A stretch of DNA of 64,000 nucleotides from Amia ocellicauda. Its lineage: Eukaryota > Chordata > Actinopteri > Amiiformes > Amiidae. The DNA lies in NCBI RefSeq assembly GCF_036373705.1, contig NC_089856.1, positions 1,043,501 through 1,107,500 on the forward strand, in the 5' to 3' direction. Below the pieces are notes generated by a model that saw nothing but the letters and a program-made list of their open reading frames with translations, was not told the origin of the DNA and ran no database searches. The position numbers and the translations under genes are program-made. The first letter of the stretch is position 1; each line of letters starts with the position of its first letter. Below, one piece after another: positions 1 through 64,000 of this stretch.

Positions 1-2029
1 ACCACAAAGGAGCCTTTCGTTGCCACTGTGCGAGCAAGCCAACCGCCGCTGACCCGAGACTGCAGGAGCATCGCTGGGCCCAAGAGGAGGTGTGAAAAGT
101 ATTCTGTAACAGAGTGTGACACTCAAGTGTGTGTCGTTCACAGGCTAGCAGTATTAGGTCACACTAACCCTGAGCCACAGGGCCGACACCCGGCATTCAA
201 ACACACACCCTAATCGGAAGCAGAAGTTTCCACTGCAAAGACACTCTCTCTACATCCCCACCCTCTCTCTGACTGGCAGTCAGGTCAACTAACTTTTCTG
301 ACTATCAGAGTGTGCGCGTGAGAGATGGAGTTTGCAAGTGCGTGTTGTCCTGGGGAGTAGGACTGAACAGAAGGCCTCTCCCTCTCCCTCTCTCCCTTTC
401 ATAATTTCCCACTCTCTGTGACTCGCACGTGTCCCCCGAGGTCAAACACAAACCCTGTAGACTGTAAAAGCACTTTCCAAGTGACTCCCAATTCTGTCTC
501 TAGTCGTCACAAGTTCTCTCCTCGTCTCAAGCTTAGAGTTCTGTTTGAGAGGAGAAGAAAGAGTGAAAGAGTCTAAGTGTGCATGAGAGTGTGTGTGTAG
601 TCTAACAAAAGCACCCAAGCTATGACAAGGCGCAGACGCAGCCATCCCCCGCAGCAAGGCCGTAGTCCACGCTGGCAGCAGGGCAGCATGCGTCCTCAGG
701 AGAGAGCGGCAGTCTCCACAGGAGCACTCCTTCAGCATCGCACGCTGGGCTCCTGCGCCACTACGCACTCTTCACACACCACCCCCATTGATCGAGGGCC
801 CGGGAAACCAAATAAACCCCCCAGAAACGACACTGGACCACTTGACTGATCCTATTAACGGCTCTGATAACATTACTGGGGTTTAACACTCTCCTCTTCC
901 TCTTCCTCCCCCTTCCCCTCTCTCTTCTCCCTCTCTGCCCTACTCAGATAACCCCTATGCTCTCGTTGCAAAGATTTAATGCTTAACTAATCCAGGCACC
1001 TTCCCAAAGAACTGACTGTATAAGCCTTCCCAGTAGTGACTGCCCTTGTGCGTGCGTAGTCTGTGTGGATTGTGTCTCGTGTGTGTGTGTGTGGTCTGTG
1101 TGGAGTGCGTCTGTGTTAGGTGTGTGCGTGCATGTGTGAGAGAGAGAACTATAGTCCAGTCTGCAGCGCTGACATCACATGTGGCCAGATTGTGCGTACG
1201 AGATATGACGCAACTCTATGCGCATCTCAGCCTGGCTTGTGTCTACAGCGTTGGACAGTGTGAGACACCGTGCATCATCTCTGCAATGTCTTAAAAGCTG
1301 CCCAGAGAACCGGGCGGAGATGACAGAGAAGCTTGACCGCCTGCAGCTCCAGGTCATCACTGCGACCGTCCGGGAGAGCAGCAGCCCAGACCGCCAGGCG
1401 CCACAGTGGGCACACCTGCGCCAGGCAGCTGCAATCTGCGGGGTACGAGGGGATTTCTGGTTTCTATTTCTCCTCGGGGTCTTAAATGCTAGGGGTCGTT
1501 ATCAGATGCCCTGCGTCGACTCCAGGGCTTAATCAGTCGCCAACAGAAAGGTTAGGCCCAGGTGAGCTGTAAAGACCAGCATTTTTCAAAACAACGCTAC
1601 GTCACCTGGGTGAGGCCGCACGCCAAGAAATAATGTAACCTAATCACTGCATAACTTTTTATATTTGCATGCCGAACAAACCTGAGCCGCCTTGGAAATC
1701 AGCCAATTACAATAAAATAAACGCACACGGGCAGACAGGCAGGCGCTCACACACGCCTCCTCCCAAACTCGATCGTGTCACTGTGAAGAGGTCCCGACAG
1801 CAGCAGGGACGCATCCACTTCCAACTGAACGCCCATTAGACACAGCGCAGGGTCTCTTAAAATTGTCCTTTTGTGGTTTGTTTTGTTGTTCTTACTCACA
1901 CACCATTTTTAACTAACAACACGCAGTCAATGGCACGGTTTCCACTCCCACAGCCACGGCCTGAGCGACGCCAGAGCCCGTGCCACGCGCGATGCTACCC
2001 TGAAGGGGGACCAGGCGGACAAGGGCTGG
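1..2029. other. No gene recognised; CT- and GT-rich DNA
   Basis: I see no exon with family resemblance on either strand. The open frames here are short and low in complexity. Pyrimidine-rich runs occur near 380-400 and 890-940, and a GT-rich stretch near 1075-1135. It may be intron or intergenic DNA left of akap8l. Confidence 0.5.
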
Positions 2030-2555
2030 GTCCCCTGGCTTATACAGGGTCAGGGGTATATACTCGATATAAGCCCCTTCCTCCAGAGCCGCTCCTTCTC
2101 ATCCCTGGCTCCTAAGTGGTGGAACGACCTTCCCACTGAAGTCAAAACAGCAGAGTCCCTGACCTCCTTCCGGTTACTCAAGACAAGTTTTCAGACTCTA
2201 CTTGTAATTTAGTCATTTACTCTCCTGTAAGATTGCACTTATACAACGTTTTGTCATACTCTTGCTTTCATTACTAGCACTTGTATTGTTTATTTGGATT
2301 TCCCCTACGCTCCCTCCCCTTTTGCTCTTAACTGTGACATAACATCTTGTCTGCACTTATTAGCTTCTACAATCTAGGATGAAAGACCTTATATATGTTG
2401 TTGACTATCTCGTATACATTCTGAATTTGTAAAAATATATTATGCTTTGAACTGCACTGTATTTAGTAATCTAATCTAATTTAGTAAGTCGCCTCTGGAC
2501 AAGGGCGTCTGATAAGAAATAGATATTAATAATAACAATATACACACATGGGTAT
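2030..2555 (+). mobile_element. L2-like LINE, 3' end fragment
   Basis: A short coding remnant around 2095-2210 reads as the last part of a non-LTR reverse transcriptase protein, with the typical motif P-K-W-W-N-D-L-P followed by V-K-T-A-E-S-L-T-S-F and a basic C-terminus. A 3' untranslated stretch follows. The element ends near 2485-2550 with the tail common to fish L2-type LINEs and related SINEs, a GTCGCCTCTGGACAAGGGCG-like segment and then short AATA repeats. A second copy of the same 3' region lies in reverse at about 59405-59760. The clade is inferred from the tail and the C-terminal motif. Confidence 0.65.
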
Positions 2556-2559
2556 ATTA

Positions 2560-3440
2560 CACACACAGTGCTGTCCGTGGTCTAACAGGGGGAAACACGT
2601 CTTGCACGTCCCCCCAGCCCTCCTCTCGGGCCCGGTGCTGGCACGGGGGTCTGTGCGGTCCCGCCGGGGGAAAGACCGGGGTTGCACGGCGGACAGAAGA
2701 CAACTGGGGATGCACTGCCAGCGACAGGACCGTCGACACCGCAAAACACAAACTCCTACGCGTCCGGAGCCGCTCACCCCCCGCATGAAACTCAAAAACC
2801 AGCGGGCTACGAGTGCCCCATGTCTCCCTCGACAGCTGCCCGCACAGTGGTGCTCTTCGGGGCGCACCGCCTCTCCCTGCCCGGCGTCCCAGACGGCTTG
2901 ATCCGACACTAGACAACCAAACGCAAAGCACAGGCCAAAGCCCCGGGAAACCCCATTACACACACAGGCTGACAGAGCCGGACACCCGCAGGGACCCGGA
3001 GGCCCGGTCTGATCTACTCTTACTGCCGGAGAGCAGGCGAGGAAAGCGGCAGAGCTCGGTGTGGGTGCAGGGAAAGGAGGTGAGGAGGAGGAGGAGGAAG
3101 ACGGGGAGAGGGGTAAATAAAGGCAATGAAAGGAAATTAAAATGTATAGCTTTCAGTACCTCTTCACTGTAACTGAGTAATGTGCTATCTTTTCCAGCAG
3201 GGCATCCAGGGTCTGGAAATCCAACAGATCGTTTGACTTGGAGTGCATTTTGTAATCCATTTACCGAATTGAAACCAAAACAAAAAAGCAGACACACAAA
3301 CACACGCACGCAGTCTTTGTTTGGTAGTTGTAGTGGCTGCTGTGGCTTCCTTTTGTAATCCAAGTTGCATCTGTTCTCTAAGAAGGAAGAGAAACCGAAG
3401 AAAAGGGGGGAGGAAGAAAAACAAAAAATAAAAATAAAAA
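2560..3440. other. No gene recognised
   Basis: Moderately GC-rich DNA. Overlapping open frames exist on both strands, but none shows a domain, a splice-phase pattern or a recognisable family. An A-rich stretch lies at about 3405-3450. Confidence 0.4.
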
Positions 3441-3955
3441 TCCAGATCATCCAAATCAGGCCAGCTGCGGGCGGGCGGGCGGGCGCGGACACTCGCACAC
3501 AGGCCACACGGCACGACGAGCCCCGGGTCACTGGATCCGGCGCACGTCTCGCAAACCCCACATCCACACGGAGCAGGCGGCCACGCGAAAGAGCTGAAAA
3601 CGCAGCAATCCGGCCTCCCGACCCGCAAGGAGAAATCACACAAAGCCCGGAGCCCAACAAGAGGAAGAGACCGAGTTAATTCCCGCTTGCGCGACCTGGC
3701 CCGGCTCCCCTCCCCCCGCTCCGCCGCTCGCTCTCCGGCTCCAGGCAGCCTGCCCTCACCATCGTCCGCCTCCGCGCCTCTCCGCGCCGGTCACCGCCGG
3801 CTCCGTCGCCGCGCCGAGCGCATGGGGGTCAATACGAGCGGGGCGCAGGGGCAAATACGAGCGGGCGACCAGGAGAGGTGTCGGGTAATCCAGCGCGGCT
3901 CTCTTCAGCGAGTTGTATTTCCCCAGCAGTGAAAATGGTTGTTCCACTTCCTCAT
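3440..3955 (-). promoter_or_regulatory. CpG-rich block with a minus-strand splice donor
   Basis: CpG density rises sharply, with a GGGC-repeat stretch near 3470-3488 and several GC boxes. On the minus strand a strong donor (GATG followed by GTGAGG) places a possible exon end at 3760. No start codon with a recognisable protein lies upstream of it, so this would be a non-coding first exon. In mammals AKAP8L is followed by AKAP8 and BRD4 in the same orientation, and BRD4 has long 5' non-coding introns. That makes brd4 one candidate, but nothing in the window proves it. Confidence 0.35.
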
Positions 3956-3984
3956 TGTTGCTACTTTAAACCCTGTTCACCACT

Positions 3985-4310
3985 CCCCCCTCTCTCTCTC
4001 TCTCTCTCTCTCTCGCTCTCCCACACCCTGCCTTTCTTCTCGTTCCCATCAATAGCTCCTCTCTCAAATTCAAATTCTCTCTCTCTCTCTCTTACACCTT
4101 TCCCCTCTCCACTCCCCCTTTCACTCAGTAACCGGGTGATCTCTCTCACTGTCTCTCTCCCTTCCCCCACCTCTCTCTCTCTCTCTCTCCCCCCTCCTTC
4201 CAGTCTCCCATGCACGCTTCTCCACCACCCTCCTCAAATCAAGAGCTTGCTTATCTTCGCTCCCCGACCCCCACGCCTCCGTCTCTCTCACTCACTCACA
4301 CCCACACACG
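3985..4310. repeat. Polypyrimidine (CT)n tract
   Basis: Several interrupted (CT)n runs on the plus strand (about 3987-4016, 4076-4092, 4170-4190) lie within an almost pure pyrimidine stretch. The long open frames here are by-products of the repeat. Confidence 0.85.
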
Positions 4311-7300
4311 TCTAGACTAGACGAGCACAGAAAAATGGTCTAGGCATGATAATGGATCGGTGGCAATCGGAGATTTCTGGAGCATGTTCGGTGTGAAAGA
4401 ACAACAGAGGGAGGGAGAGAGAGAGACCCCCCACCACAGCCCAGCTCGACAACATATTGCATACAAATTAAAATTAAAATTAAAAATAAATACTACAAGG
4501 ATATTATGGAATGCTTCTACTCCCCCACACCACCGTCCTGTACACAACAACGAGTTAAAGAGCCTCAGAGACGCACCAGCCATTCCTGTGGCTGCGGGGG
4601 CCACGGACGGGGAAGCTCCAGCCCTGGGATTCCCTCGGCTGGCATCACGGGGGGCACTACAGCCGCACAGACGGGTCTGCGCATCTCAATCAGCGGTGGC
4701 TCTAAAGCCTCCCAGAGCCCCGTACCCAATTCAACTACAGGCACTTTCAGATCCAGTTCAGCATTTGGCTTCAAATCCCTTCCCTTCCCTTCCTCTCCCT
4801 TCTCCCTCCCTCTCTCCCACCCTGCGTGCATGCCCCCCCTCCCATCTCTCCTTCTCCTCCCCCGTTTCCTGCCTGTTCAGTGACTCAGCTCCAGTAGCCT
4901 GCAGGGCTTTTTTTTCCCCCCCTCTCCTCCTTCTCTCTCACCTCTCTGTCCCTTTGGCTCTGCGGGGGAGTGCAGGACTGCCCAGCCCTCTGGGCAAGAG
5001 ATAAGAGAGGGAGGAGGAGAAGGGGGGGGATTAAGCTAGAAGAGAAACAAGGGAGGGGAAGATGAAATGACCAGGGAGAAGTGAGGAAAGATGGAAGGGT
5101 GTCGTGGTACTCGGGGTGACACCCAGGCAGGCGGATTGACAGGGAGGAGAGAGACAGCTCTGAGTCCCATTATTCTCCCAGCTGAGCAATTAGGATCTTG
5201 TGCCTCCTGCTGTCCTGCTCCCTTCCCCAGTCGTGTGAAGGCTCAGCTCTCCCTCGCAGCAGCGCGAGGACTCACCCCGTCTCCCTCTCTCCCTTAAATA
5301 AATTAAGACGCTCGTCTCAGACGGGTCATACCCGCGCTCGCACCACCCTGCTGTGTCCCAGTGCGCCACTGACGACCGTCGGGGTTAGTTTCAGTTCTGT
5401 TGCCTTTTCCGTTGGCCGTCTCTTCCCCTCGCTCACTTGCTCTCTCTCCTCCTTTAGAGGAACCCCAGTGTAACCCACACAGCCTCCCAACCCCTCTAGT
5501 GAGGAGAGGGTGGGGGGGAAGAAGGGTGAAAAACCAAGGGAAAGAGGAAAGAGAGAGAGAACCAAACGGATAAGCGAGACAAGTGGGGGTGGATGTCAGG
5601 GGAGGAACCTCCAGACCACACAGATCATGCAGGCCAGGGTGGGGAGGGTTAACGGAGAGGCCAGAGGTCAAAGGTCAGAGGGTCCTTCCTGCCACTACAA
5701 CAGCAGACAGATGTGTGGATAGTGGAGAGGGAGGGGTGGCCGAGAGGACCGCAGGCTGCGCACTAGCGATACCCCACCTCTGCTACACTCAGACGCCTCA
5801 ACAGCCCTGCTGTAATTACTGAGCATATTAAAAACAAAACACCTGTTTAGATGTTTGCTAAGCTTTATAATTAAAATGTTAAAATTAGATCCATTTGATT
5901 ATTTTTGCTTGAGTGCAGAAGTCTAATGTACTAGAGATATGGTTTTGTTTGCCAAATTATTTAGAGCTTTTTGACTAAGTTACATTATCCACTAATAAGC
6001 CCAAAGCAAGGCATTGGGATGGTTATACAGAGGGGGTGGGGGGACACTTCTCCTCTTGTCCATGTATGCAAGTAGGATGCGTAATAAAAGTACAGTGGCC
6101 GTCTTACTACGAGGGTCTTCTCTTCTCCGATACCCAGGACTGTCAGCACGGTCGCGGAGGCTGAGGAGGGCAGCAGCAGGGCTGGGTCAGGCGGGGACCG
6201 CAGTCTAGAACGGACTCCCGTTACTGCTCCTCTCACTCCCGTTTCCGGGAACTCCAAAAGCCAGCTGAGCACAAACCCCAGCTGGAGGAGGCGGCGCTCC
6301 ATCCATTTGTGTTCCCGAGGGCCTCCTCCTCCTCCTCATCTCCCACACGCACGTCTCTCCCCCTCCCCCTCCCCCTCCTGCACACCAACCTTTGAACTCA
6401 AACAGTCGGCTCTGGCTGTCCGTCTGCCTTCTGTCTGTCTGCTTACAAACCCCCCTCCCCCGAAGTCCCACATGACCGACCCTCCGGCTCGGCCTCGGCG
6501 CACTTATCTCTCAGAGCCAGGCCTCTGGGACAGGAAGTCTCTGCAGGGACTGTTTGGGGAGGGGAGAGAGGGGGAGGCGTGACCTTTCACCCCCTTCAGG
6601 GCCAGGCAGCCGTGCAAGCGGAGCAGTTTAAAACCAAGCAGGCGTCGGCCTCCGAGGCGGCGAGACGGGCCCCCACGACACTGCTACAGACATCCCTCCC
6701 ACGGAGAAGGTGGGGGGACGGGGGAGGGACAGGACATGTGCTAGAAAATTTGGTAATCTCCAAGAAACGCCGCCAAACATTCCCCGGATTCTTGCCTCAC
6801 AGTAGGCGAAACTGATTAAACACCATTAAACTTTTTTTATTTATTATAATTTGTGTTATAACAAAGGTTCTGTTGATGGGATCAGTTTAATAACAGGACT
6901 GTACTCTGCTCTAATCTGGGGGCATCGGCTTTCTCCCCTTGCGGAGACCCTCCACAGACCCCTCTCCGCTGTGGGGGTCAGAGGTCAGTCTCCATCCCTC
7001 TCCTGTTCCTTCAGCTTCAGAAACACAGAGGTGAGAGGCCAGGCAGAGATCACCCAGGGACAGCGTGCTTCTCTCCCTATCCCTTAACTAAAAACACAGC
7101 GCCCTCACAAACCCCAACCCACCGACCAGAGCCAGGACTCCTGTACTAATCACAGGGCCGAGATCAGGTACTGGAAGAGCTTGTGCGGTCCAGACCCCAG
7201 GGACAGAGGGGCCGGGCCCACAGCACAGACAGTGCGCACACAGGGGAATCGGACCACAAAACAGAAAAGCACGAGGAGGAACGGGGAGGGGACGGGGCTG

Positions 7301-7360
7301 CCAGCACAAGAGGAGCGCACCTGGGGGCTGGGGGCACAGGGAGCTTCAAGCAGCCCACTA
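4311..7360. other. No gene recognised; scattered pyrimidine tracts
   Basis: No exon can be supported. Pyrimidine-rich segments occur near 4780-4960, 5400-5460 and 6325-6385. The DNA is AT-rich between 5815 and 6000. It is likely intron or intergenic DNA. Confidence 0.4.
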
Positions 7361-7363
7361 CTA

Positions 7364-7460
7364 GGGTTGTCACGATACTAGAATTTTTAACTTCGATACG
7401 ATACCAGCTCAGTTTCACGATACTCTGTACTTTGATACCACAGCAAAAAAAAAAAAAAAA
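7364..7460. repeat. Dispersed DNA-transposon-like repeat
   Basis: The segment opens with GGGTTGTCACGATAC and repeats the phrase ACGATAC / GATACGATACC several times before an A17 run. This phrase is familiar from abundant non-autonomous DNA elements in fish genomes. I cannot name the family or find both ends. Confidence 0.45.
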
Positions 7461-8475
7461 CCTTCCTTTAATGAAGGTAAACAAAGCAAACGGTGCAGAT
7501 CTCAATGACCGATACAGAGGGTCCCCAAACTCATTCAAAGACTGAGACCTCAAAACTGAGCAGAGAAAAAGTCCATATGTGGGATTCATTGGAAAAATCA
7601 ATGCATATTAATTAAATTCTGATTAATATGCAAAACAATATATTGGCTACCAAGTAATCAACACAAGAGCTAATGAGTGGATATGCAGGCCCTTTGGTAC
7701 AGATTCACTGCTGTGACCTTGTGGACGACTCTCAGAAACAACAGGACGGTTCGTTATCAATGCAGCCATGTTTACCTGAAAGCGTCAAGGGAGGGAAATC
7801 AGATGTTTTGGGAACGGAATGTCTCTGTCTGATACAGACTTCTCCAGACACAAAGTTCGATAGACATGCCTGAATGAGCCACAACGGATTCATCTGCAGT
7901 TTGAAAAGCAACATTTTATGTATATACAGTGCTATATATAAAAAAAAAAGTGCATAAAGAGAAACGCATGAAATATGGGACCCTGCTACCGAAGGCAGCG
8001 CACAGAGCGTCACAGGAGAGCTGCCGCACACGGACACGTAAAGACACCGTTATTTATCGCTAAAAAGGAATTTCTACAATGTCGGCTCGCTCTCCAAAAG
8101 CGCAACAGAATTCGAATGAAATGGCCCAGTAAGAAGAGCACAGCCCAACTGTGACAGTCTGGGGCCCAAAACACACACACTCCAGTGACAATGTGGCCCC
8201 CAACCCCCCTCGCTCCAAGGAGAGGAGTGAGAGGGACAGAGAGACTTTGACCCGGGCTGGGAGAAAGGTGATAAATCTATCAGAGGCCCCAGCTAATTTC
8301 GGAGAAGCTGCAGCAGCCCCGGCCCCCCAGCCCCCTCTTCCTTTTGTTTCTACTTCCCTTGTCCCAGAATACAAACCAAGCCCCCCCTGTGCAACACTTA
8401 CTCCCCCCATCACACCCGTCTTGTGTGCCACGTGCTCCCCAACAAGGACAAAGACACAGCTGCCAGTGAGACAAT

Positions 8476-8560
8476 ACCGGCCCGGACAGAGAGAGAGAGG
8501 GAGAGGGAGGGAGGGAGGGAAGGGGAGAGAAAGAAAGAGAGACAGATAGAGAGAGGAGCA
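8476..8560. repeat. (GA)n / (GGGA)n purine tract
   Basis: Purine-only simple repeat with GAGA and GGGA units on the plus strand. Confidence 0.8.
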
Positions 8561-9164
8561 GGCCTGCTTACACATCATCCCACCCCCAGAGGTAATCAAT
8601 CAACAGAGAGGCCGGGAAGCCAGCGTGAGCGAGAGGCAGCAGGGGGAGGTGTGTAGGTCTCGGTCTATGAACTACAGACCCCGTGAATGGAGCTGGACAC
8701 AGAGGGGCATCTAGGGAAAGACAGGGGATGGAAAATAAAGCTAGGACAACACCCACAATCCTCCCCTAGGGCCCATGTGAACTGGAGGTCATGGGTCCAG
8801 CCCCAGGCAGCGCCTCGGACCGCACTGACCGACTCCACTCAGCAGCCTACAGGGCCCCCTGCTGGCCCGAGCCAATACAGCACCCGAGGTTCATGTTTCT
8901 ACTTCAACCACATCATCTGTACACCGAACTCACAGCAGAGAGACTTGGGCCCAGACTGGAGCCAGCGCCGTGTGGACTAGAGTATAGTAGAGTATAGTAT
9001 AGGGCCCAGACTGCAGCAATGTAATTTATAATTTTGCAGACTTACATGTTTTTGTGTCTCGTCAGTCCAGCTGTCCTATTTGAAAGGGCTCATCTCGCCT
9101 GTGTCTGCGGAGGTTCCCGACGTATATCACAACACAGCAAGGGACCCGTTACCGGCCAGGGCTT

Positions 9165-9336
9165 TGGTCATAAAAAAAAAAATACAAAAATATATATATA
9201 TAAAAAAAAAGTGAAATAAAAATAAATAAAAAGGTGGTTGAAGGATGAAAAAAAGAAAAGGAAGGAAAAAAAAACAAAAAAACTAACAAAAGGCACAGGA
9301 GCCCATGAGAACAGGCTGCAACGGGGAATCGACACC

Positions 9337-9370
<34 letters not shown>
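9165..9370. repeat. A-rich tract followed by (GA)n
   Basis: Runs of A with a short TATATATA core (about 9190-9200) are followed by an A-rich purine stretch. A clean (GA) run of about 16 units lies at about 9338-9369. Confidence 0.8.
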
Positions 9371-9374
<4 letters not shown>

Positions 9375-9895
9375 TTCATCAGTCACAAGACCCGAGCACA
9401 TCCGCAGACAAGTGACCGGAGGCGACGGAACCGGTAGCCATAAGATCAGGGCCTGGAGAAGTGGCTTCTCTCGCGTGGACGCATCAGACAGCTATCGGAG
9501 CCCAGAGTCTTGTCAACAACAGATGGCTCTTACACAGGGAGCGCAGTACAGGCAAACGCTGACATTGTAGGCGATTTCTGTACGCAGAATTTACAGACAC
9601 AGCCGCAGAAGAGGGGGTGCGTTCGCAGCGAGGCAGAAGATCCTAATGCCACCAGACACGACCGGCAGCTGGGGTGACCGCAGAGAGGAGCCGCGCGGCG
9701 CACGGGACAGACCCTCGCTGACGGCCCCTTGAAGGGCTTCCTGGTGCGTCCATCACGCACGTTGCGGTCAGAACGCACTCAGCACCAGACTAGGGATGCG
9801 GTTTCCACGGCAACAGCAGCAACACATGAACATCACGAATTTTACTTCATTTTACATAATAAGAGGGTGGGGGGGGGCAGCAGAACGAAGAGTTC

Positions 9896-10035
9896 CACAT
9901 CTCTGCTGGACTGGACTGTGTCTCTCAGGACCAGGTCCGAGACCCTGCTGGACTGGACTGCGTCTCTCCAGGTCCAGGGCTGAGACCCTGCTGGACTGGA
10001 CTGCGTCTCTGCAGGACCAGGGCTGAGACCCTGAG
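9896..10035. repeat. Minisatellite, about three copies of a 45-55 bp unit
   Basis: Three successive copies share CTGCTGGACTGGACTG, then a GTCTCTC/GTCTCTG-type segment, then AGGNCCAGG and GAGACCCTG. A partial fourth copy fades into 10045. Confidence 0.75.
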
Positions 10036-10039
10036 ACTG

Positions 10040-12335
10040 TACTGCAGGGCCCTACTCTAGGAAGCTCAGCAAACCTCCCACCCCCTGCCCTTCACAGCAC
10101 CTGTCGTTTGACCCACGTGTGTACATTACCAGCGCTCTCACTGTCCCTGCTGCTGCCCCCCCCACCTTCCTCTTCACTCCCACGCAGCCTGTCAAGGAAC
10201 ATCGAGACAAATGTGCAAGAACTACCCCACCCCTACCACCGCAGCAGGAAGTTGACACTGACCTGCACATATTTCGGGTGGCTGATCAGATAGACATTGC
10301 GCAGCTCCATTTCCTATTGGAGGGGTGGGGGGTTTCAGTAGAGCAGTTCACCATGGTGCCCCATGCACACGCCTCCTTGTCGCTACACTGAGACAACATG
10401 GTGCAACTGAAGACTGGCACACCCCCCTGTTCCCTCCCATCCCCCTCAAAAGACACTCACAGTCTTCAACCCACACAGGATTCCAGTTCCAGAACTCTGA
10501 CGCCTGTGGGTTCCAGAGCACTGCGATCCTCCCTGACCCGATCACAGCTGGCCGGAGCCGCTTCAACAGACACGCATCTGAATCAACACACGAGAGGGAC
10601 TCCGCTCTGCCTCGGACCTGCCAGATCACACACACACACACCCTGTGCAGCCACAACCTCAAACGCCAGCGTTACAGGAGACCCTGACCGGCTCCGAGCA
10701 GGAAGTGTGGCTGGTGGGAACCCACTGACTCCTGGCCACAGCTACCACACCCAGACACCCCACCCACCCAGCCACCTGCCCCCCACCCACGAGAATGACA
10801 TCACTGCTCAGAAACCTCACTCTTCTGCCATAAAGTCACAGCGCTGAGACCCAGTGGAAAAGTCCAGAAAATAAACACACCGCTCTCGTGTGAACCGTCA
10901 TAGCGTGTCACTGGCCTGCATTCTTCTGTACCATCTCACCCCCACATCAAAACAGTAAAAAATAAATAAAAGGCCTTCTGTGCCTGGTGTCATGGCGTAA
11001 CTACTGATTTAGTTTTTTTATTAACCTGCATGCAAATCCACTCCCACAGAACTCTGATCACTCACTTTCAATAGGTACATTTAGTGACCCAGACACACCC
11101 TGAGAGAGAGACTCATGCAGATAAACAGCTGAACAGCGATAAATAAATGGAAGGATAGACCAGCAGGTAAATCGATAAACTGATTGATGAATACCCCCCC
11201 CCGGTCTCTACACATTCCCTGCAGTCTCTCTCTCTTCCCTCTCATCTCATTTGTTCTCCTCTTCTCTCTACCATTCAATATCTCATTTCATCTGCTCACA
11301 TTTTCTCCTCGTCTCTGCCACTTCTCCTCCCCCCCATTCCATCTCTCCCTCCCTCCCCCCCCCCCCCCCATCGCCACACACTCCCTCTTCCTCTCCACAT
11401 CTCCCTGTTCTTCCATCCCAGCTTTCCCACTCTCCTCTCAGGCTAGAGAAGGAGAGAACGAGAATGAACCACGGGTGAACAAAGGACAGGAACACTCCCT
11501 CAGCCCCTTGGAGGAGACCGGCTCCCCAGAAGAGGAGGAGGAAGAGATGAAGTGAAAGCCCACTATGTGCAAAGCCATCATAGGCATCCTCCCCACTGCA
11601 TGCAATTTAATATAGCTATATAAAATCATAACATTAGTAATCCGAGAGCGTGCCATTCCTAACCCTGGCGAACCACAACACAACAGACATTTCTCCTCCA
11701 TTTTTCCTTAGGAACCCCCCCACCAAAAAAAAAACCTGCCCTGTCCAGTAAGATAGCGAATCCTAGTGCTAAAGGCCACTCAATCTCTAAATGGGTTGCT
11801 TGGGCCCATTACATACCTGCCATACCTGCAACACCTGATAGTTTGGACTTATTAAGGCCCAATAAGTAAGGCACTTAAGGAGTTAATGGTTTAGATTGCT
11901 AAATAGCCCTAAGTACCTAGAGTACAAAGGCCACAGTGGCTCCCCAGAGCCCCGGTGGGGTGGCAAAAAATAATAAAACAAACCTGACATTTGTGGGGGA
12001 GGGGGAGCTGAAACAGCAGGACAGTGCATGACACACAGGCGTGTTCACGGTGCACACGGGAGAGAGCAGCTCCCATCACTGGAATGGCGCTTATGTTTTT
12101 TGCAATTGGCCCAAATGAGCGCACAATTAACTCAACTGGGCGATTCATGGCGCTCCGCCCGGGCACCAGAAGCCAATTAATGTATTCTTAAATTTACAAA
12201 CAAACACACTTCTCCACACACAGCAAGATCAGCATCCACTTATAGCAGCACAGTGGTGCGTATGAGAGTGCGTACATGAGTGTGCGGGAGCGAGGGCGTG
12301 GCAGTGGGTACCAGTGCACGAGGGTGTGTGTGAGG
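10040..12335. other. No gene recognised
   Basis: There is no supportable exon. A long pyrimidine tract occupies about 11205-11445, including a C15 run at about 11356. Single-copy AT-rich DNA at 11750-12180 has no repeat character I recognise and could hold conserved non-coding sequence, but I cannot test that. Confidence 0.4.
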
Positions 12336-12336
12336 A

Positions 12337-12337
<1 letters not shown>

Positions 12338-12374
<37 letters not shown>
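12338..12374. repeat. (GT)n microsatellite
   Basis: About 17 uninterrupted GT units. Confidence 0.95.
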
Positions 12375-12377
<3 letters not shown>

Positions 12378-14095
12378 TAGCGTGCGATGGCTTGCGTGTA
12401 CCAGCGGGTGCGAGGGCTTACGTGGACCAGTAACCACTATACAGTAAAGTGTGCATCTATCTTACCCTTAGTCACTGGAAGGACAGAAATAAGCTCACCA
12501 TACTGTTAGTGTGTTTTCAAATAATTAAACCAGTGCTTTAAATAAATAAATATGACAAGTCTGGCGTGTGGGTATTACAGGGGGTGGGGGCCTCAGTGAT
12601 GGGCAAATACAATTGTGCAAATGGAGTTATACCATTCGCATAATTTACATAGGCCTGAGTTTATTACTGTTGTAGTGTTTGGTGTGTTAATTACAGCTGG
12701 TCAGCAATCTTCAAGCAAGACATTGTTTTAAGTCCTCAACCAAATACCCATGTCCCAAAACACACAGCTTTTACACAGTTTGTGCTGACTGAATAACAAA
12801 GACAGTAGCTGATTGCAATAGGTGTGTGTGCAGACGGAAATAAACACAGTAGATGTATACAAGTCCAAGAAACTAATAATTAATTAAAGTATCCCATAAA
12901 AAGGAGTACAACATGAAACCATTAACAATATAAAGAAAATAAGCAAAAAGTAATGTCACAAGTGTCCTGGCATTAAGGAATAAGAGGCACAGAAGCAGCT
13001 CTTCCCTGGACACAGTAGCTCAATCCCACAGAACTGCGTCACTACAGTACGATAATGCCAAGCAAGGAACAACATTTTTAACCATTTACGCACAATAAGA
13101 ATCACTTATTCCTCTGTAATAAAAACAAATCCAGTAAAGGACACCCAGTCACACAGGCATTACTACTACACTGCTATGTTATGTTTTTGGTGTGTTTACA
13201 ACTCACCAGTCAGTACCAGTACAGTACAAAATGGTCACTACCCGGCCCAGGGGTTACAGGGTGTTGAGTGTTATAAGCATCCGACTAAACAACTATAAAA
13301 AACAAAAGTGAAACCAAAACAGTGAGATGAGTTATGCAAGGTAAGGGGCAGGATTAGGTACAGTTGAGTGAATGGCAGGTAACCCACAATAAAAGCAATG
13401 CGTGTCTGACTGACTGGTGTGGTGTCCAGTCACGCTGGCACGACCTGCTGAACTCACCGTACAGAAATGCAGCCCTGATGCCACAACAAACACGCTCGCC
13501 TGGCATCTGATTAGCTTGGCATGCACAACAGACTTCCACCGGGCTGCCCGCTATAAATAACCCCGCTGCACAGACAGCTCCTCGGAGCACCAGTGCCTGT
13601 ATCGGCCCAAGAGAGCGGCACAGTGGGTGTGTGGGCCACTTCCATACTACACTGACAATGATTTCGACATTACACAGATGTACATGAATGCATGCAACTT
13701 CTACACACACACACACCGTGACCCGGGCTCGACTGTGTTTATAGTCCCGCTTACAAGCGTGTCAACGGCATGGACCCGGAGCGACAGACGGCTTTGTTAT
13801 AGACATATACTGTTTATATGAATCCCAAGAGAAGGAGAGACACACGGGGGACGACCACGGAGAAGATGGGGAGATGAAATGATAGTTTGCAGGCGTGATG
13901 TGCAGAAGAGGTGTAGATCGGAGCGAGTGAAACACCCTGGCAGGCCCTAACCCAGAAGGGCCGACGGGGGTGATGTGATGGTATAGACACACATGTGCGT
14001 ATGAAGCGTGTGCGGAGGGGGGGTGTGAGCAGGTCAGTGTTGTGATGCAACTTGTGAAGCTGTGTTTTGCAGTTGGACACGACACCTCGAAAACC
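12375..14095. other. No gene recognised
   Basis: AT-rich DNA with no coding signal on either strand. A short (CA)n occurs at about 13703-13715. Confidence 0.4.
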
Positions 14096-14099
14096 CGCG

Positions 14100-15405
14100 A
14101 CCGGCGGCTACTGCCACCCCACCCCCCAACAGCGGGACCGGGACCCCTCCGCAGGGCCGGGCCGGGCCGGGGCGCCCGGGGTTAGTGTTACTGATAACTG
14201 GCAACAATGACTGACAGCACGGCCTGCTGCGATGGATGCGCCGGAAAACGGAAAGGAAAAGGAGCGACTGGACACAACGCCGTGCACTCTGACGAGACAA
14301 CACACACTACAACACGCCAGGCGCTGGAGCAGATACCGCGGTTGTCTTACACTGGCCTCGGCACGGCGGGTCTCTGCGCTGCCTCTGTCCCTCACAGCAC
14401 AAAATGGCGGCCGCTACAAGATCCGAGTCGCCTTCTCTGCGTTATACTTCCCGCACGCCGCCCCGGGGATGGGGGTCTCGGCGATCAGCGCACCGCTCCA
14501 CTCCCGCACAGCCGGGGAGCTGCTCACAGGGGCCGGGGGGGGCGGATGGCGCTCCCGGGCATCGAAAGAGGCGCCTGTGCCGCGACTCCGCACGCCAGAG
14601 CTGCCGAGCAAAAAAAAAATACACCGCTCTTAGACTACGCTGGTCGCGCATCCCAGTTTACGCATCTTACGCAACGTAGCGCCGCACCTCCACCCGGCCA
14701 GGGACGCCACGCAAAGGACGTACACCAGGTCCCGGAATCGCCCCCCCGGCCGCTCCGAGGGAACAGTCCCTACGCAAACAACATCCAGCCCTGCCGTAAA
14801 GCGCCGTCGAGAATAGCGCCCGAGCCTGGCGAGCGATTCCCGAAAGGAGCTGCGTGTTTTTCCGCACGTAGCGGCCGTCCCGCACAGCGCCGCCTGCGCC
14901 GCCGACAGGACGTAACTGCGCTCACGAATACGGCCTTGGGGCTGCAAACAAACAAGACGGCAGCCCACCGGCCCCGCCGCCGTGCGGCCCAGCTCTGCGC
15001 CCCGACCCTCCTTCCGCCGCCGCCGGGGCGCTCACCCCTTGCAGGCCGTGAGGGAGGCGGCCAGGGTCGCCCCGCCGCCCCGGACGCGACCTCCCACCCC
15101 GCAGCCGCAGCCGCAGCCGCCTCCATCCCCGTCTCCCTCACCAGGCGGCGGGCCTCCCTCTCTCCGACTCCCCGGTCTCCAGCTGCACTCCGCGGGCAAC
15201 GACCCCCGCTCTGCCGGCCTCGCCGCCCCGGGGGCCACACTCGACACCCCGGCGGCGGCCCCGTCGTGCGCCCGCCGCCCCGCGCGGAAAGGCGCTTTAT
15301 TTACCTCTTTAGCGGGTGTCAGTGCGCGCGCGGATTCTTCTTTCCCCAAATCCAGAACAAACAGCTCCTGCGACGCGCTGACGTCACACGCACAGTGGAC
15401 GGCAC
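14100..15405 (-). promoter_or_regulatory. CpG island, probable promoter and 5' exon of a minus-strand gene
   Basis: This is the most CpG-dense stretch in the window, with GCCGCC, CGGCGG and other GC boxes throughout. A perfect cAMP response element, TGACGTCA, lies at 15379-15386. On the minus strand a strong donor (AAGGG followed by GTGAGC) ends a possible non-coding exon at 15036, about 350 bp downstream of that element. No recognisable N-terminus is encoded. The 402-codon plus-strand open frame across the island is explained by GC richness. A gene running left on the minus strand is inferred; brd4 is a candidate only from mammalian gene order. Confidence 0.5.
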
Positions 15406-15462
15406 GTCGCTCTAATGTAATTTCGCACCGCCAGCCTGCGCACCCCCGCCGCGCTCTCCTCC

Positions 15463-15471
15463 TCCTCCCTC

Positions 15472-15505
<34 letters not shown>

Positions 15506-15506
15506 G
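15463..15506. repeat. (CT)n microsatellite
   Basis: About 20 CT units with a single CCC interruption at the edge of the CpG island. Confidence 0.9.
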
Positions 15507-16094
15507 TACAGTGCAGTCATGCAATACCCGTGCAATCACCCCGAGAGCCGCTGTATCAGAGGGGCAATGTCCAAACACGGCAGTAATAAGAAGCACATAC
15601 TTGTACATTTATATTCGTATGTTGACGGCCAAAACATGCAAAATGTGTAATATATACAAAGATCAGGGAAACAATTATATCAATACCATACCAATTATAA
15701 CCATTAATAAAATATTATAATTTCAAAGATACATTTGTTTTCTTCCCGTTTCAGAGACGGGGCGGGGAGGGCCAGTGAATGATGCTATTGTGCTCCGGGG
15801 GCCGCCGGCTTACAGACCCGTCCGTCGGTAGTCGGTGACCGAGCTGCTCGACGGGGTTAGAGGGCTGGGGTGCAGGGTGTCTCCTGGGGACAGGCGCCAC
15901 TTCAGAGGAATACACACACATCCCTGCAGTGGGGAGTTTGAAATAAAACACGGCTGTCCATTTATTCCAGTCCTTATGCGCGCACTTTGCGCCGCACTGA
16001 CTCCGCACTGACGGCTCTGTATGAACTCAACGCAGGCAGTCAAAAGTTGAAACCTCACCCACCCCCTCCGTCCTGACGCGCTTCAGTCCCCTCT

Positions 16095-16225
16095 CTCACT
16101 TCAATTCAAGGGTGCTTTATTGGCATGACAGTTTCGTAGTGTTGCCAAGCAGTTAATATTATATACATACATTGAAAAATAATAAAAGGTAAGAAAAAGG
16201 GAAAAAAAATGGAAACAGTACCATA
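16095..16225. repeat. Retroelement-like tail
   Basis: The segment begins with TTCAATTCAAGGGTGCTTTA, then TTGGCATGACAG, and runs into A-rich DNA. A related sequence lies near 63545-63590 and, in reverse, at 63915-63955. I recognise the phrase as a dispersed fish repeat end but cannot name it. Confidence 0.5.
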
Positions 16226-16229
16226 TCAT

Positions 16230-16857
16230 TTATAAATAAAATCTCTCTGTTGAGCGGTGTATCGGCGGCCTCCTGTGGGCACCGTGTGAACGGCACTCAC
16301 ACCCCCAGGTCCTCCTGTCCAGTGTCTGACACACGTATTGTTTAGTAACGATGTGTGCAGGAAGGAGAAGCAGGCTCCTTTAAATCCAGCAAAATCAATA
16401 TACAATATTCAAGTTTCCATCGACTCCACAACATTTATTATTTTTAATGTACATTGTTCTGAAAAGCCAGGGAGAGGAAGTTGTCAAGGTCTACCACACT
16501 TGTGACATCACAGACCAGCGCCGGATGACCTGTGTACTGGGACGTACACCAGTGGCATGTCTGTTCTAAGAGATTGACCGAAAGCCTGTGTCCACTGCAC
16601 TGGACAAAAAATAATTACTGGGTCGCAGGAGGCTAGAAGACATCCCAAAATACAGCGCTTTTACAGACACAAAAACACACGTTTGGACTGGACTGCTGCA
16701 GTTGCTTATCTTTCTGAAATTCTGCCCATAGCATTAAGATTGAAAGTTTTCTTGTTAGATGTATCGCTTGTTTGTTGTTGTATGTTGCTGGATGCGTCAT
16801 GTGACTCATGTCTAACCCACAATGCACTGGGAGAGCAGTAGGAGGGGCATGAAATGA
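16230..16857. other. No gene recognised; downstream flank of akap8l
   Basis: No coding signal. ACCCACAATGCA at about 16815-16827 resembles a ZNF143 binding motif, but there is no other promoter evidence beside it. Confidence 0.4.
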
Positions 16858-17596
16858 GCACAACACACAGACAGGTTCTGGACATTTATTCACATCAGTT
16901 AATTCATCATAAAAAAACAAAAACGAAAAGCAACTTTTTTTTTTTTGTTGTTTTACACCCAACACCCCCCCCAGCAACAAACATAAAAACGAAAGTAGTG
17001 AAGAGAGACTGGAGTGACCGGACTCTGCGGCCCTGTCCGTGGCCCTGGCTGGAGGACTGCGAACGCGATGCGGGCCCGGAGCCGTTTTCATCTTTTTCTT
17101 CTTCGGGTGGAGGAGAGAGAAGCAGCTCCTGCACGGTCTGAAGGACAGCGACCTCTGGAGGAGTGGGTGTGCAGTGGGGGGTATATTCTATTTACACAAA
17201 CTCCCAAAGCAGGAATATTTACAAAAATCACCCAGAGAGAGAGAGGACTGGGGTCATATAGAGGAAAAACAAACACACAAACCCCCCGAACAGGAATGTA
17301 GGTTGAGAGCTCAGAACGTCACCAGCTAACCCAGGGGACAGAGCCGCCGCGAACACGGGGCCGGGGCCGAGGCAGCCCGCTATCTAGAGGAGAGGGGGGA
17401 GGGCGACCCCATCGGCCTGCAGACACCCCCCCTCCCCGCGCGAGACTCAACTAGCCGATTGGCCGCACGGGTCGCACAGCGGGGGGGCTGGCGGGGGGGA
17501 GTGTGGGGGTCTCTGCGGGGCGAGGGAGACGCGCTCAGAAAACCGAGGGAGGGGAGGAAGAGGAGGTTTTAATGATTGTACGTGAAGGTGCGGCGG
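16858..17596 (-). terminator. akap8l: akap8l 3' untranslated region and polyadenylation signal
   Basis: On the minus strand the akap8l stop codon at 17597-17599 is followed by about 720 bp of non-coding sequence. A consensus AATAAA reads at 16880-16875. Immediately beyond, at about 16838-16866, the transcript strand is GT-rich (CTGTCTGTGTGTTGTG), as expected of a downstream cleavage element. No earlier AATAAA was found. Confidence 0.7.
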
Positions 17597-18046
17597 TCAT
17601 TCGGCTTTTCCCGGCTGCGTTTTCCCCCCCGCCCCCTCCTCCTCCTCCTCCTCTCCCTCTCCTACCTGCCCTCCCTCCTCTGCCCCCTCCTCCACACCCT
17701 CATCCTTTCCTCCCATCTCCCCCTCAGCCTCCTCCTCCTCCTCCAGCACCTCCTCTCCAGGGATCCCCTCCATCTCCCCCTCCTCATCCAGCCCCAGCTC
17801 CCCTGCTCCCTCCTCTTCCTCCTCCTCCTCCTCCTTACTCTCGCCCTCGTTCTCAGCCTGCGACTCTGGCTGCACCCCGCCACTGCCCTCCCCCTCCGCT
17901 GCCTCCTCCTCCTCCTCCTCCTCCCCCTCTCCCTCCACCCCTCCCTCCCCCTGGCTCTCGTTCAGCATCTCTCCCTCCGTCACGTCCATCGCCATGGACT
18001 CGTCCGGGTCCGGGTCATCGGGGTTGCCGGTGAACGGGTTTTCTCC
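17597..18046 (-). CDS. akap8l: akap8l last exon, polyacidic tail
   Basis: It starts with the conserved E-N-P-F-T, then becomes a long Glu-rich low-complexity tail with repeated runs of seven to eight Glu and scattered Gly. Mammalian AKAP8L also ends acidic but adds a poly-Pro stretch; here Glu dominates. GAG/GGA repeats make the opposite strand an unbroken (CCT)n tract, which explains the long plus-strand open frames here. Confidence 0.85.
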
Positions 18047-21000
18047 CTGATCGGAGGAAAGGAGGGGGAGGGGGCGGGGACGGGGAAGAGTTAAAAACAA
18101 GCACGATCTAACCACACACACCTCACGCCAGGATGGGACTCTCGATCGGAGGGCTGCTCCCTCGCTCCTCACCTTCAGGTAGCTCTCCAGCTTCTTGCCG
18201 ATGACCTTGTGGTTGAGGATGCTGCGCGCCACCGACAGGCTGGCCCGTTTGGACTGCTCCATCATGCCCTGCGGACGGAGGGACAAGGCCACCGCGTCAG
18301 AAGCGCCGCCCGAGGCCCTCCCGCTCCCCTCCCCCTCCCCGGCGCCGCCCGCGCTCACCCTGCGGTTGAAGTTGTGGTCGGGGGACTTGAGGTGCTTCTG
18401 CAGCAGGTTGGGCTGCATGGGGATGAAGAGGTCGCAGGCCGCGCAGTGGGCCGCCTCCACCTTCTTCATGAAGTGCTCCATGCCCAGGTCTGCGGGGAGA
18501 GGGGACAGCGCGTCATGAGAGACGGCCGGCGGACAGGACGGCGCGGACACCCGGGGGCGCCGGTCAGAGCCGTGGCCCACACTCACCGCGCGTCAGGTCC
18601 TGCTCCTTGTACACCTGGCAGATGGCCGCGCTGATGTTCTCCATGTGGCTCCTGCGCATCTCTGTCTTCTTGTACTTGTTGGACAGATATTCCTGAGACA
18701 TGGCAGGGAGATCAATGAAGATGAATACCAACACACATCAGAGCTGAAACTGCTCTCCTTTGGGTCATTACACCTCTTTTGTAGACATCTGCCCGACAGC
18801 AGACCCAGCTCCTTCCTGCCCCCAACTCATGACACCCACACTAAACTATCCTGAGCACCACCCATGGACGGGAGACAGAGGGGCGCTCACCTGCAGGAAG
18901 TCCGTGGTGGGCTTGGACAGCTTGCTGGCCAGGTATTTGAAGTGCTCCTTGTGGAAGCGGCTGTCCAGGTGGGCGGTCATCTCGTCGTTGTAGAAGGAGC
19001 GGAACTTGCAGACGGAGCAGGCGAACATCACCCTGGGAGGGGGCCGGGGGGGGACACACCATCAGTACGGGCCACACAGTGCTTCACACTTTCAGTCCAA
19101 TGGGTTCAGTATCAGGTTCTCACGAAACATTTACTAAAACGGGAAGACGCTAATCGCCCCGACTTGTGACCCCTGACCCCTCACCTCTCCAGGAAGCGGC
19201 TGCTCCTCTTCTTGGTCTTGGGCTTGGGCTTGTCCGGAGCGGGCGGCCGGCCCTGCAGCTTCCTCTTCATCTGCTTGATCTCCTCCTGCATGGTCAGCGC
19301 TGGGGGGGGGGGGGGTGGGTAAGACGGCCGTCAGGACACAGCCGCAGTGCTCCAACACAAACACGACGAATTCCAACATCTCATTCGCAGGACAGACGCA
19401 AAAGCCAGTGGAGAGACATTTATATACATATTTTTTTAAATTGATAAAGCTTACCATCCTCCCCTTCCGCAGCTCCTTCAGACTCCTTCAAAAGGAGAAA
19501 CACAGAAGAGAAGAAGAAAGTCAGGCCGGGATGCAGATGTGTGACCGCAGACAGCTGTGCGCCAGTGTTAGTTCCGATAACGAAAACTGACAATATTCGT
19601 CAACGACCTGTTTTCAGTGACAATAAGAGACTAAATACTGTGGGGGGGGCGATAACTAAAAAAAGCCTTTAATTTTAGTTGACTGTAATGTGACAAAACA
19701 AATTCAATACAAGACCGATGGGCATGGATGACAGTGCTTTGCGAGGCGGCCGGTCAGGGAGCCGTTTCATGGTCCAATTATAATCATGCATGACTCGGTC
19801 ATCGAGTTTGTGTGGCGCAGCTAATCGCAGTTCTGCGCTGCTTCACCAATGGGATCCTGCAGATCTACGCAGAACCGCGGAAATCTGCCCAACAATGCGA
19901 CCCGATTGTACCCAAGCGTGTTTCGCTAAACGCTGAACGTGCTTGATGTGGTGTACTGTATTGGGCTTAACGTGAAGTTGATACAGATTGTGTGAAGTTA
20001 AATGCCTGTTCTTTTGTATAAACACTACAACCAGGGGCCCTGTGCCGCTCGGCCCCCAATGGATCTGTGTCTGACAATAACCCCAGCCCTGTGCCACCTA
20101 TGGGGTCCGACCCGGTGCTTGGGGGCCGTCCTGCAGCTCTCTAAACCAGTCACTAACTGGGACTTAATAAAGCCTCTATCATTTAATCAGTTCGGCTCCC
20201 ATGCATGTTTCTTCCAACTCCCAAGGGCGGCGTGTTACTGCTCAGTCTCTGTAGAGGTGCATCTTATACTAAAGATTGAATGTGAATGTAAACATTTTCT
20301 AATTAACTCTTAGAAAGCTAATTTAATTGACACATTATTCAACATGTCTTTGGAAGTATGATTTAACAGTTTGCAATGGTTCAATGATGAAAAGAAGCCA
20401 CAGATTACAATGTTAGCTGCGATTCAATAGAATCATGAGGATTGTGAAAATCGCAATACATATTAGCGCCCAAGTGTCGCAAGATCATATTGTGAGGTCC
20501 CTTGTAATTGCCAGCACTTGGAAAGCCGCAGAACAGACGCCCCTGGCACCAACACCGTGATGGAGTCAGTGGGCACCAGCCATTACTTCATTATTTAATT
20601 AACCACCAATTAAGCCAATAACCAAGCTAAAGTCCATTAAGGTCAAGCAATAAAATTAAGCAATTACCCCAAGTCAATTAACTAATTAAGCATAAATCAA
20701 GGAAACTATGCTGGCTGAATCAGAAGCGACCAGAGCAGCGATTCAACGGCACTCACATCTTTGGTCTTCACTTCCTCGTTCTCCACGCTGGGCTCCTCTG
20801 CTTCTGCAGGACAAATGGACAGAGACAGGGCTCACTCTTGCTCCACCCACACACCAACCTGCTCTGGCTCAGAACATCCAGTTTGACTGACCCTTTAAAT
20901 ATATATACATTTTGCGAGGGGAAAGAGCTCAGGATTTGGTTTGGTTTGAGTTTCCTGCTGCAGTGCTGCACACGTTCCTAGCCACACGATCACACAAACG

Positions 21001-24000
21001 TCAGACTCCCAGACCAGTGCAGCCCTATAAACACACGCATTACATTGTCGCATTAGGCTTGACCATCCTTAAATCCCATCACACGATTAGACAAATAAAT
21101 AAAGCTAAACAAGCAGGAGCTGCAGGAGTGACAGACACACTGACCCCTCCAGGACTGAGGGTGTCGAATCACTGCCCTGTGTATGAACTGCGACTCAAGA
21201 ACCCCCCCCCGGCTATAGAGGTCTTTACCGTTGGCCGACTCCGCTCCAGTCTCAGTCTTGCCCATCTTGCTGTCGGGCTCGTCAGCGGCGCTCAGGGACT
21301 GCTTTCTCTTCTTCTTCCCATCCTTCTGCATCTTCACCTGGGGACACAGGACAGTGTGAGCACCCCTCCCACGGCACTGCAGCACACACCACACAGTACA
21401 CCCCCCCTGTACCACACGCACACACACACCCCCTGTACCACACGCACACAGTCCACACCGTACACACTCCCTGTACCACACGCACAGTCCACACCGTACA
21501 CACTCCCTGTACCTCACACACCACACCGTACACACTCCCTGTACCACACGCACAGTACACACTCCCTGTACCACACGCACAGTCCACACCGTACACACTC
21601 CCTGTACCTCACACACCACACCGTACACACCCCCTGTACCACACGCACAGTACACACCCCCTGTACCACACGCACACAGTCCACACCGTACACACTCCCT
21701 GTACCACACGCACAGTCCACACCGTACACACTCCCTGTACCTCACACACCACACCGTACACACTCCCTGTACCTCACACACCACACCGTACACACTCCCT
21801 GTACCTCACACACCACACCGTACACACTCCCTGTACCTCACACACCACACCGTACACACTCCCTGTACCTCACACACCACACCGTACACACTATACCCAT
21901 TCCCTGTACCTCACCCACACACACACACACACACACAAAATAAAAACTGGAAAAACAGCCTGAACCACAGGCCTAGCCGCCACCACAGCATCAGGCAGGG
22001 CCCGCCAAACCCACACCGGCGGCACTAGGGACTCGAACCCTGACCCCTGACCCCAGCCCCAACCAGAATGTCACCATAACCTGATGGAGAACTTTAACAT
22101 TGGTTTCTACTTCAGCTACAGCCATTAGACCAGCGCTGTCAGACTCCAGTCCTGGGGGGCCGCAGTGTCTGCTGGTTTGGAGCTCCCCAATTACTTGATT
22201 AAAATGTCATTATTTAAATCAGGTGAGTATCTCAAACTGTCATTATTTTTTGTAGCCAATATCTTACAAGTTGTTGATTATTCTAAACATTGAACCAATA
22301 TAACTTGTCAGTCTGGAGAGAAGTGTTCAATTCATCCAGTTAATTGTTTAATTAGACTAATTAAGGAGCCAAGAGCTGGGCTGGAATGAAACCCATTAAG
22401 ACACTGCAGCCCCCCAGGACTGGAGTCTGACACCCCTGTGTTAAACCATCTCCAGCTTCATCTGCACCCCCAAGAACCTCCTTTACTTGACCCCCGGGAC
22501 GATTTAATTGCAGGTGCACGCGAAGGGGCTCGTCTGAATATGGGCCGCCCACCCCAGCTCACAGAAACGCATGCGACCGTCCCGACTGCGTTTAAATTTA
22601 GTTTTATGCAAAAGAACAAACCAGAACAAAACAAAAATGCCACCAGCTCATCCCACCCCCCTACATCATATACCCCCCCAACCCACCTCCCATGAGTGCA
22701 GTTTCAAAAAGAGTCCATGAAAAGAAAACAAAACTTAATTAGAAACTCAAGAGCTCAGAACAAAACCAGAGCCAAAAACATTAATCCATAACACTCCCAT
22801 CTGGCAGCAGCGTGTCCTGCAGTAGTGACAGAAGCCAGACAGGGCTGGGGGGCTGCACAGCCACTCGGAATTCGGGGGGGTGGGGGTCAAAGGACTCAAA
22901 GCTGATGTAAGGAGGAGTCTGGGGACTTGGTATAACGGTAAACAAAACTAAAGTATAAAAACGTTTGTGCTGCCGGCCTCCGAAAGCCGCCCTGGGATCG
23001 AATAATAAAAAAAAGGGCCTCAATTACATAGTGAATACAGGGGACAGCTCTGTCAACGCAGCTCAGGTTTAAACACCAGAAAGCAGGGAGGGATGTAATC
23101 TGCACACCTTGAGGTTTCAGGGAACAGGGAGGGGGGGCAGAGTCGTGACCTGTTCTCAAGGCGCCCTCTTGTACACGTGTGTGCGTGTGTGCGGACAGCC
23201 CGCGAGCGCCGCAGCAGCTACAGGACCCGTGCGGTGCGGTGGTGCATAGTGCTGTGCTCCAGCTGGGGGGTACTTACTCGGTTGGGCGTTCTCTTGCGCA
23301 CTCTCTGGCGCCCGGCCCACGTGCCCACAGCCGCTCCGTATCTCTTGCCCGGGTGAGCGTACTCCTGCGCTCCGGGGGGGTGGAACGGGCCCCCCTCGGG
23401 GTACATGTGGTGGGAGAGGAGAGACGGGAGTTTGCCGCCGCCGCCGCCGCCCGAGGAGGGAGGGCCCCCCCCGGCCCCCCGGCCGCCCATAGGGGGGTCG
23501 TGCCAGCGCCCAAAACCTCGGCCGCCCCCCGGGCCCCTAGGGGAGCGTCTCCCTGGCCAGCTCTGGCCGTAGGCGTCCCGCGGCTGCCGCGAGCTGTGGG
23601 ATTTGCCGGATCCAAACCCGGAGCCGTCATAGCTCCCCGGTCCACCGTACGCGCTGCCGCCCCGGTGCGCCGGCATTAGGTCCGGTCCTCCGTCACTGTA
23701 ACCGTAGCCGGATCTGTAGAGATCACGGTCGTTTAGTGCGGTGGGCCGAGAGTCGAAGGACTCGTATTGGTCAAACCTGCAAAGGAGGCGCAGAGCAAGG
23801 AGAGTGAAGGCATGGCCGACTTTCACAAATAAAATAAAATAAAATAAAAATAAAAATAAAAATCAATCATCTAAATGCAATGAAATACATTTGTGTTGAT
23901 AACAGCATTAAGCACACAGTTTTTGCGTCTCGTGCCCCCCCCCGCCACACCTGTCCTCGGGGCAGAGAGCAGGAGTGTGCTGGGCGTCCGCTCGCTTGCC

Positions 24001-24986
24001 TTGTGTGTTCTGGAGGCGGGGGCACTGCAGAGAGCCGCTACGGGGGGGCCTGGCTTGTGTGCGGCTACCTGGGGTCATCCCTAACTGGCACTAACCAAAA
24101 CATCGATTCAAAAATGCAAAATGGTAAGAAGGGGTGAGAGCCGGGGCGGGGGGGTGAGTTTCTCCACATGATCAGAAACAGGACGAGATGGCGATGGGAG
24201 CGCAGAAACATGGACCAGAACAACTCACAGACTAGCTACGCTGTGGACTGCAGAACACTGAGGGACAGATCTGGACGAGGAAGGGGTGTGAGATGATGAT
24301 GCAAAGAGATTAAAAACCAAACAAAAGCAATGCCCCCTGCCGAGATCGCCTTTAAAACATCAACCACAACAGGGCTTCCTATGGGAAACAAGACCCCAGG
24401 GAGACGACACGGCACAGACACCCTGCAAGGGTCCAGCACCCCCCTCTCGGCCCAGACTGGGTTCACTAAGGAGAGCTTAACAGTAATACTACATGTACTT
24501 TAACAAGTCAGCCTGTTTGACTGCTGGAAAGCAGAGCAGTGACTTCTTCAGTGCGTTCTCTTCACTGTGTCCTAACAGTGCTCCCATCAGCCCCCCAGGA
24601 CCTGCACTCTGGAGACTGGTAAAGGGCGTCACACTGATCGGGTCCTACGCTGTCTATGTGATCCTAAACAGAGAGACACTCCTGTCCGAAGAGCATGACA
24701 ACATGGCTCTAGGTGTCAGCTGGGCTTCATCCTTCTCCAGTCCAGCCCGTTTCTCCACCTCAGCCCTCTCTATTTCCCGAGGAGTGTGTGTACTCTAGTG
24801 TGGCACTGACTGTCTTGGCTTGACAAGAAAGCAAGAACCACCCTCTGGAAAGCAGGGAAGTCTAACCAGAACTGAACCCCTTAACTCGATCAGCACCAAA
24901 AACTACTACAGTAAAATGACTGAACATAGTCTTCTGGAGTCGCCCTGATCTGGGCCGACTGATGGAGTGGAGTCTGACCCTGATCC

Positions 24987-25027
<41 letters not shown>

Positions 25028-26986
25028 AGGAGGAGGAGGACGACGACGACAGAGAGAGGAGGAGGACAGAGATGGGCACACAGAGCACTTCTCTCACTCC
25101 AGTGTGAGGGGCAGTGCCGTGGGGGCAGGCGTGTGGAGACCCGGGTGGGCTGCGGGCTGTTTACCTATCGCTGCGGCCCACTCCCTTCATGCCCCCCGCG
25201 CCCTCCAGCTGGGTCAGCATGTCCAGGCGCTGGTTGATCTTGGCGATGACCGCGTCGGCACTCGTGCCCGTGGTGGACAAAGAGGACGACGATCCGCCCG
25301 ACAGGCCGCGCTTCGGCAGGGGGGCGCCACCGTACCCGCCGAAACCCGAGTCCGAGTCCTTCCCGTAGCCGAACCCATACGAGTCATAGCCGCCCGAGCC
25401 TGGGGGGGGAATTCAAGTGCATGAATATTCAGCTTTGTCAGATACCCTGCTACACACGAGTGCGGCACAGGCTGTGAAGAACGAGTCAGTGTGGACACGA
25501 GGTACAAATGAGGCATAAGGCACTGAGCAGAGGAATCAAGAACCCCCCCCCAAGGACAGGATGCATGTCGGGGGGAGTTGTGTGTATATATTGCATATAC
25601 ACACCCGTGTGTGCCTATATGTGTGTAGGGAGATTCTGATGGCGAGCAATGGAAACCGCCACCGCTGTGACTTACCCCTGCTGGAAGAGCCACCCCCGCT
25701 CCAACTGGAGTACCCTGCAACGACAGGAGTCAAGGGTGTTGAGAGAGAGTCAATACACACACACACACACACACACAACTGTTGGGTCAGAACAGTGCAT
25801 GACAATGAAACCGCATCTTATACACAGTCACAGCCACTGGCACAGCATGTCATAGAAAGTGGAAGTTGTAAACCAAATCATATTAAATGCATTCAATAAT
25901 ATGACGATGGCGGTCCTCCGATTCTCCCCATCAAAACACGGCTCTTAAAACAAAGGCACCAGGCGCCACACCGCGGCACGAACAATGGGCGCCAGATCTT
26001 CCGCAGTGGGCAGCGCGGTCTCACACCAGCGTCCATTTCTTTACAAAGCGGCCACACGTTTGAGAGACCTGGTCACGCAACACAGGCTGCCCGGGTGGGC
26101 GGATTTAACCCTTCACACCGAGAGCCGGTCAGACCGGTTACAGGGGTGTGTGTGTGAACAGCTGTCCAGACAGGGACACGGACTGTGTCAGACCACGCTG
26201 ACTGAATTCGGACAGCGAGGACATTGCAGTGACGTCATAAAAATAAGCCATTGATCCGAATGATTGACAGCTGTCCATTCACACCACCCCAACAGTCGCT
26301 TTACAGGCAGTTAAAAAAGGGACACTGTCCTCGAAGACGGCGGCTGCGGGAGGGGGTGTGTATAGAGGAAGCGACGGTAAAATGGCGGCCATTTTCCCCA
26401 CTCGAAACGACTCCATTTTATTTCACCGTTAGCGCGCACAGCGAGAGAAGCAGCTGCCCGCGACTCGGCGCTGAACTCGGCGCAACCGGACTGAAGCCCC
26501 CGCCCTCCGCGCACACAGGCCGGGGCAGCGACACACAACACGGCCGTGGGGTTGCCCCGAGGGGAGAGCAGTGCCGTGGGGCACTGCGGGTCAGCACCGA
26601 GCGCAGCGCCGGGCCCAAACCCGCCGTCGGTACCGCACAGCGAAACCGGACCGTGTCGTCTGGACTGAACCCCCCCACCCCACGCTACACACTGCAGCTG
26701 CACACTCGTACACACCCGCCCCGGCTACACACTCTCACACAAAGAGCCCCAGCCATGGACGCCTCCCGCCCAGCTAACACCGCAGAGACCCGCACAGGCC
26801 GGCGATGCAGAGGCCATGAATGTGCGGCAACAGCAAACCGAGCGTCCATACGACCGACACAACATGGACGGGCGCATATCTTCATCACAACGGCAGGGAC
26901 GCCTGCGGGCTCAGCCGGCCTTCACCGTGATAACCGTACAGGCTGCAGGACTGTACCGTACCTGTGTTGTAGCCGCGGTTGTCCAT
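17597..26986 (-). CDS. akap8l: A-kinase anchor protein 8-like, 13 coding exons
   Basis: Nuclear zinc-finger scaffold of the AKAP95 family, known in mammals to bind chromatin, DNA helicase A and RNA. Minus-strand coding exons: 26986-26962, 25714-25676, 25399-25165, 23776-23278, 21337-21229, 20803-20757, 19485-19455, 19299-19185, 19032-18891, 18692-18587, 18489-18359, 18268-18173, 18046-17597. All have GT-AG borders with matching phases and sum to 2025 bp (674 aa; human about 646). The N-terminus is Tyr/Gly/Ser-rich, followed by an INQRLDM segment, the E-S-F-D-S-R..L-Y-R-S-G-Y block, basic K/R clusters, two C2H2 fingers and an acidic C-terminus. The L-family is favoured over AKAP8 by the N-terminal blocks. 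The start is the only ATG in the CpG first exon. Confidence 0.95.
18359..18489 (-). CDS. akap8l: akap8l exon 11, second C2H2 zinc finger
   Basis: It encodes [12 protein letters not shown], then C-A-A-C-D-L-F-I-P and a distal His pair (K-H-L-K-S-P-D-H). This is the second conserved finger of AKAP8/AKAP8L and the most diagnostic exon of the gene. Confidence 0.95.
18891..19032 (-). CDS. akap8l: akap8l exon 9, first C2H2 zinc finger
   Basis: It encodes the first AKAP95-type finger: C-S-V-C-K-F-R-S-F, then H-L-D-S-R-F-H, giving two Cys two residues apart and two His six residues apart, followed by K-E-H-F-K-Y. These residues match the family closely. Confidence 0.95.
19575..19705. repeat. DNA-transposon-like repeat in akap8l intron
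   Basis: GATAACGAAAACTGAC, CGTCAACGACC, GACAATAAGAGACTAAAT and AGCCTTTAATTTTAGTTGAC together resemble a dispersed non-autonomous element seen in many fish genomes. The family name and exact ends are not certain. Confidence 0.45.
21370..21935. repeat. Minisatellite in akap8l intron 5
   Basis: The array is built from CCGTACACACTCCCTGTACC plus either CACACGCACAGT or TCACACACCACA, giving units of about 27-39 bp. The last six or so copies (from about 21740) are nearly identical 39-bp units, suggesting recent expansion. It lies within the intron between exons ending at 23278 and starting at 21337, just beside the latter exon. Confidence 0.9.
22127..22440. mobile_element. Fold-back element (non-autonomous DNA transposon)
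   Basis: The left arm, starting CAGCGCTGTCAGACTCCAGT and CCTGGGGGGC, is the reverse complement of the right arm ending CCCCCCAGGACTGGAGTCTG and ACACC. The arms are about 50 bp and the interior is AT-rich. No coding capacity. A related element lies at 34582-34775. Confidence 0.7.
23278..23776 (-). CDS. akap8l: akap8l exon 4 (Gly/Arg-rich middle region)
   Basis: The largest internal exon, 499 bp. It encodes the conserved Q-Y-E-S-F-D-S-R and D-R-D-L-Y-R-S-G-Y blocks, then Gly/Arg/Pro-rich sequence with RGG-like and poly-Gly runs (a GGC repeat at about 23440-23455), and a conserved K-L-P-S-L-L-S segment. Low-complexity RG-rich sequence fits RNA binding and nuclear condensates; that role is inferred from the family. 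Confidence 0.9.
23826..23864. repeat. (AAAAT)n microsatellite
   Basis: About seven AAAAT-type units in akap8l intron 3. Confidence 0.85.
24990..25062. repeat. (GA)n with GAC/GAG triplet extension
   Basis: About 16 GA units followed by AGG, ACG and GAG triplets, purine-rich throughout. Within akap8l intron 3. Confidence 0.85.
25753..25779. repeat. (CA)n microsatellite
   Basis: About 13 CA units in akap8l intron 1. Confidence 0.9.
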
Positions 26987-27440
26987 CTCGACGCTGCAGC
27001 TCCGACTACTGCAAACGGTGGCAGCAGGCAAGCCTACAGTCGCCGCGGCCCCGCCCCCTCGGCCCCCGATTGGCCCAAGGAAAAGGAAGCGCTCCGCTGA
27101 TTGGGGCGGACCCCTGCCATTTCCGGACCACGGCCTATCAGCGACTCGGAAAGACGAACGGCGAAATAGAGGAAGTGGAGATCTGATAGGCCAATTCTCT
27201 GCGGCCCGAACCGGGAGGCTGTGCGGACTTTTCCGGCGAACATTTCCCACAATGCCTCGCTGCTCGCCGAGACCAGCCGGAGAGGGTTCGAGCCGAGGGT
27301 TGAGCGTGACGTCACTCTGTTCGATTCGGCCCGGGTTCCCAAACGAAGCCGACTTTTGCGGTGGAAATATTGCGGGTTCCTTGGTGATTTTCTGCAAATC
27401 CTAAGGTTAGTAATTCACAGCATTTTGGAAAGGTGAGTGT
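26225..27440. promoter_or_regulatory. Bidirectional CpG promoter between akap8l and the carf-like gene
   Basis: CpG-rich DNA covers akap8l exon 1 (start codon at 26986, minus) and a probable plus-strand non-coding exon that ends at 27432 before a strong donor (GAAAG then GTGAGT). Perfect CRE sites TGACGTCA lie at 26230-26237 and 27307-27314. CCCACAATGCC near 27247-27257 resembles a ZNF143 site, and several TTCCGG (ETS-type) motifs occur. No TATA box, as usual for such promoters. Transcription start points are not determined. Confidence 0.65.
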
Positions 27441-27982
27441 GCATGAAGTAAATCAGTTGCTCAGATCTGATGTGTATTCTTGCTAAAGAATCAGTTTGCT
27501 TATGCCCTCTCTGTCAATCACTTGTCAACAAAATACCAGACCTATCATACAGCCCCCAAGATATCATCAGGTGGGAAAATCCAACAGTTTTGAATCCCCC
27601 CACACCTCATATTCTCGTATTTATTAGGACAAAATAAGCACACAATTACACCTAGGTCTTCAAGTTTAACACAACTTTTATACAACACTTTTACACTGTC
27701 ATAAGCTCATCTGTCATTGTAGTTCAGTTTTCCACAAGGAACACCGATGATAAAACATTAAACAGCTTGATTATAGATGCACATCATGTAAAAAAACTGA
27801 AATAGATCTAAGACACGTGGCTAGAAACTTGTTACAGTTTACCATAAGTCACACTTGTTGATGTTACATACAGTAAGCACAAAATCCACTCGTAATTTGT
27901 TCACGTCACCATAAAAACCATACAGAATCATTAAGCGTTTCAGCAGGAAATAAGAATATATATACCACATGTTTTTTTCAGG

Positions 27983-29995
27983 ATGGATGAATCTGAGGAG
28001 GGCAGCATCGAGGCCGTTGAATGGCAGACACTGCTGGAAGGATGCAGCACGGAGGGGAATTATGTTCATGGCCACGTCGCCAGTGAGGACCGCGTGCGCA
28101 GTGTACTCGAGCTGCATAGACGCGTGACTACGACAGCCTTCTGCGTGCGGGACTCCTCCTCTCTCCAGTTCAATCCAGCCAAGGTCGGCAAAGAGACGGT
28201 CAGGTTTACCGGCCGTTCCATCTTCTTCTCCAAGTCCAGCAGTCCGTGCATCGCGGGAGATGGTGTCCCTTTCATCTTCGGCGGGAAGAAGATCCTCGAG
28301 TGCCAGTTTGGCCCTGGCCGAGATCACGGCAAAAGGCATAAGACGGGAGACGTCACGCAACAGGGAGGTGGCTGGGATCACGACTATGCACCACCTTCCG
28401 AAACGACAGGAAAAGGCAAACCGGGAATCCAGACTCGGGACACCAGGAAGAAAGGATGTGAAGCGAAGATAAGCATCAAGCAAGTGTGCAGGTTCCCCGA
28501 TTATGCCGTGTCCTGTGTGAAGAATGTGAAGAGGGAACAAGGCAAGGTCAAGGAGAGACTACTGCAAGACCTCACCGACGGAAAGGAGCTGACTGTGCAG
28601 AGCAGATATTACGTAGAACTCCCTCTGAGTGAAGCACATACCAAGCACACCCCGGGAGGCCTCTCTGGCGTGGCTCGGACAGTACACCCACAGATCGCAG
28701 AGTGGATTGACCAGCTCGTGAGCGAAGGGATGACAGACAGCAGGGAGATGCAGGCCACCCTCCGACTCTATGTCAAGACCAGGATGACGGACACCGCTGC
28801 CCCTAGTGACCTTGACCGGGCCTACTACCCAAGGCTCAAGGACATCAAGAACCACATCTACCTGGCGAAAGTTCGGCAGAGAGTCCCCCAGCTGGACCGA
28901 GAGGACCTCCGTGGAAAGCTACCAGAATGGAAATGGGAGACCGTCGATGGTGGCGGCCACATCCCTCCTCCTGGTGATGAACACAACCCTTCCCCTGGTA
29001 CGCCAGAGCAGGATGAGGATGATGGGGATCCCGAGCAGGATGACATTGATGCAGACGCTATACCAAGACAAGAGGTATATAAAGTGTTAGATTGTTATTT
29101 TCACACAACATGCAACTTCATTACAGTGTGTCCAAAAATCTCATTACTACTAAGGAACTCATGTTTTTAAGTGTGCATTATTTGCATTGAAATACAAACC
29201 TTTGCAGACCTTTCCCTTTTGTAGTGTGATAATATCAAACCCAACAGAGATACAAACACCTCAATTTACCCAGTTTTAATTGAAATGTACACAGTTTAAT
29301 GTCTCAGTGTACTCTGAAATTAATGCATAGAACAAATAAACAATTGGAGATAAAATAAATAAATAATGGAATCGTTTGGTATAACAAACTTTAACCGCTC
29401 TGGTACCCATAAAAGCATTCTCTTACCTTTGTACCAGTTCAGGTTATTCACTGGTCTTGAACTGCTTACATTTCAATAGAAACTGGACAAATGGGGGTGT
29501 TCTAAGACTTTTGGCCAGTAGTGTATATTGCACTGTAAGAACTTGATCCTCAGCTGTCAGTGGTATCGATGTTTAACAAGATCACGTCTGTTCCAGAGCC
29601 CAAGTCTTCCTGAGACGGACATCGACAGGAGCAGGAGGAAGGCGCTGGAGGAGCTGGAAGTGCTGAGGGCTATGACGTTCGGCTGTACGGACGGGCCAGT
29701 TCTGATTGCACTTACGGATGGAATGAAGGCAATGCAGAATACCTTCAAGAACGTCCTAGATGCATCTGATGAAGGACTGGCACTGCCCCCAGTCACAGCG
29801 GCCCAAGACCATTCCCGCAAGTGTAAACGGAAACCACCAGAAACTGACACAACACCTCTCCCGCTGGCAAAATCACCTGCGAGAGACAGGAGCGATGACG
29901 CGTACAGGGACAGGTGTGGTGTGAAGAAGTCTGGCACCAAGAATTCGAAACACTCCATTAGAAGACGACCAGTGACAGAGAAGGTTGTGAAGTGA
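27983..29995 (+). CDS. CARF-like calcium-responsive transcription factor, two coding exons
   Basis: Coding exons 27983-29074 and 29597-29995 join in phase 0 (496 aa). An acceptor (T-run then CAG) two bases before the ATG links it to the upstream non-coding exon. The family, named for CARF/ALS2CR8, drives calcium-dependent transcription in neurons. Visible blocks: G-V-P-F-I-F-G-G-K-K-I-L-E-C-Q near residues 92-107, K-K-G-C-E-A-K-I near 155, then R-Y-Y-V-E-L-P-L near 207, V-H-P-Q-I-A-E-W-I near 232, and D-R-A-Y-Y-P-R-L-K-D-I-K-N-H-I-Y near 279, the most diagnostic. An acidic linker precedes the intron; exon 3 has a charged helix (R-K-A-L-E-E-L-E-V-L) and a basic end. It is shorter than mammalian CARF (about 725 aa), so it may be a fish paralogue rather than the orthologue. 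Confidence 0.8.
29485..29528. mobile_element. Tc1-like terminal repeat remnant in intron
   Basis: GGGGTGTTCTAAGACTTTTG followed by GCCAGTAGTGTAT resembles the terminal repeat of Tc1-type transposons that end in GGCCAGTAGTGTA. The matching opposite end was not found nearby, so it is a solo fragment in the carf-like intron. Confidence 0.4.
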
Positions 29996-29999
29996 AAAT

Positions 30000-30635
30000 T
30001 CCTCGCCGAGTTTGAGAGAGAAATCGCGGTTCTGAGTGATATTAAGGTCCTGGTACTGCAGATTCGAAATATCACAAGAATAACACAAAATATCGCCCTT
30101 GAAACGAAGCCAGACACGTGTAACAGTTAAAGAGATTAATCAAATGGAATGAAAACTCGTGCTTTTTAAATAGGTATTAGTTTGTTTTGTCTAATCGTAT
30201 TTTACATACGCTAGTCAGCACATTTATTGACCTGCAGACACCGCATCGTTTCTGGTCTCCTTTATTTTGGGGTAGTTTAAACCTGCGTGTATTTGTAATA
30301 TATTGTGACAGAAGAATATAAATGTACACACTTTTAAACCTGAAAAGGAGAACAGACACAATGCTGCAGTCTGCAGATGACACCTGTATTCCCCCCCAAT
30401 AAGGGGTATGAACGATCGCATCTTTCACAAAGTGGGAGGGACTCCTACGATTAAGGGGGACAAGCTGAAGCTCTGTCAATATCGCCCCCCTAAACCAACA
30501 TTTCTGCTACTGCACTGTCACACCAACCCCCCATTATTGTAACCGCAATATTCTACAGTCCCCTATTAATCCACAACCGCACTATTCTACTGCACTGTGC
30601 TGTTACATCTGCCCCCCAGGGCTGCAGTACACTAC
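30000..30635. other. 3' flank of the carf-like gene, nothing recognised
   Basis: No coding signal and no clear AATAAA close to the stop codon, so the 3' end of the transcript cannot be placed. The nearest AATAAA on the plus strand is near 31233-31250. Confidence 0.4.
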
Positions 30636-30995
30636 ACCCTGTCCCCTACGACACACCTATGACAAGCTCTGTCCCCTACAGCACGGCCCTGTCCCCTACG
30701 ATACGCCCCTGTCCATAAAATTCCCTGTCCGCTATGACACACCCTGTCCCCATGATACACCCTGTCCCCATGATACACCCTGTCCCCTATGACACACCTT
30801 TGACACGCCTCTGTCCCCTATGACATGCCCTGACCTCTATGACATACCCTGTCCCCATGACACGCCTCTGTCCCCTACGGCACATCCTGTCCCATACGAC
30901 ACGCCCACGACACGCCCCTGTCCCATATGACACGCCTCATTCCCCTGTGACACACTCCGTCCCCTACGACATGCCCCTGTCACGCCTTCTACCCT
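30636..30995. repeat. Degenerate minisatellite of CCCTGTCCCCTAYGACAC units
   Basis: An irregular array in which CCTGTCCCCTATGACACGCC-like units of roughly 15-25 bp recur with many changes. Old and diverged compared with the other arrays in the window. Confidence 0.75.
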
Positions 30996-31356
30996 AGGTC
31001 ACTTTTGAGCTGTTTCCTACTGTAGCCCCCTATTGTAGCATGTATTGTGCTGTTCTGTTCTGTCACTGTAGCCCCCTGTTGTAACGGCTCCCCATTATAA
31101 TACAGCTGCTCCACTGTGCTGACTATTGTCACGTTCTGCCGCTGTAAACGTGTGCAGAGCCCTGTGGATGTTGCAGCCTTATTTGACTGCCAGATTGCCA
31201 AATGCTAATCAGCATTTTAAAATACAAAATAATTAAAATAAATTAATAAATACACCAAGGCATAAATATCAATATGTGCCTTGTTTCCTGATTAAAAAAA
31301 AACACATCTTACCGCATCTCTCAACACAGCACAGCTGAGGTCAGCAACCTGGGCTC

Positions 31357-31622
31357 TCACACACACACACACAGACACACACACACACACACACAGACAC
31401 ACACACACAGACACGCACACACAGACGCACACACTGACGCACACAGAGACACACACACACAGACACACACAGGCACACAGATACACAGACACAGACACGC
31501 ACACACAGACACGCACACACAGACACACACTGACACACACACAGACACGCACAGACACAGACACACACTGACACACACACAGACACACGCACACACTGAC
31601 GCACACACACACACACACATGC
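31357..31622. repeat. Interrupted (CA)n array with ACAGACACGC variants
   Basis: A dinucleotide (CA) tract broken by GA and CG changes that themselves recur at 10-14 bp spacing. No coding value. Confidence 0.9.
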
Positions 31623-32555
31623 ACACCAAATGCCAGATGATATTGGTGTAATTGGAATAGAAAGTGAAACATGCCGAATTAAAAGGAGACCATTCATTTC
31701 ACCATTCATTCATTAACATGAAGTGCTACAGCAGCGGTAAGCACTTCTCTGGACATGTGACAGCATCTCTCCATCCGTGATCTAGTCCTGCCTTCAGTTA
31801 GTTCATCCTGTCAGAGACTAGATTCAGTTCATCCATGCAGATTTCTGTGTATGCGATTTCCCCTCATTCATTCAAAACAGCACAGTTATTACCGCAGCTG
31901 CATAAACTCTCTGACGTTAAAGTTAAATTACATCTGGACCCACGTTTCCGCCGGGGCCGCGTTTTTTCCCCATCAGGGATAGTGGAGGAGGCCGTGACAC
32001 TGCTGAACTGGAGACACAAAGCACGCAGCTGTGCTCCCCCTCCCGCTGCTCTCACACCAGGCCGGCCCGCTCTTGACCCCGATGGCATCTGGGCACCTCC
32101 CTGGGCGGCGGAGACGCTGTACTGCGCAAACACAGAGTCTCGCCCCAGAGACCATTGATGGCTTTTTTTCACCAGAGATTCCCCTGTGGAGAGCAAACAG
32201 CGCAGGCCGGGTCTTTTTGTCCACCTTTTTGTTTATCAGTTGCGTCATTTGCGTGTGTGTTTTGGTGCGGTGTTGTTACTTTTCTCCCAGGTGTGGCCGA
32301 AACCAGCTGTCGCCAATAGCGCACCTGGAAAAAAAAAAAGTAGAAAAGAGTCCAATATAAAACACGCAGAGGGAGGACTGACGGATAGATACACAGACAC
32401 AATAGGCCACACAGAGGCAGGCAGACACACACAGAAGCACCTGAACAGACACACGCACACATACACACACACACACGCTCTTAGAAGCACAAGGACGGAC
32501 AGACAGAGAGCCAGACAGATGCCCTAGGACACCAGAATTAGGCTTTCTCCTGATT
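31623..32555. other. No gene recognised
   Basis: It includes a GC-richer stretch at 31940-32160 and a CA-rich stretch at 32385-32480. No exon can be supported. Confidence 0.4.
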
Positions 32556-33724
32556 TTACAGTTTTTCTCAATTGCTGAGTCAATGGTCCACATGACCAAC
32601 ACCAGAACCTGGGTGAGCAGAACAGACACATTTCTGCAAAACAGTAATTCATTTATGGTTGCTTTCACACAAAATGCAAATGCCAAACACATTTGTGCAA
32701 AACAGTAAACACAACTCTCTACACAAGACACAACAGTCGTTTGAGTAAGTCTTGATAACAAAATCAGATAATTTGTTTACAGTCAATAACACGCACTCCC
32801 ACACGTGTGAATCTCTACTGCACATGTGCAGATCTGCATTGCTCAGTTGTTCAGTTGGCAGTCAGTCCATAATCACATATAACAGTGAGTTGGTGTTGGT
32901 GAGAAACGGAGCAAGTCAGAAGGCAAAGACAAAAGAGAGAGAGAGAGCACAGCCACGGGGCCGTAGAGGAGAGGGGTGCGTGTGCGCGGTGGCACAGCAG
33001 CTCAGAGGGGAGACGGAACACGTTTCCAGTGACATGTGTGCCACTATCCTTGACCATGGAGGCAAATGTTTCGCCACATGTCTTCATATATGTGGATGAA
33101 GCAGGATTCAATCTGTCCAAAGCCAAGAGACGTGCAAGGAATATCACCGGTCACAGAGCCACAGTCAGTGTCCAGTGCAGAGAGGTGGGAATATTGCCAT
33201 GTGTGCAGCTATCTCACATCCCCACTGTTGGCCCACACAGTACAGCACACCTATTCACATCCCTTGATATCCTGTTCAACAGATTGTACCCCCTGAAGAG
33301 AGAGAGCAGGTGAGGCCTGAAATGCCAAACTGTGCGGTTATATGGGACAACGTAGTGTTGCACCACTCTCGTCCAGTAAGAGAGTGGTCTGAAGCTCACC
33401 CGGGCATGTCTGTGCAATTTCTCCCTCCACACTCGCCTTTTCTGAACCCCGTCGAGGAGTTATTTTCAGCCTGGCGATGGAAGGTAAATGACAACCGTCC
33501 GTATGACCGAATGTCTCTTGATGCCATGAATGCGGGTTGTCAGGCAATCTCCGCAGAAGCCACGGATGTCTCTGACGTCCAGGAGGTTTTTGCCCTTTGT
33601 ATTGCGATTGAAATTAATCAGTGTGACTTGGATAAGAATATGTCGCCAGACGGACAGCACAGAATGGATTAGTAAAAGCACAATTACTTTTGTGTGATTC
33701 CTGCACTTTTTCCACACGCTGTAA
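32556..33724 (+). mobile_element. IS630-like (DDE) transposon remnant
   Basis: It begins TTACAGTTTTTCTCAATTGC, consistent with a TA target followed by CAG, and ends near GCTGTAA. Between them the decayed transposase reads in two frames. The first (about 33087-33308) holds the first catalytic Asp in Y-V-D-E-A-G-F. The second (33310-33672) holds the second Asp in V-I-W-D-N-V and the Glu in N-P-V-E-E-L-F-S-A-W. I count 35 residues between the last two acidic residues. The frame breaks near 33305 and the N-terminal part is missing, so this copy is dead. Confidence 0.75.
33047..33672 (+). pseudogene. Broken IS630-like transposase
   Basis: C-terminal two thirds of a DDE transposase. All three catalytic acidic positions can be located, but they fall in two reading frames separated near 33305. 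The DNA-binding N-terminus is not seen. Distinct from the Tc1 copies at 44.8 and 48.9 kb by the F-L-N-P-V-E-E-L-F-S-A-W-R-W-K motif. Confidence 0.75.
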
Positions 33725-34125
33725 CTGTGTCTCAGTAAGGCTCCGGCTCTGAGCACGCTGCCCCGACACTACCCCACATGCAGGGCCGGTCCTGTGAACT
33801 GAACTTAATGCTCCTTACTGCTGGAAGTAAAGAGTAAAGGTGTTTGCTAATTAATTAATAAATATATCAATAAATAATAATTAAAAGTTCATACACACTC
33901 CCTGTCTTGTGTGCATCTTGTGTGTCAGTGCGAGACGAGCCTGTACTTTGTGTGGTTGATGGGGTTTGTGAAAGCTGCCCCGGACAAAGACAACCAGACA
34001 AACAGACAGAAGAAGAATGACCTCTGAGGACGATCAGCACAATAGCAGGCAGAGTCCCACGCAGGGCAGTGCCGGGCGGTGCTGTGCGGTGAGTGTGGGT
34101 GTGGTGGACAGAACGAACGGGCTCT
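33725..34125. other. No gene recognised; upstream flank of the lysozyme-like gene
   Basis: It contains AT-rich sequence at 33850-33885. No exon recognised. Confidence 0.4.
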
Positions 34126-34130
34126 CTGTG

Positions 34131-34138
34131 TATAAATA
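34131..34138 (+). promoter_or_regulatory. TATA box of the lysozyme-like gene
   Basis: TATAAATA lies 104-111 bp before the start codon at 34242, placing a transcription start near 34160 and giving a 5' untranslated region of about 80 bases. This also argues against the earlier in-frame ATG at 34017, which lies upstream of the TATA box. A TATA promoter suggests tissue-restricted, strong expression. Confidence 0.7.
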
Positions 34139-34241
34139 CCCGGGTGCCCCGATGCCCAGAACACTCCCAGCGCAGCCTCTCAGCACCTGTCTGTCTGTCG
34201 CTCTCTCTGTTGCTCTGCCTGTTTGCGTTGGCCTCGTGAAG

Positions 34242-37178
34242 ATGGCGTTGTGGTTGCTGGCCGCTCTGTGCCTGGTGCTCGCGGTGCCCGGCGCGGACGC
34301 CAGGGCGTTTAAGAGGTGCGAGTTTGCTGCCCTGCTGGAGGAACAGATTCACAAGATGAAGTCCAACACCAGCGTCCCTGTAAAACTGGACCCCAAGCCT
34401 TTCCTGGCTACCGGTGAGTCGCCTGTGTTGCAATAAACTGTAGAGTCAGGATGGTGAAGCCACCCTGCAGTTTAACAGACAGAACAGCGTCTGAGTAGAG
34501 TAGAGAGTACAGAGTAGAGCAATGGAGAGGTACAGTATAGTATAGTATAGTACAATATAGAATAGAATAGTATAGTTTAGTGCAGGGGTTTTCAAACCGG
34601 TCCTGGAGTACCCCCTGCCCTGCTGGTTTTTGTTCCGAGGTCTTAATTGCTTAATTGAATCCTTAATTGACCTAACAAAGCAATATACCATTCAATTAAG
34701 TAATTAAGACCTAGGTTGGAACGAAAACCAGCAGGACAGGGGTACTTCAGGACCGGTTTGAAAACCCCTGAATTAGGGGAATCCGCAGAATGAGGCAATG
34801 ATGCATTGTGAGTGCGACGGCGACGGACAGAGCTGACTCCTCTGGCGGATCACGACGCTCTGCTTGTGTTTTTCTGCATCTTTATGTTTTAGCTGCTGAA
34901 TGACACAAAATCAGATCTGACACAAGGCAACAAAGGTGTGATTTATCATTTTTGGTCTCATGCTAACTTTTCCAAACATATATGTGGATCGCCGGCCGTC
35001 TCGGCTCAGGTGTTTGTTAGTGGAAATGCATCCAGAATATGAGGCCCTGGAGCAGGACAAGTACACTAGTGTCAGCGAGGCATGCCGAGTCACAGGGCTG
35101 CCCTCACTCTCTCTCCCTCCCTCCCTCTCTCTCCTCTCTCCCTCTCCCACTCTTCCTCTCTCCGCAGTGGTGTGCATGGCAGAGAAGGGCGCGGGGCTGA
35201 ACAGCAGCTCAGTCACACAGTACAGCACCGCCCCCCCCAAGCCGGCAGGCACCAAGGGGAGAGAGGAAAACGGAGGAATAAGTGGGAGGAAGAATGGGAA
35301 GCAGGATCAGAGAAAACAGAGGAAAAAGAGATCGTGGATGGACAAGAAGAAGGGGAAGGGGAGGGCAAGGAGGAGCAGGGTGGGGCAGGCGCCCGGCGGG
35401 CCGCTGGAAGCCCTGAAGGAGGAGAAGAAGAAGGGAGAAGAAGAGAAGCCGATCAAGCAGCTGCTTTCGCTGGACAGAGGGAAGATGATGGACGGGTCGC
35501 CGAAAGTGAAGAAGTCAATGGGACAAATTATATCAGCCTTACTGAGCGTGGAGACGGAGGGGGACAGCGGAGAGGACAGCGAGAATGAGACCCTGAGCGA
35601 GAGTGCGAGTGAGGACGAGAGTGAGAGTGAGAGTGAGAGTGAGGACGAGAGTGAGGACGACAGCGAGGACAAGAGTGAGGACGACAGCGAGGACAAGAGT
35701 GAGGATGAGAGCGAGGACGACAGTGAAGATGAGAGCGAGGACGACAGTGAGGACGAGAGCGAGGATGACAGTGAGGACGAGAGCGAGGATGACAGTGAGG
35801 ACGAGAGTGAGGATGACAGTGAGGACGAGAGCGAAGACGACAGTGAGGACGACAGTGAAGACGACAGTGATGACAACAGTGAGGACGATAACGAGAGTGA
35901 GGATGACAGTGAGGACAAGAGTGACAGTGAAGACGAGAGTGAGGATGACAGTGAGGATGACAGTGAAGACGAGAGTGAGGATGACAGTGAGGACGAGAGT
36001 GAGGATGACAGTGAGGACGAGAGTGAGGATGACAATGAGGACGAGAGTGAGAGTAAGGACGAGGAAGGGGATGATGAGAATGGGGACGAGCAGGAGGGGG
36101 AGCTGATGGCGTTCCTGCAGCAGCTGCAGGAGGCCATGGGTGACGATTCTCGGAAGAAGAGGTCAGCCCCGGTTCCTGGGCCGAAGCTGGGCCTGGGTCT
36201 GCTGCAGCTGCCCTCTGTGGTGGTCTGCTCCTCTCCGGACCAGCCGGGCCAGAACCTGTGTGGCTTGAACTGCACCAGTGAGTCTCCACCCCCCGTCACT
36301 CCTGTACTCGTGTGCCATCATCCCTCTGTCTCTTCATCCCCTTCTTTCATCTCCACCCCCCACACTCTATCCCTCCCTCCTGCCATCTTTCCCACCTCCT
36401 CTCTCTTCTCTCCTTGTCTGCCTCATCCTGTAATCTGTGTCCTTCCTCCATTCATATCATCCCTCCATTTCTCCTCTCACCCCCCCATCTCCCTCCCTCT
36501 CCCCTCTCTTCTGTGGAGATTCCTCGGGGGTGTTGCCGATGTCATGTGAGAAAATGACAGGACTGACACTCTCCCTATCTCTCCCCCTCTCCCTCTCTCT
36601 GGCAGAGCTGATGGACGATGACATCACCGATGACATCACCTGCGCCTTCAGAGTGATGCAGGAACTGGGCCTGGGGTGAGTGGGGGAAATGGTCACGCCT
36701 CAGTGCCACAGCAGGGGCAGTTGTCGGTACTCGTGAGAGGGCTAGTTACAGTACAGTGACGCTTCCTGTAGGCGCCGTAGTAGCAGAAGCAACAGCAGCT
36801 GTAGTGACTATAGAGGCTGCAGTTATGACATCATAGCAGGAGTAGGAGTAGAAGCAGTAGTAGGAGCAGCAACCATACAAACATTAATTACACAGCAACC
36901 GTGGAGCGTACCGGATCCCTGGGCCGGGCCGGGCTGCAGCCCCCACGGACCAGAGCTGTGCCTCTCACCAGTCCAGTGATCAAACCACTAATTCATTAAT
37001 TCATCAGTTGAGTAATTGCGTAATTGCTCGTTGTTAACTCATTAATCTGGTGATTGCTTAATTGGCCATTGCTGTGTTCAACCGCAGGCCTTCCGCTCTG
37101 GCCCAGGAGTTCGACAAGGTGGTGAAGACGCTGGGGTGTGACAACGCCAAGCCCTCCGTCTACCTGACCAAGTGCTAG
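34242..37178 (+). CDS. Secreted c-type lysozyme/alpha-lactalbumin family protein with large acidic insertion
   Basis: Four coding exons, 34242-34413, 35168-36277, 36606-36675 and 37088-37178, have GT-AG borders and join in one frame (480 aa). Residues 1-20 are a signal peptide. After it, all eight family cysteines are present (26, 60, 411, 422, 426, 440, 468, 480) and no others. The C411 to C440 segment and the last pair keep near-family spacing. The first intron splits the codon just before V-C-M-A, as in lysozyme. L-M-D-D-D-I-T-D-D-I-T-C after K428 is the calcium loop. Catalytic Glu35 is Gly here and no Asp52 equivalent is seen, so lysozyme activity is unlikely. Exon 2 holds about 320 extra residues: a basic segment (about 84-135) and a Ser-Glu-Asp repeat (about 190-367). 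Function unknown; an extracellular calcium-binding role is inferred. Confidence 0.85.
34533..34580. repeat. (TATAG)n short array in intron 1
   Basis: About eight pentamer units of TATAG with variants. Confidence 0.8.
34582..34775. mobile_element. Fold-back element in intron 1 of the lysozyme-like gene
   Basis: The left arm (AGGGGTTTTCAAACCGGTCC, TGGAGTACC, CCCTGCCCTGCTGG) is matched in reverse by the right arm (CCAGCAGGACAGGGGTAC and GGACCGGTTTGAAAACCCCT). The arms are about 80 bp with an AT-rich loop. The whole element can form one long hairpin. Arm sequence is related to the element at 22127-22440. Confidence 0.75.
35571..36100 (+). repeat. Coding tandem repeat, (Ser-Glu-Asp-Asp/Glu)n
   Basis: A 12-bp unit, AGTGAGGAYGAS-like, is repeated about 40 times in frame within exon 2. 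It encodes alternating S-E-D-D and S-E-D-E, with a few S-D, K-S and N-E variants. Synonymous changes (AGT/AGC, GAC/GAT) are scattered, and Asp/Glu/Ser composition is held while codons vary, which suggests selection on charge. S-E-D-E and S-E-D-D fit casein kinase 2-type sites (acidic residue at +3). The reverse strand reads as poly-Ser/Leu, a shadow. Confidence 0.9.
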
Positions 37179-37282
37179 AGTGACAACCCCCCCAGCAGCG
37201 CAGCTTCTTCTGCCTCTCTGCCCTGCTGGAGCCTCCTGGCTGCTCTAGAGCTGTGGATCTTACCGTCCCTGCAATATAAATA

Positions 37283-37285
37283 GAG

Positions 37286-37328
<43 letters not shown>

Positions 37329-37358
37329 GATAAAAAAAATCACTGCAAGAACAATAAA
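37283..37358 (+). terminator. (TG)n and polyadenylation signal of the lysozyme-like gene
   Basis: About 20 TG units are followed by AATAAA at 37353-37358, 175 bases after the stop codon. GT-rich sequence follows at about 37382-37392 (GGGTTGGGGTGGG), as expected downstream of a cleavage site. Confidence 0.7.
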
Positions 37359-37399
37359 AACAAAAAAAAAAACATTTTATTCGGGTTGGGGTGGGAATT

Positions 37400-38045
37400 G
37401 AAGTACAGTGTGTGTAAATAAATGAATGAATTGAAGGAATGTCATTTGTGCTGTTTCGGTTTTTGTTCATTTGTTCAATGAAGACAGAGTCACGGAGCTC
37501 CACGGCGGCCTGGTTATTACTGGCCTCTGTGCGTCACTGCAGACGCAGCACTAGGTGTCACTGTTTCAACAAGGTTTCATTTCCTGCCAGTCTCTCTCTC
37601 TCCTGGCGGTCAGATACAGGGCAGCTTACAGAGGCACATCGTCATGCAACAACACATGAACCAGGAAGGGAAAACATGCACAGAGCTGACCCCCACACGC
37701 CAGTGCATCACATGACACACACAGAGTGCTCCATTCACATCCACTTTGCATTCGAGACCAGAGCAGGCAGGGCTATGAGTTTCCTTCCAAAGGTTTAAGC
37801 CACAGAGATGATATTCTTGGCTGGTTCTTGTGGGGGGGTGATGATGCTGGAAATGCATCAATTGACAGGAAACAGAAATCAGCCTGTGAGCTGATGGTTC
37901 TGTTTGAACATGAAAAGGCACTAAAAACAGTCTTAATCATGGCTCAGGGAGGGGCAACAGACCGCAGTGCACACACACACACGCAAATATGAACATATGT
38001 ACAAATAAATACAATATATGTATTCCCATATCTACACCACTCTAT
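37400..38045. other. Intergenic, nothing recognised
   Basis: Lies between the converging 3' ends of the lysozyme-like gene and kiss1r. No coding signal. Confidence 0.4.
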
Positions 38046-38049
38046 GATA

Positions 38050-38405
38050 CAATCACAGCAGCATTGTGAGTTTCAGATAAACTACAACAGGATCTTCCTT
38101 TTCCATCTTGAATGCCTTGAAGCCCAATTTCCATTTGTGTCCCCGGGTGCGTGTGTCCCTGCTGATCTGGAAAAGCTCCTCTGGTTTGATGTGGTCGATG
38201 CCCTTCATGATTTTGAAGACTTAAGTCTTCACACAGAGGCGTCACAATCTGAACAAACTCCCCAGCGATGTGGCTGAAGAGACAATTTGGGAACATTCAA
38301 AAACAGACTGGATAGGATCCTTGATCACTTAGTTATTAATGGACACCAAACGAGCACGATGGGGCGAATGGCCTCCTCTCGACTGGACACTGTCTTATGT
38401 TTCTT
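38050..38405. mobile_element. CR1-like LINE fragments, internally inverted
   Basis: On the minus strand about 38225-38080 translates to F-K-I-M-K-G-I-D-H-I-K and P-E-E-L-F-Q-I-S, a phrase I recognise from LINE reverse transcriptase C-termini. On the plus strand 38285-38400 reads F-K-N-R-L-D-R-I and then the tail GGGGCGAATGGCCTCCTCTC. The two parts are adjacent but in opposite orientation. A second copy of the tail lies at about 46520-46590. Confidence 0.6.
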
Positions 38406-38486
38406 CTTCTCCTCCTCCTCCTCCTCTTCCTCCTTTTCCTCTCCAAACCCCTCTCCTTTCCTCCCCTGTCTCCACCGCCACCACCT

Positions 38487-40949
38487 CTAGCTGCCAACAG
38501 TCACAAACTTCATCTCTGCGTTGTGGTGCCGTGACCCCTCTCCCTCTCCCTCTCCCTCTCCCTCTCCCTCTCCGCCCGCTCCCCCTGCCCTGCCCACGCT
38601 GCTGCCCCTGTGCGCCACCCTCCTGCGGAAGAAGAGCGGGCAGGCCTTGCGGAAGGCCTTGCGGAAGCTCTCGCCCATGAAGGCGTAGAGCAGCGGGTTG
38701 AGGGCCGAGTTGGCGTAGGACATGCAGTTGGCCCAGGTCTTGATCTTGTAGGTGTGGTAGTCGGCGCGGAAGGCCGGGTAGAAGCCCTGGCACAGCAGGA
38801 ACAGCATGATGGGGCCCCAGCACAGCGTGAACAGCAGCACCACGCCCACCACCATGCGGGTCACCCGGCCCCGGACCAGCGCCGCCCGCTCCGACGAGCC
38901 CGACTCGTGCTGCGCGAGAGAGAGAGAGAGAGAAAGATGAGGTGGCATGGACTGGTTAAAAGAAGCAAGACCTTTTGTGTCGTGTTGTGCATTGTGTGCC
39001 TACTGTGCTGTGTGTTGCGTGTGGCATGTTGCAGGTTGTGTGTCGTGTGGTGTGTTGTTGCTGCATGTTGTATGTTTACTTTTGAATGTGGTGGGTTTTG
39101 TGTTGCATTGTGTTTTGTATTGTGTGTTGTGTGCAGTGGGCTTTGTGGTGCATGTGGGGCATTGCGTTGCGCGTGGTGCATGTGATGCCTGGCGTGTGTA
39201 GTACGTTGCGTGCTGTGTTGCGTGCCCACCTCGTAGTTGTGGTCCATGGGCTCCACCACGGGCCGGCCCACGCGCTTCAGCATGATGGTATAGCACACAC
39301 AGATGGTCAGCAGGGGGAGCAGGTAAGCGGCCAGGAAGGTGTAGAGGATGTAGCCTCTCTGCAGCCCCGGCGAGGGGAAGCGCTCGGTGCAGTAGGTGCG
39401 CAGCCCGTACCACAGGCCCGCCTCCAGCTGGTGGTACAGTGCCATGGGCAGAGAGATGAGGAACGAGCCTGGGGTCGGGGAGAGGGGGGAGAGAGAGAGA
39501 CGGGAGGAGAAAGTGTGATCGGTGCAACAGGTGCTCATTGTGCGCACTGTGTAGTATACTGTAGTACTGTGTGGTGCAGATTGCTGCTCCAGTCCAAGCC
39601 GGGCGTACCGATCCAGATGCCCACACTGACAGCCACGGCCACACGGGGGGTGCGTCTCCGCAGTGACTGCAGCGGGTACAGGGTGGCGTAGCAGCGGTCC
39701 ACACTCATGGCAGTCAGCGTGATGCAGGTCGCCTGGACTGTGACCTGAAGGAGAGGGAGAGACGGAGATGTATTTATTAAAAAAATTTAAAATTATAAAA
39801 TACAAATAAAAGATACAGCAATTCTTTGGTTACGAAGTCTCTGCGTCTCTGTGAGTGCCTGTGTGTCTCCTTATGTCTCTGTCTCCACTTGTCTCCGTGT
39901 CTCTGCCACCCCGTGTGTCCGTCTCTGCGGTGGAGTGGGCGTACCTGCTGCAGGTAGTTGACGAACTTGCACATGAACTCCCCAAAGACCCAGCTGGGCA
40001 GCGGGTACAGCGTGGCAGTGAAGGGTACACAGCACACCAGGAAGATGATGTCCGTGCAGGCCAGGTTGGCTGGGGGGGTAGGCACACAAAATCAATCAAT
40101 CAATCCATCGACCAATCAGCGCCCTTGTCAGAACAGCTGCCTCAGAGCGCTGCCGGGTCAATGTGCACGTTTGTGTAACAGCACACAGAACCCAGGAGGA
40201 GACTGACTGACTGACTGACTGAGCTACGTGGTTGACGTGTCATTGATTGGACATGGTTTTGTCTTCGCTCTCAGCTGAGCTCGAGTTCAGTTTATCCGAG
40301 GAAGGGCTTTAATTGGCTTAATTGAGGAGGGCATGATATCCACTCCACTGATCAGGGTTCTGTCCTGGTCTGATTAACTGACACAGAACTGGGTCACTGG
40401 GCCCGAGATTTTACATTCAAAATATGAAATGCAAGATAAATGGACAGGAACATGCATTGCAATACATTTCACAATAATATTACATTAAAAAGGCAGAATT
40501 GTAAACAAGATACAGGAGTGGAAGTGAAATGTATCATCTGTAATTAATATATTGTTAAATGAGATGAGAGAGAGAGACAGTCACGCGTGTCCATCTGTCC
40601 TCCGCTCACTCACCGATGTAGAAGTTGGTGGCGGTGCGCATGTGCCGGTGTCTGCTGATGACGTAGATGACCAGGGAGTTCCCCGCGAGCCCCGCGAGCC
40701 CCACGAGCGCGAAGAGCAGCGGCACGAGCCAGGCGTCCGTCAGCAGGGGGGGCTCCTCCCCCCCCCCGTGACGTTATACACCCACAGGCGCGTGCGCACG
40801 CCGGCGGCCACGTCACGGCCCGCGTCGGCAGGGCGGGTGGAGTTGGTGCCGGTGCCGGTTTGCACGGTGCAGCTGGGCGTCGGGACCCCGTGGGGTCTGT
40901 GTGCGCAGGCGCTGACGACGGTGGGTGACGTGCTGTTGTAAAGTTCCAT
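38487..40949 (-). CDS. kiss1r: Kisspeptin receptor (GPR54), five exons, frame broken in exon 1
   Basis: Class A GPCR for kisspeptin, a Gq-coupled receptor controlling GnRH neurons and reproduction. Exons on the minus strand: 40949-40614, 40069-39945, 39744-39609, 39468-39230, 38909-38487. All borders are GT-AG and phases agree from exon 2 on. Diagnostic sequence: membrane segment 1 near L-V-I-Y-V-I-S-R-H, segment 2-3 [19 protein letters not shown] after segment 3, C-W-G-P in segment 6, [12 protein letters not shown] and N-P-L-L-Y in segment 7. Three N-glycosylation sequons precede segment 1. A one-base shift in a G10 run (40758-40767) separates the N-terminus from the rest; with the frame continuous the product would be about 419 aa. 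Which fish kissr subtype it is cannot be settled here. Confidence 0.92.
40614..40949 (-). other. kiss1r: kiss1r exon 1 with single-base frame disruption
   Basis: From the ATG at 40949 the frame runs through three N-x-S/T sites to V-T-G-G-G and a stop just after a run of ten G. Membrane segment 1 lies in the next frame, starting with [10 protein letters not shown]. Exon length is 336 bp, giving the wrong phase for the phase-1 donor. One more G (or two fewer) would restore both. Homopolymer length error in the assembly is the simplest cause; a real polymorphism or gene loss is possible. Confidence 0.85.
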
Positions 40950-40984
40950 ATCTTCCTCTGCGTCACTCAAACCATCGTCCTCCT

Positions 40985-41558
40985 CCTGATGAAGAATAAT
41001 TATGATTGGTATTATAGAAATAATAGAGTAACGCAGGCTATGTCTATATAGTCACCCCCTCTCGAGCACATCTCAGATGACTAACACTTCAAGACCCATC
41101 AATTAAACAATCAATCAGCCCGCGTCCTGGAATGAAAGGCTCTATGACATCATCATCCAATTAGCAAATTGAGCCTTCAGTTTCCGCACGGTGCTATGCA
41201 TGGGACCGCCAGTGCTCGGACCCGGTTCCCCCCCGGCTGCTCCTCTGCGCAGACCGACTCTGCCGCTCCGAGACTCGCACTTTATATCGAGCGCTCCGGC
41301 TGGGGCTGACGTACTGACTCAGCTCTGCTGCGATTGGTCCGTTGGTTAATTAACATTTGATTAGGGGGCGTTGCTGTCTCCCTGTCAATCACAGAGTGGC
41401 CGCCGGCTCCTCATCCCGAATAAGAGGCGCAGATTGTAACCGATTATAACCCTGCAGTTTTATTTTTATATATATACAAATATGTACATTCTGTATTTCT
41501 TTTTCTTCCTTTAGTGTATGTATCATCTGACTCTGAAGACGAGAGAGAAAAAGGAAAG

Positions 41559-41560
<2 letters not shown>
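40985..41560 (-). promoter_or_regulatory. kiss1r: Upstream region of kiss1r
   Basis: GC-richer DNA at 41200-41340 includes CCAAT-type ATTGG boxes (about 41334 on the plus strand). No TATA box is convincing. It is the likely promoter by position only. Confidence 0.35.

Positions 41561-41561
<1 letters not shown>

Positions 41562-41592
<31 letters not shown>
41562..41592. repeat. (GA)n microsatellite
   Basis: About 15 GA units. Confidence 0.9.
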
Positions 41593-41598
<6 letters not shown>

Positions 41599-41914
41599 AC
41601 TGCTTCTGTAGCCTCTTCCTCTGAAATGAAGCGCGGCTCTTACGGAGAGGATGGATGATGAGCTCAGTGTGAGGACCGCGCAGAGGCTAATGAGTCCATT
41701 CAGTCAGAGCCAGATGTGCCACCGCCAGCCCTGAGAGCAGCGGCTCTGCCCTGCAGTCTGCGGCTTTTCTTTTCTCTTTGTGCCTTTTATAATAACCAGT
41801 AAAACCAGTAAAACCACAGCAAAACACGCAAAAGTATCAATCAATATAAAACATTCGCATCTGGAGATAAAAACACGTATCACAAACGTTAATTCACAGA
41901 CACACAGAAACATG

Positions 41915-42040
41915 CATCAGCACACACACTCACACGCACTCACATGCACTCACTCACACACACTCACACTCTCACACACTGACACACACACACACACTCT
42001 CACACTCACACACTCTCACACTCACTCACACACACAGACA
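41915..42040. repeat. CACT/CA-rich simple repeat
   Basis: Mixed CACACT and CTCACA units with a short (CA)n inside. Confidence 0.85.
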
Positions 42041-42257
42041 TGATACACCTGAGGAAAACAAATTCAAGGAGTATGTTGTGAAAAGCAGCAGTGACTGTAC
42101 AATTAAGGAGATGAATCAGACCCTGGTCTTTCATTCTCCATCCTCTCTGTCTTGCTCTCCTCCTCCCCCTCTCTCTGTGTCCGTTCACACGAGTGACTGA
42201 GACTTACAACACTCAGGGTGTCTGTGTAAGAGAAGTGTACAATAGGATAGGATAGAG

Positions 42258-42302
<45 letters not shown>
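42258..42302. repeat. (AT)n microsatellite
   Basis: About 21 AT units, followed by ACACAC. Confidence 0.95.
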
Positions 42303-42306
<4 letters not shown>

Positions 42307-42308
<2 letters not shown>

Positions 42309-42546
42309 GGCAAGATGTTGTGACATTTAATCCATAATTGCTTCAATAAATCAATTGCTGATATCAAGAATTAACTGCCAATAGCAACAAATGCATTTTT
42401 GATATCAAAAATAGAACCGGATGGTATTTAGTATGCATTTTTCATATCATTTTTTGAAATTTCTGATAACCAGATAATTCTTGACATCAGAAATTGAATT
42501 ATTGATATCAGCAAATATGGATTAAATGTCACAATGGCTTTCCATA
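42307..42546. mobile_element. Fold-back element with GATATC-rich arms
   Basis: The left arm (TGTGACATTTAATCCATAAT, TGCT..GATATCAAGAATT) is the reverse complement of the right arm (TGATATCAGCAAATATGGAT, TAAATGTCACA), with about 70 bp on each side. The middle repeats GATATCAAAAATAG-like phrases. No coding capacity. Likely a non-autonomous DNA element inserted beside the (AT)n tract. Confidence 0.65.
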
Positions 42547-43360
42547 TATATAAACCTATAGTATATCACCTATGTGCTGTCTAATGAAGTCTCACGTGGT
42601 CTGGTCATGTCTGTTTGTTCAGAGAAGACTGAAGAGGGAAAGGATTTATTGAAAACAGAACAAACAATCCAACCGAAACAAAACAAACAAAAAACAACCA
42701 GCTGAAATTTCCGCTTTATTAATATTGTGCCAATATATAGTTTCTCCTATTCAGTGGATGCGTGTAAAAGATTCAAAGCCTTTTCTGTGGTGCGTTGGTC
42801 TGTGTATTTCAGGTTTTAAACACTCCGCCTGTCTCTGGTCTGAGTGGGAGGCAGGTGTGTTACACCGAGTGTCTGTCTCTCTGCTGACACAATGGAGAGG
42901 TGAGCGAGGGACTCTGCACCCTGGAGCTATTGAACAACACAACCCTGCCCATCAACATGCCAGCCACGACACAGCGCCACCTTCCCCCCCGGCCCCTCTT
43001 GTACCGCGTGTGTAAAAACAGCAGTGCTTTATACCTTTGTTTGTCTATATTATTATTATTGTCACTGCTGATCTGAGTTTGTGTAACCTTCCCGAATGTT
43101 TTCATTATTTACATATCAATATTCTACTGGTGCCGTATTCTTCCCCACCGCACTGCTATACCCCCGTCTCGTCTCCACCTGTTAGGATGGCTATTCGGGC
43201 TATTCGAGATGCAGACTGCAGCCTGTCCTCGTCTCTGCCGCTGGTCACTGGCCTTGACGCCTCCACTGTTACAGCACAGACACATTTCTCATTTTTATCA
43301 GCAGTGCGTAATACACAGCTGAGGTCCACAGGGAGTGACAGGTGAAAACAGGAAGTCCTC
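42547..43360. other. No gene recognised
   Basis: AT-rich to mixed DNA without exon signals. Confidence 0.4.
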
Positions 43361-43363
43361 TCT

Positions 43364-43910
43364 TTACTTTTCACAGAGAGCAGCAGGGGTCTGAAACAAA
43401 TATCCCCCCCTCCCTCCAAGCAAGTTGTGGAAGCCATTGGATCGGTCAATTCTGTCAAATACAAGAAGTGCCGGACCATTTTTTAGTTTGGTGAGCCGCT
43501 CGACTCCTGTGTGGTCGTCCCATGCCACCCCTGGTGGAACACTGACTGACTGACACACTGACTGACTGATTGACTGACAGATTGACTGACTGACACAGTG
43601 ACTGACTGATTGACTGACAGACACACTGACTGACTGACACACTGACTGACTGACACAATGACTGACAGACACACTGACTGACTGATTGACTGACAGATTG
43701 ACTGACTGACTGACACACTGACTGACTGATTGACTGACAGATTGACTGACTGACACAGTGACTGACTGATTGACTGACAGACACACTGACTGACTGACAC
43801 ACTGACTGACTGACACAATGACTGACTGATTGACTGACACACTGACTGACAGACACACTGACTGACAGACACACTGACTGATGGACTGACACACTGACAG
43901 ACCACGACAA
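43364..43910. repeat. LINE-like fragment followed by a (TGAC)n array
   Basis: 43365-43530 starts GGGGTCTGAAACAA and resembles the last codons and tail of a CR1/L2-type LINE. From 43535 to 43905 comes (ACTG)n with interspersed ATTGACTGACAG and ACACACTG variants at regular spacing. Open frames across the array are repeat artefacts. A similar array sits at 62507-63102. Confidence 0.85.
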
Positions 43911-44843
43911 CGAGAAGAACAGGTGGTCAGCCGCCATCTTGGCTCACGAAAAAGAGAATCGGGCCGGTCGGCTGACAAAATAGATAGAACGGACTTGATA
44001 TAAATGAAAACGGCTGATCTGAGCGCAGCGCACAGCCGGACCTCGGCCCCTCAGCCCACTTGTTTGCTGCGTTCATGTGGTAAATCAGCACTACTGAGAA
44101 ACAGAGCAGGATCATCGTGTTCCTGCAGCGTCCGTGAAGACTGTAGAGAACAGGCCGGCCGAGTGCATTAGCTTGTGCGACACATAATTACAGTACATTG
44201 CATTAATGAGTCTCGGCTAAAGTCCTTCTGCATAAAGGAAATCGGACCGCAATAAAAACAAAACAGGAAGAACAGCAGCAGAGACAGCCCTGCAGCCTCG
44301 AGGCACAGTGGTGTGGACCGGGCCCACAACAGCCCCTGGAGCGGCGCCTCGTCTTTGGGCTTCTAAACGTTTCAGTCGCTTGCTGAAGAACCGTTAAGGT
44401 TTTATATAAACTGTATTATGTTTTATATTAATAATAATATGCAGACCAAGCAAAGTAAATGTATTATGGTAGCAACAACCATTTTGCAAGTTGTTCAGGG
44501 CATACCCTCTAGACATTCCTGTCAATAATAGAAAGGATCAAACTGCAGAGAGAGAGAGAGAGGGCCCACAACTGTTTGTTAAAAGTCTGTTTGTGGACTT
44601 AATCCTTTCTCCAGATAGGCAGGAACTGTTTTTGTTAATGAGCGATTGACAGTTGTTAAATGACGACCATGGGATCGGACCTTTCCTAGTATATCAAAGG
44701 AAGACATCTGTTCTTTGGATCCCACACCTCTTCCAAGGAAGACTACCATGAACATTACAAGGGTCAGAAATCTGACCTCAAGATAACACTCTGGCAAACC
44801 CCCAGTGACAGACCCCGGCCACTGACCCACATGCCCTGCAATG
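43911..44843. other. No gene recognised
   Basis: Includes a short (GA)n at about 44549-44561. No exon signals. Confidence 0.4.
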
Positions 44844-46239
44844 TACACTCACCTAAAGGATTATTAGGAACACCATACTAATACTGTGTTTGACCCCCTT
44901 TCGCCTTCAGAACTGCCTTAATTCTACGTGGCATTGATTCAACAAGGTGCTGAAAGCATTCTTTAGAAATGTTGGCCCATATTGATAGGATAGCATCTTG
45001 CAGTTGATGGAGATTTGTGGGATGCACATCCAGGGCACGAAGCTCCCGTTCCACCACATCCCAAAGATCCTCTATTGGGTTGAGATCTGGTGACTGTGGG
45101 GGCCAGTTTAGTACAGTGAACTCATTGTCATGTTCAAGAAACCAATTTGAAATGATTCGACCTTTGTGACATGGTGCATTATCCTGCTGGAAGTAGCCAT
45201 CAGAGCATGGGTACATGGTGGTCATAAAGGGATGGACATTGTCAGAAACAATGCTCAGGTAGGCCGTGGCATTTAAACGATGCCCAATTGGCACTAAGGG
45301 GCCTAAAGTGTGCCAAGAAAACATCCCCCGACCTTTGTGACATGGTGCATTATCCTGCTGGAAGTAGCCATCAGAGGATGGGTACATGGTGGTCATAAAG
45401 GGATGGACATGGTCAGAAACAATGCTCAGGTAGGCCGTGGCATTTAAACGATGCCCAATTGGCACTAAGGGGCCTAAAGTGTGCCAAGAAAACATCCCCC
45501 ACACCATTACACCACCACCACCAGCCTGCACAGTGGTAACAAGGCATGATGGATCCATGTTCTCATTCTGTTTACGCCAAATTCTGACTCTACCATCTGA
45601 ATGTCTCAACAGAAATCGAGACTCATCAGACCAGGCAACATTTTTCCAGTCTTCAACTGTCCAATTTTGGTGAGCTTGTGCAAATTGTAGCCTCTTTTTC
45701 CTATTTGTAGTGGAGATGAGTGGTACCCGGTGGGGTCTTCTGCTGTTGTAGCCCATCCGCCTCAAGGTTGTACGTGTTGTGGCTTCACAAATGCTTTGCT
45801 GCATACCTCGGTTGTAACGAGTGGTTATTTCAGTCAAAGTTGCTCTTCTATCAGCTTGAATCAGTCGGCCCATTCTCCTCTGACCTCTAGCATCAACAAG
45901 GCATTTTCGCCCACAGGACTGCCGCATACTGGATGTTTTTCCCTTTTCACACCATTCTTTGTAAACCCTAGAAATGGTTGTGCGTGAAAATCCCAGTAAC
46001 TGAGCAGATTGTGAAATACTCAGACCGGCCCGTCTGGCACCAACAACCATGCCACGCTCAAAATTGCTTAAATCACCTTTCTTTCCCATTCAGACATTCA
46101 GTTTGGAGTTCAGGGGATTGTCTTGACCAGGACCACACCCCTAAATGCATTGAAGCAACTGCCATGTGATTGGTTGGTTAGATAATTGCATTAATGAGAA
46201 ATTGAACAGGTGTTCCTAATAATCCTTTAGGTGAGTGTA
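44844..46239 (-). mobile_element. Tc1-type transposon with intact transposase frame
   Basis: Terminal inverted repeats of about 30 bp (CACTCACCTAAAGGATTATT and AGGAACACC inward) are flanked by TA on both sides. The element is about 1.4 kb with one transposase gene on the minus strand. The repeats match each other almost perfectly, so the insertion is recent. Confidence 0.9.
44878..46089 (-). CDS. Tc1-type transposase with internal 57-residue duplication
   Basis: A 403-codon frame with no stops. Residues 1-120 hold two helix-turn-helix domains (S-I-S-Q-S-A-Q-L-L-G-F-S-R-T-T-I). The catalytic core has D155 in A-W-S-D-E-S and E340 in D-L-N-P-I-E. A 171-bp tandem duplication (45158-45328 and 45329-45499, only a few base differences) repeats G-M-F-S-W-H...C-H-K-G-R, so the second catalytic Asp occurs twice, D246 and D303. 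D246 has normal distance to D155; D303 has normal distance to E340, with 36 residues between, which would place it with DD36E rather than the usual DD34E elements. Without the duplication it is 346 aa, the normal size. Activity is doubtful. Confidence 0.9.
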   Translation of the reverse strand: MGKKGDLSNFERGMVVGARRAGLSISQSAQLLGFSRTTISRVYKEWCEKGKTSSMRQSCGRKCLVDARGQRRMGRLIQADRRATLTEITTRYNRGMQQSICEATTRTTLRRMGYNSRRPHRVPLISTTNRKKRLQFAQAHQNWTVEDWKNVAWSDESRFLLRHSDGRVRIWRKQNENMDPSCLVTTVQAGGGGVMVWGMFSWHTLGPLVPIGHRLNATAYLSIVSDHVHPFMTTMYPSSDGYFQQDNAPCHKGRGMFSWHTLGPLVPIGHRLNATAYLSIVSDNVHPFMTTMYPCSDGYFQQDNAPCHKGRIISNWFLEHDNEFTVLNWPPQSPDLNPIEDLWDVVERELRALDVHPTNLHQLQDAILSIWANISKECFQHLVESMPRRIKAVLKAKGGQTQY

Positions 46240-46431
46240 TATAAGGCTGTCCACTTCTGCTGTTCAATAAGTCTCTGCTGAGGTAGAGTGCTTCCATGTC
46301 GGGCCCCTTCCAGGCCTGGCATGTTAAATAAATACATTTACCATCTAGACTGGGTTCTTCACTTGTGTTTTTCTAACTCTGTTTTAGGGACGAGTGACTG
46401 TGACCTCAACAACCCACAGTGCTGATTACCC

Positions 46432-46525
46432 CAGGCATCTAAAACTCACTCCCTCACACACTCACTCACTCCCTCACAGACTCACTCCCTCACTCACCCC
46501 CACACTCACTCACTCACTTATTAAT
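46432..46525. repeat. (CTCA)n simple repeat
   Basis: ACTC/CTCA units with CCCTCACA interruptions. Confidence 0.85.
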
Positions 46526-46592
46526 GGACACCAAACGAGCACGATGGGTTGAATGGCCTTGACTGGACACTTTCTCATGTTCTTATGTTCTT
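46520..46592. mobile_element. CR1-like LINE tail fragment
   Basis: Carries TTAATGGACACCAAACGAGC and GAATGGCCTTGACTGGACAC, ending TTCTTATGTTCTTA; the same tail as at 38335-38400. Confidence 0.6.
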
Positions 46593-46667
46593 AAGATGGG
46601 TGCCTATTGTACACACTTTACCATTAGGTCCCCTCCCTGGCCCAGCTGACCCCACTGTCACTGTAAA

Positions 46668-46694
46668 CTCTCTCTCTCTCTCTCTCTCTCTCTC
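46668..46694. repeat. (CT)n microsatellite
   Basis: About 13 CT units. Confidence 0.9.
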
Positions 46695-46699
46695 CTTTT

Positions 46700-48008
46700 T
46701 CTGTGCAGGCGCCCGGCGCCTCTGTGGGAGAGGAGTGTGAAATGAAGCTGTATAAATGCAGAGACCAGTCATGGAGTGAGAGTAAAACAGAAGTAATAAA
46801 ATGTAGGGATTAAGTGGGAGCCAGGGCTGGGTGACCCAGGCGAGGAGGATGCCAATGCACTGATCTCCCGGGAGCAGTGGGGCAGCAGGAGGGCTACATT
46901 TCTTCTTCTTCTTCTCCCTGCTAAAACACAATTCTTCCCAGTCTAAAGAATCTATCTTTTTTTAGAAAGCCTGCTGTGAGGGCTCAATCCTCCCCACGGC
47001 GCCTGTGCATCACTCCTGAGCCTCAGAAACGCAGAAACAGCGTCTTTTTGTTGCCGGTATGGTGTGTGAATGGGTCCTAGTCTGATTGCCGGCAGTTTGT
47101 GTGAATGGAGCAGGAATATGATTGCCGGCAGATGAGACCACAGCACAGAGGTTCAGCCACCTTTGACCAAGACCTGTGACCGTAACGAGAAACGGACCGG
47201 GTCGTTAGAAATGGGTTGAAAATAATATAGTCGCAGCAATTGCGAGTGTTACTGATGAAGCAGCAGGATGGCGTTTGTAATGCTAACTATTGTCACACAT
47301 GTCAGAAGTTATGTACCGATAAATATGATCTCTGTACTTATTGAACTACATTAACAAACGTGTTACCCCTCACACTGGGTCCGTTTCTACCAAATCGGTT
47401 CGGTTCGTATTGACACAGTATTTACAGTTGACATGTTTAGTGCATATAAGAAATGGCAGCTTAACGCGCACAATAACACATCTATAATAATAAAGCACAT
47501 ACATGCCGTAGTCTAACATGTGTCAGTGCAGTTCATTTTCACAGTCTGTGACGATTGTCTGTGTCATGAACGCATCCAGTATTTAAACACACTGTGCAGT
47601 TACTGAACACATATGATGTTATAATGAGTGATGCGCTGCCGAGCCTGTATACACACACACAATAACACCCCCCCCCAAATATCCATCTAGGAGTATGTTA
47701 CTGCCCCTGCCATACCTCTAAACATATAGTGCTACTTTACATAATACATTAAATGAAGGGGGTTTATAGCAATTCGTTATTTCTGACACTTATTTTATCA
47801 CACAAAGTACAACTAAGCTGCAAAATGATTGAGAAATGACTCGCTCACACGCAGCATCTTTAGATCAAATTGTAGCTCTGATGTATTAACTTTGCATTAT
47901 ATTCCATTTAGAAAACAATGAGAGAAATACCTTTTGTAACACCCTTGATGAATATAACGAGCCCAATCTCCTGCTGTCAGGACTCTCCTCTAAACCCGCT
48001 GTGATCAG
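46700..48008. other. No gene recognised
   Basis: AT-rich DNA, no exon or repeat family recognised apart from a (CTT)n stretch near 46901-46914. Confidence 0.4.
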
Positions 48009-48348
48009 GCGATAAACACCAATCACCAACCACCAACCACCAATCACCAATCACCAACCACCAATCACCAACCACCAACCACCAACCACCAATCACCAAC
48101 CACCAACTACCAACCACCAATCACCAATCACCAACCACCAATCACCAACCACCAACCACCAATCACCAACTACCAACCACCAATCACCAATCACCAATCA
48201 CCAATCACCAACCACCAACCACCAACCACCAACCACCAATCACCAATCACCAATCACCAACCACCAACCACCAATCACCAACCACCAACCACCAACCACC
48301 AATCACCAATCACCAACCACCAATCACCAATCACCAACCACCAATCAA
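48009..48348. repeat. Heptamer array (CCAATCA / CCAACCA)n
   Basis: About 340 bp made of a 7-bp unit in two main forms, ACCAATC and ACCAACC, with a rare ACCAACT form. Roughly twenty copies contain CCAAT. No coding value. Confidence 0.95.
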
Positions 48349-48349
48349 T

Positions 48350-48877
48350 ACAAAATAAAAACAACACCAACACACATAACGGCTAATTAATTCCCTGCAG
48401 TCGTGGCAAAGTGAGAAATTGCACTGAATTTTTTATTGTATTATTTCAATATAAAATGATTTCATTCTGAAGGAACCCACATCAATCTCAATGCAGAGAT
48501 TAATTAAAGCTCGTCCATCGGCCGGTGCTGTCACAGTAATTACTCTCAGGTCCGGATTGCCCCCGGCTGCCTTCTCCAGCTTTATTACGATTTAATTTTT
48601 CTCTTTGCATCGTTTTGGAATGCATTAGCTATTCCGCACAACGAATTGTCTACGCATAATAAATCTATTCCATTAGGCTGCAAGTTACACACACACACAC
48701 ATATATACATACATTTTCTTCTTCATTTAATAATGAGTGATATCTCCCACTGTTTCATGTATTTCAATATTGCCTTTTTCTTTTCTTTTTTCACTGGCTG
48801 CACTGATTCACGCTTGTGTCTGCAGCAACACGGGCCTCACATGACTGGGAGTTCAGTTTAGCTCCATCTTACATATA
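48350..48877. other. No gene recognised
   Basis: AT-rich with a short (AC)n at about 48690-48702. The stretch 48490-48620 is single-copy in appearance. Confidence 0.4.
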
Positions 48878-49737
48878 CACCGATCAGCCATAACATTATG
48901 ACCACCTGCCTAATATCATGTAGGTCCCCCTTTTGCTGCCAAAACAGCCCTGACCCGTCGAGGCATGGACTCCACTAGACCTCTGAAGGTGTGCTGTGGT
49001 ATCTGGCACCAAGACGTTAGCAGCAGATACTTTAAGTCCTGTTTGTCCAGCACATCCCACAGATGCTCGATTGGATTGAGATCTGGGGAATTTGGAGGCC
49101 AAGTCAATACCTTGAACTCATGATTCATCAGACCAGGCCACCTTCTTCCATTGCTCCGTGGTCCAGTTCTGATGCTCACGTGCCCATTGTAGGCGCATTC
49201 GGCAGTGGACAGGGGTCAGCATGGGCACCCTGACTGGTCTGCGTCTACACAGCCCCATACGCAACAAACTGCGATGCACTGTGTGTTCTGACACCTTTCT
49301 ATCAGAACCAGCATTCACTTTTTCAGCAGTTTGAGCTACAGTAGCTCGTCTGTTGGATCGGACCACACAGGCCAGCCTTCGCTCCCCACGTGCATCAGTG
49401 AGCCTTGGCCGCCCATGACCCTGTCGCTGATTCACCGCTTTTCCTTCCTTGGACACTTTTGATAGGTACTGACCACTGCAGACCGGGAACACCCCACAAG
49501 AGCTGCAGTTTTGGAGATGCTCTGACCCAGTCATCCAGCCATCACAATCTGGCCCTTGTCAAAGTCGCTCAGATCCTTACGCTGCACATTTTTCCTGCTT
49601 CTAACACATCAGCTTTGAGGACAAAATGTTCACTTGCTGCCTAATACATCCCACCCACTGACAGGTGCCATGATAACGAGATTATCAGTGTTATTCACTT
49701 CACCTGTCAGTGCTCATAATGGTATGGCTGATCGGTG
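48878..49737 (-). mobile_element. Internally deleted Tc1-like transposon
   Basis: Inverted ends CACCGATCAGCCATAACATT (left) and its complement, ATGGCTGATCGGTG-type, on the right are flanked by TA. The ends are typical of a Tc1 group very common in fish. At 860 bp it is shorter than a full element because part of the transposase gene is gone. Confidence 0.85.
48916..49534 (-). pseudogene. Tc1-like transposase pseudogene
   Basis: The helix-turn-helix region and first catalytic Asp (V-A-W-S-D-E-S) read at 49534-49118, and the last catalytic Glu (P-D-L-N-P-I-E-H-L-W) at about 49080-49060. The join near 49125-49135 removes the whole block between them, including the second Asp, and the frame shifts again near 49030. 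It cannot encode an active enzyme. Confidence 0.85.
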
Positions 49738-49739
49738 TA

Positions 49740-50002
49740 AATGCATACATATAAGTGTGTCCCAGTTACAGTCCATGGTCAACAAAACAAAAGGTAAAGC
49801 TGCTCCTAGTCTGCAAATGCACCTGGTTGCGTTGTCCTGGCCCTAACCACAATGGGAACACCGGTGTGCTGCGGACTCCAACCCCAGCCCTTGCCTGGCC
49901 CTGATCTCAAACCTGAAATCAATTCTAAGGTCCAATTTTAACTCAATACAATATTGCTCTTAAACAGTGGAATTCTGGCATTCTTCCATCTTTGCATTTC
50001 TG
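49740..50002. other. No gene recognised
   Basis: Short intergenic spacer between two transposons. Confidence 0.4.
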
Positions 50003-50720
50003 TTACAGTTGGTCTCAATTGCTTGAGCACTTTTTTCTTCCTAAAATGATTTTGCCAACGATGATCAAGGCAGAAAGAATGTCACTCAGCAGGAATATCC
50101 AGAAACAATGGGCTATCTTTGCCCTTTGTTCATTTTGTCCTTTATAAATTCAGTGATGCTCCCAGACAACCAGCATTGTGTCTAGGAGGGACATCTGATC
50201 ATGTGGACAGTAACCATAAACTTCCCACGTCCACGCAGAGAGGATTCCGGGGCTGGATAGTAAAATACTGTTTATTAGGTGAAAGTATTTTACATTTTAC
50301 AGATAAAAACATTCAAAATTGTAATACTTGTGATTAAAAAAATTAAAAATCAATTACTAGAATCACTTAAAAAAAATTAAAATCTCAAAGTGATTAAATT
50401 CAAAATAACTGAACATGTGCATAAAAAGAAAAACAAATGTGCTAAAAGCAAACCTGCTAACCAACAAAAAATGTCAAATACATTGAAAATAACTGAAAAT
50501 GAATCGGACAAATCAAAAAAATAAAATAAAACAAGAAAAATAAAAAACAAACCAAAACAGTCCAATTCATTTAAAATTAAAACCAAACGGCCAATGCATT
50601 TGACAAAGAAATATAACAAAAACAACCCAAAAAACCAATCAAACTAGTGTTTTTAAAAACAACTAAATCTTTAAAAACAATTAAAATTCATTTTTAAAAT
50701 TCATTTTAAAATATAATCTT

Positions 50721-53525
50721 TCATAAAAGAATTAAAAGATCTTGGCTCGGGCTCCAGCAGGGGGAGATGAGAGCAAAGGCTCGGAGCGCCCTGTAGAACG
50801 GCGGGGGATCCCACGAGTGCGGCCTGGTGTTATCCATGGCGCAGAGGCCGAATGGTCTCAGGCTGCTGGCAAAATAAAAGCGGTTCATAAAACTCACTTT
50901 CTTGCCAGCAGCCTGGATGTTCTTGACCACATAGGCCAGCCCCTGCGCCTTTATCAGCCGCACAACGTCCGGGACCCCCCTGCCTCCATCCAGGGTACCC
51001 TTCACCATCTGCACTCTTTTCAGCCTCTCCATTTTGCTCCCCCAGACAAACCGAAATATAATTCGGGTCACTAGTTTTGCGATGACCTTGTCTGGGGGGA
51101 AGATCATTCCTACGTAGAGGAGTATCGGGAAGAGGATGGCTTTTACGACCAGCACCTTACCAGCCATCGTCAAGGTCCTTGTGCTCCAGCCGTGGATCTT
51201 CTTTTGGACCTTAGATATGGCCTCCTCCCAGCTCCGGGTGCCCGTGTTGGTCCCGTCGATCGTGATCCCCAGAACCTTGATAAGCGGCTTCACAGGGAAC
51301 ACGGTCGGCGGGCCCTGGCCGACAGGCCATGCCCTGGAGAGGTAGACCTCGCTCTTGGCCTTGTTGACAGCGGCCCCCGTCGCCCTGCAGAAGCCGTCCA
51401 GCAGTTCCTCAACCCTGGCCATGGCCACGTCGTCCATGTAGGCCAGGGCCTTCAGTTGCTCTCCGCCGGAACCCGGGAGATGGAAACCTGTCACCCGGAC
51501 GTCCCGGCGGATCGCCTGCATGAACGGCTCCAGAAAGAGGACGTACAGCAGGGCCCACAGGGGACAACCCTGTCGGACCCCCGACCTGACCGGAAATGGT
51601 TCGGTCAGGTGGTGGTTCACGAGGAGCCTGCTGCTTAGGCCGCTGTAGATGATCTTAACCCACTTTCTCAGGCCAAGAGCGAGACCCATCCTCTCCATAA
51701 CGAGCTGCAGGTATTCGTGGCCCACTCTGTCGAAGGCTTTCTCCTGGTCCAGGCTAATTAGGACCAGGGGAAGCCCTCTCTCGTTTGAGTAGGCCACGAC
51801 ATCCCTGAGCAGCATGGCGTTGTCGGCCGCCGATCTCCCCCGGGCACCGCAGACCTGGTCGGGACCCACGACTTGAGGGAGTGGCCGCTGCAGCCGGAGC
51901 GTCAGTGCTTTGGCCAGTATCTTGTAGTCGGTGCACAGGAGGCTGACCGGCCGCCAGTTCCTCAGATCCTTTGGATCTCCCTTCTTATGAAGAAGAGAGA
52001 GGATACTCCTCTTCATAGAAGGGGCCAGTCTACCCTCTCTGTACATCGACCCCAAGACCTGAGCCAGATCTTCCTTAAGCACCTCCCAAAAGATCTTATA
52101 GAATTCAGCAGGGATCCCATCGGGACCCGGTGTCCTTCCAGAGTTAAGACTCTTTACCTGGGAGAGTTCAGTGGTGGTGATCTCTGGATCCTCCTCCGCC
52201 TCCTCGTCCCCCTCGTTGCGTGACTCCAACAGGGACAGAAAGTGATGGGTCAGATTTTGATCCACCACCTTCTGATCGTACAACTCCCTGTAGAAGTCCC
52301 GCACCACTGTCTCAACAGCCTCTCTGCCCTCCACCTCCTGCCCCGAGGAGTCGATCATGGAGGACATTGCAGGCCGCCTCTCCTTCGTTTTCTTGAAGAA
52401 GAAGTGGCTGCACTTCTCGTCGTCCTCCATGATGCGGACCCTGGAAAGGACCTTGATCTTCTCTTGCTCCTCCCGATAGAGGGCGGAGAGACTCAGTTTG
52501 ACCCGAGCCACCTCCTCAGCTAGGTCGAAGCCTCTGAGCTGTAAAAGACTCAGGTGCTGGAGGCGGGCGTTTAGATGGGAATATTTCGCCCGCCTCTCGC
52601 GAGCTTTTCGTTTCCCCAGCTGAATGAAGTAGCCCTTGGTCCTTTTCTTCACCATCTCCCACCACTCTATGGGAGAATCAAAAAGGTCCTTCAGGGTCCT
52701 CCACTCCTCGAGGCATCTGCTAAACGTCTTAATAACACGAGGGTCATCGAGCAGAGAGGTGTTGAGCTTCCAGACCCCAGGCCCCGACTCCCGTGTGCTC
52801 GGAATGAACAGCTCTGTCGTCAGGAGCCTGTGGTCTGAAAAGAAGACCGCCCCCGAAGACATGGCGGTCCTCTCCAGTGGCTTACTGAGGAGGACGAGAT
52901 CTATCCTGGAGAAGGAGGAGCCAGAAGAACTCACCCAGGTGAACAAGGGGACCAGGTCCCGACCTGCGTCGCAGAGTTCAAAGTCCTCCACGAACGCAGC
53001 AAGGTCCCTGCTGGATCTATCGTTGCAGGGCTTACTCCGGTCTACATCCCTCAGAGCACAGTTGAAATCACCTGAAATGATAACCGGTAAGGTGCCGATC
53101 AGGAGCGGGCGTAGCTGAGGGAGAAAGAGGACTCTCTCTCTCTGGCTGGTGGGGGCATAGACATTGACCAGCCTCAATACAGCCCCCTTGTATTTAAGGT
53201 CGAGGCTGGCCAACCTGCCCGCCTCTATCACCCTAAATTTTTTAACTTCTATGAATGGGTTTTTCAGGAGTACGGCAATCCCGTCCGCTCGGGACACATT
53301 GGACCAGAAGGAATCACCTAGGGTCCAAGTATCCCGGAGATCTTTATATTCTTTTTGGAATGGGATGCCGCACTCCTGTAAACAGATGATGTCTGCTTTC
53401 ATTCCAGCCAGAGAGCTTAAAACATCGGCCCTCTTTTTCACCTCAGCAATGCTCCTCACGTTTATAGATATAATTGTTAAAGCCATAATGGCAGTGAGGG
53501 CAATTACCCGCTCCGTAACAATCAT
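50721..53525 (-). CDS. L1-Tx1 LINE ORF2: endonuclease and reverse transcriptase
   Basis: A 934-codon open frame. Residues about 15-240 form an APE-type endonuclease (S-I-N-V-R-S-I, C-L-Q-E-C at the catalytic Glu, V-Y-A-P-T, S-G-D-F-N, and S-D-H-R-L at the end). The reverse transcriptase covers about 450-740: T-P-G-P-D-G-I-P-A-E-F, N-W-R-P-V-S-L-L, S-L-D-Q-E-K-A-F-D-R-V, R-Q-G-C-P-L and the catalytic A-Y-M-D-D. Right after Y-M-D-D the sequence jumps to A-R-V-E-E-L-L, about ten residues short of the usual spacing, and the C-terminus is several hundred residues shorter than Tx1 ORF2. It has an open frame but probably carries small in-frame deletions, so activity is doubtful. Confidence 0.88.
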   Translation of the reverse strand: MIVTERVIALTAIMALTIISINVRSIAEVKKRADVLSSLAGMKADIICLQECGIPFQKEYKDLRDTWTLGDSFWSNVSRADGIAVLLKNPFIEVKKFRVIEAGRLASLDLKYKGAVLRLVNVYAPTSQRERVLFLPQLRPLLIGTLPVIISGDFNCALRDVDRSKPCNDRSSRDLAAFVEDFELCDAGRDLVPLFTWVSSSGSSFSRIDLVLLSKPLERTAMSSGAVFFSDHRLLTTELFIPSTRESGPGVWKLNTSLLDDPRVIKTFSRCLEEWRTLKDLFDSPIEWWEMVKKRTKGYFIQLGKRKARERRAKYSHLNARLQHLSLLQLRGFDLAEEVARVKLSLSALYREEQEKIKVLSRVRIMEDDEKCSHFFFKKTKERRPAMSSMIDSSGQEVEGREAVETVVRDFYRELYDQKVVDQNLTHHFLSLLESRNEGDEEAEEDPEITTTELSQVKSLNSGRTPGPDGIPAEFYKIFWEVLKEDLAQVLGSMYREGRLAPSMKRSILSLLHKKGDPKDLRNWRPVSLLCTDYKILAKALTLRLQRPLPQVVGPDQVCGARGRSAADNAMLLRDVVAYSNERGLPLVLISLDQEKAFDRVGHEYLQLVMERMGLALGLRKWVKIIYSGLSSRLLVNHHLTEPFPVRSGVRQGCPLWALLYVLFLEPFMQAIRRDVRVTGFHLPGSGGEQLKALAYMDDVAMARVEELLDGFCRATGAAVNKAKSEVYLSRAWPVGQGPPTVFPVKPLIKVLGITIDGTNTGTRSWEEAISKVQKKIHGWSTRTLTMAGKVLVVKAILFPILLYVGMIFPPDKVIAKLVTRIIFRFVWGSKMERLKRVQMVKGTLDGGRGVPDVVRLIKAQGLAYVVKNIQAAGKKVSFMNRFYFASSLRPFGLCAMDNTRPHSWDPPPFYRALRAFALISPCWSPSQDLLILL

Positions 53526-53594
53526 GTAAAGAAACCCTCCTCTTCCCCACTTCTCTCTTCTCCCTCACCTAGCTTAGCGCTCGCACCCATCATT

Positions 53595-54140
53595 TCAACC
53601 ATTTGGGATGTTACTATTTTGGGGCCTGTCCTCCACCAGGCTGCCCACTGGGGGGAGTGGAGAAGGCCCACAACTCTCCGCTCCGGACTCGGAGTGGGGC
53701 GTGTAAAACTGAGAGGGGGAGGTCTCTGCAGCGGGGGGGGAGCTGGCGGGGGGGGGAGAGCCAGCAGAATTGAACCTCTTGCTCTTCGCACCCCCCCCAC
53801 CCATGCTCCTCTTCTCCATCCTTCTCCTCTTCCCCGCCACAACTGTCCACTCCCCCTCTGCCTCCACTTTCGACCCAGAGTCGGAGAGGGAGCCTATGAG
53901 ACTCCTGAGGACTGTTTCCTCTCTACCCCTGTCTAGGGGAATCTGCGTTAAAGGAGCCTCCACTTGGTTTTCTGTCTCTCCACCACCCCCGAGGGCCTGC
54001 GCCCTATTTGCATAGGAGGAGGGGCAATTCCTAAAAAGGTGCCGTCCCCCACCGCACAGGTTGCAGGCCCTCTCCTGCTTACAGGCCCTGGCCAGTCCGG
54101 AGCTGGATAGGGAAAAGGAGAGGACAGAGGGAGTAACCGG
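53595..54140 (-). CDS. L1-Tx1 LINE ORF1, C-terminal part with CCHC zinc knuckle
   Basis: The remaining frame includes C-N-L-C-G-G-G-R-H-L-F-R-N-C, a C-x2-C-x4-H-x4-C nucleic-acid-binding knuckle typical of Tx1 ORF1, then low-complexity Ser/Pro/Gly sequence to the stop at 53595. The N-terminal part is missing; the ATG visible upstream belongs to flanking transposon sequence. Confidence 0.75.
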   Translation of the reverse strand, partial: PVTPSVLSFSLSSSGLARACKQERACNLCGGGRHLFRNCPSSYANRAQALGGGGETENQVEAPLTQIPLDRGREETVLRSLIGSLSDSGSKVEAEGEWTVVAGKRRRMEKRSMGGGGAKSKRFNSAGSPPPASSPPAAETSPSQFYTPHSESGAESCGPSPLPPVGSLVEDRPQNSNIPNG

Positions 54141-54400
54141 GCAGGAGTGGTGGAAAGCAACATCGTCCCATATGACAACGCGGTGGGACACGCCAGGCCT
54201 CACCAGCCCTCTCTCTTCTGGTGGTCCCGCTCTCTGGTGCGTGATGACTTACTCAACTGAGTCTGGCATCTTTTGTAGAGGGTTGTGTTGTGACTTAGTG
54301 TGTTGCACAAAAGAATGCTATTGTGCTCATTAGGTTCAGACGGAGAACAAGTTGACCACAGTTTCATGAGAAGTGTCTTAGCAACTGAGAAAAACTGTAA

Positions 54401-55134
54401 TGCTAATTAATCCTGCCCATAATTGGAGTCCAATGTAATCTGGAACACAGGGGCTACAGAAATTGTGCGGATTGTGCAATCCAGCCCAGCCCGGCTCTGT
54501 GACCTCTGTGATATTTAATATCTGAACATTTCTGTATTCAGGCATGGGCAGAAACAAGAGGGTTGCCATGGATTCCCCCCCACAAGTGCGCAGCAAAAAT
54601 CAACCGTCTGTTTACATTCACCCCCTCGTCCATTACTGAGCTTGTGGACTGAGTGGAAAACAAGAGAAGGTAATCCTTAATGGATAGAAAATTAAGAGGT
54701 ACGGTGAACCAGATCTCTCTCTCTGTCTCCCTCGCGTTCACAATTCTAATGAAAGCTTTCTTCTTTATTGGTCATCACACATTCTGCCCTGCACAGCACG
54801 CTGTTATAATGCAGAAAGAAAGATGAATACGCTCAGAAGATCACTCACCCCTCCTTGTGTTTCATGCCTCTCCGTCCCATTCCCCGTGGCCCCCGTCTCT
54901 GGAGCTGCATCACTGATGTGACTCTGTAGCTTCTTGCGTTGTGCTGTATGCGATTGTGCGGCGCCACTTTGGACTATAAAACTCTTGGACAGTGTAACTT
55001 ATGTATTTACTTATATCTGTGTACAGTTCCCTATACGTTTATAATGCAATTGTATTCCTGTATGCCCAGTCTCCTTGGAAAAAGGTGTAGGCCACAAACA
55101 AACTAATAATACGATCATTATACACACTACCTTC

Positions 55135-55135
<1 letters not shown>
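54401..55135. other. No gene recognised
   Basis: No exon or known repeat is recognised. Confidence 0.4.
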
Positions 55136-55165
<30 letters not shown>

Positions 55166-55310
55166 CTCTGTGTGGGTGTGTGTTTGTGTGTATATGTGTG
55201 TCTGTGTGTCTGTGTGTGCGTGAGTGTGAGTGTGTGTGTGTGTGTGTGTGTGCGTGAGTGTGAGTGTGTGTATATGTATGTGTGTGTGTGTATGTTTGTG
55301 TGTGCATGTG
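55136..55310. repeat. (GT)n array with TGTGAG variants
   Basis: Interrupted (GT)n, with CTGTGTGT and GAGTGTGA interruptions. Confidence 0.9.
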
Positions 55311-55410
55311 GTAAAGACAGGAAATTGATCTGATTGGCAGGTGATCCATCACTACATTGAGCAGCAGAGTGGGGACAGAGGGAAGGAACAGAGCTGCTCT
55401 CAGCATCATG

Positions 55411-55443
<33 letters not shown>
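55411..55443. repeat. (CT)n microsatellite
   Basis: About 16 CT units. Confidence 0.9.
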
Positions 55444-55446
<3 letters not shown>

Positions 55447-55858
55447 TCTGTGTCTGTGTTTCTCCCTCTTTCTTTTACTGTCTCTACTCTCTCCTTACTC
55501 GCTCTACACTTTCTCTGCACTCTTCTCTCTCTCTCTGTGGAGTATTTGTCTTGAGTGATTAAATGGTCTGTCTGTCATCTCTCCAGACCCCCCACCCAAG
55601 TCGCTCCTAACTAAAGGTTAACCACATACAATTGCATTACCCCCCGGACATCACTCCATGCTCTGATAAGGGCTCCTGCTCACAGATTGTGTTTGGGGGG
55701 CTTCAGTGTAAAGATCACTGCGGCCCCCAGGACACCTCGGCCAATGACAGGAAACAGCCCCCCCCAGCGCGTCTCCAGTGCCCTTCCAACTGGTCACCAC
55801 GGTAACAGGTGACACTTCTAAGGCATGTGTATTGTTTACCATGGTTTGTGCCAGAGAT

Positions 55859-58697
55859 TACTACACTACACTACACTACACTACACTACAGCACACTACA
55901 CTGCACTACACTACAGCACACTGCACTACACTACACTACAGCACACTGCACTACACTACACTACACTGCACTACACTGCACTACACTACACTGCACTACA
56001 CTGCACTACAGCACACTACAGCACACTGCACTACACTACACTACACTGCAATACACTACACTACACTGCACTACAGCACACTGCACTACACTACACTACA
56101 CTGCAATACACTACACTACACTGCACTACACTGCACTACAGCACACTGCACTACACTGCACTACACTGCACTACACTACACTACACTGCACTACACTGCA
56201 CTACAGCACACTGCACTACACTACACTACACTACAGCACACTACACTAAACTACACTACAGCACACTACACCGCACTGCACTACACTGCACTACAGCACA
56301 CTGCACTACACTACAGCACACTGCACTACACTACACTACACTACAGCACACTACACTGCACTGCACTAAACTACACTACAGCACACTACACCGCACTACA
56401 CTACACTACACTGCACTGCACTACACTGCACTACAGCACACTGCACTACACTACACTACACTACAGCACACTACACTGCACTGCACTGCACTGCACTAAA
56501 CTACACTACAGCACACTACACCGCACTACACTACACTGCACTGCACTACACTGCACTACAGCACACTGCACTACACTACACTACACTACAGCACACTACA
56601 CTGCACTGCACTGCACTAAACTACACTACAGCACACTACACCGCACTACACTACACTACACTGCACTGCACTACACTGCACTACAGCACACTGCACTACA
56701 CTACACTACACTGCAATACACTACACTACACTGCACTGCACTGAACTACACTGCACTGCACTACACTGCACTACACTACACTACACTGCACTGCAATACA
56801 CTACACTACACTACACTGCACTACAGCACACTGCACTACAGCACAGTGCACTACACTACACTACACTGCAATACACTACACTACACTGCACTACACTACA
56901 GCACACTGCACTACACTACACTACACTGCAATACACTACACTACACTGCACTACACTACACTACACTGTAATACACTACAGCACACTGCACTACACTACA
57001 CTACACTGCACTACACTACACTACACTGCAATACACTACAGCACACTGCACTACACTGCACTACAGCACACTGCACTACACTACACTACACTGCACTGCA
57101 CTACACTGCACTACAGCACACTGCACTACACTACACTACACTACAGCACACTACACTGCACTGCACTGCACTAAACTACACTACAGCAGACTACACCGCA
57201 CTACACTACACTGCACTGCACTGCACTAAACTACACTACACTACACTGCACTACACTACACTACACTACACTGCACTACACTGCACTACACTACACTACA
57301 GCACACTACACTGCACTGCACTGCACTAAACTACACTACAGCACACTACACCGCACTACACTGCACTGCACTACACTGCACTACAGCACACTACACTGCA
57401 CTGCACTGCACTAAACTACACTACAGCACACTACACCGCACTACACTACACTACACTACACTACACTACAGCACACTGCACTGCACTACACTGCACTACA
57501 CTGCAATACACTACAGCACACTGCACTACACTACACTGCACTACACTACACTACACTGCAATACACTACAGCACACTGCACTACACTGCACTACACTGCA
57601 CTACACTGCACTACACTGCACTACAGCACACTGCACTACACTACACTACACTACAGCACACTACACTGCACTACACTGCACTACACTACACTACACTACA
57701 CTACACTGCACTACACTGCACTACACTACACTACACTACAGCACACTACACTGCACTGCACTGCACTAAACTACACTACAGCACACTACACTGCACTGCA
57801 CTGCACTAAACTACACTACAGCAGACTACACCGCACTACACTACACTGCACTGCACTGCACTAAACTACACTACACTGCACTACACTGCACTACACTACA
57901 CTACACTACAGCACACTACACTGCACTGCACTACACTGCACTACAGCACACTGCACTACACTACACTACACTACAGCACACTACACTGCACTGCACTGCA
58001 CTAAACTACACTACAGCAGACTACACCACACTACACTACACTGCACTGCACTGCACTAAACTACACTACACTACACTGCACTACACTGCACTACACTACA
58101 CTACACTACAGCACACTACACTGCACTGCACTGCACTACACTGCACTACAGCACACTACACCGCACTACACTACACTACACTACACTACAGCACACTGCA
58201 CTGCACTACACTGCACTACACTACACTACAGCACACTGCACTGCACTACACTACACTACACTACAGCACACTACACCGCACTACACTACACTACACTGCA
58301 CTGCACTACACTACACTACAGCACACTGCACTGCACTACACTGCACTACACTACACTACAGCACACTACACCGCACTACACTACACTACACTACACTACA
58401 CTACACTACACTGCACTACACTGCACTACACTACACTACACTACAGCACACTGCACTGCACTGCACTGCACTACACTACACTACAGCACACTGCACTGCA
58501 CTACACTACACTACACTACAGCACACTACACCGCACTACACTACACTACACTGCACTGCACTACACTGCACTACAGCACACTGCACTACACTACACTACA
58601 CTACAGCACACTACACTACACTACACTACACTACACTACACTACACTGCACTACACTACACTACAGCACACTGCACTGCACTACACTGCACTACACT
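55859..58697. repeat. 2.8-kb pentamer satellite (CTACA / CTGCA / GCACA)n
   Basis: Nearly every 5-bp step reads CTACA, CTGCA or GCACA, with rare ATACA, CCGCA and CTAAA forms. Longer patterns recur, such as a CTGCACTGCACTAAACTACA-type block followed by CTACAGCACACTACACCGCA, many times between about 56240 and 58060. Because five is not a multiple of three and no stop codon arises, all three forward frames stay open; these are not genes. Confidence 0.97.
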
Positions 58698-58699
58698 CT

Positions 58700-59404
58700 C
58701 TTACACTGCGTTCTGTGCTGTCTTATCCTATGCAGGCCATGGTGGCGTGGGGCTGCAGTCCAGCGAGTGTGAATAGCGAGTCTGTGGCGGAGTGTGGTGT
58801 GAAGTCCGGGGCCCTGGGGTGTGAAGCCCTTCAGTGAGGGCGCTGTATAGCCCAGTCCGCTGTGCAATACCGCCTCGTTAGAGTGCATAGAGTCAATGTG
58901 TTCAGTAGTCCCCCGTGGCTGCACAGTGACACACAGGGGCTGTGTGTCGAACCCACATCGATTTGAGCAGAGACATGTGGCCCTGGTTTCCATGCTGCAT
59001 CTGTGCCTGTCTATGCCCTGCTCTCACTGTGCCACCCCCGGGGTCAGCCGCCCTCGTCAACTGTGAACAGGGTGTAGCTGAGTAGTGATCCCAATCAGCC
59101 CCCCACCCCCAGCCCTCAGAGACCAGAGTGGAGCCAGTCAATCGGCCGCTGTGGAAAGCAGAGAAGCACAAGGGTTGTCATTACAGAACTGAAATGGAAT
59201 TAATTTTTCTACTGCACCACGGGCGGGCTACTCCTTGTGTGCATTGAGTGCTGTGTCTCTATTCCTCAGGGTTGTGTATTGGACAGGAGAGCCGTGCAAG
59301 GTGACTGATTTATGTTAATGAGGTTTCTGTGTGAGTCTGTGTGTGTGTGTGCCTTGTGGTTTCTTAATCTGCAATCATTTCATATATTTTATTATTATAA
59401 TTAT
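58700..59404. other. No gene recognised
   Basis: Ordinary single-copy DNA with GC content near half. A short (GT)n at about 59334-59351. Confidence 0.4.
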
Positions 59405-59765
59405 TTTTTTCTTTGCAGACGCCCTTGTCCAGGGCGACTTACAAAATATAAGCGCAATACAAAGTGCAAAAATACAGTGCAGTACAAGGCATAACATTAC
59501 AAATTCCAATTCACATAATAGTGCAGTTCAAGGCATAATACATTTTACAAATTCCAATTTACACAATATATGAGGTCTTACTTCCTGGACTGTAGAAGAT
59601 GATGAGTGCAGACGATGTCAGGCCACAGTTAAGAGCCAGCTAAGGGAGCGTAGGGGAGATCAAAATACACAATATGAGTACTACTAATGCAAGGCAAGGT
59701 ATACCGTGTTTCACAGGAATACAGGAAAATATGTTTGCAATAGTTATATTTTTGTAAAAGGTGGA
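59405..59765 (-). mobile_element. L2-like LINE 3' region, reverse orientation
   Basis: Starts with GCAGACGCCCTTGTCCAGGG and CGACTTACA, the reverse complement of the tail at 2485-2515. Further in, the segment 59590-59660 is the reverse complement of 2290-2375 in outline (TTAACTGTG..ACAT..GTCTGCACT). Same family as the 2 kb fragment. Confidence 0.65.
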
Positions 59766-59874
59766 GATGATTTTTTAAATGGTTGGTATTTTTGTTTTAA
59801 ATATTAAGAGGACATTTCCAGAGTTGTCCCTATTTATTTATCTGAACGCCTTACGCCAAGTGTTCCCCTTTCTT

Positions 59875-61868
59875 TGTCTGTGTGTCTGTCTGTCTGTCCC
59901 TCTGTGTGTCTTTCTGTCTGTGTGTCCCTCTGTCTGTCTGTCTGTGTGTCCCTCTGTGTGTCTGTGTGTGTCTGTCGCTCTGTTTGTCTGTGTGTCTGTC
60001 CCTCTGTGTGTCTGTCTGTCTGTCTGTCTGTGTGTCCCTCTGTCTGTCTGTCTGTGTGTCCCTCTGTCTGTGTGTCTGTCCCTCTGTTTGTCTGTCCCTC
60101 TGTCTGTCTGTGTGTCTGTCCCTCTGTTTGTCTGTCCCTCTGTCTGTCTGTATGTCTGTCCCTCTGTGTGTCTGTCTCTCTGTTTGTCTGTGTGTCTGTC
60201 CCTCTGTCTGTCTGTGTCCCTCTGTCTGTGTGTCTGTCTGTGTGTCTGTCCCTCTGTGTGTCTGTCTGTGTCCCTCTGTCTGTGTGTCTGTCTGTGTGTC
60301 TGTCTGTCCCTCTGTTTGTCTGTATGTCCCTCTGTCCGTCTGTGTGTCTGTCTGTGTCCCTCTGTCTGTGTGTCTGTCCCTCTGTCTGTCTGTATGTCCG
60401 TCTGTCCCTCTGTCTGTCTGTGTGTCTGTCCCTCTGTGTGTCTGTCTGTGTCCCTCTGTCTGTGTGTCTGTCTGTGTGTCTGTCTGTCCCTCTGTTTGTC
60501 TGTATGTCCCTCTGTCCGTCTGTGTGTCTGTCTGTGTCCCTCTGTCTGTGTGTCTGTCCCTCTGTCTGTCTGTATGTCCGTCTGTCCCTCTGTCTGTCTG
60601 TGTGTCTGTCCCTCTGTGTGTCTGTCTGTGTCCCTCTGTCTGTGTGTCTGTCTGTGTCCCTCTGTCTGTGTGTCTGTCTGTGTGTCTGTCTCTCTGTTTG
60701 TCTGTGTGTCTGTCCCTCTGTCTGTCTGTATGTCCTTCTGTCCCTCTGTGTGTCTGTCTGTGTCCCTCTGTCTGTGTGTCTGTGTGTGTCTGTCGCTCTG
60801 TTTGTCTGTGTGTCTGTCCCTCTGTGTGTCTGTCTGTCTGTGTGTCCCTCTGTCTGTGTGTCTGTCCCTCTGTTTGTCTGTCCCTCTGTCTGTCTGTGTG
60901 TCTGTCCCTCTGTTTGTCTGTCCCTCTGTCTGTCTGTATGTCTGTCCCTCTGTGTGTCTGTCTCTCTGTTTGTCTGTGTGTCTGTCCCTCTGTCTGTCTG
61001 TGTCCCTCTGTCTGTGTGTCTGTCTGTGTGTCTGTCCCTCTGTGTGTCTGTCTGTGTCCCTCTGTCTGTGTGTCTGTCTGTGTGTCTGTCTGTCCCTCTG
61101 TTTGTCTGTATGTCCCTCTGTCCGTCTGTGTGTCTGTCTGTGTCCCTCTGTCTGTGTGTCTGTCCCTCTGTCTGTCTGTATGTCCGTCTGTCCCTCTGTC
61201 TGTCTGTGTGTCTGTCCCTCTGTGTGTCTGTCTGTGTCCCTCTGTCTGTGTGTCTGTCTGTGTGTCTGTCTCTCTGTTTGTCTGTGTGTCTGTCCCTCTG
61301 TCTGTCTGTATGTCCTTCTGTCCCTCTGTGTGTCTGTCTGTGTCCCTCTGTCTGTGTGTCTGTGTGTGTCTGTCGCTCTGTTTGTCTGTGTGTCTGTCCC
61401 TCTGTGTGTCTGTCTGTCTGTGTGTCCCTCTGTCTGTGTGTCTGTCCCTCTGTTTGTCTGTCCCTCTGTCTGTCTGTGTGTCTGTCCCTCTGTTTGTCTG
61501 TCCCTCTGTCTGTCTGTATGTCTGTCCCTCTGTGTGTCTGTCTCTCTGTTTGTCTGTGTGTCTGTCCCTCTGTCTGTCTGTGTCCCTCTGTCTGTGTGTC
61601 TGTCTGTGTGTCTGTCCCTCTGTGTGTCTGTCTGTGTCCCTCTGTCTGTGTGTCTGTCTGTGTGTCTGTCTGTGTGTCTGTCTGTCCCTCTGTTTGTCTG
61701 TATGTCCCTCTGTCCGTCTGTGTGTCTGTCTGTGTCCCTCTGTCTGTGTGTCTGTCGCTCTGTCTGTCTGTGTGTCTGTCCCTCTGTCTGTATGTCAGTC
61801 TGTGTGTCTGTCCCTCTGTCAGTCTGTGTGTCTGTCCCTCTGTCTGTCTGTGTGTCTGACTGTCTGTC
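59875..61868. repeat. 2-kb tetramer array (TGTC / TGTG / CCTC) with higher-order repeats
   Basis: Built from 4-bp steps of TGTC with TGTG, CCTC, TTTG and TATG variants. Two longer periods are visible: 180 bp (60301-60360 matches 60481-60540) and 580 bp (60801-60860 matches 61381-61440), both multiples of four. Frames of about 700 codons on both strands are artefacts. Confidence 0.97.
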
Positions 61869-61869
61869 C

Positions 61870-61961
61870 CTCGTCGTCGCTCTGTGGCGCCGGGTCCCTT
61901 TAAGGAGGCGTGGCTTGCGGGTCGACGCGGCGATCCCGGCAGTGCCGTGAAGGTCACAGAC
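61870..61961 (+). promoter_or_regulatory. pet100: pet100 core promoter and 5' untranslated region
   Basis: Only about 92 bp of non-repetitive, CpG-rich sequence separates the tetramer array from the pet100 ATG. It contains GGCGCC, a CCTTTAAGG palindrome near 61895 and AAGGTCA at 61950-61956, a nuclear-receptor half-site of the kind often found near mitochondrial genes. Transcription start unknown. Confidence 0.5.
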
Positions 61962-64000
61962 ATGGGAGTCCGGCTGGAAATCTTCCGGGTGAGATCTTTT
62001 AAAATATAATGCGAAAATAAACTAATAAAGACCAACGGCAGCAGGACACAGAGCCGCGCTTATTGCGGTGCATTGAATCCAGATCCGAGACAGCGCGGCG
62101 GCGGCGCGGTCCTGCCCGGGCAGAGCTGTGCGCTGCGGGCACCCGTGTGCGTCAGTCCCGTGACAGACCGGAGCGGCTGAGCCCCGTCGGCCGTGTTTCG
62201 GTTCGGGTCTGTGGGTGTTAATATGACGCTGTTTTCCGCGGTGTCCTCTGCCCGGTCTCTCTCTCTGAACCCCTCCTGTTGATTTGTTTAGATGATGCTG
62301 TACCTGTCCTTCCCGGTGACAATGTTCTGGATCTCCAACCAGGCCGAATATTTCGAGGAATACGTGGTGAAGAGAAAGGCGAGTTGCTCGGGTTGTTTTT
62401 CTTGTGTGTTAAACTATAAATGAAGATGAATCCTGGATGTGATTCTTTAGGAAAAGGAGTTTAGACTCAAGAGTGCTGGGGGTCTGGAACAACCTGCCAC
62501 CGTCTGACACACTGGCTGACTGACACACTGACTGACTGACTGTCTGTCTGACACACTGACTGACTGTCTGACTGACTGTCTGTCTGACACACTGACTGTC
62601 TGTCTGACACACTGACTGTCTGACTGACTGTCTATCTGACACACTGACTGACTGACTGTCTGTCTGACACACTGTCTGACACACTGACTGTCTGACTGAC
62701 TGTCTATCTGACACACTGACTGACACACTGACTGACTGACTGACTGTCTGTCTGACACACTGACTGTCTGACTGACTGTCTATCTGACACACTGTCTGAC
62801 ACACTGACTGACTGACTGACTGTCTGTCTGACACACTGACTGACTGACTGTCTGTCTGACACACTGACTGACACACTGACTGTCTGACTGACTGTCTGTC
62901 TGACACACTGACTGACACACTGACTGACTGACTGACTGTCTGTCTGACACACTGACTGACTGACTGACTGTCTGTCTGACACACTGACTGACACACTGAC
63001 TGACTGTCTGTCTGACACACTGACTGACTGACTGACTGTCTGACTGACTGTCTGTCTGACACACTGACTGTCTGACTGACTGTCTGTCTGACACACTGAC
63101 TTCAGAAGTCGTTTGACCACGGTGTCCTGCCGGCTCATGTCCGAGAGCGGCTCATCCTGTCCTCCAGTCTGCTGAGACTCGGGTGAATCTGCTCGTGTCT
63201 CTAGTGCAGTGATGTTGGCTCTGCTGATTGAAATGTGTTGCCTGTTGTGAGCTGACCGCGCTGTAACTCTGTCTCTGCAGAGGGAGCTGTACCCCCCCGA
63301 TGAGAAGCTGCAGGTGAGTGTCTGCCCGTGCTGAAACTGGGGGCCGTCCTCGTCATTGCTGCCTTCGCCTCTGCCAGGCCCAGCCTCGCACTGTTGTGCC
63401 TCTGGAGCTGGGGGGGGCAGTTGTGTGCTGACAGGAATTGTAATTGTCATATTTATGCCAGGGTTACAAAGTGGCTGTGTGTGGAGCGTGCTCTCCCTCT
63501 CCCTCTCTCTCTCTCTCCATCTCCCACAGATTTAATATATATATATATATGTATTATTGGCATGACTTTATTTCATCAGTGTCGCCAAAGCGTTTACAAA
63601 CACAATCAGGCACATCAGAGACAGTAATAGCAAATAACAAATGCGCACACACACTCTCATTGCATACCCCCCTTCCCTAACACACACACACACAGCCTCC
63701 CACGTTACAAGAAATCGATGGGCTCATTCTCCAGGCATCCGAGCTCTGTCACCCGAGGGGGGGGGCGCAGCCATTGAGCGCTGACAGCGACTGGTGGCTC
63801 TCTGAAGGGCCGGACCGAAGGGGCCGATCATTACTCCACCATGAGAGAACGCAACAAAATAAAGACCGCAGTGTGCTCTTTGGAAAAGAAAAGAGAAAGG
63901 AGAGAGAGAGAGTCAATAAAGTCATGTCATGCACCTTGAGTTGAAATTGAATTGAGAGAGAGACGTTCTGATGTCTTTGTGTCTCTTGTCCTGTCGCAGA
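61962..64000 (+). CDS. pet100: PET100 cytochrome c oxidase assembly factor, partial
   Basis: Small inner-membrane mitochondrial protein needed for complex IV assembly. Exons seen: 61962-61988 (M-G-V-R-L-E-I-F-R), 62292-62378, 63281-63313; the acceptor CAG at 63997-63999 opens exon 4 at base 64000. All introns are phase 0. Residues 10-27 form the single membrane segment (M-M-L-Y-L-S-F-P-V-T-M-F-W-I-S-N-Q-A), which also acts as the import signal in this family; K-R-K-R-E-L-Y-P-P is the conserved segment after it. The 49 residues here match the first two thirds of the human 73-residue protein. Intron 2 has a GC donor (AAG then GCGAGT). The rest lies outside the window. Confidence 0.92.
62507..63102. 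repeat. (TGAC)n array in pet100 intron 2
   Basis: Units of CTGA and CTGT alternate with ACACACTG at irregular multiples of four. It follows a short LINE-like stretch (GGGGGTCTGGAACAACCTGC at about 62479). Same composition as 43535-43905. Confidence 0.95.
63530..63960. repeat. (TA)n and retroelement-like ends in pet100 intron 3
   Basis: A short (AT)n at 63536-63551 is followed by TTATTGGCATGACTTTATTT. The reverse of a similar phrase (AAAGTCATGTCATGCACCTT, GAGTTGAAATTGAATTGAG) lies at 63918-63957. Related to the repeat at 16095. Confidence 0.5.

Follow-up and report, generated by a model that had tools for sequence, protein, structure and literature searches.

A predicted lysozyme/alpha-lactalbumin-family protein of a bowfin with a long acidic insert bracketed by furin-type sites

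Few small protein folds have been studied as closely as that of lysozyme and alpha-lactalbumin, and the vertebrate members described so far are compact. To our knowledge, neither alpha-lactalbumins nor calcium-binding c-type lysozymes carry an insert such as the one reported here, and Starmaker/DSPP-type matrix proteins have no lysozyme-fold core. Alpha-lactalbumin (LALBA), mostly 123 residues long in the excerpted text of PMC7565966, resembles the protein described below in fold family, four-exon gene, non-catalytic character and type of calcium loop, whereas the latter has 480 residues. Human lysozyme-like genes encode ~140–150 residues, and LALBA is reported from mammals only, with no good non-mammalian candidates found by Irwin et al. 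(both from an excerpt of PMC3141428). The SPACA3/SLLP1 and LYZL sperm lysozyme-like proteins belong to the same family as the present protein, and the excerpt of PMC5300149 describes SLLP1 and mouse LYZL4 as devoid of bacteriolytic activity. Like the present insert, Starmaker/DSPP-type matrix proteins contain an extended stretch of acidic, disordered sequence with numerous putative sites of phosphorylation (PMC4260845, in excerpt). Among the best-ranked PMC literature matches, which cover published papers and were available as partial texts, there was no lysozyme-family protein with such an insert; automatic gar or bowfin annotations may well contain the gene unrecognised. New here are an insert that looks translated, furin-type sites that bracket it, and a further gene whose insert sits at the same hairpin.

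The stretch of DNA analysed (the window, 64,000 nucleotides of Amia ocellicauda contig NC_089856.1) contains a gene whose predicted product is a member of the lysozyme/alpha-lactalbumin family. Its parts are as follows.

34131..34136, + strand: TATA box from a motif scan, 111 bp 5′ of the ATG
34242..34413, + strand: exon 1, encoding the leader (aa 1–21, by eye) and the helix-A region with C26; donor gtgagt, phase 1
35168..36277, + strand: exon 2, 1110 nt, encoding C60, the insert and the core from ~aa 399 with C411, C422 and C426; phase 1
36606..36675, + strand: exon 3, encoding C440 and most of the calcium loop KLMDDDITDD; phase 2
37088..37178, + strand: exon 4, encoding C468 and C480, with the stop TAG
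37353..37358, + strand: polyadenylation signal AATAAA from a motif scan, 175 bp 3′ of the stop

Splicing the four exons by script yields a frame of 1443 nt that encodes 480 amino acids plus the stop, as the first-pass annotation had proposed, and the leader was assigned as a signal peptide by eye. All three introns have gtgagt donors and cag acceptors, in phases 1, 1 and 2, and the second splits the Lys codon of the calcium loop. Two ordinary c-type lysozyme genes in the same genome serve as controls.

C24:15912840-15914202, − strand: ordinary c-type lysozyme gene, both catalytic residues kept
C24:15046351-15047570, − strand: ordinary c-type lysozyme gene, both catalytic residues kept

Both have coding exons of 142/162/79/67 nt in phases 1/1/2 and a changed calcium loop (TDNIGVD). 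The window gene therefore has the gene structure of the family, with its extra length mainly in exon 2, and the earlier claim of introns at lysozyme positions and phases holds. Human lysozyme-like genes likewise have introns at the same positions and phases (excerpt of PMC3141428). A search of window positions 33000–38000 for RNA families gave no matches at the gathering score.

The full-length protein matches the Pfam Lys profile at 6.2e-10 (39.8 bits, cut-off 27) through aa 400–450, and without the insert the match improves to 1.8e-13 (51.2 bits) over profile positions 3–103 of 123; the N-terminal part alone has no Pfam match. A PDB search with the C-terminal 84 residues gave a best match of 1.8e-9 and, among the best 60 of 279 matched sequences, alpha-lactalbumins occupy 16 of the 17 best rows. 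The profile search that the first-pass annotation had set as the test of its family assignment thus agrees with that assignment. Cysteines lie at positions 10 (in the leader), 26, 60, 411, 422, 426, 440, 468 and 480, and the eight that follow the leader were found in the spliced product with the spacings previously described. The 4/14/12 spacings are those of hen lysozyme; compared with lysozymes, C26–C60 is ~10 residues longer, C440–C468 ~7 longer and C411–C422 one shorter. The spacing between the seventh and eighth cysteines is 12, as against 9 in alpha-lactalbumin by the numbering of the excerpted PMC7565966. The top identities of the core are to dog milk lysozyme (42/120) and horse milk lysozyme (41/120), and the calcium-binding c-type lysozymes (horse and dog milk, pigeon) share both calcium loop and cysteine spacing with it.

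Set against the alpha-lactalbumin loop given in the excerpt of PMC7565966, KLMDDDITDD is an intact loop, and it retains the Lys79/Asp82/Asp84/Asp87/Asp88-type residues of the calcium-binding lysozyme/alpha-lactalbumin group; with these residues kept, the core is a putative calcium binder. In a family alignment with mostly provisional reference sequences, that of human alpha-lactalbumin being verified, G65 falls at the position of Glu35 and G399 at that of Asp52, the latter call depending on where the end of the insert is placed. The predicted protein lacks both catalytic residues of an active lysozyme, in contrast to the calcium-binding c-type lysozymes, which are active enzymes (excerpt of PMC3141428). 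The first-pass annotation, sound on membership, insertion point and gene structure, had passed over both the catalytic loss and the kept calcium loop.

Two features account for the length of exon 2.

35224..36186, + strand: insert, ~aa 77–397 (~320 residues), replacing the first β-hairpin turn of lysozyme; edges approximate, from the alignment
35614..36111, + strand: Ser-Glu-Asp array, aa 207–372, a 12/48-bp tandem repeat

The alignment supports the earlier placement of the insertion, which lies between the cysteines equivalent to C30 and C64. The Ser-Glu-Asp repeat, previously put at ~175 residues, is indeed a repeat and measures ~165. Codon pairs of the array that differ by one base are synonymous in 22 of 41 cases at a lag of 48 bp (15 D/E swaps, 4 other), in 41 of 72 at 12 bp (26 D/E swaps, 5 other) and in 18 of 35 at 24 bp (11 D/E swaps, 6 other). 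The expected synonymous share is 17% with transitions weighted 2, and, as the repeat copies are not independent, P for the excess is only indicative, although its direction is clear. Because synonymous or D/E changes account for most differences between repeat units, the insert looks translated and the array looks constrained at the protein level. S-x-x-D/E is the CK2-type phosphorylation motif and S-x-E that of the secretory kinases. The former fits 33 of the 38 array serines; the latter is absent from the array and occurs twice in the rest of the insert (aa 184 and 191). CK2-type rather than classical secretory-kinase phosphorylation of the array would thus be expected. SCPP genes carry S-x-E phosphorylation motifs and, together with Starmaker/DSPP-type genes, phase-0 introns. 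The window gene differs from the SCPP type in its 1/1/2 phases as well as in these motif counts.

A motif search located three furin-type sites in the insert.

35320..35331, + strand: furin-type site 1, RKKR-S, aa 109–112
35362..35373, + strand: furin-type site 2, RARR-S, aa 123–126
36151..36162, + strand: furin-type site 3, RKKR-S, aa 386–389, closing the acidic segment on its C-terminal side

R-X-K/R-R is the proprotein-convertase (furin) motif, and here it stands on both sides of the connecting segment, as in convertase-processed two-chain proteins. The N-side basic stretch is so rich in Lys and Arg that the motif comes up in 28% of its shuffles; the C-side segment yields it in 0.78% and the whole protein, at least once, in 4.5%, and none of 20000 whole-protein shuffles has three or more sites. 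RKKRS itself is found on both sides; shuffles produce this word in 0.17% of cases on the N side and 0.005% on the C side. Because the sites bracket the insert, it may not stay attached, an aspect that the earlier reading, right about the insertion itself, did not mention. In proinsulin, the C-peptide lies between basic cleavage sites and the chain ends are joined by disulfides. The bracketing protease sites suggest that the insert would be excised like this C-peptide; the likeness is one of mechanism only, the fold being unrelated and the cleavage of the window protein a prediction. Alpha-lactalbumin has a disulfide between residues 28 and 111. Disulfides 6–120, 61–77 and 73–91 are named in the excerpt of PMC7565966. 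By analogy, each of the two N-chain cysteines would be bonded to one in the C-terminal chain, and the core would thus hold together after cleavage.

Searching the assembly (988 Mb, 385 contigs) with the Pfam Lys profile gave at least nine matches at E up to 10, a lower bound because only the best candidates were scored. Six of the nine are exons of the two ordinary lysozyme genes, one is exon 3 of the window gene, one belongs to a gene on contig C29, and a weak one (C7:26935085, E 2.2) was dropped, its sequence showing no lysozyme exon by eye.

C29:9062278-9062449, 9061425-9061763, 9060795-9060861 and 9059862-9059931, − strand: lysozyme-like gene, phases 1/1/2, 215 aa

The C29 protein matches Pfam Lys at 8.5e-17 and, without its insert, has horse milk lysozyme as best PDB match (1.1e-16). 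Its calcium loop reads ALLDDDISDD, the two catalytic positions are occupied by Thr and Leu, and there are two extra cysteines, 20 (in the leader) and 47. Its insert, ~63 residues long, sits at the same hairpin as that of the window protein and contains one RXXR site only (RRSR-S). The single-gene picture drawn previously is therefore incomplete. When the two proteins were compared, 0 of 500 shuffles reached the score of the N-terminal half and 0 of 500 that of the C-terminal half, which marks both halves as related. Between the two inserts no similarity was detected, 55% of 500 shuffles scoring as well, so a common role for them is not supported.

An unrooted tree of 12 sequences, most of the references among them provisional, parts the window and C29 genes from the other ten (SH-aLRT 94, bootstrap 80) on long branches, with LALBA as the neighbouring lineage. 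AU tests reject none of the placements of the pair with LALBA (0.71), with the horse/dog calcium lysozymes (0.43) or with the classic lysozymes (0.35). Among trees in which the pair is split, the one joining only the window gene to LALBA is rejected (0.028), and those joining only the C29 gene to LALBA (0.19) or only the window gene to horse/dog lysozyme (0.27) are not. Raw identity does not single out the pair (window–C29 31%, window core–dog milk lysozyme 35%). The two genes also share the insertion point, a lengthened segment between the first and second cysteines, and a coding exon 1 of 172 nt. Because pair-breaking trees are only partly rejected and identity does not favour the pair, we put a shared branch no higher than likely.

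In mammals KANSL2 is a neighbour of LALBA, in the order LALBA-KANSL2-CCNT1, and HOXC13 and KANSL2 are markers of human chromosome 12, which carries LALBA. A putative KANSL2-like gene lies at C7:7.76 Mb, on the same contig as the window gene at 1.08 Mb and 6.7 Mb from it; LALBA orthology is not supported by neighbourhood, as this distance puts the window gene outside the LALBA neighbourhood. The HoxA13_N profile has four matches, which we assign to single exons of four genes, HOXA13, B13, C13 and D13, names presumed from sequence comparison; the C13-like exon is on C7. Four such exons fit a fish without the teleost duplication.

We infer the secretion, fold, disulfide pairing, cleavage and calcium role of the window protein, and propose that the core folds from aa 22–76 and ~aa 399–480, with the four family disulfides locking the fold and the insert projecting from the first β-hairpin at its tip. 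A furin-like convertase would cut behind RKKR112, RARR126 or both, and again behind RKKR389. Such processing would free a disordered polyanionic peptide of ~263–277 residues with a net charge of −113 to −107 (263 residues and −113 for cuts at 126 and 389), leaving a two-chain core joined by C26–C480 and C60–C468. The most likely role of the free peptide would be to bind large amounts of calcium, which it would condense or store inside a secretory granule or a mineralising fluid, and the core would be its small calcium-binding partner. Starmaker-like acidic disordered proteins alter calcium carbonate crystallisation (excerpt of PMC4260845), and it is this effect, together with the array motifs, that favours a released calcium-condensing peptide. 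An excised acidic insert, a two-chain, disulfide-locked, calcium-binding core and a peptide that binds calcium in bulk make up the best explanation, to which we give about an even chance. The wider reading is tentative and falls a little short of that: a natural split lysozyme fold in a fish branch that may be alpha-lactalbumin's closest relative outside mammals, with the hairpin acting as an insertion port and convertases excising a polyanionic calcium-binding peptide to leave an insulin-like two-chain core. If true, one gene would supply a calcium matrix peptide as well as the folded calcium-binding partner of that peptide. A family member made as a proprotein with a ~320-residue insert, together with the C29 gene and its insert at that hairpin, would demonstrate that the fold can be opened into two chains, and the branch would be non-mammalian, non-enzymatic and calcium-binding, and as such relevant to the origin of alpha-lactalbumin.

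It is rather unlikely that the insert stays attached, the core of a single chain displaying an acidic mineral- or calcium-binding loop and the polybasic stretches serving as its charge partners. Basic aa 77–126 (net +15) could indeed pair with acidic aa 127–389 (net −113), but RKKR-S occurs at both edges of the insert, and the C-side motif is not readily expected from composition alone. We give still less credence to a host-defence reading, in which the insert is an acidic propeptide that keeps a cationic protein neutral until cleavage unmasks a basic-tailed, two-chain, non-enzymatic microbe killer. Acidic propeptides occur in cationic granule proteins, and the N-terminal chain with its tail (aa 22–126) has a net charge of +17. 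According to the excerpt of PMC7565966, proteolysis of alpha-lactalbumin yields fragments of two disulfide-linked chains that kill bacteria. Against this, the acidic charge is several-fold above the basic, the C-terminal chain is net −3, and the C29 insert has no acidic array.

Excision of a calcium-binding peptide remains the preferred reading, and it is highly improbable that all or part of the insert is absent from the mature message, a stretch of exon 2 being spliced out. Exon 2 does contain 26 GTRAG donor-like words, all from 35609 on, and weak acceptor-like AGs at 36120, 36123, 36129, 36207 (pyrimidine fraction 0.60) and 36243 (0.73), the true third acceptor of the gene having a fraction of only 0.60, and a splice to 36120–36129 could remove most of the array. 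However, the protein-level constraint on the array and the lack of a GTRAG donor in exon 2 5′ of 35609 make the whole insert unlikely as an intron, use of 36207 or 36243 would cost core residues (up to aa 404, or C411 too), and the insert at the matching position of the C29 gene is an open frame. A lysozyme duplicate broken by an expanding GA-rich repeat, a pseudogene or minisatellite accident, would suit the 12/48-bp tandem repeat and the long branch in the tree, but it has hardly any chance in view of the 480-codon open frame, intact splice sites, eight cysteines, calcium loop, TATA box and polyadenylation signals, and of the non-repetitive insert parts, which are open as well.

Around the gene, a Pfam search of neighbours matched 8 of 10 ORFs, two of the ten from C29. 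It identified an AKAP95-family gene at 17597-18592 (− strand) in the window, with a BET-domain gene and a Syf1-type gene in the flanks. Rhodopsin-class GPCR exons (Pfam 7tm_1) lie at 38487-39829 (− strand) and look galanin/kisspeptin-receptor-like by eye. On C29, the lysozyme-like gene is ~5 kb from an LH-beta-looking cystine-knot gene, with a zinc-finger frame between them. Intron 1 of the window gene contains a MITE-looking palindromic element (34578-34775) with 37-nt arms that are 92% complementary and 124 nt apart, and an inner inverted pair. An open frame at 33268-33672, by eye like the C-terminal part of a Tc1/mariner-type transposase, ends ~460 bp upstream of the TATA box. A Tc1-type transposase frame with an internal duplicated segment occupies 44878-46089 (− strand), and three similar frames are present on C29:9040001-9090000. 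The 947-codon frame at 50721-53564 (− strand) resembles a LINE endonuclease/reverse transcriptase by eye, and the long low-complexity arrays at 55748-62059, open in many frames, are probably simple-sequence DNA rather than genes.
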